Source: Posidonia oceanica
Lineage: Eukaryota > Streptophyta > Magnoliopsida > Alismatales > Posidoniaceae
DNA: 64,000 nucleotides
Assembly (NCBI GenBank): GCA_037176725.1
Contig: JAZBRS010000026.1
Span: 100,051,501 to 100,115,500 of the forward strand
Direction: 5' to 3'
Numbering within the stretch: position 1 is the stretch's first letter; the number at the start of each line of letters is the position of its first letter. The position numbers and the translations under genes are program-made. A model generated the notes under the pieces. The model was not told where the DNA came from, searched no databases, and saw only the letters and a program-made list of their open reading frames with translations. Below, piece after piece: positions 1 through 64,000 of this stretch.

Positions 1-2139
1 TATTAAAAGAACTTAACAAACAAAATTTAAAAAACAATTTAAAGAAGACTTAAGAAAAACCCCAAAAAATTAAAATAAAAAAACCTAAAACTCCTCCTAA
101 CTAATTAAAAAGCAATCCATTAAAAAAGCCTAATTAAAAATCCCAACTTAACAAGAAAAACCTAACTAAAAAACAACTAAAAAGCTTAACAAACATTTAA
201 ACAAAATAAAAAAAAAACAAATTAAAGAAGACTTAAGAAAAATTCTAAAAACTAAAATAAAAAACTAAAACTCCTCTTAACCTTAACTAATTAAAAAACA
301 ATCTTCTAAAAAACGTAATTAAAAATCTTGACTTAAAAACAATCACTTTAAGAATAACTTCAAACCTTCTTTCTATTTTATTTCAATTTTTTCTTCCTTT
401 TTTTTCTTTACCTTTCTTCATTTCTTTCTTCCTCTCTTCCTTATTTTTTTCTTTTTCTTTTCCACCTTTCCTTTGGTCCGGCCCACCTGACCCACTCCTC
501 CTTCCTTTCCTTTCTTTTTTTCAATTTTCTTCTCCCGCGCGCCAGGTCCGGCCCACAGCCCACGGCCAGCTTCTCCTCCTCTTCCCTTCTTCTTCCTCTC
601 CCGCTTCTTCTCTGCCTTTTTTTTCCTTTCTTTTTTCTCCAACCACCTTCTTCTACAATCGACACATCATCGTCCTCACCTCCCAGACTTGCCGTCCTTG
701 CACGCCCGCACGACCTCTGCCCCTAGGCTGGACCGGCATGCGCCGCTTGCTTCAGCCGTGCGCCTGCAAGCCTCCTACCACTCCCTCCTTTGCACTCAAT
801 TGCAGCCACCCAAAAACCAGTAGAGACCAGTAGCAACCCAGACCAGAACTAACATCTTGAGACCTTGCAAGCCTCCTCCTCTTACGTGTGCATTCCTAGA
901 GCAAGAGCCAGCCAGAGAGAACCCAGAATTCACCCTCTTCCTCTGCCAAAAATCAGCATTTTCCTCCTCCTTCAGCCCACTGCAATCCAGACCTCCAAAC
1001 ACCTTCCAAATCACTCCCAATTCATCCCCCAAATCCACCCAACGTCCAGCATTACACTCCCTCCATTCCGCAGCCATTTCCATCCCAGAAATCACCCCAA
1101 CCACCCAAAATCTTCAACAGAACCCAACACCACCTCCTCTCAAAATTCCCGACACCACAGGCCTGCAAATCTCCCCAAACTCCTCCCAGAACATCACCAG
1201 AATCCCACCTTCCTAAGCCACCTGAGCTTCAACCTTCACACACACCACAGTTCAAACCCACCACAACAAACAGTTGTGCCATTTTCTGTCCAAAAATCCA
1301 CACAACAGTGATCTTCCTCCATGGACCTTCACAGACCAATTTAATCGTCCAAACACCTTCACTAAGCATCCAGCTACCCACTGGAACCTTCCGTTCGGCC
1401 CGAGGAGCAACACAGCACTCCCCCCACCTCAGACTACCAGCAGTCCACCCGACATAGTCGATTTCTTCCACCGGCTTTAGAACTCTCTTCCAAGCATCCA
1501 GCGAGCTCCAGAGGACTCCGTGGAGCAGATCTAGACGTTTGCGAGCCGCTGACGACGCCCGCATCAGCCAGACGACCACCGCCGCTGTCTGTAGAACCCA
1601 CTCATGTCAGGGGGACGTTCTAGCCAGCAAAAAATGTATTTTTCTACTCCATTAGCTTAGCCTCCTTCCCCTCCAACTTTTTCGCCCCCTAGACTAGGGT
1701 TTGCAACCATTTTCGCCAAGTCAGCGCCGCCGTCACCCATCTTCTCCGGCGAGCTCAAAGATCGGCTCGCCGCTCCGGCCTGCAGAACGCTGCTCCGATG
1801 GTCGTCCGAGCTCCGCACGACCTCTAGGAGTGCAGTCTTGCCTCCCGTTTCCTCCGGCGTCACCCCAATCCTCTGGTCTGCCTCAGAATCCTCTGCAGTG
1901 CTCCGCCGTCTTCTCCGGCTAGTTTCAGGCCACGTCACGGCCCGCCGATGCCACCCAGACCTCTACGCGTCTCTAGCGAAGGCCCCCAACTTCACCGTGC
2001 CTCTCCAGCACCCACACTCCGCCTCCTCCGGCCAGTGGTAGCCACTGTGCTACTGTGGTCTCTTCTTCCCCCTTTCACTGTGCATTTATTTTTATTTAGC
2101 ATGCATATTTTGCCAAAAATTGCATTTCTACCTTGTGTT

Positions 2140-3010
2140 TTTATTATTTTGCTTTCCAGTCCTGCCATCGTTTAAGAATCATTTAAGTTTGAATTAAAAT
2201 CTTATAAAATTGCGTGAAAAACCTACAGTTCTGTTTATTTGCTTTTTAGTCCAACTGTTGTGTATTTCTTTAAGTTTTATTTTAGTTTAAGCCCTGCATG
2301 TTTTCTTATTTACTTATAGGTCCTCTGCAGTTACATTTCTTTAGCTTTTCTTTATTTCTAGCCCAGTTATTTATTGTATTTGTGTTTTAGTCCAGTTCTA
2401 GTTCATTTTAAGTTTCTGTTTTTTAATTTCCAATCTTGCCATTTATTTTATTTGCATTATGGTCCTGTTGTAGTTCAAATGTAGTTTTTCTTCTTTATTT
2501 TCCAGTCCAGTATCTTTTCATTTTTACATGTTAGTCCTTTGGTTGATAAACTCATTTAATCTTCTATTTTTTACCATATGAAATTGCATTTTAGTCCTGA
2601 CCTTTACTTTATTTGCTTTTTAGTCCTCTGATCTGTTGTTAAATCATTTAATTTCCATCTTTTCCTTACTGCATTGCATTTTTAGCCCATGTTTTCTGAT
2701 TTTTACACTCAGGTCCTTCATTTGCATGCACAGAGCATTTTTCTGCACATTTTACCTTATAAAATTGCATTTTAGCCCTTACATGATTCAAAATTGCATT
2801 CCAGTCCATAACATGTTTATAAAAATCATTTGAATGCATCTTTACCTTATTAAATTGCATTTCAAACCCTGTATTTTATTAAATTGCATTCAGACCCTCA
2901 AGTTTTCCAAAAACCTTGCATATAAGCCTCTAACTTTTCAAAATCCTTGCATTTAGGTCCTTAAGTTTTCTGAAAAGTCATTCTTAGGTCCTTTTCTGCA
3001 TTTTTGCATG
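2140..3010 (+). repeat. degenerate TTGCATTTTAGTCC-type repeats inside the LTR
   Basis: Units of about 30-45 bp built on AAATTGCATTTTAGTCC followed by a variable T-rich tail recur across this stretch. The equivalents lie at about 22180-23095 in the 3' LTR and 36235-37190 in the E4 solo LTR. No coding potential is evident. The repetition is imperfect and was judged by eye. Confidence 0.75.
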
Positions 3011-3365
3011 CATTGCACCCATGCATCACTGTATTTAGCATCTCTGCACACACTTAAGCATTTCTAGCTCCCATGTACATGGGACGACCTGTTTTACACA
3101 CCTCTAGGACCCCTTTTACACTTAGATCCTTTCGTCTCCCCTATTCTTGAGCCCTTCTGCCTTGAAGCCTGCATATCTTTTGATCAAACTGCCAGATCTT
3201 CACAACCAAGTTACTTGGACGACCCTGGTGGAGCGTACTTCAATGCAGACCAAGCATTTCTCAGATCAGGCTTCAGATCTCCAAGGTAAGTCCTCCGGAA
3301 CTCCTGCACAGCATCTTTTGCACATCATTTGCATTGCATGGCTTTTCGATGTTTTGTTTCGCTTG

Positions 3366-3453
3366 TTTCTTGTACCGTTTTGCGTACGGACTTTGTTTCA
3401 TGCATCGTTTTGGGTGCTGACTTCGTTTCTCGCACTGTTTTGCGTGTTTGACG
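3366..3453 (+). repeat. 30-bp tandem unit, three copies (LTR)
   Basis: Three copies of a CACCGTTTTGCGTGCCGACT-type unit lie here. The sister LTR carries thirteen (23459-23850), and the E4 solo LTR about fourteen related units (37966-38380). The period is a multiple of three, which creates misleading repetitive ORFs. Confidence 0.85.
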
Positions 3454-3718
3454 TTGTTTTCTCTTGCATGTCGCCCGTTTTGCCTAGTTTTACCGATGTT
3501 TTGTTTTATCACCTGCATTTGCGTTAGGGCAGTGATGCTTACTGCCTGGAGTTCTCACAGACCAGGGTTGGCTTGGTTCGGAACACAGACAGCGCTGCTG
3601 AGGACTTAAATTGCACGTTTAATTCCTTACACGCATTTCATCACTTAGAGCACACCTTTGAGCATCTAATTAGGCATTCATGGCACTTAGGCATTCAAAG
3701 TCTGCATTTCCCTGCGTA

Positions 3719-3802
3719 TGCGAGCATAAGCCTAGAAAGACCGATTCTCGAGCGTGTCAGGGGTACCTAACACCTTCCCCGTGCGTAACAGGTATCCTTA
3801 CC
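3719..3802 (+). promoter_or_regulatory. conserved LTR block near the 3' end
   Basis: The block contains AGAAAGACCGATTCTCG, then CCTAACACCTTCCCC and GCGTAACAGG. It is nearly unchanged in the E1 3' LTR (24120-24203), the E4 solo LTR (38665-38752) and, reversed, the E2 5' LTR (63761-63832), although the flanks diverge. A similar CTAACACCTTCCC/GCGTAAC string is familiar from plant Ogre-like LTRs. Its role is unknown; R/U5 processing or polyadenylation are guesses. Confidence 0.7.
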
Positions 3803-4151
3803 CTTTCTCTTGGCCCGCAATGACCATATTGCCCGTTTCCTAGGCACGAGTCACATCATTTGCATTCATTTGCATCCCTTTTCTCTTGCATTGCATTGCT
3901 TTACATCGTTTGCTTTGTTTTGCGTGTTTATTCACACATTTCCCTGGTTTTCCTTGTCTCCTGACCTAATAGACATGGTGGCGACTCTAAATTGTCTTAT
4001 CTTCTTCTTTTCTTCCTTTTTTCCCCTTTTAAGTGTTTTCGAGTTAAGTCTTCCTTCTCAGACACAGCCGCTAATAGTAAGCCTGATTCTGATCGGTGGA
4101 CGTGAGCTTTGGCAATGTGCATGGATGATCTGAACACCGGGATTATTACAG

Positions 4152-4161
4152 TGGTGACTCC
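4152..4161 (+). promoter_or_regulatory. E1 primer-binding-site remnant
   Basis: One base after the LTR end the sequence reads TGGTGACTCC and then jumps to GGCTTTCG. The E2 relative has TGGCGACTTCGCTAGGGA followed by GCAGTACTTC and then GGCTTTCG. E1 therefore lacks about 18 bases including the second half of the PBS. The PBS class matches the tRNA-Arg-type PBS reported for Ogre elements. Confidence 0.75.
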
Positions 4162-5174
4162 GGCTTTCGTTTTGGTTCTCACCCGCTTGCATTTTGCATC
4201 TTTGTTTGCCTTTGTGCCTTTGTCTGCTTTGTCTGCTTGCTTAGTTCCCTTTAATTGCCTTATTCATTTACTTATCGTGCTGCTCTTTAATTATTATCTC
4301 AGCATTTATTTACTTTACCTGCTTTATTCGCTATTTTAATTTAAGTACTTCCTTTATTCCAGCGTTCCATTGCCATGCTTGCGTGGTTATTGCTTTAATT
4401 CATGCCTTTTGTCTGATGCTTGGTTTATTTTACACAAGTATGCTATGTCACTACACTGATGCACATGCTATGCCTTACCTACCTTTTGTCGTGCTGATTG
4501 CTTTCTACTTTCACTAAGCATGTCCACAACACTAGCACATGCCATGAACATGCCTTTTGCTGTGATGTATGTCGTTTGCTTGCCATGCTTGGGTGATTTT
4601 CTTCCCCTTTTTGCATTAAGCCTAAGGACAATTAGAGACTGATTACTTTCCCCACGGTTAATTAAAAATGGCAAGTAAAAATAAAATCCAGGATCAACTA
4701 GAGCCATCAACACACTTGCATCCCCTTGAATTAATAAAATACGCAAGATAAAAGACTTTAATCATTTGCATGAAGCATCATATAGGGCATGCATCTTCTC
4801 ATCTGAGTCCACCTATCAGTCTGCGAAGGATGGTCCCGACCTCTTGCCCCAATGCTTTGGCATGGCGTAAGTCGGTCGGTCTGTCCCCCCTTGTTAGGAG
4901 TCGTGTCGGTGCTAGTGGAGGGTACTACCCACGCTTCGGTGGGGTCGAGGCCACCAACGCACCACCCTGTTATTACCTGAGCTTTGGGCCAGGAGTTAGA
5001 TAGGGGACCTACTTTTCTGACCTGAGTCGATGACCTGTACACTTGTGGGTATTCGAAGTAGACTACCTGGTAGGAAACACTAGATTGGTGAGAGAGAGCA
5101 TGCTAGAAAGCATACATGTCATTCATGCCACAACTTAATGCATTTACATTTCATTTTCTGTTTCTAATCCCAGT

Positions 5175-5194
5175 TTCTGTTGTGTCCTTCACAG
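5175..5194 (+). promoter_or_regulatory. candidate 3' splice site before E1 gag
   Basis: TTCTGTTGTGTCCTTCACAG is a pyrimidine-rich acceptor-like sequence about 180 bp before the gag ATG. The E2 leader has TTTGTTTTGCAG at the equivalent place (minus strand, CAG at 62454-62456). Introns are known in Ogre elements, but no donor was paired with this site. Confidence 0.35.
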
Positions 5195-5374
5195 AGTTTA
5201 GTGAGTGAGTTCCCTAGCTGGAGCTCAAGTTCCTCCCCTTACTGACACCTCTGCTGAGACACTTGTGCTCGACCATCTCCTTCTGAGCTGTTCGCCTTTG
5301 CGAATATAGCTTCTCGTAGGACTCGTCCGCTTTCTACTCGTCGCAGCCCTATTTTGACTCGCTCTCGGTCAGCA

Positions 5375-7921
5375 ATGGCCCAGCGCACCATCGAACCCCT
5401 GCTTACCCTTGCCTCGGAGGCAGTTTCCACTCCGGTCCCTCCGACTCCCGCTTCCAACCCTTCTATGTCCCTTGTGACACCAGGGTTTCCCCCTCTGTCA
5501 CCTAGGGTACCCCAATATGTTGTGGGACAGTGGCAGACGTTTGCTCCTCCAGATCCGGTCGCCGAGTCTATCTTGATGACCACCACTCGCATTCCGGAGG
5601 TGCCTCTGACCCCACCTTCTCAGGGATTCGTCACTTTTGACACCCCTTCTGCTACTGCGGCGACTCTTGCCATAGGACTTCAATCTTCTGGACAGTCTGG
5701 ATCTCTTGGCTCTGGCCCCTCGCTGGCGCTGCAATTCAGCGTTCCCACTGATGGGACACCTGAAGAGCAGTACCAGCATCTGATGGACACTATCCAACGG
5801 CTGCAAGGTATGGCTCTATCAGTCCGCCCTTCTTCCTTTCCTGTTGGTCCTGAGATTACTGTGCGATCTGCTCCCGCATATCATGCATTTCATTCTACAC
5901 TTCCGCCTAGACCATCGTCTCAACTGCTCACAGTTCCGATGGTGGGGGCACATATCCCACCACTTGCATCTGCACAACACCACACACAGCATGCACCTCC
6001 GCCACCTGGTGGCCAGTCCTTTGGACTGATTGGAGTGCAGTACCCCGCAGGCCCATCGCCCAGCACCACATCGGTGCGGCCGCTGCTGCTCCAGCATTCT
6101 GCACCCACTACACAGCATATCATCTATCCGCCTCCCTTGCATTAGGTTCAGAACTCAGCATGCATTCCCCCTTACACTCCACCACAGCATGGGTATGCCA
6201 GCCATCATATCGCATCACCAGGCGATGTGATGGTGGATCCAGAGGAGCACCTTGGTGCGACCCAATCGGTATACGTGGTCCCTGCCCCCGCTGCCCCATC
6301 ACCTGTGGTGGCTATTCCAGACCCCATCAATAACAGGATGGATGTTCTGGAGAAAGCACTACGTCTAGTGCAGGGTACAGACCACCAGACCTACCAATTC
6401 TGGGACCTCTGCTATTTCCCAGAGGCGGTACTCCCTCCAAAGTTCAAGATCCCAGACTTTGAGAAGTATGATGGTAGGGGCTGCCCCATAGCCCATCTGA
6501 AGGCATATTGCAGTGATCTCGCCCAGCTTCAGGCTGACGAGAGGTTGCTGATCCGTCTGTTCCAAAAGAGTCTGTCCGGTCCAGCCCTCAAGTGGTTCAC
6601 GTCACTTGACATGTCTACGATCAAGACTTGGAACGACCTAAGCCAGGCATTCTTGGAACAATATTCCTTCAACCTCGACCTGGTTCCAAAGCGCGCGGAC
6701 CTGGTCGCAACCAAGCAGAATCCAGGCGAGCCGTTCGGGGAGTACGTCGGCTGCTGGCGTGCCCTTGCTTCACAGGTTCGAGATAGGCCCTCTGACGAGG
6801 AGTCTATCGAGATCGTTATTAAAGGGGCGCAGCCATCCACCGGAGCTCTGCTTAGCATCCAACCCGTCATGACCTTCACTACATTGATCCGAGCTGGCAC
6901 TCGCGTAGAGAGTTCATTGCGAAGTGGCAACTTCCCCACACTCTCTATGCTTGCCAAGCAGGCCCCCGCCAGCAGTAACAGTAGCGGCAGCAGCAGCACC
7001 AACAACAACAACGGCATCAACAACAATCATCCCAAGAAGAAGGATTCGCCCAAACCCGTTGTTGCATACGTCGACTCTCCTACTGTGCCTGTTCATCTAG
7101 CGTCTCGGCCTGCCCCTCCTCAGATCTTTTACGCACCTGCACCTAGGGCACACCCCACACCACAGATCACTACCACCACTCGACCAGTCTATCCTGCCGC
7201 ATCAGTTCAGCAAGGACAATTCCAGAGGCCGAGACGGCCACCCATTGAGAAGCGGAAGTTCGCCCCACTTGTGGAACCGCTAACTGCCGTCCTCCCGAAG
7301 GTTGCGTCGCTCCTGAAGTTTCTGGAGGTTCGCCCGCCACCAAACCCACTACCGCATTGGTTTAAGGCGAACCTTTTCTGCAATTTTCATCGAAGCGTTG
7401 GGCATTCGACTGATAATTGCTACACTCTCCGGAATGCTATCCAGGACTTGATCGAATCAGGAACGATTGTGATCGACATGCACGAGGCAACCACTTCCAC
7501 ACTATCTCATGCATCTGCATCAACATCTACCCTAGCTAATATTGTTCACCAGCCCCTACCGGAGCACTCCTATTCGGGAGGCACAGGGACCTCAGGAATC
7601 CATTCTCTTTTCCCTTCCGGATCTCCCACATCTGTGGTAGACCCTTCTGAGCTTATCCATGATGTTTCTACTCCCGTTCCAGTCTCCCTTTATCTTGCAG
7701 CTGTCGTCGGCTCCGAGTCGGGCGTTCATATGATCCGACCGCGCACTAGGCTGGAGTGTTCTTCTGCACTAGCCACCATGCTTCCTCGGGCCCAAGCCCC
7801 AGTTCACCTACTAGGTAACCCGCAGCCAGCATCCCCAGTACATCTCCTAGCCAGGCCTCAGTTAGGGTCTCCCGTGCACCTGTTAGCAAGACCTCAGTCT
7901 CCACCCCCTTTGCCTTCCTAG
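5375..7921 (+). pseudogene. gag: E1 gag (stop-containing)
   Basis: Gag is the structural protein that forms the virus-like particle and packages element RNA. The chosen start is ATG 5375 (MAQRT), matching the MAHHT start of E2 gag. The first ~280 residues are P/S/T-rich and low in complexity. The capsid-like core follows (about 6390-6900), with YDGRGCPIAHLKAY and LIRLFQKSLSGPALKWFTSL. A CHHC knuckle CNFHRSVGHSTDNC is encoded at 7379-7420. The frame carries TAG at 6143 and 7919; at 6143 E2 has CAG. The same frame stays open through the protease and linker down to about 10998 except for TAG codons, so gag-pro-linker was once one long ORF. The identity is firm; the copy is non-functional. Confidence 0.92.
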
Positions 7922-9028
7922 CAGTCCCCTTGTCCATACCCTCCTCAACTAATAGGCACCCTTGTAGCCCCTCTCGTGCTCGCTGCACGTGCTCTCGTGG
8001 TTATCAACCAAACCTAGGACACCCATCGCGTACCTTACAGCTACGCCACAGAAATGTGTGCGGAAGTGACGCGATCGGGGAGGGTCTACAAACCCCCAGT
8101 ACCAGTGGCTAGACCTAGTCATTTAGAACCTGCAGCACCTCTTCCCTTAGGCCAACCTACAACCCTATCACCATCAAGCCAACCTCTTGCACCCACCATA
8201 GCTGAACCTGTCCCCAAAGCCACACTTCCTACTACCAAGAAGGGCCAGCCCAAGGCCGACACTACTTCCCAACACAAAAAGGTTAAAGCCAACATATCCA
8301 TTTGGGACCTGATACACACCTCTGCCGAACATCGCGAGGCTTTTCTTCACATGTTCCAAGCCGCCCATGTGTCCCAAGCCATAGAACCTGCCGCCTTGGA
8401 AAGCATGGTTGAAATGATTGCGGAACCCCAAGTCATCACTTTCACAAGCGATGAGTTGCCTCCGGCGGGGATTAATCATAACCAACCCTTGTTCGTCACG
8501 GTACTATTCAAGAACTTTCGCATTCCCCTTGCACTGGTCGATAATGGGTCAGGCCTTAACGTCTGTCCCTTGCGAACAGCAACTAAGCTCGAATTCAACG
8601 CCGAGGACATTACTCCGGCTGTAAAGGGAATGACAGCTTTTGATAATACCCACCATGACGCTCTAGGGATTTTGATTATTCCTCTTATCATTGGTCCGGT
8701 CACATTCGATGTGGAATTCTACGTCGTTGACTTGGAGCCTAACTTCAACTTTCTGCTTGGGCGCCCTTGGCTCCACAAGCATCAGGTTATCCCCTCGACC
8801 CTCCATCGCATGATCAAGTTCCGTCGAGGCGACGATGTTATCGTCGTCATGGCAGAGAACTTTGAGAAGGAGCGGATCGAGGCAGTCTCCTCTGTCTCTT
8901 CACAGACTGTCCCTTTTGACCCTGAACTCTCTGATGCTTTATACTACGTTAATCGGTGCGAGCCGGTTAACTTTTTACTAGATCTTGAATGTGTCAACTC
9001 CTTGGCCGTTCACAATAACCCTTTCTAG
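7922..9028 (+). pseudogene. pro: E1 aspartic protease region
   Basis: Retropepsin-like protease that would cleave the polyprotein. It is in the same frame as gag, after TAGs at 7919 and 8015. Counting from the Met at 8054, a helical segment with ISIWDLIHTSAEHREAF lies at residues ~80-97, the catalytic loop ALVDNGSGLNV around D163, and the flap/C-terminal signature FNFLLGRPWL near residues 230-240. DNGS instead of the textbook DTGS is, to my recollection, common in Tat elements, so it need not mean inactivity. The segment ends at TAG 9026, immediately before a G-patch region in the same frame. Confidence 0.88.
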
Positions 9029-10615
9029 ATGGTCGAAAACGTCTATCATAGGTGGGGTTACGTCAAGGGGACGCCGCTCGGGCGATACGGCCAGGGAATC
9101 GTTGAGCCGATCATGGCAGAGGAGCGAAGAGACAACGAGGATCTTGGATACGACCTGCAGGCTGATGAAAGTAAGCGTCCGCAGCTGAAGAATCAAAGAA
9201 TGATCATTCCCCGAGACCTCGCTAACTTCACCAGTGCAGGTATCCTGGGTTCAAGCGCAGTTCAAGCCGTAGTGCAATCGGAGCCATGCCAAAGTCCTTC
9301 GTTGCCGGGAGAAGACTGGGTCTGCATTAAGGACTACTACTCGGATGAGGAGCAGTCTGGCACAGTAGGGGCAGCCCGGACCTGCAACGAAATCCAGCTC
9401 GGCTCAGCAGCACCTCGATTAGTTTGTCTGGCCCTTCCCTCCACAGATCATAAAGCAGCAGATTTGGCAGACCCTTTGATAGATTTGACGGTCTCTGATC
9501 TTCCTGCAGTCTTGTCAGCATCACCGACGCCAGCACAAACAGCTCTGAGGTCAAAGACACCAGCTTAGGCACAGTTAGCTAGTCTGCCCGCGGCCGCTGT
9601 CGCATTAGTACAACTGTCACCCTCTCTAGCGGCTCAATCACTGAGTTCAGTCAGCAACGTGTCTCAGCCCATTTCAGTAGCCGCATCACAAGCAACGCCG
9701 CTGGCTCAGTCAGTCACACATCCTCCTGTCTCAGAAGATCAACTCTCGTGGCAGGCCCCCATGGCGTCAGAGGTCGTGCAGTCACCATCACAACCAGAAC
9801 CAGAGGCCTTGTCGAGCAGCACAACCTCCCAGCCATTGGTCTCCCAGAAGAGCAGCTTCGCCTCCCCTCCAGCTGCAACAGTGACTTTGGCAGTGCACCC
9901 ATCAGCAATGCTGTTGACCAATCTGTTTGGATCAATGATGATCAGGCCGCTGCAATCTACCATGCCCGCAGGCCAGCCAAAGCAAGCACCCAGAACCGTG
10001 GTACATCTAGCAGTCGGGCCAGAGCTGGAGGCCCCCGGCGTTTACAACATCGACTCACCCTCGAATGAGGAAGAAGGAGCGACCGCCGAGGCCCAGGTCG
10101 CTGCGTGGATGGGAGACTTAGAGCTGTTGTACCAGGAACAGCTCACGTCACTAACAGAGGACCTAGCAACCTATCAGGTGGCCGTGAAGAAGGGGAAAGC
10201 CGTGGCTACAGGCCCCTCCCCGTAGAAGGACCATGCCTTTATCATGGTCATTAAAGAAGACTCGGCGGCAGTGGCCCCCACTAGACCGGATGAACTGATC
10301 TCTTTGCAGCTACAAGGTGGGTCTAGGTGGTTGGTGCAGCACATGCCTCACTCCAGCAATACCCCAATTGGCCACTAGTCTGATATACCCTCCGCAAGAA
10401 GGAGCATGGAGGGGGAAGCATCAGTAGTACAGGCAGTGACAGAATCAGTAGAATCAGCAGAGCCAGTAGTGGCAGAGTTAGTGGCAGCGCCAGAAATAGA
10501 GTTAGCAGTAGTGTCATCAGCAGCAGAGCAGATAGGGGAAGTTGCCAGGACAAAGGTTGCGCATCGAGGATACAGAAACACTCGAGTAGGCGTGACCATC
10601 CTGAAGCGTCACTAG
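9029..10615 (+). pseudogene. E1 G-patch and low-complexity linker between protease and RT
   Basis: Same reading frame as gag-pro, interrupted by TAG at 9566, 10223, 10376 and 10613. It begins MVENVYHRWGYVKGTPLGRYGQGIVEPI-like; the glycine pattern GYxxGxxLGxxxQGI is that of a G-patch, an RNA-associated motif known in this lineage. The remainder (about 9200-10600) is A/P/S/V/E-rich and shows no further domain. It would be a polyprotein spacer or a linker processed by the protease. Functional assignment beyond the G-patch is not possible. Confidence 0.7.
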
Positions 10616-13600
10616 GGCCAAGAAGCAGAACATCTACACTCCTTTGACATAACAAACCCCACATTCGAAAAGGAGATCCTCTCGGAACTTGTTGCATACG
10701 GAGAAGAAGATGAAGCAGGCGAGGATGAGAATGATGGACCATCACCTGAGTTCCGGCCCTATGATGACGATCCAGAAGGCCCCAACCTTCATGTTGAAGA
10801 GGAGACAGAGGTTGTTAACATCGGCACAGCCGAGGAAGCCAGAGAAGTTCGCATCAGTGCCCTATTATCGCCCCAGGCTAGAACAGAGTTCATTGCATTT
10901 CTGAAAGAGTATGCAGATGTCTTCGCCTGGAGCTATGAAGACATGGTTGGCCTCGATGTCGAAATAGTAGTCCATAACCTGCCCTTGAATCCAGATGGCG
11001 ACCACAGTGGCTACTCATGATCAAAGAAGAGATAATGAAGCAGCTCAATGTCAATTTTCTGAAGGTCGTTCTTTACCCTGAGTGGCTTGCGAACATTGTG
11101 CCAATGCCCAAGAGGGATGGCCGGATCCGGATATGTATCGACTACAGGGACCTGAACAAAGTAAGTCCCAAGGACGATTTCCCATTGCCTCATATTAACG
11201 TCCTAGTCGACAACACTGCAGGCTACAGGATGCTATCCTTTATGGACGGCTTCTCCAGCTATAATCAAATCAAAATGGCAGAAGAAGACATGGAAAAGAC
11301 TTCATTCATCACCCCCTGGGGGGTCTTCTGTTATCAAGTTATGCTGTTTGGGCTGAAGAATGCTGGCACAACCTATCAGAGGGCCATGACTACACTTTTC
11401 CATGACCTCATGCACCAAGAAGTGGAGGTCTATGTAGATGACATGATTGCCAAAACCAAAGAGCCTAAAGATCACTTTGCCTGCCTGAAGAAGCTCTTTG
11501 ACCGTTTGAGGAAATACAAACTGAGGCTTAACCCTAGTAAATGTGTGTTTGGGGTTTCATCTGGCATACTTCTAGGCTACATTGTTAGCTAGAGGGGGAT
11601 TGAAGTGGACCCAATGAAAGCAAAAGCCATCGTGGACATGCCACCCCCTAGGACTGAAAGTAGGTTCGAGGCCTACTTGGGCGTTTACAGTATATCAGTC
11701 GCTTCATTGCACAGCTTACGCCCATTTGTGAGCCCATATTCAAGCTCCTAAAGAAGAATGCACAAATCGACTGGAACAAGGAGTGCCAGGCTGCATTTGA
11801 TAAAATCAAGCAGCTTCTGGTCAAACCTCCTGTCCTGGTTCCTCCCACGCTAGGAAGACCTTTGCTTCTCTACCTTTCTACCATGCAGCATTCTATGGGC
11901 ACCGTCTTGGGCCAACATGACGAATCTGGTAGGAAGGAGCGCACCATTTATTACCTGAGCAAGAAGTTTAATGAATGTGAGGCCAGGTACAGCCCAATAG
12001 AGAAGACCTGCCTATCCCTTGTCTGGGCTGCACAGAAACTAAGGCATTATATGATGGCATACCCAGTTCAGCTCTTGTGCCGGCATGATCCTATCAAGTT
12101 CCTCTTTCAGAAGCCGGCTATGGTGGGTAGATGTGTCAAGTGGCAGGTGTTGTTATCTCAGTACGACATCACCTTCGTCACATAGAAATCCATGAAGGAC
12201 CAGGCCATGGTAGATCACCTTGCTGATTTTCCACTACATGAATACCAGCCACTCCAAACACAGTTCCCTGACAAGGATATCCTTTTTGCAATGGAGGACT
12301 CTGAAGAGAAAGACCCTGAGGACCAGGAGCAATGGCAATTGTACTTTGATGGTGCTGTCAACAAGAAGGGCCGAGGCATAGGCGCAGTGCTGACTACACC
12401 CCAGGGACAGATGATTCCTTTTGCGAGGAAGTTGACTTTCACATGCACAAACAATGAAGCGGAATATGAAGCATGCATCCTGGGATTGAAAGTCGCCCTC
12501 GAGCATAAGGTGTAGAAGCTGCATGTGCACGGCGATGACATGCTGGTGATCTCTCAAGTGAATGGCGACTGGAAGACAAAGGATCCGAAACTTGTGCCAT
12601 ATCACGAACATCTGCTGAAGCTAATAGAAGAATTTGGGAGCATTAGCTTCACATACATGAATAGAGCAATGAACGCATATGCAGACGCACTAGCAACCCT
12701 GGCATCCTGGCTTAGCATACCTGAAGACAGCGCAGTAGATGTATCAGTTACCTGCATAGAGCAACCCACGCATTGCATGAACATAGAGGAGGCAGATTCA
12801 GTAGAGGAGCGGCCGTGGTATCATGACATTAAAGCTTTCCTGGAATCCGACAGCCTTCCGCCTGGCACCACAGCAGCAGACAAGAGAACTTTGGCACGTC
12901 TGGCGTCAAAGTATGTGTTGGGGGTTGGGCAGCTATACAGAAGATCATACAATCAGATGCTATTACGCTGCCTAGACAAGTCAGAGGCTGACACGCTGAT
13001 GCTTCAAGTGCATGCGGGGACCTATGGCCTACACATGAACGGCGTCCTCCTAGCCAAGAAGATCATGCTCCAAGGCTATTTCTGGCAGACCATGGAAGCG
13101 GACTACTGCCGGTTTGTGCGTAAATGCCACAACGGCCAGATCCATGGTAACTTTATCAGAGCTCCCCTACAACAGTTGCATAACATGTCTTCGCCATGGC
13201 TTTTCTCCACTTGGGGGATCGATGTCATTGGCGCAATACACCCTACTGCTTCGAACAGTCATCGCTTCATCATGGTAGCGATTGACTACTTTACTAAGTG
13301 GGTGGAAGCAGCCTCTTATAAGACAGTCACCGCTGTGGCAACAGAAAAGTTTATCAGGAACAATATCGTTGCTCGATATGGGGTCCTGCACTCCATCATC
13401 TCTGATAATGGCACGAACTTCATTGCCAAAAGAACCGAGGAGTACCTGCAGAGTCTCAAGATCAAGCATCACAAGTCCTCACCCTATCGACCACAGATGA
13501 ACGGAGCAGTGGAGTCTATTAACAAAAATATTGTCAAAATCATGAAGAAGATGGCAGAAACCCATAAGGATTGGCATGATAAACTCCCGTACGCACTCTA

Positions 13601-14057
13601 GGCGTACAGGACATCAATCCGGACCTCGACGGGAGCCACTCCGTACTCTCTGGTGTACAGCATGGAAGCCGTGTTACTTGTTGAAGTAGAGATCCCCTCA
13701 CTGCAGATCCTACGAGAAGCTGAGTTGGAAGAGGTAGAATGGGTCGAAGACCGTTGCGTCCAACTAAATTTGAGTGATGAGCACAGACTACAAGCTATGC
13801 ACAATGCTCACTGTTACCAGAAGCAGATGGCTAGAGTGTTCTTGAAGAAAGTCCAACCCAGAAGCTTCCAGCCCGGAGATCTCATTCTGCGCGCCATCCA
13901 TTTACTTGACAGTCGAGGTAAATTCCGACCTAACTGGCGTGGCCCCTTTGTGGTCAAACAGATCTTCTCGGGCGGCGCTGTAACTCTTAAGGACATGGAT
14001 CAGGTCGAGCAGTCCGAGCCGGTCAACTTGTGTTACCTCAAGAAGTACTATCAGTAG
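10616..14057 (+). pseudogene. pol: E1 pol: RT, tether RNase H, second RNase H, integrase
   Basis: Pol copies element RNA into DNA and inserts it. The RT N-terminal lead-in (FAWSYEDMVGLD) precedes a small deletion/frameshift near 10998. RT fingers and palm then run in another frame (ATG 11017), with catalytic YVDD at residues 139-142, to TAG 11590, where related elements have Gln. A further frameshift near 11670 leads to the degenerate tether RNase H (RKERTIYYLSKKFNECE, LPFxP region to 12183), a second RNase H (about 12330-12720; YFDGA, NEAEYEA, GDD, NAYADALA) and integrase (about 12800-13650). Integrase keeps its DDE residues (GIDVIG, SDNGTNF, AVESINKN), but the zinc finger reads CHNGQ where CHKCQ is usual. 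Other stops are TAG 12183, 12513 and 13599. The likely natural stop is TAG 14055. Confidence 0.93.
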
Positions 14058-15443
14058 CCTGGAGCAACCATTGCAGATCCTTCTTCTCTGTCCCACCTTT
14101 TGTACTCCCATCCCTTACACGCTTCCGTTCTTCTTTTCGTCCTATCTCCCCCATCTTCACCCCTGTACATCTTCATGCATTGCTGTGCCTTATCTTCTGC
14201 ATTTTTATCACTGCATTCCCGTACGTTCCATCTCTCACCCCTTTTACTAATCATCATCATCATCCTCTTAAATCATACATCGCATATTGCCCGGTGATGA
14301 AAACCGAAGTGCTTGCCTGCTCTGGAAGGAGTCTCCCGACCTCACCTGACACTACTTGGATATCTTAGTTAGTGAGGGAGCCACCACTCAGTGAGCATGG
14401 GCGAAATGCCCAAACACCTAAGGACTTACACTCCTAGAAGAATGCTAGGTGTTAGCCCGAGAGGAACACATGTCTATGCCTGATGCACAAGAAAAGAAAG
14501 AAAGAGAAAGCCAAAGTTCACACTCGAAGATCCTAGCCTCCATGTCTCAGAAGCTAGGCACCCATTTCCTCTAGGGTAGAGATAGCGGAGACCTGCAAGC
14601 CAAAAAAAAAAAAAAAAGGGAAGAAAAGAAAAAAGAAACAAAAAAAAAAGAAGAAAAAAAAGAGAATGATAGAAAAGAAAAAGAGAATGATAGAAAAGAA
14701 AAAAAAGGAGAAACAAAAGTCATCTCCAAAAATGAAGGCAAGCAGAGTAATCCCGCACCCTTTCACCTACCCCAGAGAAGAGTCAAAATTCAAGCCAGGT
14801 CCTCCTTGTCTCCAAGACGGGAATGGGGAGAGCCCTACACACCTATATAGAAGCAAGAGAGTGAAGAAAAAGGAAAAGAGTAAGTGTAAGTCCTTGAGAG
14901 TTTGGCATGGAGCCTGTCCTCTCTACACCACCACCAAACATCACCAACACCCTTTCCTGGAGTGCCACCAACAAGTTAGGAGTCTGAGTAGAGTCCAGTG
15001 AGTCAAGGACCGCTCCCTTCCTATACAGCAGGCACCAAAGCACTCCTGATGCTGAGGGCAAACTACACCAATCATGAATCATGCATACATCTACATTTCC
15101 AACCATCTCCTCTCCCTCTAATCATTCCGCCTTGCAAAACTTGCTCCAACATTGAGACAGTACTCCTACTCAACACACGTTGGCATCATCAAGCTGCGTT
15201 GGTCCAGAACTCCTGCCAGTCCCCACCCCCATGCCAACAGAATCTCCTTACTTATATGTGTTTAATTGCTATGTTCTGAATGTTTACTGTTGAATATGTT
15301 GAACTACTTTACCAACTTCAGAATCTACTTTCAGTCAGTGATTATGTGCCTGTATGAAATCTGATAATCTACAGTTTTGGTAATAGGTACCTGAAGATTT
15401 TGCAACAGCCATCTGCCTACATTCTGCAGTTTGTGTAATAGGT
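14058..15443 (+). other. E1 spacer between pol and the extra gene
   Basis: There is no recognisable coding sequence. A strongly A/purine-rich tract (14598-14716, GAAAAGAAAAA runs) occupies the middle. The region may contain the promoter and first exon of the downstream DUF7745-like gene: CCTACTTTAG at 15447-15456 could be an acceptor, but no complete exon was identified. Confidence 0.6.
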
Positions 15444-16638
15444 TTCCCTACTTTAGTGACCCCGGTGCACTATTCTGAGATCCTGCGAGAGTGGATCGAC
15501 AAGCTTACCAAAGATGACTGCGAAAAGCTGTGCCTATGGGGCATTCCATCCAAACTGCTGAAGGCTGCTGATGTAGAAGTGAGCCGCCACCTTCTGTGCG
15601 CCGCTGCAAGGTTCTAGAAATCGGTGCACCATGTCTTCCGCTTTGGCAGAACTGAATTGACACCCACACTGGAAGAAGTGTGCCGGATCTGTGGCTTCTC
15701 CAAGATCATGGGATCGCCTATCTTCATGATGCGTGACGGATACATTGCAGTCCTGAGACAGCTGACTGGGCTCTCTACTCAAAGTTGCCAGCAAAGACTG
15801 ATCTGTACCAGCGGGTCCATGCCCCTACTTCGCCTAGTGTACTTTGATGATACTGTGGAAAAGCGTGCTGAACTTGGAGACGAGCTGTGGCTCCGAGGAT
15901 TTGTCACCCGTTTCCTAGGCGAGCTGGTCTTTACTCATGGTCGATTGACAATGGCCATCGAGATCGTAGAAATAGCACTTGCTGTGGTGACCCGGCAGAT
16001 AGACCTGGCACCGGTTGTTCTGGCAGAGACATATTGCGGGCTGGACCGCATCTCACATCGCTGCCGCCACTTTCATGGCTGCGGAGCACTTATACAGGTC
16101 TGGCTAGCCACACACTTAGAGATGGACCTTCTGCACCCCTAGGTGCATGCTTTTGAAGCCTACTGCAACAGCGGCCATGCCAAGACAGTCAAGAGCGTCA
16201 AAGAAGAATATGAGAAGCTATCAGAGCTGACGGATGATGCTGTAACCTGGCGTATCATCCCCTCCATGGCCGAACCATTCACTGTCTTCTTCAGCACACG
16301 TGACATGCGGCTGATTGTGCTACCAGGATTCACTACGGGTGTGGAATACCACCCTATCAGGGTCATGCGCCAGTTCAGCTTCCAGCAGGGCACCTTTGTT
16401 GACAGCACAATGCCTAGGCTTCTTCAGACATATCCCCTCAGCACAACTGCCCTATCAAAGGAGTTGGCCAATCTGATGCAGCATGGAGTGCGATCAACAG
16501 ACATCGCAGCTGCGAGAGGCATAGGATGCACCCTTGAGTAAGTGACTGAGGTGCAAGACCTCTGGCCCATCAATGAAATCCCACCAAGCGGTCCCCTGTT
16601 CCCTGACTCTGGGAAATCAAAGAAGGCTCGAACCAGCT
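15444..16638 (+). pseudogene. E1 sense-strand DUF7745/plant-mobile-domain-like extra gene
   Basis: One frame carries a globular protein related to the DUF7745/plant mobile domain families common in plant retroelements. After an acidic/helical N-terminal part (VHYSEILREWIDKL) comes HHVFRFGRTELTPTLEEVCR, the family core in which an FxF pair is followed by LTPTLEE, then a helical middle and a C-terminal tail ending near KSKKARTS. Stops: TAG 15616 (Trp expected by comparison with the paralogues), TAG 16139 and TAA 16539. The true 5' end is unclear and may lie in an upstream exon. It sits downstream of pol in the same direction, unlike E3, where homologues are antisense. The function of such proteins in retroelements is not established; silencing escape is speculation from the role of host PMD proteins in TE silencing. 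Confidence 0.75.
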
Positions 16639-17119
16639 AGAGCGTTTATGCAGCTGCTATGTAGTTTCCTTTCAAGTTATGCTGTATCTTTTGGCCTGCC
16701 ACAGGCGTGTAACCAACAGTTCTATCTATGCAAAAGTGTTTTGTGCTGTTTGCTTGCACTTCAAGACTACTTAATGCATTTCATGATTCTTCTTGAGGCC
16801 CCTAGCCAGACTTGCTGCCAACATGACGCAGGAAAGTCCTTAGCAATCAATCCAGAGTCCAGAATCTCTGCAGACCCACACCATCAATTCAAGCTACCAA
16901 GCATCCCTAGCTGAGTCTCCGTCGGGCTGGTACCCCAAACTACTCGTTTGACAAACACATCAGTTTTGTCTATCCTTCGGTTTTCGATGTCAGGGGCGCT
17001 TCGGCTGTCCCCTGGTATCATCTTGATACCAGGGGCATCTTTTTTAGATGCCCTGTGGTGTCACACCCTGTCATTCCCCCGTTGATATACCTGGATGTCA
17101 CTAGCTCCAATCTTCCTGG
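16639..17119 (+). other. E1 spacer before hairpin array
   Basis: Non-coding sequence. Repeated GATACCAGGGGC-type strings occur at about 17010-17035, some as inverted pairs (GGTATCATCTTGATACC), announcing the hairpin-rich array that follows. No gene seen. Confidence 0.55.
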
Positions 17120-18405
17120 CTGATAAGTCCGATATCTTATCATTCTATTCTTTCCTCCTCTCTTTGCCAGCTGATAAGTCCGATATCTTATCACCTATTC
17201 ATTTGCCGACCGATAAGTCCGATATCTTATCATTCTATTCTTTCATCCTCTCTTTGCCGGTCGATAAGTCCGATATCTTATCACCTATTCTTTTACCGGC
17301 CGATAAGTCCGATATCTTATCATTCTATTCTTTCATCCTCTCTTTGCCGGCCGAAAAGTCCGATATCTTATCACCTATTCATTTCCTGGCTGATAAGTCC
17401 GACATCTTATCAATTCTTTCCTCTTTTGGCTGATGATCCAAAACTCATCACTCTCCTGGCTGATGATCCAAAACTCATCATTCTCCCTGGCTGATGATCC
17501 AAAACTCATCACTCTCTTGGCTGATGATCCAAAACTCATCACTCTCCTTGGCTGTTGATCCAAAACTCATCACTCTCTTCGCTGATGATCCAAAACTCAT
17601 CACTCTCTTTGGCTAATATCCAAAACTATCCTGCAGTTGTGTTATACGGCTGACATCCAGTAACTGTCCCTCGTAATTGCACCTTTCGGTTGATAGGACC
17701 GTAAACTATCATTCTCTGGCTGATGATCCAAAACTCATCCTTGACTGATATCCAAAACTATCACTTGCAATTACGTTATACGGCTGATATCCAGTAACTA
17801 TCCCTTGCAATTGCTCTTTCCGGTTGATAGGATTGTAAACTATCATTCTCTGGCTGATGATCCAAAACTCATCCTTGGCTGATATCCAAAACTATCACCT
17901 GCAATTGCATTATAAGGCTGATATCCAGTAACTATCACTCGCAAATGCCCCTTTCCGGTTGATAGGACCATAAACTATCGCTTCCGGTTGATAGGACCGT
18001 AAACTATCGCTTCTGGTTGATAAGACCGTAAACTATCGCTCTCTAGCTGATATCCAAAACTATCGCGGGCATTTGCGTTATACAGCTGATAACCAGTAAC
18101 TATCACTCATGGACTGTGCTTCTGGTTGATAGGACCGTAAACTATCACTCCCGGTTGATAGGACCATAAACTATCGCTTCTGGTTGATAGGTCCGTAAAC
18201 TATCGCTTCCGATTGATAGGACCGTAAACTATCTTGCACAATTATGTTTTACGGCTGATATCCAATAACTATCACTCACAACTACACCCTCCGGTTGATA
18301 GGACAGTAAACTATCGCTTCCGGTCGATAGGACCGTAAACTATTGTTTCCGGTTGATAGGAACATAAACTATCACCCCCCCGGCCGACAAGTCCGATATC
18401 TTATC
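17120..18405 (+). repeat. E1 3' UTR tandem array of covarying mini-hairpins
   Basis: More than thirty short inverted repeats follow GGCTGA or GGTTGA. Types include GATAAG-TCCGATAT-CTTATC (17122 onward), GATGA-TCCAAAAC-TCATC (17432-17604), GATAG-GACCGTAAA-CTATC, GATA-TCCAGTAAC-TATC and GACA-TCCAGTAAC-TGTC (17652-17668). Stems differ in sequence yet stay complementary. Between about 17650 and 17960 the units are organised into a higher-order repeat of roughly 132 bp that includes GCAATTGC. Tandem repeats in the 3' UTR are known in Ogre-like elements (described as seeds of satellites), but covarying stems are not something I know to be described. Confidence 0.85.
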
Positions 18406-18909
18406 ACTTCCTTTGCGCGACTTTGTTCTAGGAAGGCAAAGTCCCGCATCTCCCTACGGTAGGAAAGGATGGCCCTCTCCCTTCACGCTTCTTTTGTTTT
18501 GGATTGCCCCTTTTCTGTGTGGCTCCAGCTGCCTTGCTTGCTTGCTCCCTCAGGCAGGGACAAGCTGCCCTTTTTCCCCTCTTTGTTGCGCAAGTTTGGA
18601 CTTGCTGCCAAATTTCCACGTTGCATTGCAGTTTCTCCTGGCATCCTTTTTGCATCAACCCTGCACTTCTTTTTCTAGCATTGCATGCTAATCTAACATC
18701 ATCAGCATCATTTGTACTGCATCAGCATTCTCATCTGTACTAACTTTTGCACTAACATCTGCATTGCATCAACATTAGCATGCATTGCATACATTGCATT
18801 CCATCCATCTGCACCTGCATTTTGCATTGCAGCAACGAGCTACGATGTTCGGTGCATCCGCCGAATAAGTGGCTCACGCCAATAGCAATCTCCTGCTCCC
18901 GTCGGTCAG
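18406..18909 (+). other. E1 distal 3' UTR
   Basis: Non-coding. It includes CAT/GCATTGCAT-rich sequence (18677-18830), with an expanded, reversed counterpart in E2 (about 25978-26340). A segment with GGTGCATCCGCCGAATAAGTG is conserved with E2. No gene seen. Confidence 0.65.
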
Positions 18910-18989
18910 ATGGGGTGTCTGGTCAACCCTAAGTAGCGGCCTCGCTTAGGTTGACCTCGCTCAGGGAGGGGCATCTGTTGACACCCCAT
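18910..18989 (+). promoter_or_regulatory. E1 PPT-enclosing stem-loop
   Basis: ATGGGGTGTC (18910-18919) is the exact complement of GACACCCCAT (18980-18989), which lies inside the first 14 bases of the 3' LTR. The 60-nt loop holds an inner stem (GGTCAACCCTAAG 18921-18933 with CTTAGGTTGACC 18945-18956, one bulge) and the polypurine tract. Equivalent structures occur in E2 and E3. Confidence 0.75.
18962..18975 (+). promoter_or_regulatory. E1 polypurine tract
   Basis: CAGGGAGGGGCATC lies immediately before the LTR start TGTTGACACC. It would prime plus-strand DNA synthesis. The same AGGGAGGGGCATC is found in E2, and AAGGAGGGGCAATC in E3. Confidence 0.88.
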
Positions 18990-21900
18990 TTTGACAGGCT
19001 GAATCAATGGAAATCTTCTGGTGGCTTCTGAACCCGAATCTAGGTCCAAACCTACACCTTTCTCTTCATCCTTCTCTTCAAATCAAGCCCAAACCTAACC
19101 TAGAATCACACCCATCTCCCAAGCCCAAAAGCTACCCAAAAATCATAGGAAAACCTATCCTTCCTAACTTAGAAAACCTATCAAAAAATCCTTAGAAATT
19201 TCAAACCAAAACCACTCCCAAAAACCCTAGAAAACCTAGGTAAAACTACCCATTTTCTACACCTCAAAACCCTTCCAAAACCTTCCAAAATCCAACTTCA
19301 AACCGTAGGTCCAACACTAGAGACCCTAGGCCACACACTCACCAAGTTTCGCCTCTTTCCCAAACCTCTAACCCCTTCATTTATCCAAATTATCATTTTC
19401 TCTCTCCTAAATTATTCTTTTCTCTGTCCTCTCTCTCTCCTTCTTATTCTCCTTCTTTTCACTCGCTTCTCTCTCTTTTCCTTGCTTGGCTGTGGGCCCA
19501 CCTTGTACATCTCTCTCTTCTGTATTTTATTTTTAGCTTATCCCTTGATTTTATAATATTTATTTTCCTTTCATTCCTCCCTATCTTCTTTCCTTCTCCA
19601 ATTCTTCCTTTACTTCTTCCTTTTCCCTTTCTTTTCCTTTCTTCCACTAAATCTCTAAAAAACCTTTAAAACATTTAAAACTTTAAAACAAGAGAAAAAC
19701 AAATCAAAATCCTAAAAAGAAGTAATTAAAAACTTAAACAAACAATTAAAAACAAAAACCTAACTAAATCCAGCTAAAAAAGAGAAACTAGGAATACAAT
19801 CTAAAAACTACAAAACAAATAAAAAGAAAATGCTATAAAATCAAGTAAAAACCAAAATATAATCAAAACAAACCAAAAGTAAAAACCCTATTAAAAATAA
19901 TCAAAAACAAATCTTAAAAAAGAAGAAAACAATGAAGAATACTGTGACAAGTAATTAAGAAAAAATTTAACTTAACAAATCTAAAAGAAACAATTAAAAC
20001 CTAATACAAGCCTAAAAAAAAAACTTAACTAAAAAAAGAAAAAGAAAAGGAAAACTTAACAAGAAAAACTTAACTAGAAAATATTAAAAGAACTTAACAA
20101 ACAAAATTTAAAAAACAATTTAAAGAAGACTTAAGAAAAACCCCAAAAAACCTAAAACTCCTCCTAACTAATTAAAAAGCAATCCATTAAAAAAGCCTAA
20201 TTAAAAATCCCAACTTAACAAGAAAAACTTAACTAAAAAACAACTAAAAACTTAACAAACATTTAAACAAAATAAAAAAAAAACAAATTAAAGAAGACTT
20301 AAGAAAAAATCTAAAAACTAAAATAAAAAACTAAAACTCCTCTTAACCTTAACTAATTAAAAAACAATCTTCTAGAAAACCTAATTAAAATTCTTGACTT
20401 AAAAACAATCACTTTAAGAATAACTTCAAACCTTCTTTCTATTTTATTTCAATTTTTTCTTCCTTTTTTTTCTTTAACTTTCTTCATTTCTTTCTTCCTC
20501 TCTTCCTTATTTTTTTCTTTTTCTTTTCCACCTTTCCTTTGGTCCGGCCCACCTGACCCACTCCTCCTTCCTTTCCTTTCTTTTTTTCAATTTTCTTCCC
20601 CCGCACGCTAGGTCCGGCCCACAGCCCACAGCCAGCTTCTCCTCCACTTCCCTTCTTCTTCCTCTCCCACTTCTTCTCTGCCATTTTTTTCCTTTCTTTT
20701 TTCTCCAACCACCTTCTTCTGCAATCGACACATCATCGTCCTCACCTCCCAGACCTGCCATCCTTGCACGCCCGCACGACCTTTGCCTCCAGGCTGGACC
20801 GGCATGCGCCGCCTGCTTCAGCCGTGCGCCTGCAAGCCTCCTGCCACTCCCTCCTTTGCACTCAATTGCAGCCACCCAAAAACCAGTAGAGACCAGTAGC
20901 AATCCAGACCAAAACGGACATCTTGAGACCTTGCAAGCCTCCTCCTCTTACGTGTGCATTCTTAGAGCATGAGCCAGCCGGAGAGAACCCAGAATTCACC
21001 CTCTTCCTCTGCCAAAGATCAGCATTTTCCTCCTCCGTCAGCCCACTGCAATCCTGACCTCCAAACACCTTCCAAATCACTCCCAATTCATCCCCCAAAA
21101 CCACCCAACGTCTAGCATTACACTCCCTCCATTCCGCAGCCATTTCCATCCCAGAAATCACCCCAACCACCCAAAATCTTCAACAGAACCCAACACCACC
21201 TCCTCTCAAAATTCCCGACACCACAGGCCCGCAAATCTCCCCAAACTCCTCCCAGAACATCACTAGAAACCCACCTTCCTAAGCCACCTGAGCTTCAACC
21301 TTCACACACACCACAGTTCAAACCCACCACAACAAACAGTTGTGCCATTTTCTGTCCAAAAATCCACACACCAGCGATCTTCCTCCACGGACCTTCACAG
21401 ACCAATTTAATCCTCCAAACACCTTCACCGAGCATCTTGCTACCCACCGGAACCTTCCGTTCGGCCCGAGGAGCAACACAGCACTCCCCCCACCTTAGAC
21501 AACCAGCAGTCCACCCAACACAGCCGATTTCTTCCACCGGCTTCAGAACTCCCTTCCAAGCATCCAGCAAGCTCTGGAGGACTCCGTGGAGCAGATCCAG
21601 ACGTTCGCGAGCTGCTGACGATGCCTGCATCAACCGGACGACCACTACCGTCGTCTGCAGAACCCACCCACGTCGGGGGGACATTCCAACCAGCATAAAA
21701 GGTATTTTTCTACTCCATTAGCTTAGCCTCCTTCCCCTCCAGCTTTTCCGCCCCCTAGACTAGGGTTCTGCAGCCATTTTCGCCAAGTCAGTGCCGCCGT
21801 CACCCTTCTTCTCCGGCGAGCTCAGAGATCGCCTTGCCGCTTCGGCCTGCAAAACGCTGCTCCGATGGTCGTCCGAGCTCCACGCAACCTCCAGGAGTGC

Positions 21901-24552
21901 AGCCGTGCCTCTCGTTTCCTCTGGCGTCGCCCCAATCCTCCGGTCTACCTCAGAATCCTCTGCAGTCCTCCGCCATCTTCTCCGGCTAGATTCTGGCCGG
22001 GTCACGGCCGGCCGATGCCACCCAGACCTCCGCGCGTCTCCGGCGAAGGCCCTCGGCCTCTCCGCGCCTCTCCAGCACCCCCACTCCGCCTCCTCCGGCC
22101 ACTAGTAGCCACTGTGCTACAGTGGTCTCTTCTTCCCCCTTTCACTGTGCATTTATTTTTATTTAGCATGCATATTTTGCCAAAAATTGCATTTCTGCCT
22201 TGCGTTTTTATTATTTTGCTTTCCAATCCTACCATCATTTAAGAATCAATTAAGTTTGAATTAAAATCTTATAAAATTGCATGAAAAACCTACAGTTCTG
22301 TTTATTTGCTTTTTAGTCCAACTGCTGTGTATTTCTTTAAGTTTTATTTTAGTTTAAGCCCAGCATGTTTTTTTATTTACTTATAGGTCCTCTATAGTTA
22401 CATTTCTTTAGCTTTTCTTTATTTCCAGCCCAGTTACTTATTGTATTTGCGTTTTAGTCCAGTTCTAGTTCATTTTAAGTTTCTATTTTTTAATTTCCAG
22501 TCCTACCATTTATTTTATTTGCATTATGGTCCTGTTGTAGTTCAAATGTAGTTTTTCTTCATTATTTTCCAGTCCAGCATCTTTTCATTTTTACATGTTA
22601 GTCCTCTGGTTGATAAACTCATTTAATCTTCTATTTTTTACCTTATGAAATCGCATTTTAGTCCTGACCTTTACTTTATTTGCTTTTTAGTCCTCTGATC
22701 TGTTATTAAATCATTTAATTTCCATCTTTTCCTTACTGCATTGCATTTTTAGCCCATGTTTTCTGATTTTTGCACTCATGTCCTTCATTTGCATGCACAG
22801 AGCATTTTTCTGCACATTTTACCGTATAAAAGTGCATTTTAGCCCCTGCATGATTCAAAATTGCATTCCAGTCCACAGCATGTTTATAAAAATCATTTGA
22901 ATGCATCTTTACCTTATTAAATTGCATTTCAGACCCTACATTTTATTAAATTGCATTCAGACCCTCAAGTTTTCCAAAAACCTTGCATATAAGCCCCTAA
23001 CTTTTCAAAATCCTTACACTTAGGTCCTCAACTTTTTCAAAACTTGCATTTAGGTCCTTAAGTTTTCTGAAAAGTCATTCTTAGGTCCTTTTCTGCATTT
23101 TTGCATGCATTGCACCCATGCATCACTGCATTTAGCATCTCTGCACACACTTAAGCATTTCTAGCTCCCATGTACATGGGACGACCTGTTTTGCACACCC
23201 CTAGGACCCCCTTTACACTTAGATCCTTTCTTCTCCCCTGTTCTTGAGCCCTTCTGCCTTGAAGCCTGCATATCTTCTGATCAGACCGCCGGATCTTCGC
23301 AACTAAGTTACCTGGACGACCCCAGTGGAGCGTACTTCAATGTAGACTAAGCATTTCTCAGATCAGGCTTCAGATCCCCAAGGTAAGTCCTCCTGAACTC
23401 TTGCACAGCATCTTTTGCACATCATTTGCATTGCATGGCTTTTCGATGTTTTGTTTCGCTTGTTTCTTGCACCGTTTTGCATACTGACTTTGTTTCTTGC
23501 ACCGTTTTGCATGCTGACTTTGTTTCTTCCACCGTTTTGCGTGCCGACTTTGTTTCTTGCACCGTTTTGCATGTCGACTTTGTTTTTTACACCGTTTTGC
23601 GTGTCGACTTTGTTTCTTGCACCGTTTTGCATGCCGACTTTGTTCCTTGCGCCGTTTCGCGTGCCTACTTTGTTTCTTGCACCGTTTTGCGTGTCGGCTT
23701 TGTTTCTTGTGCCGTTTTGCGTACCGACTTTGTTTCTTGTACCATTTCGCGTGCCTGCTTTGTTTCTTGGACCGTTTTGCTTGCTTGCTTTGTTTCTTGC
23801 ACCGTTTTACGTGCCGACTTTGTTTCTCGCACCGTTTTACGTGTTTGATGTTGTTTTCTCTTGCATGTCGCCCACATTGTCTGGTTTTACCGATGTTTTA
23901 TTTTATCGCCTGCATTTGCATTAGGGTAGTGATGCTTACTGCTTGGAGTTTTCACGGACCAGGGTTTGCTCACTCGGTTTGGAACACAGATAGCACTGCT
24001 GAGCACTTAGATTGCACGTTTAATTCCTTGCACGCATTTCATCACTTAGAGCATACCTTTGAGCATCTAATTAGGCATTCATGGCACTTAGGCATTCAAA
24101 GTCTGCATTTCCCTGCGTATGCGAGCATAAGCCTAGAAAGACCGATTCTCGAGCGTGTCAGGGGTACCTAACACCTTCCCCGTGCGTAACAGGTATCCTT
24201 ACCCTTTCTCTTGGCCCGCAATGACCATATTGCCCGTTTCCTAGGCACGAGTCACATCATTTGCATTCATTTGCATCCCTTTTCTCTTGCATTGCATTGC
24301 TTTGCATCCTTTGCTTGGTTTTACGTGTTTATTCATGCATTTCCCCGGTTTTCCTTGTCTCCCGACCTAATAGACACGGTGGCGACTCTGAATTGTCTTA
24401 TCTTCTTCTTTTCTTTCCTTTTTTCCCTTTTTAAGTGTTTTCGAGTTAAGTCTTCCTTCTCGGACACAGTCGCTAATAGTAAGCCTGATTCTAATCGGTG
24501 GACGCGAGCTTTGGCAATGTGCATGGACGATCTGAACACCAGGATTATTACA
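18976..24552 (+). repeat. E1 3' LTR, complete (5577 bp)
   Basis: It runs from TGTTGACACC to ATTATTACA (TG...CA ends). The inside order is: C-rich start, A/T-rich block (19700-20450), C-rich leader-like block (20760-22110), degenerate TTGCATTTTAGTCC repeats (22180-23095), thirteen 30-bp units (23459-23850), conserved block (24120-24203), and a PBS-like TGGCGACTC at 24380. ORFs in it are low-complexity products of base composition or tandem repeats. At 24553 sequence of another element begins. Confidence 0.95.
23459..23850 (+). repeat. 30-bp tandem unit, thirteen copies (E1 3' LTR)
   Basis: Thirteen copies of TTTGTTTCTTGCACCGTTTT plus GCGTGCCGAC, against three in the sister LTR. Since LTRs are identical when inserted, the copy number changed afterwards by expansion here or contraction there. 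Confidence 0.88.
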
Positions 24553-24568
24553 GACGCTAGGTGAACCA

Positions 24569-24608
24569 ACGTCCAACGTTGGACGTGGCTCACCCAAGCG
24601 TCCAACGC
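24569..24608. promoter_or_regulatory. palindromic motif pair in E2 LTR
   Basis: ACGTCCAACGTTGGACGT (24569-24586) is a perfect 18-bp palindrome. GCGTCCAACGC follows at 24598-24608. Further looser copies are GTTGGACAC and GCGTCCAAC near 24789 and 24817. Confidence 0.7.
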
Positions 24609-25529
24609 AGGCTGGAAGCAAGCAGACTTAAATCATGCAAAAAGACTTAGGCATGGATCAAAGTAGAGAAGTAGGCATGGTATAACATCTGAAAATGAGT
24701 AAAGGAGGCATGCTCCATGGATTCACAGAAAAACAAAAAAATAGCAAAGCATGGAGGGCATTAGAACAAGAGCAAAGCAAGACAGGGTGTTGGACACTGC
24801 CGTTGCAGGCACTGGTGCGTCCAACACACTGAACTCTCTTCTAGCCACGAATCGCGGCCAAAAGAATTCAGAAAAATGCGAAAATGCATGGGAACATTCA
24901 TACTAGCATGCATGACCTATGGGAATAGATGACTTACCTCGTCGCGGCCTGGAACGGTGTGTCGACCTCCTTCACCGGCACTGCAGAAGTGGACAACCAG
25001 CTGACTCTGGCAAGCTCGTGCGGCTAGCTAGGGGCACGGGAGAGGTCGACGAAGGGTCTGGAGCGGAAGTGGACACTTGGTCTTGCTCTAGGGGTGGAGA
25101 ATTGCAGTGGGAGAGGGCTGTGCTGGTCTGTGTCCCCTGAGGAAGAAGGGTGGTTGAGCTGGTTTTGTTCAATGGGTGCTTGGGTTTTGCTGCAAATCGC
25201 AGCGGCTCAGAGGAGAATTGGCAGGCTTTGGCAGGGGCTTTGAGTGAGGAGAAGCCACGAGGATGGCAGGAGGGGGCGTGGGCATGTCACTCGGCCGGCG
25301 AGGGAGCCGCTGGTGGCTGACAGAGGCGGCAGGTGGTAGTGAGGAGAAGAGAGAGTGGGAATGGTGCTGATGAGGAAGGGATGGGCAGTAACTTGGGCTT
25401 GGAAGGTAGTGGATGGCGTGGAGTGTGAGAAGGGACGGGTAGTAAGTGCGGGGAGGCGGTGGAGTGGATAGGAGGTGAGCCAAAGGAGGCAGAGCAGCTG
25501 CAGCTGCAACCGAGTCGTTGGAGCAGAAG

Positions 25530-25598
25530 GCGTCCAACATTGGACGCTGGCACAGGACGTGTCCAACATTGGACGCTGCCTATTCCAGCATACAACGC
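25530..25598. promoter_or_regulatory. palindromic motif cluster in E2 LTR
   Basis: GCGTCCAACATTGGACGC (25530-25547), GTCCAACATTGGACGC (25561-25576) and GCATACAACGC (25588-25598) lie about 230-300 bp into the LTR as read from its start. The same motif family clusters near promoters in E3. Confidence 0.7.
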
Positions 25599-25817
25599 AC
25601 TCAGTTGGCAAAGGCTGCAAATGGGCTTGCGCTTGGGCCTAGGAAGGTTTTAAAAGTTGCAAAGAGGCTTGGAGTAAGGCTTTTAAGGTTTAGGCAAGGT
25701 TTTGGGCTAGGTTTGGGTTGGAAAATGGGTTAGAAAAAATGTTAGGAAAAAGAATGCCATTCCAGAGTCCACACGAGCCTGCGAAAGAAAACAACTAACT
25801 TCTGGGCTGTCAGAATG

Positions 25818-25891
25818 GGGTGTCTACAGATGCCCCTCCCTAAGTGAGGTCAAGCGTAGCGAGACCGCTGCTCAGGGTAGAGAAGACACCC
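25818..25891 (-). promoter_or_regulatory. E2 PPT-enclosing stem-loop
   Basis: GGGTGTCT (25818-25825) pairs with AGACACCC (25884-25891), closing a 58-nt loop that contains the PPT. The arm inside the LTR and the arm in the 3' UTR match the positions used in E1 (60-nt loop) and E3 (57-nt loop). The inner stem is poor in this copy. Confidence 0.65.
25829..25841 (-). promoter_or_regulatory. E2 polypurine tract
   Basis: The minus strand reads AGGGAGGGGCATC immediately before the LTR start TGTAGACACC. It is identical to the E1 tract. Confidence 0.87.
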
Positions 25892-27397
25892 TACCTGACG
25901 CCGGCAGGAGCGTAAATTGCTGTTGGCGTGAGTCACTTATCTGGCGGATGCACTGGAAATCATGACTCGATGCCATAATGCAAATGCAGATGCAAGATGC
26001 TAATGCGATGCAATGCATGCTAATGCAAAAGTTAGTGCAGATGTTAGGTTAGATGTTAGTGCAGAACTGATGTGCGATGCGAATGCCGACACTGAACTAG
26101 TATGAACTAGTGCGCGTGCACGTGCGAGTGCTGTGCATGGGGAGATGCTATGCTAATGCATGGTGAGTGCTGGCAATAATGCTGATGCCGATGCATGGGG
26201 CTTGCTATGCATGCAGAGTGCTAATGCTTGAGAGTGTTAGTGCTTGAGTGCTGATGCTAGAGTGCTAAAGCTTGAAAGTGCAGGTGCTAATGCTGTGCGT
26301 GATTGTGCTAATGCTAGGGCAATGCAGAGTGATGCATGGAGAAGAAGTAGGGGGTTCTATAGTGCAGTGCGGCAAGTTGGCTGCTTGTCCAAGCTTGCGC
26401 AAAAGCTGCTCTGGGAGGGCTAGCGCGCTTGCCGTTTGGGCAGGCTGCTAGTCCAGGGGAGACCAAGGGTCCTTGTCCATTTGGGACAAGTGAAACAAGC
26501 AGGAGCTCATGAGGCTGCGAGAAGGAGAAAGTGCTTGCCTCCAGGTGAGGCAGCAAATAGGCAGAAGAGGCGGAAGGGGCAATGCAATGCAGAGGGGGTC
26601 CTAAGCAAATGCAAGAAAGTGAATGCAAATGCAGATGAATGCAGACACTAGAATGCTGTGCAAATGACATGCCTACGCTAACGCCTACTGCACTGAAACT
26701 CCTCTAGGGGAAAGCGGGGTGGTGCATGAACGCGGGAAAAGTGGAAATGCAATGCAATGCTGTCGCTGGCCAATGCATGTAGGCCAAGCAATGGGGGTGC
26801 CATTCGCAAAGCTCAGCTGTAGACGAATGGCGATGCAAGTGCATGGGATACAGTAGAAAGTAAATATGCTAAAAGTAAAGCAGGGGATGTGCATGCAGCG
26901 ACGGGTACTAAAAGACCCGAGAAAGCGGAATGCGGGAGTCGATGGAAGGACCACAGAGGAGTGGTAGTGCAATAAGCGTACAATGCATGAGATGTTATGC
27001 GGTGGGATGCAAGGTATGCAGCGGAACACCGGGCACGCGGGATTGAGAAAGCGATCCTGGGTTACGCACTACTGCGAGCATCATCCCTAGCTAGCAATGC
27101 TATAAAAAGAAGCATGCGGGTGACGAAGATGCTGCCTTAGGCAATACGTGAACCTGGGGTTCGGATCCAAGCGCGTGATGTCTGTGTAATGATGAGATGC
27201 AATACTAGGACTGACTCTACAAGGAGATACAAAGAAGCTACATGATGTTATGCAATGCGAATGCTGTGAAATGCAGTGTACAAATAGATGGAACGCGGGG
27301 CACGCGAAACTGGGAAAACGATCCTGGTCGCGCGATGACCGCAGGATGATGAAATGCTAATGCCATGCAACGAAATGCTATTACACTAAGATGAAAT
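25842..27397 (-). other. E2 distal 3' UTR with ATGCTAATGC-type repeats
   Basis: Non-coding. The part next to the PPT aligns with the E1 distal 3' UTR (CGCCAGATAAGTGACTCACG-like). Between about 25978 and 26340 the sequence is dominated by short ATGC/GCTAATGC repeats. CpG-containing GC-rich segments lie at 26360-26580. No gene recognised. Confidence 0.65.
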
Positions 27398-27975
27398 GGG
27401 TGATAGGTTAACGGACCTATCACTGGATAGTTAGGGCTATCAGCCCGCGGATGGTGATAGGCCAGCGAGTCTGTCAGGCAAGAGGGGTGATTACAAGTGG
27501 GACAACTTGTAACCACGAATGCAATGGGAATACCATACCCGAAGAGGTGGTAGAGGTCCGTAGACGCTCCCATAACAGTTTAGGGATGTCAGCCCAAATG
27601 CAGATGGAGATGGGATACCATGGGGTAGCTAAATAAAGATGAAGCGCCCCTGGTATCAAAATGCAAGGCAGAGACAACACTAACGGGTTTGTCAGCCGAG
27701 TAGTTAGGGCTACCAGCCCAAATGCAGTGAGATGGATGTAAGGGCACAACGTGCAAAGTGCAATGACGGTGGGGGATGCAATGGAATAATGCAAATGCAG
27801 GGTGATAAGTTAACGGACTTATCGCCGAATAGTTGGGGATATTAGCCCGTATGCAACGTGGACATGCAGGATGACATTTTTACGGGCGTCAACCAAGCAG
27901 TTAGGGCTGCCAGCCCGATGTAGAGGAATGCAGAGTGATAGGTTAACGGACCCATCACTGAGCAGTTAGGGCTGC
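27398..27975 (-). repeat. E2 3' UTR covarying hairpin array, first block
   Basis: As read on the plus strand: GTGATAGGT/ACCTATCAC (27400-27423), GATAG-TTAGGG-CTATC (27426-27441), TTACAAGT/ACTTGTAA (27491-27512), a GACAA/TTGTC pair (27673-27693), GTAG-TTAGGG-CTAC (27700-27713), AATA-GTTGGGGA-TATT (27828-27843) and GCAG-TTAGGG-CTGC (27897-27910 and 27962-27975). The units alternate two hairpin types separated by CAGCCC. They are homologous in design to the E1 array. Confidence 0.83.
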
Positions 27976-29417
27976 CAGCCTGGATGCAGAAATGAAGCAG
28001 AAAGGAGACAGGAACCCATCGTGATAGGCGTGCAATGGTCTCAGCGCGGGCATGCTTCGTGGCGTCACGAGGTGACAAACGAGGTACATGCCGGTCATCA
28101 CGGACCTACCCACGCGGTGGGCGGCAAAATTTGAAAACCGCGGAGCCTCTAAGCAAGGCAGGCAAAAATGCTCGTCCTTGGCTCCGATTTTCGAAAACAG
28201 GGAGAAGGGAAGATAAAGATATATTACAGCATGCATGTTTTGGTGGCTTTGTACTCAAAGCAGCTATGCCATGAGGATGCCTCTGCGGTTTCTAACTTAG
28301 GAGGCTCGATACTCGAGCAACGCCATGCCGAGTTGTGGTCAGTGGCTCTCTTTCTCACTCTTGGTTCGAGGTGAGGCCTTGGCTTTGCAGAGTATAGCCT
28401 TTGGCTGCAGGGTAGCAGAAGCGTTGGATGCAGCTTCTTAGCCTCCGTCTCAATTCTTCGGGGACCAGCTACCGCTTTTGATGCTCATAGAATAGATCTT
28501 TCTTTTCCCCTCATGAGTGACTGGAGTTGCATCTAGCCTGCCAAGGGAGTAGAGATGTCTACAGAGGAGATTGGAGCATGCTGCTGCACTCGGAGGGTGG
28601 GGCCAGGTCCTCCTGATAGTGCATCTCGTGCAGTTGCCAGTGTGGCGCTTGAAGCTGATAGCTGAGGTGGCTTTGATACTCGTCTGAGTCACTCTTCTCA
28701 TGAGCGCCTTCTTTCTTCAACTTCTTTCTGCATTTTTCTTTTGTGCTCAGCATGCATATCATGTTGCCATTTCTTTTGCTCACATGACCTCTATTCTTTT
28801 GGATATGCATGTCTTCGCCCTCTTGGGGTAGTAGTCCCTGATGAGGCGTTGAGAGTTCGGCTGATCGGTGTACACCCTCAGCCTCTGTAATGTGTTGACA
28901 GCCTCTGGCTATGCTCTACTCTGCTTTGGTCCTATCCATGATCGGTGGAATCTGGTTAAGGTGGATCTCGCTTTGGGAGCTTTAGGCTCAGCGAGTTGCT
29001 CCATTCTGCTCTAGTCTCACTCTGTAGCCACATACAAGAGATGGCACTACTCGGGCGAGACCTGCCTGGGATCGTCACTGTTTGACATCCTCTAGGCGCT
29101 GCTTGTTTGTCCAAAGCCGGGTTTCTAATTATACAAATGTTTGTGGGTTTTGTATATTTTAGCAGGGGAAAGGACAAACATGTTTTTGGGTTTTGCATTG
29201 GTTTTGTATTTTTATGATTTTTGTTTAGGAAAACATGAAAGGGAAAACCAACAGAAAGGCGAAGAAAATATTTTTGCTGTTTTTTATCTTCTTAATTTTT
29301 TTGGCTTTATGCTTTACAGGATGCAAGAAATGATATGTACATGCAATAAATGACAATGCATGATGGCAGATATGTGTAAGATGAATGGATATGCATGCAA
29401 AGTGATTGATATGTGCA
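27976..29417 (-). other. E2 3' region without recognisable gene
   Basis: Sequence between the two hairpin blocks. Short ORFs occur on both strands (for example minus 28810-28559 and 29198-28956), but none carries a motif I recognise and none has a counterpart in E1. It may be unique 3' UTR sequence or a remnant of a lost extra gene. Confidence 0.45.
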
Positions 29418-29675
29418 GGTGATAAGTTAACGGACTTATCGCCGAATAGGTAGGGATATCAGCCCAGATGATAAGTTGACAGACTTATCGCCGAGCAGTT
29501 AGGGCTGCCAGCCCAGTGATGATAGGTTAACGGACCCATCGCCGGATAGTTAGGGGTATCAGCCCTGTGGTGATAGGTTAACGGACCTATCGCTAGATAG
29601 TTAGGGGTATCAGCCCGAATGATAGGTTAACGGACCTATCACCGGATAGTTAAGGGTATCAACCCGAATGATAAG
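29418..29675 (-). repeat. E2 3' UTR covarying hairpin array, second block
   Basis: About five tandem pairs: GATAAGT-TAACGG-ACTTATC (29421-29440) and GATAGGT-TAACGG-ACCTATC versions, each followed by a GATA-GTTAGGGG-TATC or GCAG-TTAGGG-CTGC hairpin. The G-C to A-T swap at the same stem position is compensatory. An A-rich tract (29755-29785) separates the block from gag. Confidence 0.85.
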
Positions 29676-29831
29676 TTCATGCAGAAAAAAAGCAAGTTTT
29701 TTAAGGTTTTTTGCTGTTTTTATGCTTTTTATGATTTTTGACATGGGAAGAAAACACAAAAAACAAAACAAAACAAAACAAAAGGGAAAGACAGTGCAGG
29801 AAACAGAAGAGAGGTAAGAGAGACTTACTTG

Positions 29832-31583
29832 TCAACAACCTCGGGAGGGAGGTGCTGGGTCTGCCCCTGTGTTGCTGATGCTGTCGACAGTGCAGGGAGC
29901 ACTAGGGCTACTGATGCTGGAGAAGGAGCTTACCTGGATGGTGCTGTAACTGAGCTTGCTGTCAATCTTGTTGTTGCACTTCCGAGTAGTCCCCGGGCAA
30001 ATAGAGAGAAACAAGAAGGGGGGATTGCACCGATGGGATCGAAAGGGGCCATCGGGGCAGAGCTGGATTCAAAGAAGATTGGGGTAAGCCCCCGAGGTTC
30101 CGACATCCTCGAAGCCCATAGGCTCAGAAGAGGAAGGGCCAGCTATGCTAGGGTGTGCAAGTGCAAGTGCAGGTGTGTGAGCAGCCTCCTGCGGACTGAC
30201 GACGAGGGTCTCGTTGTCAATCAGGTCCTGAACGACATCCGGGAGAGTGAGGCAATTATCCGTCGAATGCCCCGGGGCTCGATGGTAATCGCAATGCTTG
30301 CACGCATCGTACCACCTCGGAGGAGGATTTGGTGGTGGGCGAGTTTCCGAAAGCCTCAAAAGCGACACAACCTGAGGAAAGACGGCGCTTAGTGGCTCAC
30401 CAAGTGGGGTGAAGTCGCTCTTAGCGCGGCGAACTCGTCCCTGCCTAGGCTGTCGTCCTTACTGAGCTGGTGCAACGTGATGCACCAGCTCAACGGTGAC
30501 AGTGTATGTAGTGGGTGCATAAATAGGTGCGGACACTAGCGGAAAAGGCTCTGGCTAACTTTCTGCAAAGGCAGGCACCTCAGGAGGATTAGCACATGCG
30601 ACGGCGTGCTGCTCGGAGCAGTCGGAAGTGGAGTTGCTGCTGCTGTTGCTGCTGCGGCGATTGCTGGTGCTGTCGGCCTACCTAGCCAGTGCAGAAAGTG
30701 CGGGGAAATGCCCACACTACAGTGAGCTTTCCATGCAAGTGCTAGCCCTAATCAACGATGCAAAACTAGTGATGTGCTGGAAGCAAAGCAGAGTCCCAGT
30801 CGCTGGCAGCGCCCCTTTGACGATCATCTCGATAGAATCCTCCTCGGAGGGTCTATCCCAGACCTGGGCGGCTGTGGAGCGCCAGTGACCGACATACTCC
30901 CCGAATGGCTCTTGGGGCCTCTACTGGATGGTGATGAGATCCTCCCTCTTGGGGATCAAGTCGAGGTTGAAAGCATATTGCTCAAGGAAAGCTCGAGAAA
31001 GACCAGTCCAAGTCTGAACTGCAACCGTGTCAAGAGACGTGAACCACCTGAGCGCGGGGCCGGTTAAACTCTTCTGGAACAGGCGGATAAGGAGCCTTTC
31101 ATCTGCCTGAAGCTGAGAAAGATCCCTGCAATATGCCTTCAAATGCGAGATAGGGCAGCCTCTACCATCATATTTATCGAAGTTAACGATGCGGAACTTC
31201 AAAGGGAGTGCAGCCTCGGGAAAGAGACAGAGGTCGCGAAACTGGTAAGGCTGGTGGTCCTGGCCTTGCACTTGACGAAGTGCTCTCTCTAGATCACCCA
31301 ACATGGTAAGGAAGGCGTTAGAGGCTGCTGCTGGCGATGGTTGTGCAGCAGAGGCAGGGACCACGTATGCTGTGCGGGTCGTGCAAGAGCGCTCCTCCGG
31401 ATCCACCGTCACGCCACCTGGTGTTGTCGCGTGAGGGCCAGCTTACCCATGCGAGGGTGCGAAGTGTGGTGCTATGTATGCAGGTGCCTGAATCTGATGC
31501 AAAGAAGATGGATAGATAATATGCTGTGCAATGTAAGGTGTAGTGTAGGGGAGCAGCAGTTGTTGCACTGGCACGGTGCTGGG
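29832..31583 (-). pseudogene. gag: E2 gag, 3' part
   Basis: This continues E2 gag after the E3 insertion. It aligns with E1 gag: capsid core with YDGRGCPISHLKAYCRDLSQ and LIRLFQKSLTGPALRWFTSL (about 31100-31300), and the CHHC knuckle CDYHRAPGHSTDNC with following DVVQDLIDNETL (within 30368-30069). In-frame stops include TAG at 30918-30920, where E1 continues with Gln-Asn, plus others up to about 30400. The segment ends near 29832, after which no protease or pol follows. Confidence 0.88.
31579..31583. repeat. E3 target-site duplication, left copy
   Basis: CTGGG directly before the E3 LTR end at 31584. The right copy is CCGGG at 61630-61634, differing by one C/T transition. E1 gag at the homologous site reads CCCAG on its coding strand, matching this copy. 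Confidence 0.75.
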
Positions 31584-32399
31584 TGTGGATATGGGGTTTT
31601 TGTGGAGCGAGGTGATGAAGATGATGGATGGGAGGTTTAGGGGAAGAAGAAGGCTTCTTTTTGGCTCCCTCTTTTGCTCGCTCTATCTTCTCTTTCTCGA
31701 GATCCCCCTTCTTTGTATCTGACTCCGTCACTCCACGTGCGATGGAATCGGTGTAATCGCCACTCTCGGTTCGCTTTCGCCGGCCCTCGAGACGCCTTTG
31801 GGGAGATGTAGTGTAGTTACAGGTTCAGCTACCTTGGGACAACGCCAACATTGCCCAAGGGTGCCCGTGCTCGGTAAGCTCTTTCTTCCTTCTTCCTCCT
31901 TGTATGACAAATGTTAGCAAAGCAAAACAAACAAGACAATATAAAAATGGATCAATATGTGTAGTAATCTATCTAGAGTTAGTAGAAATGAAAGTAAAGA
32001 AAATGTAGTGAGATACGTACCCGAGGGGTTTGATCCCCCCGGTTGCAAATGAAAGAGATGTATGCCTAGTTAAAAGTATATGAACTTAAAATAAAAAAGC
32101 TTGATTATACTACGGAATTAAACATGTAATATCAGAAAAATAAAAAGGAAATGAATGAAATAGAGTCTCCTTTGTCTATGCACAAGGTGCAAATCGTGTT
32201 GGTATGAAGCCAACAACGACAAAAGGAACCTCAAGCTTTTTTAAGACTCTCCTTCTTTCAAAAGCTCTCTTCTCTTTTCAATTCTTGAGGACCTCACTTC
32301 TCTAAGATTTTCAATCTCAAGAGCATGTGAGTTCCAAAAGTTTCTTAGCTTCTTTTCTCTCTCAAAATTCCAGCCATGAACACTGTGGGGGTACCCCTG

Positions 32400-32408
32400 C
32401 TTTTATAG
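32400..32408 (-). promoter_or_regulatory. TATA box of E3 3' LTR
   Basis: CTATAAAAG on the minus strand in a GC-richer surround (GCAGGGGTACCCC follows). It is about 580 bp from the LTR start, so U3 is roughly 0.6 kb and R/U5 about 0.8 kb. Confidence 0.75.
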
Positions 32409-32471
32409 AAATAAGGGAGGAACAAAAAAGGACACAAATGCCAAGTCAACAGAGTTTCCTGTTTTAGAAGT

Positions 32472-32762
32472 GTTATACACTAAAAAACCAGCGTATAACG
32501 TTATAAGCGAGAGAACTCGCGTACAACGACCTTTGAGGCATAACTGCCAGGATCAGAGAAGATTCTCCAATTGAGTCTTTAAGTGCGATTAAACTCGGCT
32601 TTGATGGCTTTGATCGGTCAATAGGTTCCAAAGAAGGCAAAAACATGATTTCTGGATTAGGCCAAATAAGGAAAGCTTTGGCTGACTGGATTGCCACGTT
32701 GGATGCTGGAAAGCCAGCCGCCAATGTTAGCCGCTGTAAAACCAGCGGCCAACATTGTACGT
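32472..32762. promoter_or_regulatory. palindromic motif cluster upstream of LTR TATA box (3' LTR)
   Basis: GTTATACAC (32472-32480), GCGTATAACGTTATAAGC (32491-32508), GCGTACAAC (32519-32527), GTTGGATGC (32698-32706) and GCGGCCAACATTGTACGT (32745-32762). In LTR orientation they lie about 65-360 bp upstream of the TATA box. Confidence 0.75.
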
Positions 32763-32976
32763 TGAGAAGCCAGCGGACAACACCCTTAATCAGCTTGACT
32801 TCCAAATTTGGTCAGGACGTGAAGAACACTCAGGTTACCAACATTTGGGGCTTAGAAAGGTATAGCATTTTGGACTTGAGAGGAACATTTGGCTCAAGTG
32901 AGATTCAGAAATGGGGGGAGGGCCTCTAAGAGCGACCTAATACAAGAGACTATCCTAACATGAAGGGAGTACCAAA

Positions 32977-33054
32977 ACGGGGTATCTACAGATTGCCCCT
33001 CCTTGAAGATGGCTTCGGCACGAAGCTATCTACAAGGCGAGACGATACCCCCGT
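32977..33054 (-). promoter_or_regulatory. E3 PPT-enclosing stem-loop
   Basis: ACGGGGTATC (32977-32986, inside the LTR) pairs with GATACCCCCGT (33044-33054, one bulged C) over a 57-nt loop. An inner stem of CTTG, AAGAT and GGCTTCG elements (33002-33017) pairs with CGAAGC, TATCT and ACAAG (33021-33035) with two mismatches. Outer-stem bases differ from E1 at two positions and are compensated. Confidence 0.75.
32991..33004 (-). promoter_or_regulatory. E3 polypurine tract
   Basis: AAGGAGGGGCAATC on the minus strand abuts the LTR start TGTAGATACC. Confidence 0.87.
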
Positions 33055-33056
33055 AT

Positions 33057-33061
33057 GGCAC
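33057..33061. repeat. E4 target-site duplication, left copy
   Basis: GGCAC immediately before the E4 LTR start; it is repeated exactly at 39046-39050. Confidence 0.93.
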
Positions 33062-36000
33062 TGTTGACACCCCATCTTGACAGGCTCGGATCATTTGGGA
33101 CCTTCTGGTGACTGCTGGATCTAAACCTAGGACAAACAACCCCCAACCCTCTTCATCTCACCCTTCAAAACAAGCCCAACTTGACCTAAGCCCACACCCT
33201 CTTCCCAAGCCCAAAACCTGCCCAAAAACCATAGGAAAATCCATCAACCCCTACTTAGCAAACCTACCCAATCACTTAAAAACTTCAAGCCCGAAACCAT
33301 TCCCAAAAACCCTAGAAAACTTAGGTGAAACCACCCTTTTTCTACACCTCAAAACCCCTCCAAAACTTGCTCAAAATCAGAGCAAAGCCCTAGAACCAAC
33401 ACTAGAAACCCTAGGCTACACACTCCCCAATTTTCACCCCATTTCAAGACCTTTAAGCTTTCCTTTTACCTAAATTATCCTTTTCTCTCTCTTGGATTAT
33501 CCTTTTCTCTCTCCTCTCTCTCTCCTGATTATCCTCCCTCTTTTCATCACCTTCTCTCTCATTTTCTTGCCTGGCCGTGGGCCCCCTTTGTGCTTCTATC
33601 TCTTCTCTATCTTATTTCTATTTTTACCATATTTTTAGCATTTTCCCTGACTTTTAAAAAATTTGTTTTCCCCCAACTCATCTCTTTCCCCTTTATTCCT
33701 CCTTTTTCCCTTTTCTTCTTCCTTCTCTTTTCCTTTTCCTTCTTTTGCTAAAATCCATAAAAAAACCCTTAAGACAAAAGGGAAACAAACCAGAACCCTA
33801 AGAAAAATAATTAAAAATACTAAACAAACAATTAAAAACCTAAACCCAACTAAAATTAGCTAAAATGGAAAACCAAGGAATGTAACCTAAAAAATACAAA
33901 ATAACCAAAATAAAATGCTGTAAAATCAAGGAAAAACTAAAATATAATCAAAACCAACCAAAAATGAAAACCCTATCAAAATAATCTAAGAACAAACCCT
34001 AAGAAGAAGTAAAACAATTAAAAACACTAAGACAAATAATTAATGAAAAAAAACTTAACTTAACAAACCTAAGAAGAACAACTTAAGAACTTAATTAAAA
34101 AGAAAATGAGAAACAAAGTAAAAAGATTTAAAAACACTTAATCCATCAAGAAGAAACTTAACCAAAAAACATCAAGAAAACTTAACAAATAAAAATCAAA
34201 AGTATAATTTAAAGAAGACTTAAGAAGAATCCTAAAAGGACTAAAATCAAATGCCAAAACTCACTCTAATTAATCCAAAAATAAATCTTAAAAAAATCCT
34301 AATTAACATCCCAAATGCTTAACAAGAAAAACACAATTAAAAAATAACTTAAAAGGCTTAACAAACACTTAATCAAAATGGAAAACAAATTAAAAACGAA
34401 GAAAACCCTTAAAACCCTAATCAAACCCAAATCCCCTCTAAAATCAGAATTAATCAACTAAAAACAGTCACTAAAAATTTAATCAACATCCTAACTTAAA
34501 ACACAATCACCCTAATATTTCTACCTATTTTTATTTTATTTTTACTTAATTTATTTCTCCTCTTTTTCTCCTCTCTTTCTCCCTTTCTTCCTATTCTTTT
34601 TCTTTTTTTTTTGCTGGGCCCAGTCCAACCCGTCCACCTTCCTTCTTTCTTTTCCTTTTTAATTTTTTTTTTCCTTCGGTTCGCGGCCCGGCCCGCCTTC
34701 CTCTTCCTCTTCCTTCTTCTCCCTCTGCATTTCCTTCTCCTCCCGCAAGCCTACAGCGCTCCCTCCTCCTTTCAAATTTCAACTTCTTCCCCCTCCATCA
34801 GATCAGCAACAGCTCACCGCTCCTCTCTCTTCTCTCAGCACCTTTTCCGGGAGGCATTAACTGCCTGTCGTCTCGCCGGCCTCCTCTCAACTCCAGCTCC
34901 AGTGTTCGGCGCCGACAGGATTTGAAAATCCTCAACGTGCCCAGCTCCGCTGATGCCCTGATAAAGCCTCAGCATTCCATCTCCTCGAATGCCTTTTGCC
35001 ATCCGAGAGAGAGAACCAGAGATTCAGAGAGAATTCCCAAGCAAACTTCTCCTTCTTCTCCCTCTGAATTCAGTAGCCTTCCCCCTTCTTTTTCCTCAGA
35101 AACCAAGCCCCTTCCAAGCCTCCAATTCTCTTCCATTTCATCCCCCAAATCCACCCAGAGTCCCAGCATTCCTCCTCCACCATTTCCCGGCCTTTCCACT
35201 CCTGAAAACACCCCCAGTCCACCGAATTTCCATCACAGAAGCTAACTGCAACCCAACACCACCTCTCCTGAAATTGCCTTCACCACAGACCTCCACTCCG
35301 TCCCAAACTTTCCCCTGTCACTCGCCTGAACTCCACCTCTCCAAGCCACCCAGCATTCAGCCTTCTCCCCCCTCACAGGCCGAACCTTCCACCACAAACA
35401 GTTACCTCCCTCTCTGACCAGAAAATCGACCGGCCTGCAAACTCCACCCACAGCCTCCCAAAACCCATTCAACTGCCCAGAATCGACCACCAGACCTCCA
35501 GCAATCTTCCAGAGGGTCCTATCCGGCCTGAGGAGCAGCGGACACCCCCCGGTCTCCGGCTGCCTCCGTGAACCCACAATCAGCCGAATCCACCTGTTGA
35601 TCTTTGAAGCTCGCGTCCAACCATCCGGGAAGTACCAGAAGGCTCCGTGGAGGCGATCCCAATCCTCGCGAGCAGCAGACGGCGCCCGCAGCGGCCAGAC
35701 GAGCTCCACCGGCGACCTCTGAAACCACCTGCGTCGGGAGGACTTCTCAGACGCGGAGACAGGTAACTCTTTATCCCCTTAGCCTAATCTTCCTCCCCTC
35801 TTGCTTTTCCCCCCCTTAGAATAGGTTTTTCTTCGCTCCTGTGCCGAGTCAGCTCCGGCCAGAGCCGTCTTCTCCGGCGAACCTCTCCGTGCGTTCCTCT
35901 GCTCCGGTCAGCAGAACGGCATTCCAGCAGCACCCTCCGGTCCGCACGAGTCTTAGGAACACGCTCCGGTCTTCAGATCGCCGTGTTGTCGCGTCGATCG

Positions 36001-39000
36001 CCCGGAACGCGCTTCTGAAGCTCTGCAGACCTTCGGTGGCTTCTCTGGCTCACTCCAGCCCGCGTCGAGCTCCGCCGAACGTCGTCCGACCTCCGTCAGG
36101 ACCTGGAGATGCCTCCCCGCCGGCCTGCGCTACTCCAACATCCCTGTGCCGGCGTTCATGGACGTTGGCAGCTTGCTGCTACAGTGTCCATGGCCGTCGG
36201 CCATGCACTGTTCCTTTATTTTCCAAATATCTAAGTTTTTCGTTAAATATTGCATTTCTGGTCTGAGTTCTTGTTATTTTGCATTCCAGTCCTTTATTTG
36301 ATTTAATCTGCTGATTTCTGAACTGAAACTATATTAAATTGCATGAAATGTTTGTAGTTTTCCTTATTTGCATGCTGATCCATTTACTGTGCTTTCCTTC
36401 AGTAATAAGTTAGACTTTGGCCCTCCAGTTTTTGATTTTTGCACATTGGTCCTGCAGTAGCTTAATTTAATTTAATGCTTGAATTTTGCCATATAAAATT
36501 GCATTCTGGGTCCCCTTTATTTTCAGTATTTGCATTCTGGTCCTCTGTCTTGTAGAACTTAGCTTTTATTTTTTATTTTTGCTTGTTGCATTGCATTTTT
36601 CTCCCTCTATTTTCTGATTTTTGCATATAGGTCCTTTCTAATGCACAGTAATCATTTTAATGCTTATTTAGCTTATTAAATTGCATTTTTGACCTTGCAT
36701 ATTTTAAGAATTGCATGTCAGTCCTCTATCTGCCCCCTTAATGCATATTTTTCTTCAAAAATTGCATTTTTGACCCTACATGTTTGAAAAATTGCACATA
36801 GGTCCTCTGCATGCTTATAAAAATCATTTAAATGCATATTTTGCTTCAAAAATTGCATTTTAGCCCCACATGTTTGAAAAATTGCATGTACGTCCCCCAT
36901 TTGCATTCCCAGACTACTTAGGACCCTGTTTTCCTGGAAAAATTGCATTTCAGACCCTAATGATTTCAAAATTGCATCTTCAACTTGCCACATGTTTTCA
37001 AAGCTTGCCTTGATGCATACCCATCTTGAAAAATTGCATTTTAAACCCTGTCTTTTGTAAAATTGCATACAGACCCTCCTTTTTTCAAATTCCTTGCATG
37101 AAGGTCCCAAACTTTTCAAAACTTTTGCATTTAGACCACCATCTTTTCAAAATTGCATTTGAACCCCCAACTTTCTGAAAAATCCCTCCTGAGTCTTTTC
37201 TTGCTTTCTGCATGCATTTGCATTCATGCATTCTAGCTTTTTGCATCCTCTGCACACACTTAAAGCTTCTTTAGCTCCCATTTACATGGGAGGACCTGTT
37301 TGCACACCCCTAGGACCCCCTGAACACTTAGATCTGTTCTTCTCCCCTGTTCTGGCCCCTCTGCCTTGAAGCTACGATATCTTCCAATCCGACCGTTGGA
37401 TCTTCTCAAACAAGCTACCCAGACGACCCCGGCGGAGCGCTCTTCAGCATGGAGCAAGCAGATTTCAGATCAGGCTTCAGATTTCCCAGGTATGTCCTCC
37501 TGAACCCCTGCACAGCATTCATTTGCACATCATTTGCATTGCATGCATCGTTTTCGCTTTTTGCTTCTTCGAGCATGTAGAATAGGACTTCCTCCTCTTA
37601 TCCATCAACTCCGTTCCTCGTTTCGCGTATTCTCAAGTGTTTTGTGTTGTGTTTCCCCTGGATTCACCACTTATTGCGACTTTCTTCCACCTTTTCCACA
37701 ATCCGATCGCACCGCAAGCTTTGGGCAGCGTGCGAGACACATCGTGGGGTGGTTTAGTGGGAAACAGTCGCAAAACGGTGGTAATCCCTCCACTTGCTTG
37801 TTCTCCCCAGTGTAGGTCTTCGCACCTACTCTGTGTGGCCCTTGAACAGTGCCTGTTCTCACACACACACAGTTTGCCTCCCCTTTCGCTTCTCTTGTCC
37901 TCTTTCCTTGCATTTGCATCTGCATGGTTTTGCCGAGATTTTATTCCGTCTTTTGGCACCGTTTCGCGTGCCCGCTTCGCTTTTGGCACCGTTTTGCATG
38001 CCCGCTTCGCTTTTGGCATCGTTTTGCGTGCCCGCTCTGTCTTTGGCACCGTTTTGCATGCCCGCTCTGTTTTTTGGCACCGTTTTGCATGTCTGCTTCG
38101 TTTTTGGCACCATTTTGCGTGCCCGCTTCATTTTTGGCACCGTTTCACGTGCCCGCTTCGCTTTTGGCACCGTTTTGCGTGCCCGCTTTGTTTTGGCACC
38201 GTTTTGCGTGCCCGCTCCACTTTTGGCACTGTTTTGCGTGCCCGCTTCGCTTTTGGCACCGTTTTGCGTGCCTGCTTTGTTCTTGGCACCGTTTTGCGTG
38301 CCCGCTTCGCTTTTGGCACCGTTTTGCATGCCCGTCTTGTTTTCTTGCACCGTTTTGCGTGCCGCTCTCGTTTCTTGCATTGTTTCTCGTGTTTTGCGCC
38401 GTTTTCTCTTGCATGTCGCTTGCATCTGCATGGATTTACCGTTGTTTTGCTTTTTCGCTTGCATTTGCATATAGGGCAGTGATGCTTACTGCTTGGAGTT
38501 CTCACGAGCCAGGTTTCGCCCGGTTCGGAACACAGACAGCGCTGCTGAGCACTTAGACAGCACGTTTACTTTCTTGCATTGCATTCCACCACTTAGAGCA
38601 CACCTATGAGCATTCATTTTGGCATTCATTGGCATTTAGGCATTCAGATCTGCATTTCCCTACGTATGCGAGCGTAAGCCTAGAAAGACCGATTCTCGGG
38701 CATGTCGGGGGTGCCTAACACCTTCCCCGCGCGTAACAGGAGTCCTTGTCCAGTCTTTTGGCCCGTAATGACCATATCGCCCTTATCCTAGGCATGAGTC
38801 ATCTCATTTACATGTATTTGCATTTGTTTTCCTTTGCGTTGCTTTGCTTTGCATTTCTTGCTTGGTTTTGCGTGTTAATTCATGCATTTCCCCCGGTTTT
38901 CCTTGTCTCCCGATAATAAACACGGTGGCAACTCTGATTTGTCTTGTCTTCTTCTTTTCTTCCTTTTTAAGTGTTTTCGAGTTGAGCCCTCCTCCTCGGA

Positions 39001-39045
39001 CCATCGCTGCTAATAGTAAGCCTGATCTTGATTGGGATTACTACA
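33062..39045 (+). mobile_element. E4: solo LTR of the E1 LTR family
   Basis: It begins TGTTGACACCCCATCTTGAC and ends GGATTACTACA, flanked by perfect GGCAC duplications. Internal order matches the E1 LTR throughout: A/T-rich block, C-rich block, TTGCATTTTAGTCC repeats (36235-37190), about fourteen 30-bp-type units (37966-38380), conserved block (38665-38752). No internal element sequence is present, so it is a product of LTR-LTR recombination. It differs clearly from both E1 LTRs. ORFs inside are compositional artefacts. Confidence 0.95.
37966..38380 (+). repeat. tandem array in E4 LTR
   Basis: About fourteen units of TTTTGGCACCGTTTTGCGTG followed by CCCGCTTCGC, homologous to the 30-bp units of E1 but with a distinct consensus, so the array was homogenised separately. 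Confidence 0.85.
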
Positions 39046-39050
39046 GGCAC
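39046..39050. repeat. E4 target-site duplication, right copy
   Basis: GGCAC directly after the LTR terminus CA at 39044-39045. Confidence 0.93.
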
Positions 39051-39167
39051 TACCTGGTGGTCCTAAATGAAATCCAATGCCTACTGCCTCCAGACTTGGA
39101 CGGGACACAAAGAGGGTTGTCTAAAGAAACACGGCCAAGGGGATTGCCCAAGGGGAATAAACTAACG

Positions 39168-39401
39168 ACATGCCACGGGGAAGACCTGTGGGGGTCAAGC
39201 TAAAGGACACTGCTGCGGGGATGGCACGCGGGGGTCGAACTAAAAGACATGCTACGGGGATGGCCTGCAGGGGTCAAACTAAAAGACATGCTACGGGGAT
39301 GGCCCGTAGGAATCAAACTAAAAGACATGCTACGGGGATGGCCCGTAGGGGTCAAACTAAAAGACATGCCGCAGGGATGGCCCACGGGGGTCAAACTAAA
39401 A
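39168..39401 (-). repeat. E3 39-bp tandem repeat, six units
   Basis: GACATGCTACGGGGATGG followed by CCCGTAGGGGTCAAACTAAAA. Within units, CTACGGG pairs with CCCGTAG across GATGG, and the first unit has CCACGGG with CCTGTGG. The unit is related to the 44-bp array at 40852-41490. Confidence 0.82.
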
Positions 39402-40038
39402 GGATGGATAGCTAATGATTCCAACGACCACTCAATGCGAATGCAGTACAATGTGCTATGCATGGATGCGTGCTGACGGGAATGCAAAAGGAGTCATGAT
39501 ATGCAATGCATGACCCTAGGTAATGAGGTTCCTCCATCATCGCTGGCTTTAATTTGTATACCGGGTTGGCTCAGGAATTTTTCTCACCACCCAAGGTGGA
39601 CTGACACATGCGTGAATGCAATTTGTCATGATCAGGTGCCCTTTCCTCGAGTGTAACCTACACTCTCCCAAGGGACCGGCGTCTCATGATACGCGGGTTG
39701 GTGAGCGAGAGGCCCATGATACTCCCAAGCAAAAGGAGAAATGATCTCTTCTCTGCCAACCGCGTTGGCTCTATTCGTCACAATTAGGTGTCCTTTCATT
39801 GAATGTTGCCTACATTCTCGACAGAGACCGTCATCTCGTGACCTGGAATCAATGAACGATGAGTTCATTGATACCGTTGGCGTTATTCGTCAGAATCAAT
39901 TGTCCTTTCATTGAATGTTGCCTACATTCTCGGTGGGGACCATCATCTTCTGACCCGGGAGTTAGTGAACAGGGGGTTCACTAATACAGTTGGCTTTGCT
40001 TTGTTGACCCGGTCATGCTCTGGGGTTCTTTCTACTGA
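39402..40038 (-). repeat. E3 3' UTR segment with three ~115-bp repeats and long hairpins
   Basis: Three diverged copies (starting about 39630, 39765 and 39880) share CCTTTC..GAATGTTGCCTACATTC. Stems: GAGTGT/ACACTC (39649-39665), GAATGT/ACATTC (39801-39817 and 39913-39929), ATCAATGAAC/GTTCATTGAT (39848-39872), TTAGTGAAC/GTTCACTAA (39962-39984). Stem differences are compensated. No gene. Confidence 0.7.
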
Positions 40039-40810
40039 TTGATTTTGCTTTGTTTGTCCGGTTGTGCTCTGGGGTGGCTTTGTTTGTCCGGTCATGCTCC
40101 GGGGTTTGCTTTATTTGTCTGTTTGTGCTCCGGGGTTTGCTTTATTTGTCCGGTTGTGCTCCAGGGCTTGCCTTATTTGTCCGATTGTGCTCTGGGGCTC
40201 GCTTTGTTTGTCCGGTTGTGCTCTGGGGCTTGCTTTGTTTGTTCGGTTGTGCTTCGGGGTACCTGCTTTTGATTGGTTTGCTTTGTTATCCCGGTTATGC
40301 TCCAGGGATCTTTGCTTTGGTATCCTGGTTATGCTCCGGGGATCTTTGCTTTGGTATCCCCGTTATGCTTCGGGGATCTTCGCTTTGGTGTCCCGGTTAT
40401 GCTCCGGGGATCTTTCCTTGGTAGGTTTGCTTTGTTATCCCAGTTGTGCTTCGGGGCTTGCTTTGTTTGTCCAGTTGTGCTCTAGGGCTCTTTCTTTGGT
40501 ATGTTTGCTTTGTTATCCCGGTTGTGCTCCAGGGATCTTTGCTTTGGTGTCCCAGTTATGCTCCGGGGATCTTTGTTTTGGTGTCCCGGTTATGCTCCGG
40601 GGATCTTTGCTTTGGTGTCCCGGTTATGCTCCGGGGATCTTTCCTTGATTGGTTTGCTTTGTTACCCCGGTTGTCCTCTGGGGATCTTTCCTTGATTGGT
40701 TTGCTTTGTTATCCCGATTGTGCTCTGGGGATCTTTGCTTTGGTGTCCCGATTATGCTCTAGGGATCTTTGCTTTGGTATCCCGATTATGCTCCGAGGAT
40801 CTTTCCTTGA
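40039..40810 (-). repeat. E3 tandem array built on CCGGTTRTGCTCCGGGG
   Basis: Units of about 32-34 bp: TTTGTCCGGTTGTGCTCTGG types in the left part and GGTGTCCCGGTTATGCTCCG types in the right part. ATCCCGG and CCGGGGAT arms face each other in the right part with one bulge. The long hydrophobic plus-strand ORFs here only reflect the repeat period. Confidence 0.85.
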
Positions 40811-40851
40811 TTTGTCGAGGGGATTACCCAAGGGAGGCAGTAATAAAAAAC

Positions 40852-41490
40852 CTGACATGCCTAGGGGAAGACCCAAGGGAGTCGAAAATGAAAACTTGAC
40901 GTGCCTAGGGGAAGACCCGAGGGAGTCGAAAATAAAAACATGACGTGCCTAGGGGAAGACCCGAGGGAGTCGAAAATAATAGCATGACATGCCTAGGGGA
41001 AGACCCATGGGATTCGAAAATAAAAACATGACGTGCCTAGGGGAAGACCCGAGGGAGTCGGAAATAAAACTTGACGTGCCTAGGGGAAAACCCGAGGGAG
41101 TCGAAAATAAAAACTTGACATGCCTAGGGGAAGACCCAAGGGAGTCGAAAATAAAAACTTGACGTGCTTAGGGGAAGACTTGAGGGAGTCGAAAATAAAA
41201 ACTTGACGTGCCTAGGGGAAGACCCAAGGGAGTCGAAAATGAAAACTTGACGTGCCTAGGGGAAGACCCGAGGGAGTCGAAAATAAAAACATGACGTGCC
41301 TAGGGGAAGACCCGAGGGAGTCGAAAATAACAGCATGACATGCCTAGGGGAAGACCCGAGGGAGTCAAAAATAAAAACTTGACGTGCCTAAGGGAAGACC
41401 TGAGGGAGTCGAAAATAAAAACTTGACGTGCCTAAGGGAAGACCCGAGGGAGTCGAAAATAAAAACTTGACGTGCCAAGGGGAAGACCTA
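40852..41490 (-). repeat. E3 44-bp tandem array, about 14 units
   Basis: ACTTGACGTGCCTAGGGGAA plus GACCCGAGGGAGTCGAAAATAAAA, with few differences among units, implying recent homogenisation. It lies immediately before gene A. CCTAGGG and CCCGAGG arms can pair imperfectly across GAAGA. Confidence 0.88.
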
Positions 41491-41495
41491 TATTA
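41488..41495 (+). promoter_or_regulatory. possible TATA box of gene A
   Basis: CTATATTA lies about 95 bp before ATG 41584, the same spacing as the clearer TATA boxes of genes B (105 bp) and C (about 105 bp). No palindromic motif cluster was seen upstream of it. Confidence 0.4.
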
Positions 41496-41583
41496 GATCT
41501 CCTCTTGGCTTGAATCTTATAGTTCAAACGTTTATCTCCCTTCCCTTATTGATTTTTGCTTGCTAGGGCTTGTGCTTCTCCTC

Positions 41584-42935
41584 ATGGATTTGAGTGATAT
41601 CCCACGACATGCTTTTCAGGTGGCTGTCTTCTCCTCTCCTTCTGACATGGTGCAACTCCGGCTGGAGGCCATACCCAACCATTTGGCGAACCTAATGGTG
41701 CATGAGAAGGTACTCCTTGTTTTCATCTTTTCCGCATACTCCCATTCTCGTACTTCTGCTGATTTTTCTTTACTTTATAGCGCCTATCTTCTGCCAACAA
41801 TGATCAGGATTCGAAAGCCTATCAGTTGGACTGGGTTCAACAATTCTGCTCTTGGGCTTTGAAGAAGTACCGGGAACGCTTGGAGGAGGCTGGTCTCTGT
41901 CAAGCTCTTCGCCAGCTGTGGCAGCCTATTGACTGGATGGTGCTCTTCGGCCTCTGCGGGCTGTGGAACCCCTTGACTCATACGTTCTTTTCTTCTTCCG
42001 GGGAATTGGCCATTCTCTTGGAGGAGGTGAGCGCCCTCCTAGGTATTCGACATGCTGACCCATCCATTTACTGTAGGGATGCCTTCCTTTTGCCAATCAG
42101 GGTGGTAGGTTCTTTCTCTCTTGTAAAGCGCATCTTCGGCTCTGTTGTTGTGCTAGAGGACCTGGTGCTGGATGGCTGCATCAAACTCTCCTCTTTGTGG
42201 AAATTTTTCTGGAAACAGCGCGACAGCATCCGCTCTGAGGCATCTTGCTTGGAATGTGTCTTCATCCTGATCGGGGGACTGGTGCTCTTCCCAAATGAAG
42301 CTCTGACTATTAGTTCCTACCATGCCGAGCTCATGTGCATCTGCATGCGCAACCCAGAGAAGTGTTTGAGTTAGTCTGTTTTGGCTTTTACCATCTGGGG
42401 TTTATCCAGTGCCTGCCTCAGGGGGCCATTCTTTGGCTCACCGTTCCTAGTTCTGCGCTGGCTGGAGGTGCACTTTCTTCTGCCTGCTTTTGATGCTAGC
42501 CTTCCCTTGGAGGAGCTCATCCGCCGCCTATGCGCCTACGAGGTCAAATCCCAGATGGATTCCTTTAGTCCCCCCTCGTCTTTCAGGACAGTATCTGACT
42601 CGGAGTATTTCCTGATGCTGATTGGGGCAACCGAGTTTGTGAGGTACAACCCTTAGCACTGCTTCTCAATGCTAGGTACTCCTCGGGCTATACCTCCCTT
42701 GCCGCGCTTCTCTGATATGTTTCTCCCGCGCTTGAGGGACACTCCTGGAGACATCATCCAGGTCTTCTATCAGGCTGGTATTTAGGATGGGAAGGGGCGA
42801 AATCGAGTCCTTTCTGCATGGGAGAACTCCAATGCGGACCGTGAAGCCATTTCCCTTGCAACTTATGACGCTTGGTACGAGGGCGTGCGTCCTAAATTGT
42901 TCATTGAATTTCCTTCAAAAAGACAGAAGATGTAG
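41584..42935 (+). pseudogene. Gene A: antisense DUF7745/plant-mobile-domain-like gene in E3
   Basis: Plus-strand gene, antisense to E3 pol. Exon 1 is 41584-41709 (start MDLSDIPRHAFQVAV, 42 codons ending in Lys); a GT-AG intron of 71 bp follows (41710-41780, phase 0); exon 2 is 41781-42935. The core contains DWVQQFCSWALKKY and NPLTHTFFSSSGELAILLEE followed by VSALLGI, the FxF...ELxxxLEE pattern of this protein group. The C-terminal half contains FGSPFLVLRWLEVHF. Stops within exon 2 are TAG 42372, TAG 42654 and one TAG near 42784; the last codon is TAG 42933. An AATAAA follows at 42959. Gene C is a paralogue with an intron at the same place. The function is unknown. Amino acids are conserved enough to suggest it was once translated. 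Confidence 0.78.
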
Positions 42936-43073
42936 TTAGAAATGTATCACTTATCATCAATAAAATTTATCTCGTCTCTTTGGTGTTTTTTGAATGAATA
43001 TGTATGAGTTGAACGAGAATATCAGAATTCAGAACACTTCCCTAAACTTAAAGCATTGTACGCCCAACATGGA

Positions 43074-43204
43074 GCGTCCAACGTTATACGCTGAAAAGCC
43101 AGCGGCTAACGTTTTAACTCGCAAAACGTTGAACGCTAGCTTTCTCGCGTATAACATCCTTTCTTCCCGAGGCGTTGGACGCTAGGATTCACGTGTACAA
43201 CGTT
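43074..43204. promoter_or_regulatory. palindromic motif cluster upstream of gene B
   Basis: GCGTCCAACGTTATACGC (43074-43091), GCGGCTAACGTT (43102-43113), AACGTTGAACGC (43125-43136), GCGTATAAC (43147-43155), GTTGGACGC (43174-43182) and ACGTGTACAACGTT (43191-43204). The cluster ends 6 bp before the TATA box. Confidence 0.78.
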
Positions 43205-43210
43205 AAAAGG

Positions 43211-43218
43211 TATAAAAT
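43211..43218 (+). promoter_or_regulatory. TATA box of gene B
   Basis: TATAAAAT, 105 bp before the ATG at 43316 and just after the motif cluster. Confidence 0.65.
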
Positions 43219-43315
43219 CCTCGTCCTACGCCACGGGTGGCCATCTGATTTCTTCCTCCTTTCTTCTCTGGCGATAGGGATTACTCCGGCGAGCTTCCCC
43301 TTCACTCCGGCGAGC

Positions 43316-46300
43316 ATGGAGAGGTGTATCTCCCAATTCTACATGAGGGCGGCGAAGCAGGCAAGAATCGGGCCCTCCCCCTTCGGCGAGGTGGCGGCGA
43401 AAGCATCTGCTGGGGCTGCTGCTGCGTGGGGGACGGCGGCGGGGGTGGCGGGAAGCACCGGTGAGGGCGTGGCAGGCACGGTGGAGGCCGGTGGTGCCGT
43501 GGCGATGCCCGGGGCGACGTCCGGTGGCGATGCCGAGGCTGGGGGAGCAGAGATGGGGGCTACCGTGGGTGGTTCTGCGGAGACCGAGGTGGTGGTTGGC
43601 GACGACGCCATGGCGGCAGAGGCGACGGCCAGTGAGGCCACCGTGGGGGAGAGCTCTAGTTCTGGGGAGGCCGGAGAGACGATGGTGGAGGCAGTCTCCA
43701 GTGTGAGCACTTCCTTCAGCTTGGAGGATTTCGAGGAGACAGTCTCAAAGGTAAGGCCTGAGGTTAGCCCAGACGAGGCAAGGCCCTTGGAGGTGCCTGA
43801 GGTGAGGCCAGTCGACCCCCTCCTTGCGTAGTTAAGCAAGGATGACAGCTGGTGGCGAAACATAGTGGACTTCGTCCAGCAGGAGGCGGAGGGCGTTGCG
43901 AGGGATCCCCCAGACTACTGGCGGGAGCAGATCCCCAGAGACAAGGTACAGGCATCGGGACTGCGTAGGGACGCGTCCCGATCAGAGTACGCCACTGCCA
44001 CACTGGCTTCCCAGGGGCAGGTATACATTTTTCATTCTTTTCTCCTTATTTTGTTCAATTATTTCATCCTGGCTGATAGTTTTCCTGCTTGCTTGTAGAA
44101 TCGAGCACCGGCCGTGACCCGCTGCTACTAGGGTCAGGTCCGCCGGTCCTACGCTTTGTTGGCTTCTTTCCAGCAGGAGCGTCTAGATCAGATGGGATTT
44201 GGGCATTTCTTGTCCATCCTGGACTTTCCCCTCCGTCCGATGTTTCTGGAGGCGATTGCAGAGCGGTGGAGCTTTCGAACGAGCTCGATCGTTACTCGGG
44301 CGGGCGAGTTTGTCCTCTCTCTTGAGGACATGGCACGGTTGACTGGTCTCTGGGTTACGGGCAGACCAGTGATAGGGAGAGTGCGCCTGAGCTACTTGGT
44401 TTTGGCACAGGAGCTCGTGGAATGCCAGTTAGCCATGAGCAGGGAGCAGCTCATGGTGATTACTTCTGCGGTTCACCGAGTGAGTGAGCTGGCGGAGACA
44501 GTTGATGGACCAGGTGTGGAGGCTGACCAGCAGCTGCAGGCCTTCATCTTGGTGCTGTTCGAGGAGGTGCTCTTCTCGCACTCCTCCTCGAAGCTCTCGG
44601 CGTGGTTCCTTCCCCTTCTGGCAGACCTGGAGCATGTGGGAGAGTACGCCTGGGGTGCGGCGAGCTTGGCGCACCTGTACTCCACCCTGTTCCACTTCAC
44701 CGACAGCAGTTCTCGCCAGCTGGGCGGGAACCTGCCTTTCCTTCAAGTAAATCTGCATATTTAAGCTTGTATTGAATATTATATTCTTACTAACAGGTTT
44801 CTTGTTTCGCGTGCAGATGTGGGCACGGGACCACTTTGCCTTTCTGCACCCTGCCCCTCCTCCGGTTCCTCCTACCGATGTCCCCTTTCCCCGGGGACTA
44901 TTTTGGGTTGCTGCTGAGCAGGCCCTCGAACCTGCCGACAACAACCGCTATGTCGATCGTCTACTTTTTGAGCTCCTTGTCCCGGCTTAGGTAACTTGCT
45001 TCTTTTAATTTCAGCTTCTATTTATTTGTTTATGCTGCTTGCTGACATGTATTGCTCTTTTCAGGTGGTTTGGCGTCCCTATGCTAAGGGAGAGCATGTG
45101 GACGTCCCCGAGATTGCCCGTGATCGGGCCATTTTCGACCGGGATGTATGGATCCACTACTGGAACCACTGCCACTTCCAGTAGATTACAGGGCGGTACG
45201 ACAGCTAGGGCACCGGCAGGCTCGGCCTTCACCTTCTCCTCACTGAGTTTGGCAAGAGACATGCGGTGGGGGTAGCCGTGCTCGCCACTGGGTGGACGTC
45301 TACGGCCCACAGCTCCTGGACTGGGCCCGTCGTGGTTCCCCCACTCCGACGGATGCTACAGAGGAGGACGAGGTGGACTGGGCTGCGTCGATAGACTGGG
45401 AGTTTTCCTCTCTGATGATCTTCCACCGGTCCCACTTCCTTGGGCACGGGAACCTTCCTTTGGGGGACACTGATCCTGAGGAGGCGGTGGTTTCCTGTGC
45501 AGCCCTGTTGGAGGAGGTTCAGTCTTCTCACGCCCAGCTAGAGATAGCAGTGAGCTTTTGAATTTTATTTTGTATATTGTTAATTCAATTTGGCTAACTG
45601 GCTTTCTTTCTTTTGCAGCTCAAGGCGGCTGATGAGCGGGCTCAGCAGGAGGGCCATTTGACCCAGCATCTCTCCGCTCTAACCGGGGAGATTGACCGTC
45701 TATGGGCCTCTGCCTCTCAGGTATTTTTTCACAAGTAGCTTTTGTAATCTGGCTATGAATTGCAACTGACTTGAATCCTCCTTTTCATCCTTCGACTAGC
45801 AGCGCTCCACCTCCGGACCGCTCAGAGGAGATCTCCCATCTCTAGGAGAAGGTAAATATGCTTTCATTTTGTTTCTGCTTTTGAAATCCCCTTGGTCCTA
45901 ACGCCATTGCTTGCAGGTCGCTTATCTAGAGGGCGAGTTGAGGGAGCGGGTTGGTGACTTCATAACCGCCAACTCTGCCGGGAGGTTAGAGGAGCTAGAG
46001 GGGACAGTCGCTGCTAGGAGTGCTCGGATCCAGGAGTTGGAGCAGCAGGTGGCTGATAGGGACACTGAGATTGCCCAGTCTCAGGTGGTATGATTCGGTT
46101 CGGTGCTTCTTTATGTCCTCTTTGTCCTTGCTTGTATCTGACATTTGGATTGTTTCCCTCCTCAGAGCATGGTGGGGATTATCTCCCAGCTTGAGTTCGA
46201 GCTGGGGCACTACCGGAGGTTTGCCTTTACGGCCGGTGTTAGGCTCGGGGTGCCTGTTCCTCCTGTGTCGAGCTGCTGGTCAGGTAGCCACCACTCTCGA

Positions 46301-46426
46301 TCCGTTTCCAAGGCCCTATTAGGCGCTTCAGTTCGACAGTCGCCTCGTCCCCCTACTGCCCCTTCTTCGGCTCCTGCTCTAGCTCCTGCTCCAGCTCCTG
46401 AGGGTGAGGGAGAGAGTGCTCCCTAG
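43316..46426 (+). pseudogene. Gene B: antisense plant-mobile-domain gene with coiled-coil tail, eight exons
   Basis: Start MERCISQFYMRAAKQ. GT-AG introns, nearly all phase 0, are at 44021-44098, 44747-44816, 44991-45064, 45550-45618, about 45721-45800, 45852-45916 and 46088-46165 (65-80 bp each). Exon 1 encodes an Ala/Gly/Val-rich acidic segment. Exons 2-4 encode a plant mobile domain: FGHFLSILDFPLRPMFLEAI, SLEDMARLTGLWVTGRPV, YAWGAASLAHLYSTLFHF, VVWRPYAKGEHVDVPE. Exons 5-8 encode heptad-like helices (EGELRERVGDF, RIQELEQQVADRDTEI) and a Pro/Ala tail. Stops are TAG 43829, 44129, 44988 (at an exon end, before GT), 45182 and 45206; a frameshift lies near 45250. Host PMD proteins (MAIN, MAIL1) act in TE silencing; whether this protein does is unknown. 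Confidence 0.8.
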
Positions 46427-46906
46427 CTTTTGTACTTCAGGGGTATGCCCCGGTGACTTTGTAGAACAATTGTATATTTTGAAATGATATATATTTCTGC
46501 ACACTCAGTAAACTTGTCAAATACTTCTTTTAAATTACCTTTCTCAAAGTTAAAGTGAGCTTAAGTGACCAATATGATAAAATAATGGCCCTTAATTCAA
46601 ATTAACTTGAAACCAGCATATTCAAGTGAGATAGTATGTAAATGACATAGTTATAAGGAAAGATTTCACCTGGAAGCTTAAAAATTGAATTTTGAAGTCG
46701 TTGTCGCCTTAACGAGCCATTAACTTGATGAAACAAGCAACCAGAGATTCCGACTGGCCCGGATGTCCAAGAAATATGAAACCAATGCACGCACGTGTAT
46801 TTCAACCTAGTTAAGCCTCTAGAATGGGCAAAATGGGCACATGCAACTCAATCACGGCTCAGGGGGCAATCCAGCCAAGTTTAGTGACTTAAGTCACTGA
46901 TAAAAT

Positions 46907-47057
46907 GTTATACGCCTCATCTGCTGTGGCCAATGTTATCCGCTTGAATATCTGCGTCCAATGCCGGTAGCTGCTTTAAATGTTATATGCCTCAAATGGC
47001 GCGGCTAATGTTGGACGTGCACTGTGTCGCGTACAACGAAGCCTGGTCGCGTACAAC
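46907..47057. promoter_or_regulatory. palindromic motif cluster upstream of gene C
   Basis: GTTATACGC (46907-46915), GTTATCCGC (46935-46943), GCGTCCAAT (46954-46962), GTTATATGC (46982-46990), GCGGCTAATGTTGGACGT (47001-47018) and GCGTACAAC twice (47029-47037, 47049-47057). The cluster ends 112 bp before the TATA box. Confidence 0.77.
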
Positions 47058-47169
47058 GAAGCGAGCCTAGAAACTTTTCTTTCCTTTTCTGTTCATAGCT
47101 AATCTTTCAGAATGCTTGCGAAATTTTCTCAATGTCCGCGTGAAAGATTTCCGACGATCCTCCTGTGCT

Positions 47170-47177
47170 TATAAAAA
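47170..47177 (+). promoter_or_regulatory. TATA box of gene C
   Basis: TATAAAAA, about 105 bp before the ATG at 47275, matching the spacing seen for gene B. Confidence 0.62.
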
Positions 47178-47274
47178 CTTGGCCACCCCTTTGATTTTCA
47201 TGCATACTTGCTCCTTTTTCTCTCTACTGATTTCTTCCTGATTTTTGCTTCTTCCTTCCCTCTCTTTTGCTTTC

Positions 47275-48614
47275 ATGGCTTCTAGCTCAGTCCCCAATGT
47301 CTTCATGCACAACAAGAAGGGGGTCGTAAAACCTTTGGAAGAGATTGAAGGGCATATGATGTCCCTTATCAAGACGGGGAAGGTATGATCTTCTTCATTG
47401 GTCCCTTCACACCCCTTTGTTCCTCATGCTTCTGAACTTCTTTGTAGGAAATCCTCAATTTTACCAAGACACCTTGCTTTGACAATGATTTCCCCTACTA
47501 CTCCACTTGGGTGAAGGACTTTGTGCTTTGGGCTCAAGAGAGGAAATCTGTTTTGGCCTGTACGTGCTTTGATGGACTTCTGGATTTATTGGGCACAAAC
47601 TTGGACTGGCCCCTGCTTCATGCCACATGCGCCTTCTGGAGTCCTGAGACTCATACTTTCTTCTTTGGGGGTTGTGAAGCGACAATCCTAGTAGAGGATG
47701 TTCACAGCCTGCTTGGTGTAACTCAGATTAGAGCGGCCCGGCCAGATATTGACTTCCCATTGCCGTATGGAACAGCGGATATGCAAACATATATAGACCG
47801 TATCTTCACCCTTCCGCCTACCTTCCCAATGATCAGAGGTCGCAAACTCAACTTGGTGCATTTGTATTTCAGCTTCCGGCGGATTGAGGAATCTGCCTCT
47901 CAGGATTAGCTGTTGGTGTGTCTGCATTTACTGATTGGAGGCCTTACTTTATTTGTCACCAAGGATTTCTCCTTGGATGTCTATCACACTGAGTTCTTGA
48001 TAGGCCTTACTGAGCATTTCTGGCGCTCTCCTTTAGTGGCCATTCTTACTGCCACGTATCTTGGCCTGACCAGTGTTTCCACCGGAGGGGATTTTGTAGG
48101 CTCTCCTTTCCTTCTTTCCAAGTGGCTGTAGGTCCATTTCCCGAGACTTGGGCCTATGAAGACAGATTTGATTGAGGAAAGGGTTTGCTCTTTGTCTGCT
48201 GCCCCTATTGATATTTCCGCACCTTCCACGTCCCTTTCTCATAAGCAACAGGCACGAGGTTCTTCAGTTGAGTTGGAGCTGATAGGGCCCACCCACTTTG
48301 CAGTGTACAACTCCCATCATTGCTTTGAGATGGTGGGGCAGAAGAAAGGGGTGCCGCCTCAGCTGAGCTTTATTCCTCGTATTCGGGTTCGGGAGCGTAG
48401 TCTTCCATCTGATGCAGTAATGGTGTACTACATTCGGACTCTCTGGTAATCTCTGGACCGCCATGATGATTCAGAGGGGCCATCAACTGCTCGTTGCTGC
48501 CTACCACGGGAGGATGCGCATTGGAAGTGGTATTCAAAGCTACTGCCCAAGCCCGAGGAGTGGGTTGAAGTGTTGGGCGTGCTGTGTAGAAAAAGGAAGA
48601 AGATGATTAGATAG
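47275..48614 (+). pseudogene. Gene C: antisense DUF7745-like gene, paralogue of gene A
   Basis: Exon 1 is 47275-47382 (MASSSVPNVFMHNKKG, 36 codons ending in Lys), a GT-AG intron of 65 bp follows (47383-47447, phase 0), and exon 2 is 47448-48614. The core has WVKDFVLWAQERKSVLACTC and SPETHTFFFGGCEATILVED followed by VHSLLGV, aligning with gene A; the intron position is the same. The C-terminal half has FVGSPFLLSKWL then VHF, again parallel to gene A. Stops are TAG 47907, TAG 48129 and TAA 48447; final TAG at 48612. It ends with a basic tail (RKRKKMIR). It lies just beyond the 3' end of E3 pol on the opposite strand. Its role is unknown. Confidence 0.8.
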
Positions 48615-48838
48615 GCAATCATTGTAATTTTTATTTTTGGGGACCATGTATCTTCTTCAGGGAATATATATATTTCATTTTCATCCTTGTTCATGTGTTT
48701 TGAATTGTTTTGAGTTTAGAAATACTCCCTGGTGGCTTTGATATTTGATCGAGGGCCTTCTGTCCAAAATCTGCAATTTAAGTCATAGTTAAAACGTAAG
48801 ACGCAGAAGATCAGGTGTCCAACATCATTCCGTTGATC

Positions 48839-48875
48839 GTTATACGCTTCAGATGGCGCGTCTAACGTTAGACGC
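48839..48875. promoter_or_regulatory. palindromic motif pair 3' of gene C
   Basis: GTTATACGC and the perfect 18-bp palindrome GCGTCTAACGTTAGACGC. This variant has CT/AG at the variable positions on both arms, so arm changes are paired. Confidence 0.72.
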
Positions 48876-49359
48876 TGATATTTGCTCGTTTAACACCCCT
48901 GGACTGTTTTCCTGCATTACCTTAGCAAATTTGTTAGTCCTTCTAGGGGTATGATTACCCCTAGTCCAAAGTAACTTCTGGAAACTCAGAAATATCTTTA
49001 ACATTGTGAAATTAGCATGGTCACAAAACACTTGGTAACAACCTATATACAATGCATAACTTTAAGCAAACCTAATGCTATGAATGGGAAAGAAGTCTTA
49101 ATGCAATGGAGAAACTTAGGTTTTGAATAACAAGTATTGGCCTCAGCTTTGTTGTCTAAAGATGATATGCCAAACGAGGGACTGTCTCTTCTTGAGATCC
49201 CAGTCTTAGCTCGTAGGCGAATACCAAGCGACTGTCCTGAATAGGAGGGGTTGAGTACGACGCAGAGTCGTAAAATGTCCTAGATTTCGCATCACTAGCC
49301 TTTACTTGTTATCAGTTTCATGAGATGATGTTGGTTGGGTAAATTTTACTCTATTCACT

Positions 49360-49510
49360 ATTTTTGGATTTTTGATTTTATCATTTTTTTGGATTTTTGA
49401 CTTTATCATTTTTTTGGATTTTTGACTTTATCATTTTTTTGGATTTTTTATTTTTGATTTTCGATTTTTGATTTTTTTTTAATTTTTGACTTTATCATTT
49501 TTTTTGGAAT
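49360..49510. repeat. AT-rich ~25-bp tandem repeat
   Basis: About five imperfect units of TTTTGGATTTTTGACTTTAT. Simple low-complexity expansion; no function inferred. Confidence 0.8.
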
Positions 49511-50285
49511 TTTGATTTTATGGGAGATAAAGAATCCTCCGGGATGTTGGGAAACTGGAGACCTCATGGTTGGAAAACCTTGACAGTTTGGTCCCTTGTG
49601 CATCCTAGAGTCAGAAAATACCATGGGCTTACTTTGGCACCTAACTACCCCTAGACCTAGGCCTCTGCCCCTTGCCTCTCAGTGTTCAGTGCAGGATGTG
49701 GGTAGAAGGAAAGTCCATGCCCTATCCTAAGATGTTGACTGAATATTTGAAGCCTAAACCCCTCCTAGTTCAAAGTTGATTCCTACTGCGCTTAGTATTC
49801 CCCAGCTTTTCAGTTTTTGACTCTTGGACAGCTTTTTTGCTGCCGTCTTTTCCACTCTCTTTCTTTTTCCTTGCACATGGACAGCTTCTTTGCTGCCTTC
49901 TTTTCTGACCTTTTCACTTTCTTTTCTGGGTACTTTGGCAAGTAGTCTCACCCCTTCTGAGCGCTCGGTCAATGGATACTCGTTCCTTGACGAACCGAGA
50001 CACTCTTTTATTTGGTACACTCCCCTCTTTTCTGCGCTTTTACGTTTTGGCCTTAGAAGCCTACCCAATTTGTACTAGGGTAATGCGCCTGACTCGAGGA
50101 ATGTGTGTGGTCTTGTTATTCATGAACGGGGAGGGGGCCCCTTATGATTTGCCTCTATCTCAGTGTGGGACCATTTCCTTTCCTTCTCCCACAAGGTGTT
50201 TGTGGGGTGAGGCTAAGGTAAGATTTCTAGGCTTCAACAGCAGAGGGCCCATGAGCACGGGTAGTCTAATGGCTCAGTGTGCATA

Positions 50286-53200
50286 TCAAGGGTAGTACCT
50301 TTTGAGGTGCAGTACATTCCAGGGGTATTCAAGCCTAGTGCCATCCTCTCTGGCCAAACAATAGGCATTGCCTGGATATGCCTCAACCACCAAGTTTGGT
50401 CCTTCCCAATTTGGTTTCAGTTTCCCATGCTTGCGAGGAAGGATTTCTTTAAGCACCCAATCACCAATATTGAATTTACGTTCAATTACTTTCTTCTTAT
50501 ATGCTCTTGCAAGTCGTTCTTGGTAGAGGCGTGCATGCTCAACTACTTGCAACCGCTTCTCATCTAGTAAATCCTATTGTAGACTTAATAATTGCCTCTT
50601 ATCCTCGGCAGTTATCTCATTGTCGAGTTGTATCCTGGATGAGGGGAGCATGACCTCAAATGGGACTACCGTCTCCATACCATAAGTAAGCGCAAACGGG
50701 GTTTGGCCCGTAGGCGTTCTTATGGAGGTTTGATAGGCCCACAAGGTATCAGTTAGCTTATCTGTCCAGTCATGTTCCTTGGCTCCTTCTACCATTTTCT
50801 TAAGGATTCGGATTAATGTTTTATTAGTAGCTTCAGCTTGTCCATTACCTTGCGGGTAATAGGGCGATGAATGATGCAAATTGATCTTAAACTTCTTACA
50901 GAGCTTTCTGAAGTCTTGGGATACGAAGATTGCGCCATTGTCTGCTACCAATTTCTTTGGGATCCCGAACATTAAGATGATATTCTTCCGCACGAACTTG
51001 CAAAGATTTGAAGCTTTGATTTCAGTGAACGCTTCTGCTTCAGCCCATTTGGTGAAGTACTCAGTGGCTGTGAGGATGAACCTATTCTGCTTTTCAGTGT
51101 CGAATGGTCTGACGACATCAAATGCCCACATAGAGAAGGGCCACACTGCTTGAGTCAGATTCAACTCTGATGCTGGTGCATGTATTCTGTCTGCATGGAT
51201 CTGGCACTGCTTGCACCTTTTCACCTTATTTGCGCAATCTGCCTCCATTGTGGGCCAGTAGTATCCTCTACGTAATATCATTTTTGCCATGAATTGAGAA
51301 CTGATGTGTCCTCCACATATGCCTTCATGCATTTCTCCGATGATAACTTCAACTTCCTCATAAGTGACACAGCGCAGCTCTATTCCGCTGAAGGACCTTT
51401 TGAAAAGAACCCCGGCTCTCATGAAGTATCTTGTAGCCATCTTTCGAACTACCTCCTTGTCTTGTGAAGTTGCGTAGTCGGGGAAGATCCTGTCTTGAAT
51501 GTAGTTCTGGATGTCAAAGAACCATGGGTTCCCGTCATCCTCTATGTTGTAGCAAACTTCAAACATGCCTACTCTTGATTCCCCAACTTTTTGTCTAAAC
51601 TCCACGGCCCATGGCTCTGTTGAGTCAATGGCAGGTATCCCGTGTTGCTGAACCATTATTGTTTGCTCCCGGATATTGATGGGGAACTCAATTGAGGAAG
51701 CCAGCGAAACGAGAGCATCCGCTAGTAGGTTATGACTCCGAAGGGTGTGGACGTACACCACTTGCTGAAACCATGCCAATAGGAGGTGTGCAATGCCCTT
51801 GTATTCTTCTAGCCTTGGGTTAAGGGTTCTATACTTGTTCAGAATTTGTCTTAGAACCAATTGGGAGTCTCCGATGAGTTTCAACCGCTTTGCCCCTAGC
51901 TCCAGTGCTAGGCGTAGTCTGAGGATCAAGGCCTCATATTCTGCAACATTATTGGTATTTACGGCGAAGTTTAGCTGTACGGCTCAAGGAATGAGAACTC
52001 CTTCCGGAGTGAGAAGTGCTACTCCGATGCCTGCCCCTTCTCTGTTGAGTACTCCATCATAGTAGAGGGTCCATTGTTGAGTGGGAGACTCGATGGCCTG
52101 TATTTCTAGTATTTCCTCATCGAGGAAGTCTGTTCGGACTGGTTGATAATCTTCTATTGGGAGATCTGCCAGGTGATCTGCAATGGCCTGCCCCTTGACT
52201 GCCTTCTAGGACACATATTGCAAGTCGAATTCAGTGAGGAAGAGTTGCCACCTTGCCCACTTTCCAGAGAGGGCTGGCTTCTCGAACATATATTTGATTG
52301 GGTCCATTTTGGCAATGTAACAGACTTTATGGGCTAGGAAGTAGTGTCTCAACTTTTGAGATGCCCATACTAAGGCCAAGTAGTGCTTTTCTATGGCTGT
52401 ATACTTCTCCTCATAGCCCAAGAAAGTTCTACTCAGATAGTAGATAGCTTTTTCCATCTTTCCATTCTCATCATGTTGAGCTAGCACTACCCCTATTGAC
52501 GATGCAGTGGCTGCCACATAGAGTAGCAAAGGCTTCCCTGGCACAGGTGCTGATAAGATTGGGGGAGTCATGAGATATGCTTTGAGTTCATCAAAAGCTT
52601 TCTGGCATTTCTCATCCCAGGTGAATTCCCTTCCTCCCTTCAGTAACTCATAAAATGACTTACATCGATCTGCATGCTGTGAGATGAATCTCTTGATGAA
52701 TTGTAAGCGGCCAATAAGTCCTCTGAGTTCCTTGATGTTTCGGGGTGGAGGCATCTGTGCTATTGCTCTGGCCTTCTATGGGTCCACCTCGATCCCTCTT
52801 TTGCTGATGATGAAGCCTAGTAGCTTCTCGGCAGTTACCCCAAACACACATTTCTTTGGGTTCATTTTCAACTGATATTGCCTTGCTCTGCTCAGTATCA
52901 TTCTTAGCACCACAAAGTGTGCCTCCCTTGTTCTTGATTTGACCAAGATGTCGTCAACATACACTTCCATGCAATCGTGCATCATGTCGTGGAAGATGGC
53001 CATCATCACTCTTTGATATGTTGCGCCGGCGTTCTTGAGACCGAATGGCATGACTACGTAGCAGTACGTCCCTCATGGTGTGATGAACGATGTCTTCTCT
53101 TGGTCCTCCTCTGCTAGCTTGATGTGGTTGTAACCGGAGAAACCATCCATGAAAGATAGCATCTCAAATCCTGCTATATTGTCCACTAGCAAGTTAATAT

Positions 53201-54110
53201 GTGGCAAAGGGAAGTCGTCCTTGGGACAGGCAGCGTTGAGGTTGCGATAGTCAATGCAAACCCGAACTTTCCCGTCCTTTTTGGCCACTGGTACTATATT
53301 TGAGACCCAGCTGGGGTACACAACTACTCTGATGAATTTTGCTTTGTGGAGCTTGTCAATTTCTTCTTTGACTTTGAAGGTGAGTTCTGGCCTTAGTCGC
53401 CTCAGCTTCTGCTTGACGGGCTTGGTTCCAGAGTTTAGTGGAAGCAGGTGTTCCACTACAGCTGATTGCAATCCAGGCATATCCTCGTATTTGAAGGCCA
53501 GCACATCCAGAAATTCTTTCAAGATTTGGACCATTTCCTCCCGCTCTTCTGGGCTCAGGCTTGCACTTATGAGTATTGGTTTTGGCTCTTCAGTGGTTCC
53601 CAGGTTGACCTCCATGGTCTCCTCCTCAGCTGCCTTGGTTTGCTCATCATATTTATCCATGAGGTGCTTAAGGAAGTCTGAATCTGCCTCTTGATCTTCT
53701 TCCTCATCACTGCAGCTAACCAGCTCATACACCTCTATTCCTGCACACTTCCCAAACCTATCAAATTCTTCTACTAGGAAGACCATGTTAGCAGTAGCCA
53801 GCTCCTAAGGCAATGCCTCCGTGTATGGACATACGCGCACAGTTTTGGAAGCGATGGTCGAAGTTGACCACGAGCTGCTAGAACTAACATGGTGATCCTC
53901 TCCCTTATTGAAAGCAGAAAGTAAATTACTTTTATTCCTAGGAAATGAAAACAATGCAGAATTAAACAAAGTTTTATTTACAGCATCTAGGGGGATGCCC
54001 CTAGAGTTACCTCCATCAGTAGAGGTAGGAGCCTCTCTAGGCAGGCTCGTCAGAATTGACGTTCCCATCATCTTTGAGAAGCTCATAGTTGGCCCCTGGA
54101 TCGGGGTCAA
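50286..54110 (-). pseudogene. pol: E3 pol: RT, tether RNase H, second RNase H, integrase
   Basis: Reads in one minus-strand frame. The RT lead-in (LAFKYEDMPGLQ) and RT start lie in 53786-53073, ending at TGA where the family has Trp (ITPWG). The rest of RT holds YVDDILVKS (52900s). TAG 52776 follows GIEVDP. The tether RNase H (KAIYYLSRTFLGYEEKYTAIEKHYLALVWA, 52754-52206) ends at TAG where relatives have Gln. The second RNase H has YYDGV, NVAEYEA, GDSQLV and LLADAL. Integrase in 51929-50574 keeps its HHCC finger (MHEGICGGH, CKQCQ) and DDE residues (AFDVV, VADNGAIF, GQAEATNK). A C-terminal segment at 50552-50286 ends HLKRYYP. Damage is modest: about six stops. Confidence 0.92.
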
Positions 54111-54198
54111 CTTCAGGTCTCTGAGGTTGCAGACCTTCTGAGAGATCAGCCGTGAGGCGGCGGACCTTGTCTACGAGTCGTTGTGACTTGCGTAGAAT

Positions 54199-55992
54199 TT
54201 ACCCCGGCCTTTGCTCCAAGGAGGAAAAGATGTCCGAAGCTGGAGGAGGCGGAGGCTTCGAAGCGGTAGTGCCGGAAGAAGAGGGAAAAGCAGGAAGAGG
54301 TGGCCGATCCGGAAGTTCGGGGGCCGCGGCACCGGAAGAAGAGGGCGAAGAAGAAAGAGGTGGCCGATCCAGAGGTTCGGGGGCTGGTGTGCCTAGCAGT
54401 GGTGGCGGTGATGTTGCAGTCTGACCTTCGTGAGGTTTTGCTGGCAACTCTTTTGCAGTCTGACCTTCGTGAGGTTTTGCTGCGACAGTCTGGCCTTCAT
54501 GTGGCTTTGCTGTCAACTCCCTTGCAGTCTGACCTTCGTGAGGTTTTGCTGGCAATTCAAGTGTTTGGAATAAGCCGGAAATGTTTACGTCGGCTGTGTC
54601 CTCTTCACTTTGGAGAGTGTGTTTGGTTGATTGCACTAAAATAATATTTGCCAGGGGAGATGAATTCGGATTGAATATCCCTACGCTGGTAAGATGTCCT
54701 TGTAGATTACATTGTAATGGTCGTCTGTCGGGGAACTGGTCGAAACCGAGTCCTCCCCTTCCTTCTCTGTCACAAGCCTTCACTGGCTCCTTCATTCCCT
54801 TTCCTTCTGGGCCTAAGCCCTGGCCTTTCTTGTAGCCAATTCTTCTCATGATTTCCCACCCTACATTCATGGATGGTCCTTTGTTTTTGGAGGGTTGCCT
54901 CTTCTTGTGAAACAGCCTAGGCCTGGCCCACTTGTCCCTCAGCTCGACCATAGATACGACATTCTTGCCTTTTTTGGCCTGGGTCAGCTTTTCTCGCACA
55001 CTGAACTGGTGCGGCAGGTATATCACATTTGCCTCTGCTTCTTGGCCTGGTATGTCTCCTGCTATCTTGATGATTTTTCCATCGTGTGGGAATTTCAGGC
55101 ATTGGTGCCGAGGAGATGATACTCCTTTTAAACTGTCTAGCCATTGTCTCCCCAGGATGATCTGATATGAGACATTGACGTCTATGACGAATAGTTGGGT
55201 TAGAACCTGAGCTAGTCCTATCCCTATCTTTGTGGTCCACTTGCCGTGTGCTTTTCTCTTACTATCATCATACCCGACAATCGTCATGTCAATGGGGGTT
55301 AAGGAGGCCTCATTCACGCTCAAGGCTCGTATTGTATTCAACGAGCAAATGTTCATTGATGCACCAGTATCTATGAGCACTTCAGAAATTAAGTGATTGT
55401 TTATAGAAATGGTTACATTCAATGGAGCTTTTCTCCTCTCTATTGGTGCCAACTCGCTATCAGCAAAAGTAATGATTGGCTTTACAAAGGCTGCTGCAGC
55501 TATGATATGGAGTTCCTCCGCTGGCATGTCCAGGGCAACTTGGGCCTTCTCTAGCAGTTCTAGCAGAGCTTTTCGGTGTTCATTTGAGCTGTTTATGAGG
55601 TCATAGATCGAGATCCTGGCTTGCGTCTTTTTTAATTGCTCTAGGATGTCATATTCTGCCGACCCGGGTCCTACTTCAGGTTTGACCGGCTCTGCTTGCT
55701 CTGCTGGTGGCATGATTCGATTTGACAGCCTCCCTCCTCTGGTGATGGGTGCAGCAGCCTCATTTCCTTTAGATGCTCCCTTCTTGAGTGGCCAGGCGAA
55801 GATGGACTCCTTTCGTATAGATTTGCCAAGCTCTAGTGGCTTTGTGGTCCTAGCTCGCTGCTCTGTTGGCACTTGGAAGATTGGGGATGATGGAGTAGTA
55901 GTGCTCTGGAGTACTGAAGTGCTAAGGGCTGGCAACTGATCTGATGGTGGCCATGCAGCTCTGAAGATTGGGGAGACTGGCAGAGACAGCAA
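54199..55992 (-). pseudogene. pro: E3 second protease (PR2), G-patch and KPHEGQT repeats
   Basis: Same frame as PR1, separated from it by a TAA at 56032. Helical segment ARISIYDLINSSNEHRKAL (about residues 125-143), catalytic EVLIDTGASMNIC with D208 (codon 55371-55369), and C-terminal YQIILGRQWL. This is the counterpart of the E1 protease, which is preceded by the same helical segment. After it comes a G-patch, IGYKKGQGLGPEGKGMKEPV. Then four AKPHEGQT repeats (about 54420-54560) and a proline-rich tail with two PDRPPL units. TAA at 54199 interrupts the linker, which continues to about 54040. DTGA is intact, so PR2 is the better candidate for the active enzyme. Confidence 0.87.
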
Positions 55993-56031
55993 CTTGGGCT
56001 CCCACAGCAGTGATTTTCTCCATGGCAGACG

Positions 56032-57114
56032 TTATGACTCCTCCTCTTCCCGAAGGGTTGCAATTTGTGGCTCTGGCATCTTGAATGTGCATAGAATCCC
56101 TGGTCGGTTGGCTGGAATGCTGATGACCGCTCCTTGGTATTTGAATTTTAGCAATTGATGAACTGAAGATGCTACAACCCCGACCTCCGCTAGCCAAGAC
56201 CTCCCTAGGATGAGTGGCTCTAGGACTTCCTCCTTCATAATGATCATCGAAGTGATACTGGTCAAAGGACCGACTGTGATTTCCATGGGTATTGTCCCTA
56301 GTGCTAGCTTTTCTTTCTGATCAAACCCCGTGCACATAAATGGAGTCCTATCCAGCTCGCCCTCATTTAGCCCCAAGCTCTGGAGTGTGGAGAGAGAACT
56401 GAGGCTTCGGCTTGCTCCAATGTCGACCAACACTCCTTGCAGCACATTATCATTAATTCCTACTGTGATGACTAGTGGCAGCTCTTGCTTATGTGGGGGT
56501 GGAAGCTCTGAATCCTTGAAGACTATTCTTTCCCGTTCAAATTGCTGATTGGCTTTTTGAACTTGGCCTTCTTCTTCTATTTCTTCTTGTGGCTCCTCCA
56601 CTACTGTGGTGAGGTTGAACTGGCTAAGGAGCTCCTTCACTGTTAGTCCTTCATCTGCCTCACTGTCCCAGTCATCATCTGAGATTATTCCCCATTGTTC
56701 AGCTTGATTATCCCAGTCCTCTGCTAGTTCAACATGGTTGTCCCAATCCTTTGATGGATTAGAGAGCTGCTCGTCCTGGAATGCCATGACTTGATGCTTG
56801 GGGAGAGGGTCGCTGTAGACCTGTTGAGATGTCCCTGTTTGCTTTCTTTGTTTGGCTCTTTTGACCAGGACATCCCATTCAAACACATCTGCCTCCACCA
56901 TGTCATAGACTATGTCCCTGAAGATCCAGCAGTCATTGATGTTGTGACCATGCATTCTATGGAACGGGCAGCATTTGTTCCGATCACAATTTGGCAATTC
57001 AGGCCTAACTGGTGGGAATTTGAGCGCTTTTGCTTCTTCTAGTTCTATGAACATGTCGGCCAGCGTGACTGGTAGAGGAGGGTAATGGTCTCTTTTTCCC
57101 TTTTTGCGTGGCAT
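56032..57114 (-). pseudogene. E3 Gag C-terminus with CHHC knuckle and extra protease (PR1)
   Basis: The CHHC knuckle CPFHRMHGHNINDC is at residues 49-62 (56970-56929), followed by an acidic linker. A complete retropepsin-like domain follows: IVFKDSELPPPHKQELPLVI, then VLVDIGASRSL with D231 (codon 56424-56422), and EPLILGRSWL. The flanking sequence matches PR2 (ITFADSELAP...), so the two domains are duplicates. The catalytic triplet reads Asp-Ile-Gly where Asp-Thr-Gly is canonical, a one-base change. The ORF overlaps the end of the upstream gag frame by about 70 nt. Confidence 0.82.
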
Positions 57115-58703
57115 TGGAGGGGAACATTATGACACCCGCTCCCATTCCCAATGTTGTTGGGGGGATTTCGGTTGTTGGCCTGGCCATTTTGATTACCCCT
57201 GGTCCATTGCGGCCGGGGAGCATTCCACATTGGGCGGATTTGCTGCTGAGGAGGAGGATTATTCCATGCCTGTTGCTGCTGGAGAGGGCGGCTCCAAGCT
57301 TGTTGTTGCTGAGGAGGAGGGTGGTTCCATGTTGGCTACTGTTGAGGGGGAGGGTGGCTCCAGGCTTGCTGCTGAGGAGGAGGGTGGCTCCATGTTAGCT
57401 GCCGTGAAGCTAGTATAGCCCTTTGATCGAATGGCCTGGGTGCGGGGCTCATCTTGTTGACGACTCCGGTCACTTCCTCTACCACCTGTGCTTTCCAGCT
57501 TTTCTTTGGCTCCTCCATGAATTCATGCAAGTTTTCTTTAACGGAGGCCGCCACTTCATATAAAGCCATAACATTAGGGCAATAGGCATTCACTAGCCCC
57601 TTCTTCATTAGTCCAGTTGTGTTTGCAATGAGGTTTTGGACCACTTGTCTCTCCGGAATGGTCAGTCCTGATCTGGCTGCCATTTCCCGCCATTTGTTGG
57701 CGAATGTAACCCAGCTTTCGCCTTGCTTCATGATGTCCTTGCTTAGGTCGTGGAAGGTTGGCTTTGGATCTATCTTGTGCTGGTACTTTGTAAGGAAGCT
57801 CTCTCTGATCTTATCAAAGCTGCTGAGGTCTTCCTTGGAGAGAGTGAGAAGCCAATCCATTGGCTCTCCTTCGAGTGAGTAGAAGAACAGGTGTACCACA
57901 AGCCCCAAATCATGGAAATAGGGGGTTGACTCCATTTGGAACCGCACCAGGTGACTGAGTGGGTTGGTGGTTCCATTGAACTTGGGAGTCTTTGGGTACT
58001 TGAAACCTGGAGGTAATATAAATGGGGGGAACCGGCTCATGTCAAAGTTTGCCGAAGCCTGGGTATGCACCCCTAATGCACTGAGCATTTTTCTCATCTC
58101 ATCCAAATTTGTTATCCCGACTGATGGGGTCGGGACATGTGAATTGAAGGACGGATGGTTCTGCTGCTGATAGAGGTAGCTGTTGCAGAAATGCTGAGGT
58201 GTGACCTGCTCGTATCGCGAGGGAGATGCCTGGTGATAATGATGATTCGGCCGAGGCTGATTGCCTGCCAGGGGTGGTCGGGGATGTCTTAGATAGACTC
58301 CTTCCTTGTATTCGCCATGTGGCATGTAGTTGTGTTCCTGAATCAAGGAGTTGGCCCTTGAGTTATATGCTCCGTTGAGTGCTGTGCCCTGTCTTGGGTG
58401 GTTTGTGTCCGGCAGTGGGTTGCCATCTAGTCCCTGGTATAGATCTTCAGGGGGATGGTCCGCAACTGGCCTTCGTTGTCCTTCACCGAAGTGGGGTGCC
58501 TGCTGGAGGTTGTTTAGACATGGCCTCGTTTGGGCTGATGTCTCTTTGTTTAAGAACTGGTACATGGCTCTGTACTGGATTGAATCCGGATCTAAGACTT
58601 CTCCAGTGATTGGTTGGTAGATTATAGGCTCCTCTCCCGAGGTACTCGCAAAGTCTGATCTCTCTCTTTCTGGCTGATCAGCTTCATGGATTTGATTCAT
58701 CAT
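57045..58703 (-). pseudogene. gag: E3 gag
   Basis: It starts MMNQIHEADQPERERSDF at 58703. The first ~230 residues are polar, with H/Q/N/P-rich stretches. The capsid-like core has FPPFILPPGFKYPKTPKFNG, LGLVVHLFFYSLEGEPMDWL and FLTKYQHKIDPKPTFHDLSK. After about residue 430 it enters Q/P/W-rich repeats (WSHPPPQQQ), interrupted by TAG at 57336, and the frame runs to 57045. The CHHC knuckle lies in the next frame (57114-56032), so a frame change occurs near 57115. Whether this is decay or programmed is unresolved. Confidence 0.85.
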
Positions 58704-58760
58704 TGCTGCAGCTTGTGATAATGAGAATTGGCTTTAAGGCGTAATACGCCACAGTATACG

Positions 58761-58799
58761 GCGTATAATGTTGGACGCAAGATATCAGGCGTTCAACGT
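58761..58799. promoter_or_regulatory. palindromic motif cluster before E3 gag
   Basis: GCGTATAATGTTGGACGC (58761-58778) and GCGTTCAACGT (58789-58799), about 60-95 bp upstream of the gag ATG. Looser GTAATACGCC lies just before. Confidence 0.72.
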
Positions 58800-59141
58800 C
58801 CCTAGCTGTATTTTCTCCAACTCTTTTCCTGTCTTCTTTTTTCTTCTTAGCCTTTCACTCTCTTTTTTTGTTTTTGACTTTTCTGATTTCTTTTTTATTT
58901 TTCTTTTCGTTTTTTTTCTGCTTTTTCTCTTTTTTTTTTTCTTTTCTTCTTCTTCTTTTTTTTTGAAGGATTACAAGTGCGAAGAAAGGGAAATTACAAG
59001 AACTTTAATACAGATTCCTAAAAAAGTAAAAAAAAACTGAGTTGCCCCTAACTGATATTGTCACTGTTTTGGGTTTTTCAATGTCTTCCCTGCCAAACAA
59101 ATCACACAAAGGAGCTAAAATATGACAGCCACACAGAGAAT

Positions 59142-59202
59142 GCGTTAGACGCTTAATCGGCTGCATACAACATTATACGCAGGGATCTCAGCGGCCAACG
59201 CC
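59142..59202. promoter_or_regulatory. palindromic motif cluster in E3 leader
   Basis: GCGTTAGACGC (59142-59152), GCATACAACATTATACGC (59163-59180) and GCGGCCAACGCC (59191-59202). Confidence 0.72.
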
Positions 59203-59871
59203 CTGTTTCAGAGAACTGTACAGCAACACTTTCAAACAGCGATTTAAGATTTTAATTTTGGTTTTCGCTTTGAGATTAGTGTTTTAAACCTGCTGTAGCT
59301 CTCTGGGTTCCTTAAGGCTTAGGTATGGCTTTTTTTTTGGATTTTCTAAGGCTCCTCACAAGATGGGTGAATATGATTGGTACTACCCCCTACCTCAACT
59401 CCTGAGGATGCTAGGGGGAGCCTGAATACACTTAGGTCCCTACCCCATAGAGGTAGAGCCCAGCATACTCAGAATTGATCGGGTCGCTCACGTATGTACA
59501 CACAAAAGAAATAAACAAACCACCGAAAGGGGGAGGGAGGAATACAAGTCAAAGCTTGAGGTTCTAATTATCTCTCACTAAAAGGCCAAGGAAGAAGGAG
59601 GGCCCCTAGCAAAAGACAATGACAATACAAGTATCTTTTCTAAGCCCCTTGCAACAGAGGTGCTTGGGACCTAGATGGTTACTTATATAACCCAAGAAAT
59701 GACACAAGCAATTTAGTTCCCAATGAGGGCCATGCAAGTCATATAAGAAAGATGTGATTTTTTTTTGTTTAATTTTTTGCAAAGCACCCAAAGGAACTGA
59801 AGTTCTTCGGGCCAGTTATAACAAAGAAAACTAAAAGAAATTTTAAAACAGAAGGGTTTCTGTTCAATAGT

Positions 59872-59930
59872 CGTTAGACGCGGATATTGCAGCGTCCAAT
59901 GTTAGACGCGCCAGATCACGCGTATAACGT
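59872..59930. promoter_or_regulatory. palindromic motif cluster in E3 leader, near LTR
   Basis: CGTTAGACGC (59872-59881), GCGTCCAATGTTAGACGC (59892-59909) and GCGTATAACGT (59920-59930). Confidence 0.74.
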
Positions 59931-60168
59931 ACTAATAGTATTTTTTTCAGAAAAACAACAATTTTTACAGATCACCCCCACGCCCGAGAATCCAGAGAGA
60001 AGGGGGTGGCGATTTCAGTTATTGACACAAAGAAAACAAACAAAAAGAAAGTCACGACGCCTCAAAACACAATGAGGAATTTTGTCACTTCTCTAAAACA
60101 TACGAGAAAATAAGAAACTAAAATTAAACTAAGAATGTCAATAATGAAGGAGGAAGAAGAAAGAAAGG

Positions 60169-60180
60169 GTTACTTACCTT
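60169..60180 (-). promoter_or_regulatory. candidate 5' splice site in E3 leader
   Basis: The minus strand reads CAAG/GTAAGTAACC, about 45 nt after the LTR, an excellent donor match. No acceptor was assigned. It could define a leader intron like those reported in Ogre elements. Confidence 0.4.
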
Positions 60181-60201
60181 GCACGGGGGCACTTTTAGCC
60201 A

Positions 60202-60218
60202 TCCCACCGTGATCGCTA
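60202..60218 (-). promoter_or_regulatory. putative E3 primer binding site
   Basis: TAGCGATCACGGTGGGA, three bases after the LTR end, loosely resembles the TGGCGACTTCGCTAGGGA of E2. The first TGG is TAG here, so this is tentative. Confidence 0.45.
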
Positions 60219-61035
60219 GACTGTGGATATGGGGTTTTTGTGGAGCGAGGTGATGCAGATGATGGATGGGAGGTTTAGGGAAAGAAGAAGGCTTCTTTTT
60301 GGCTCCCTCTTTTGCTCGCTCTATCTTCTCTTTCTCGAGGTCCTCCTTCTTTATATCCGACTCTGTCACTCCACGTGTGATGGAATCGGTGTGATCGCCA
60401 CTCTCGGTTCGCTTTCGCCGGCCCTCGAGACGCCTTTGGGGAGATGTAGTGTGGTTGCGGGTTCAGCTACCTTGGGATAACGCCAGCATTGCCCAAGGGT
60501 GCCCGTGCTCGATAAGCTCTTTCTTCCTTCTTCCTCCTTGTATGACAAATGTTAGCAAAGCAAAACAAACAAGACAATATAAAAATGGATCAATATGTGT
60601 AGTAATCTATCCAGAGTTAGTAGAAATGAAAGTAAAGAAAACGTAGTAAGATACGTACCCGAGGGGTTTGATCCCCCCGGTTGCAAATGAAAGAGATGTA
60701 TGCCTAGTTAAAAGTATATGAACTTGAAATAAAAAAGCTTGATTATACTACGGAATTAAACATGCAATATCAGAAAAATAAAAAGGAAATGAATGAAATA
60801 GAGTCTCCTTTGTCTATGCACAAAGTGCAAACTGTGTTGGTATGAAGCCAATAATGACAAAAGGATCCTCAAGCTTTTCTAAGACTCTCCTTCTTTCAAA
60901 AACTCTCCTCTTTTCAATTCTTCAGGACCTCACTTCTCTAAGATTTTCAATCTCAAGAGCATGTGAGTTCCAAAAGTTTCTTAGCTTCTTTTCTCTCTCA
61001 AAATTCCGGCCATGAACACTGTGGGGGTACCCCTG

Positions 61036-61044
61036 CTTTTATAG
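61036..61044 (-). promoter_or_regulatory. TATA box of E3 5' LTR (genomic RNA promoter)
   Basis: CTATAAAAG on the minus strand, identical to the copy in the 3' LTR. It would initiate the gag-pol RNA about 30 bp downstream. Confidence 0.78.
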
Positions 61045-61107
61045 AAGCAAGGGAGGAACAAAAAAGGACACAAATGCCAAGTCAGCAGAGTTTCCTGTTT
61101 TAGAAGT

Positions 61108-61401
61108 GTTATACGCTGGAAAACCAGCATATAACTTTATAAGCGAGAGAACTCGCGTACAACGACCTTTGAGGCATAACTGCCAGGATCAAAGAAGATT
61201 CTCCAATTAAGGAGTCTTTAAGTGCGATTAAACTCGACTTTGATGGCTTTGACCGGTCAACAGGTTCCAAAGAAGGCAAAAATATGATTTCTGGATTAGG
61301 CCAAATAAGGAAAGCTTTGGCTGACTGGATTGCCACGTTGGACGTTGGAAAGCCAGCAGCCAATGTTAGCCATTGTAAAACCAGCGACCAACGTTGTATG
61401 C
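61108..61401. promoter_or_regulatory. palindromic motif cluster upstream of the E3 promoter
   Basis: GTTATACGC (61108-61116), a decayed GCATATAACTTTATAAGC, GCGTACAAC, GTTGGACGT (61337-61345) and GCGACCAACGTTGTATGC (61384-61401). These are homologous to the 3' LTR copies, with different decayed positions. Confidence 0.75.
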
Positions 61402-61629
61402 TGAGAAGCCAGCGGACAACACCCTTAATCAGCTTGACTTCAAAATTTGGTCAGGACGTGAAGAACACTCAAGTTACCAACATTTGGGGCTTAGAAAGGT
61501 ATAGCATTTTGGACTTGAGAGGAACATTTGGCTCAAGTGAGATTCAGAAATGGGTGGAGGGCCTCTAATAGCGACCTAATGCAAGAGACTATCCTAACAT
61601 GAAGGGAGTGCCAAAACGGGGTATCTACA

Positions 61630-61634
61630 CCGGG
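61630..61634. repeat. E3 target-site duplication, right copy
   Basis: CCGGG directly after the LTR terminus; one transition from CTGGG on the left. Confidence 0.75.
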
Positions 61635-62312
61635 CAATGAGCTGGAGGGGTGATGTGCTCCTGCCAATCTAGAAGATTGGCCACTAGAGGAAGGAGTTGC
61701 ATGCTGTGCAAAGTGTTGTGCAGGTACAGGAGGCCGAAGATGCGCTCCCATCGCCGGAGCTGTGAGGAGCCGGGGTGATGGAAAGGGCAGAGGTGCAGTG
61801 TAGTGAGCCTGCGGGGCTACAGAAGTTGGCATCAAAACCTCAAGGGTTGGGTGGGAAGAGCAGGCCACAGTCAGGTCAAGTGCAAGAGCCATGCTTCGCA
61901 GCCTATTAGCCTTAGCCAATAAACGCTGCGCTTGCGAGGCAGAGAACGCATCGACCGACGGGCCAGGGCACAAAGAGGTGTCCGCCAAAGGGGGCACAGA
62001 AACCAAGGAAGCAATAGGAGTGGATCCTATGCAAAGGGTAGCCGTAGAAGGCTGTATTCCCGAGACAGGAAGGCCTTGGGTTGGAACAGAGGGCGACGCT
62101 CCTAGAGCCAGAGTGGCGGTCACCGCAGCAGACTTGGTGACAAGCTCCAGGTCGGCTAGGGTCGACCCTTGATCCAGATAAAGGGGCTGGAAGGTCTCCT
62201 ACACCAGAAGTGGAGAGGAGACGGGGGATGCCAAAGCTAGGGAAGGAGAGACCGAAATCGGTACCTCTCCTGATGCCAACGAGGAAGGAGGCTCGCTAGT
62301 ATGGTGGGCCAT
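61630..62312 (-). pseudogene. gag: E2 gag, 5' part
   Basis: It starts MAHHTSEPPSSLASGEV at 62312 and is P/S/A/L-rich like the E1 N-terminus, sharing the motifs MALALDL/MALSVRP and MGAHLRPPVPAQHFAQHA/VGAHIPPLASAQHHTQHA. TAG at 62201-62199 interrupts it. It is cut at 61630 by E3; the frame resumes at 31583 with the segment matching E1 gag around 6060. Confidence 0.87.
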
Positions 62313-63408
62313 AGCAGACGGCGAGTGAAAGCAAACAGGTCTGCGACTGAAGGCAAGGACACAAGACTTAAGGAGAGCTACTGTCAGAGGCGACAGACAG
62401 CTCAGAGACAGAGAGGGACGCTCAGGATCCTAGCTGAAGGAATCCGCACCTACCTGCAAAACAAATAAATGCATTAGAGGTTGGTTGCAAAAAGAGTTAT
62501 TAGGGGTGGCATGATGCAGATGAATGCCCTAATATGCACTCTCTTACCATGCATGTCCTGAGCAGATGACCTACCAGGACGCACTCAGGGGTAATGGGAT
62601 TATGCAGACTCCAGGCCAGAGAAAAGGCTCCCGTCTTGACCCTGCCAAAGCTCAGGTATAACGGGTGGTGCATTGGTGGCCTCGACCCTGCTAGAAGCAT
62701 GGGTGGTACCCTCCAATAACACCGACGCGACCCCTGGACAAGGGAGGACAAACTGATCTACTTACACCACGCCAAAGCGTTGGGGGCAAGAGACCGAGAC
62801 TATCCATCTCAGACTATGGGTTGACTCAGATGAGAAGAATGCATGCTTTCTAAATGCTGATGCAAATGCTTTAGAGCGTTTTACTTGCATTTTATTAACC
62901 AAGGGGAAAAATTGCAAGTTTTGGCTCTAGTTGTGCTTAGATATTATTGCTTTGCTTTATTGTGGCTTTTAGATTAAGCAAAAAGGGAGCAAGCAAGTTT
63001 CTACTATCCTAGGCATGGCATATGCGAAGGGGAGAGAAACAAGAAGTCATGGCATGCAAGCAATTCACACAGCAGGGCAAAAAGCATGGGCATGGCATGT
63101 GCAAGTGTATGTGGTCATGATAGTGAAAAGAAAACACTTATAATATCAAAAAGCAAGTATGCATGGTATGTGCAGGTGCAGTGGCATTGCATTTGTGTAA
63201 AAGAAAGAATTCACCATTCAAAAGGCATGCATGGTGTGCCAAGCAAGTATTTAGACATGTGATGCAGGTAAGCAGTGCAAGCAATCATGGCATAAAGCAG
63301 GTAAATAAACAAGCAAGTAGGTAAGCAAGTAAGGCAAGCAGGAGCAAAAAGGCAAGCAAAACACAAAAGCAAGCGGCGAGAAGGCCAAGGCGAAAGCCGA
63401 AGTACTGC
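62313..63408 (-). other. E2 leader
   Basis: Non-coding; aligned in part with the E1 leader. TTTGTTTTGCAG (CAG at 62456-62454) is an acceptor-like site about 145 bp before gag. AAGCAAG-type short repeats fill 63000-63400. No ORF of interest. Confidence 0.65.
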
Positions 63409-63426
63409 TCCCTAGCGAAGTCGCCA
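63409..63426 (-). promoter_or_regulatory. E2 primer binding site
   Basis: TGGCGACTTCGCTAGGGA, one base after the LTR end, is complete compared with E1. It fits the tRNA-Arg-type PBS of Ogre/Tat elements. Confidence 0.8.
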
Positions 63427-63427
63427 C

Positions 63428-64000
63428 TATAGTAATCCTGAATTCTGATCGTCCATGCACGATACCAAAGTTTGCGTGCACCGATCAAAATAGACTCACT
63501 ATATGCGACAGGATCTGAGGGAAGAAACTCGACTCGAAAACGCTGACAAAAGAAAAGAAATGAAATGATAAGACAAAATCGGAGTCGCCACCAGGTCTAT
63601 TGAATTGGAAGACAGGGAAAACCGGGGGTAAAGCATGAAAAGACATGCTAAACCAGATGCAAGGAGGGGCAAAGGGATGCAATGCCAAGCTAGGCTATGC
63701 TATGCCATGCTATGACTCATGCCTAGGATAAGGGAAAGGTCGATGCGAGTCAAGAGAAAGGGCAAGGACTCCTGTTACGCATGGGGAAGGAGTTAGGCAC
63801 CCCCGATACGTCCGAGAATCGGTCTTTCTTAGGCAATCTCGCACTAATGCAGGGAAATGCTAGCCTAATACCTAAATGCAATGAATGCCTACCTGCTATG
63901 CATGGGAAATAAACATGCTATCTATGTGCTCAGCAATGTTGCTAGTGTTCTGAACTGGGCGGACCCTGGTTCGTGAGAACTCGTAGGCAGTAAGCATCAT
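63428..64000 (-). repeat. E2 5' LTR, last ~570 bp
   Basis: Aligned in reverse with the ends of the E1 and E4 LTRs, including the conserved block (63832-63761) and PBS-like TGGCGACTC (63600-63592). It ends ATTACTATA where E1 has ATTATTACA, so the terminal CA is mutated to TA. It continues beyond the window. Confidence 0.85.

Follow-up and report, generated by a model that had tools for sequence, protein, structure and literature searches.

In Arabidopsis, the VANC proteins of VANDAL DNA transposons, which carry DUF287 and, as the available part of one source states, DUF1985, bind a motif in their target regions and remove DNA methylation. The motif is short, is repeated in non-coding parts of a single element family, varies in its letters between sub-lineages, and is bound by a protein that the element itself encodes. 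A further point of comparison is the foamy virus factor Tas, which in the accessible portion of its description acts on both the LTR and an internal promoter. Among plant retroelements, Ogre and Retand (Tat lineage, Ty3/gypsy) have an additional RNase H (aRH) lying between RH and INT, and the portions of the literature available on them place antisense ORFs and arrays of repeats in the stretch from pol to the 3′ LTR, describing family-specific tandem repeats rather than a common promoter-associated dyad module. The antisense ORF of Retand carries Transposase_28, and in one survey, accessible in part, 57% of Ogre elements have a plant mobile domain (PMD) and 23% of Retand elements have Transposase_28. 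In Arabidopsis, PMD proteins take part in silencing transposons and in regulating genes, with direct DNA recognition left open in the part of the source at hand; a promoter motif, ‘DOWN’, has been linked to the PMD proteins MAIN/MAIL1 in a partially available report, and is likened to the motif below by its description, not by its letters.

We analysed a window of 64,000 nucleotides from Posidonia oceanica (GCA_037176725.1, contig JAZBRS010000026.1, positions 100,051,501–100,115,500 of the forward strand). Its reverse strand holds E3 (31584–61629), a Tat-lineage Ty3/gypsy element inserted in E2, with LTRs at 31584–32990 and 60222–61629 (95.5% identity by self-BLAST) and gag, protease, RT, RNase H and integrase domains. 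RVT_3 precedes the integrase domains within the INT ORF, consistent with an aRH as far as domain order goes, and the 3′ part of the element hosts a nested Ogre-type LTR. E2 is present as an LTR piece (24554–25828, reverse strand) of a non-autonomous, Ogre-like family. Thirteen loci were compared with the window and a solo LTR; one of them, L001, matched neither and is unclassified.

E3 resembles VANDAL in its repeated non-coding motif, in the lineage-specific motif letters and in encoding a candidate binder, its type of PMD protein being weakly similar to DUF1985. It differs in being an LTR retrotransposon whose candidate gene is PMD, not VANC, and while the YAGTATTAY motifs of VANDAL are arrayed in one orientation, the half-sites here are inverted and build a fixed four-part module with non-homologous flanks. 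With Retand and Ogre it shares lineage and the position of antisense ORFs and repeat arrays, although the ORFs carry PMD instead of the Transposase_28 of Retand. The parallel with Tas would be one of layout; unlike in foamy virus, the internal genes of E3 run against the direction of pol and contain PMD.

The dyad and its four-half-site module

A sequence-only reading of the window had quoted five copies of an 18-bp palindrome, all of which are present where it placed them. At up to two mismatches, GCGTNNAACGTTNNACGC occurs 12 times in the window, and the motif count at this tolerance across the 2.96-Gb genome is 297,069 places, whereas the reversed control gave 3,252. Over a set of 282,108 bases, from which the overlapping loci L004 and L006 were excluded, 46 dyads at exact spacing with at most one mismatch per half were observed, while 20 dinucleotide shuffles averaged 0.3. 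The dyads are genuine and exceed chance expectation by a wide margin. The literal motif strings are absent from the literature searched, and within it the earlier remark that Tat elements have no described motif of this kind holds.

The 18-bp dyad turned out to lie in the middle of a longer unit, a module of 56–58 bp, GTTNNACGC-N10/11-GCGTNNAAC.GTTNNACGC-N10/11-GCGTNNAAC, whose four half-sites (GCGT-H-Y-AAC, 9 bp each) are arranged as <- N10/11 -> <- N10/11 ->. At a threshold of 21 of 28 positions we found 99 modules in 328,144 bases (a count that includes the overlapping loci L003/L004 and L005/L006) and none in the same bases reversed. The window holds 18, all within E3 or the E2 LTR piece as had been proposed, the first sharing 5 bp with the E1 LTR. 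Many of the half-sites noted in that reading are the outer arms of these modules; the 7-bp distance between CpG steps follows directly from the sequence. In viral contigs, a scan that may omit near records gave no occurrence of a half-site followed, at N11, by the dyad.

The letters of the spacer vary and its length is fixed. Outer pairs occur at spacer 10 (62) and spacer 11 (69), with none at 8, 9 or 12–16, and 63 inner pairs lie at 0. A genome-wide count of exact CC-type pairs gave 13,952 at N10, 82,515 at N11 and 67 at N12, with controls at 0. These arms recall the NAC-related VOZ factors, whose site GCGTNx7ACGC has the GCGT...ACGC dyad in common with the module. A host transcription factor (VOZ or another NAC-type dimer on GCGT/ACGC palindromes) might drive the elements, the families having gained or kept the site separately, a reading that we regard as credible but rather doubtful. 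The available part of the VOZ literature reports N7 as the site and N8 as suboptimal; the arms here lie 10 apart, the inner AAC.GTT (the AACGTT centre) is conserved about as well as the GCGT/ACGC arms, and four half-sites in a fixed register are unlike VOZ sites.

The perfect dyads, some of them in the 5′ untranslated region near gag, would also be compatible with an RNA or cruciform hairpin (6-bp stem, palindromic 6-nt loop) serving, for example, genomic RNA dimerisation or packaging. The sequence-only reading had noted matching changes on the two arms, and over all 82 dyads pooled, 45 match against 33.3 expected. Within spacer classes this is only weakly borne out (11 of 33 dyads in the 10-bp class, permutation mean 6.5, p = 0.043; 25 of 34 in the 11-bp class, mean 24.3, p = 0.43), so that much of the pooled excess is a difference between lineages. 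With compensatory pairing this close to the permutation level, with outer half-sites and fixed 10/11 spacers that a hairpin leaves unexplained, and with modules lying upstream of TATA boxes as well, we rejected this very unlikely explanation.

Positions of the modules in E3 and E2

In the 5′ LTR of E3 one module (61365–61420, 22/28, spacers 10/10) is followed by another (61108–61163, 25/28, 10/10) about 65 bp upstream of a TATAAAA on the reverse strand (61037–61043) that marks a putative sense promoter. This box recurs in the 3′ LTR of E3 and in L016 and L004; it is the only such heptamer on the sense strand of the LTR, where TATAAA hexamers also occur at 61141 and 60355. The 3′ LTR carries a module at 32472–32527 (26/28) and two overlapping ones at 32698–32781 (22 and 23/28). 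In the 5′ untranslated region lie two overlapping modules (59873–59956, 27 and 21/28), a single one (59144–59199, 25/28) and one directly upstream of gag (58741–58797, 26/28, spacers 11/10).

Three PMD-like genes (A, B and C) run antisense to the element, on the forward strand, and the remaining E3 modules lie near two of them, B and C. Gene B (43133–46426) contains a PMD ORF (44132–44764, PF10536, E = 1.9e-26) and begins with two modules (43055–43229, 26 and 23/28), the second of which is degenerate in its right half, where the TATA box sits; this TATAAAA (43211–43217, forward strand) stands directly behind the last dyad. Upstream of gene C (47448–48449) there are two modules (46907–47037, 23 and 24/28), an extra half-site (47049–47057) and a forward-strand TATAAAA (47170–47176) conserved in L009 and L034. 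The gene C layout is kept in these two loci, one a diverged relative, and the forward strand of 41500–50500 has only two TATAAAA, both at module clusters. Two further overlapping modules lie between gene C and the end of pol (48810–48894, 21 and 27/28); neither these nor the modules of the 5′ untranslated region have a TATAAAA close behind them. Upstream of gene A (41781–42656) no module was found in E3, and L002, a relative of gene A, has two overlapping modules at 1482–1565. Sites close to TATA boxes are usual in ordinary enhancers, a point in favour of a host factor.

Several results bear on the antisense products. Their ORFs have dN/dS values of 0.14–0.43 over five stretches. PF10536 matches below the Pfam cut-off were obtained for gene A (ORF 41781–42374, E = 9e-5) and gene C (ORF 47448–47909, E = 7.5e-7), and a Pfam scan of the second gene C ORF (48132–48449) gave no match. 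The gene B PMD ORF matches DUF1985 at E = 0.0012 (19.3 bits, below the Pfam cut-off of 35.1), and 9 of the 23 E3-type PMD proteins in the alignment show a weak DUF1985 match (best E = 3e-4). Transposase_28 had no match at E ≤ 1 in the antisense ORFs scanned, nor did NCBIfam yield a match for three of them. A predicted model of the PMD ORF (window ORF aligned with 22 of 34 homologues; mean pLDDT 45.6) is too poor to use. We know of no shown DNA binding by a PMD protein.

E2 lacks PMD genes, and its modules, in the two copies examined, are in the LTR only. The piece in the window has one at 24549–24606 (23/28, spacers 11/11), whose first 5 bp form the overlap with the E1 LTR, and two overlapping ones at 25510–25596 (21 and 24/28, 11/11). 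No TATAAA box was found in the E2-type LTR stretches examined. These LTRs are highly abundant (a first look gave 13,712 candidates, of which 40 were scored) and share the module with E3 in the absence of any blastn match of at least 100 bp between them, a sharing that would also follow if one host factor served both. Their modules form runs spaced 218–241 bp apart with no homology between units. Such runs of about 230 bp, and the CpG-rich site, might suggest a host silencing or chromatin signal, the module being a repressor target or phasing nucleosomes. A silencing site would be expected to be lost, yet diverged lineages keep the module, and we consider this explanation highly improbable.

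Conservation and signs of selection

In three pairs of 5′ untranslated regions from diverged subfamilies the half-sites are kept at 0.89–0.95 identity, compared with 0.39–0.66 for spacers and 0.68–0.78 for flanks. For E3 and L008 the identities are 51/56 in half-sites, 29/56 in spacer plus N positions and 898/1314 outside; for E3 and L007 they are 50/56, 22/56 and 1179/1653; and for L008 and L007, 53/56, 37/56 and 974/1244. In E2-type comparisons half-sites exceed flanks in some pairs (for example L032 against L031, with 64/70, 62/75 and 953/1402) but do not significantly exceed spacers, and in the window against L031 and L032 they are not better conserved than spacers. Nor are modules better conserved than flanks in young pairs, namely the E3 LTR against L016 (modules 49/56, flanks 1224/1289) or L004 (46/56, 542/602) and the gene C promoter against L009 (43/49, 429/481). 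In the young LTR pairs the half-sites show 12 and 15 differences, of which 6 and 7 are CpG transitions; together with the lower conservation there, this points to deamination of modules in old copies. This pattern fits the decay of dead copies, yet gives selection no support.

None of the 15 E3 modules lies in a stretch taken as coding, and flanks and spacers of modules within one element are non-homologous (0.27–0.36 identity; for flanks 0.27–0.35). The N5N6 letters are lineage-specific across such non-homologous modules and differ in concert: CC makes up 153 of 179 in the E2-type group (with the unclassified L001 counted in), and T at N5 is found in 4 of 101 in the E3-like group, 16 of 24 in L007 and L008, and 7 of 14 in L034. 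Lineage-wide shifts of this kind would be odd if a single, unchanging host factor read the site.

A neutral account, in which common LTRs and a duplicated 28-bp unit made the motif common, could draw on the abundance of the E2-type LTR and on a 28-bp gap between E3 and L034. It is largely contradicted by the constraint in deep pairs, by half-sites that stay while their surroundings are non-homologous, and by the coding stretches free of modules; we rejected it as extremely unlikely. Fixed spacer length, conserved half-sites, avoidance of coding stretches and conserved layout instead argue well for a protein-binding site under selection, as the sequence-only reading had suggested, although a single dimer on an 18-bp palindrome, as proposed there, falls short of the full unit of four half-sites.

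A putative operator and its candidate binder

We postulate that the module is an operator for a sequence-specific, most likely element-encoded protein active in E3 and E2 types, a proposal drawn from sequence patterns to which we give an even chance. It would be bound by a dimer of dimers, or by two dimers side by side, the half-sites being roughly a helical turn apart. The operators of E3-type elements would lie before the LTR and antisense PMD core promoters, in the 5′ untranslated region and beside gag, and since they occur at both sense and antisense promoters, one protein could control the two transcriptions together. As binder, a protein encoded within the element is the most likely, with the antisense PMD products as prime candidates; like VANC in VANDAL transposons, it would probably activate the element or counter its silencing. 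E2 elements, with operators in their LTRs, would use the factor in trans. The most specific form of this operator model is a self-run circuit, which we put forward tentatively and rate a little below an even chance: an antisense PMD product docks on the operators of the LTR and of its own genes and activates or de-silences them, the operator letters have drifted together with the protein, and E2-like elements ride along in trans.

In this retroelement family, PMD genes have beside them a DNA site that is repeated, very numerous and apparently under selection. If the self-run circuit is true, PMD proteins would gain a direct DNA target. Retroelements would then have a counterpart to VANC anti-silencing, and the case would illustrate how a regulator may be borrowed by a non-autonomous family present in huge numbers of copies.

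Architecture and abundance of the module

The five 18-bp palindromes (dyads) picked out by the sequence-only reading all lie exactly where it placed them, at 24569, 43074, 48858, 58761 and 59892. That reading called for a count against shuffled sequence. With up to two mismatches allowed, the whole genome (2,962,952,704 bases) contains GCGTNNAACGTTNNACGC 297,069 times, against 3,252 for the pattern read backwards; when the first 282,108 bases were dinucleotide-shuffled 20 times, neither the dyad nor either of the outer spacings described below exceeded a mean of 0.3.

In the dyad contexts inspected, an outer half-site usually flanks the dyad on each side, giving a module of 56–58 bp, <-half N10/11 half-> <-half N10/11 half->, in which the half-site is GCGT-H-Y-AAC, often preceded by CCA. 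With one mismatch per half allowed in 342,108 bases (overlapping loci L004 and L006 excluded), outer pairs numbered 62 at a spacer of 10 bp and 69 at 11 bp, with none at 8, 9 or 12–16 bp, while inner pairs numbered 63 at spacer 0, the next most frequent being inner pairs at 21, 22 and 29 bp (14, 9 and 8). The exact CC-type outer pair occurs genome-wide 13,952 times at N10, 82,515 times at N11 and 67 times at N12, its controls giving zero at each. Scoring at least 21 of 28 specified positions, 99 modules were found in 328,144 bases (overlapping loci included) and 0 in the same bases reversed. A systematic sample of the contig of the window, with one 10-kb stretch per 5 Mb up to 97 Mb, also had modules in 6 of 20 stretches; together with the genome-wide counts, this means that the observation holds beyond the window.

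Spacer letters are diverse among the listed places, and it is therefore spacer length, not spacer sequence, that is kept. Among 82 modules scoring at least 22/28, 33 have two 10-bp spacers, 34 have two 11-bp spacers and 15 are mixed; spacers are mainly 10 bp in E3-type and 11 bp in E2-type modules. E3 (48790-48830) and locus L034 (1228-1354) differ by a gap of exactly 28 bp, equal to one module register, which may mean that 28-bp units are added to or dropped from modules as a whole.

A hairpin reading was rejected, since within spacer classes matching between the arms is close to the permutation level: the variable pairs (N5N6) of both arms agree in 11 of 33 modules of the 10-bp class (permuted 6.5, p=0.043) and in 25 of 34 of the 11-bp class (permuted 24.3, p=0.43). 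Half-sites seem, from their letters, to be read singly, as by protein subunits. The N5N6 letters are a property of the lineage, common to modules not homologous to one another. In the E2 group, taken to include L001, L022 and L023, 153 of 179 half-sites have CC, and T at N5 is found in 4 of 101 E3-like half-sites versus 16 of 24 in L007 and L008 together; L034 has 7 of 14, a count that takes in every half-site of two clusters and is not confined to scored modules.

Carrier elements and promoter positions

E3, a Tat-lineage element (31584-61629, minus strand; LTRs 95.5% identical), has gag, RT, RNase H, a second RNase-H-like domain and integrase. It also has two protease-like ORFs, at 56032-57126 and at 54199-56031, with a G-patch domain in the second, and three antisense PMD (plant mobile domain)-like ORF groups, genes A, B and C, of which only B passes the Pfam cut-off. 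Over 152 aa the protease-like ORFs share ~35% identity, and they represent a duplicated protease. E3 interrupts the Ogre-like E2, which is also on the minus strand and is cut by the Ogre E1. L033, a relative of E2, has ORF1-like matches, gag-like matches and a single short match to a protease ORF of E3, and no match to RT, RNase H, integrase or PMD ORFs. The internal parts of E2 in the window and of L033 hold no module; in E2-type LTRs, modules run at intervals of 218-241 bp, other E2-type intervals being 29, 202, 360-456 and 879-988 bp, and 7112 bp in L022, outside one LTR. The 50-bp flanks of modules, compared with one another, are 0.27-0.35 identical, i.e. show no homology. Among 13 loci compared, L001 fits neither of the two types; the match of L022 and L023 to the E2 type runs through short stretches.

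BLAST ends indicate a 3.3-kb E2-type solo LTR with a 5-bp target duplication in an E3 relative (pieces at L016 9623-10000 and L032 1-2931). The E1 LTR end (24553) lies inside the E2-LTR module 24549-24606, which makes a module the insertion site of E1; a further four nested insertions (L009, L016/L032, L032, L034) lie outside modules. Downstream of an Ogre integrase, L011 has a weak PMD-like match (555-707; 37% over 51 aa) and no module at 21/28 or above. Different dyads occur in Ogre repeats. The 3' arrays at 17118-18373 and 29416-29690 carry TGAT-x-N8..10-x-ATCA in units of ~30 bp (~50 bp in the second). The two arms vary jointly from one sub-array to the next (GATAAG/CTTATC, TGATGA/TCATCA, TGATAG/CTATCA, GATAGG/CCTATC), and may be hairpins or a further family-specific site. 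The 30-bp tandem repeats of Ogre-type LTRs carry GCAC-N8-GTGC, exact at 9 places in 37951-38373 and at 1 in 23460-23843.

None of the 15 E3 modules lies in stretches taken as coding (gene B counted from 43240). In the LTR, a module ends ~65 bp upstream of CTATAAAAGC, the sole TATAAAA on that strand of the LTR (TATAAA hexamers also at 61141 and 60355) and common to L016 and L004. The + strand of 41500-50500 has TATAAAA at two places only: 43211, directly after the last dyad before gene B and within the scored module, in its degenerate right half, and 47170, before gene C, 113 bp after the last half-site (47049-47057) and 133 bp after the last scored module. In a post hoc test, the chance of TATAAAA within 120 bp downstream of a random + position there is 0.027. 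No TATAAAA stands behind the modules of the 5' untranslated region or those between gene C and pol, and the E2-type LTR stretches examined have no TATAAA.

Gene A of E3 has no module; a 44-bp tandem array (40846-41488) occupies the position that in the relative L002 holds two overlapping modules (1482-1565) together with a weaker TATATTAG. L034 is the 3' part of the L008 element, with 71.5% nucleotide identity to E3; its gene C has the order seen in E3, namely modules (3111-3270), TATAAAAG (3001) and PMD ORF; modules again occupy the space between gene C and pol, and another LTR interrupts the gene B promoter. The antisense ORFs look constrained, with dN/dS of 0.14-0.43 in five stretches (vs L002 or L009), compared with 0.63 for gag and 0.41 for integrase (vs L016 and L032), stops being skipped in the count (one in L002, two each in the L016 and L032 targets).

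Conservation of half-sites

In aligned 5' untranslated regions, modules occupy the same places in E3, L016, L003 and L008, and two of them do so in L007. We compared 12 pairs, calling modules in the first sequence and counting identities at specified half-site letters, spacer plus N letters, and outside, in that order. The deep pairs gave 51/56, 29/56 and 898/1314 (E3 vs L008), 50/56, 22/56 and 1179/1653 (E3 vs L007) and 53/56, 37/56 and 974/1244 (L008 vs L007), and the intermediate pair E3 vs L003 gave 52/56, 45/56 and 1142/1335. For E2-type pairs the figures were 64/70, 62/75 and 953/1402 (L032 vs L031), 121/140, 122/150 and 1132/1547 (L032 vs L013), 23/28, 18/29 and 480/660 (L032 vs L006), 23/28, 26/30 and 770/1177 (window vs L032) and 22/28, 27/30 and 959/1198 (window vs L031). 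Deep E3-type pairs therefore keep half-sites relative to both spacers and flanks, and several E2-type pairs relative to flanks only. With a looser cut-off, an alignment made earlier gave 85/98, 53/98 and 855/1269 for E3 vs L008, and 63/98, 39/98 and 863/1254 for E3 vs L007, in which the third module was unaligned.

In the young pairs, half-sites are kept no better than spacers or flanks: 49/56, 52/56 and 1224/1289 (E3 LTR vs L016), 46/56, 47/56 and 542/602 (E3 LTR vs L004) and 43/49, 39/51 and 429/481 (gene C promoter vs L009). CpG transitions account for 6 of 12 and 7 of 15 half-site mismatches in the two young LTR pairs. We read the pattern across pairs as decay of dead copies, and infer constraint in active lineages.

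Candidate binding factor

Literal motif strings had no match in the literature searched, and titles and abstract openings on the theme describe no comparable module. For Retand, a survey describes family-specific tandem repeats and antisense ORFs carrying Transposase_28, its palindrome-related words falling in the reference list only (PMC11963269); PMD is reported in 57% of Ogre elements (PMC6317226), and a 'DOWN' promoter motif is tied to the PMD proteins MAIN and MAIL1 (PMC7156037).

The likelier binder would be a factor encoded by the element itself, which explains the lineage-wide letter shifts, the modules before PMD genes and the fact that an element lacking PMD genes also uses the site. 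The VANDAL anti-silencing protein VANC binds short motifs that recur in non-coding regions of its own family and exist as C- and T-type variants in different sub-lineages (PMC5735166), and carries DUF1985 according to a figure legend. The E3 PMD ORF matches DUF1985 at E=0.0012, under the curated cut-off, and weak matches (best 3e-4) are seen in 9 of the 23 sequences of its alignment. A host factor is a serious rival: VOZ, a NAC-related plant factor, binds GCGT-N7-ACGC (PMC6321167), although the spacing of that site differs from the module's.

Judged from its anatomy, the module is most likely an operator that a dimer of dimers would bind, placed at the promoters of a single replicon. Among retroelements the closest functional parallel is, by analogy, the foamy virus transactivator Tas, described as acting on the LTR and an internal promoter.
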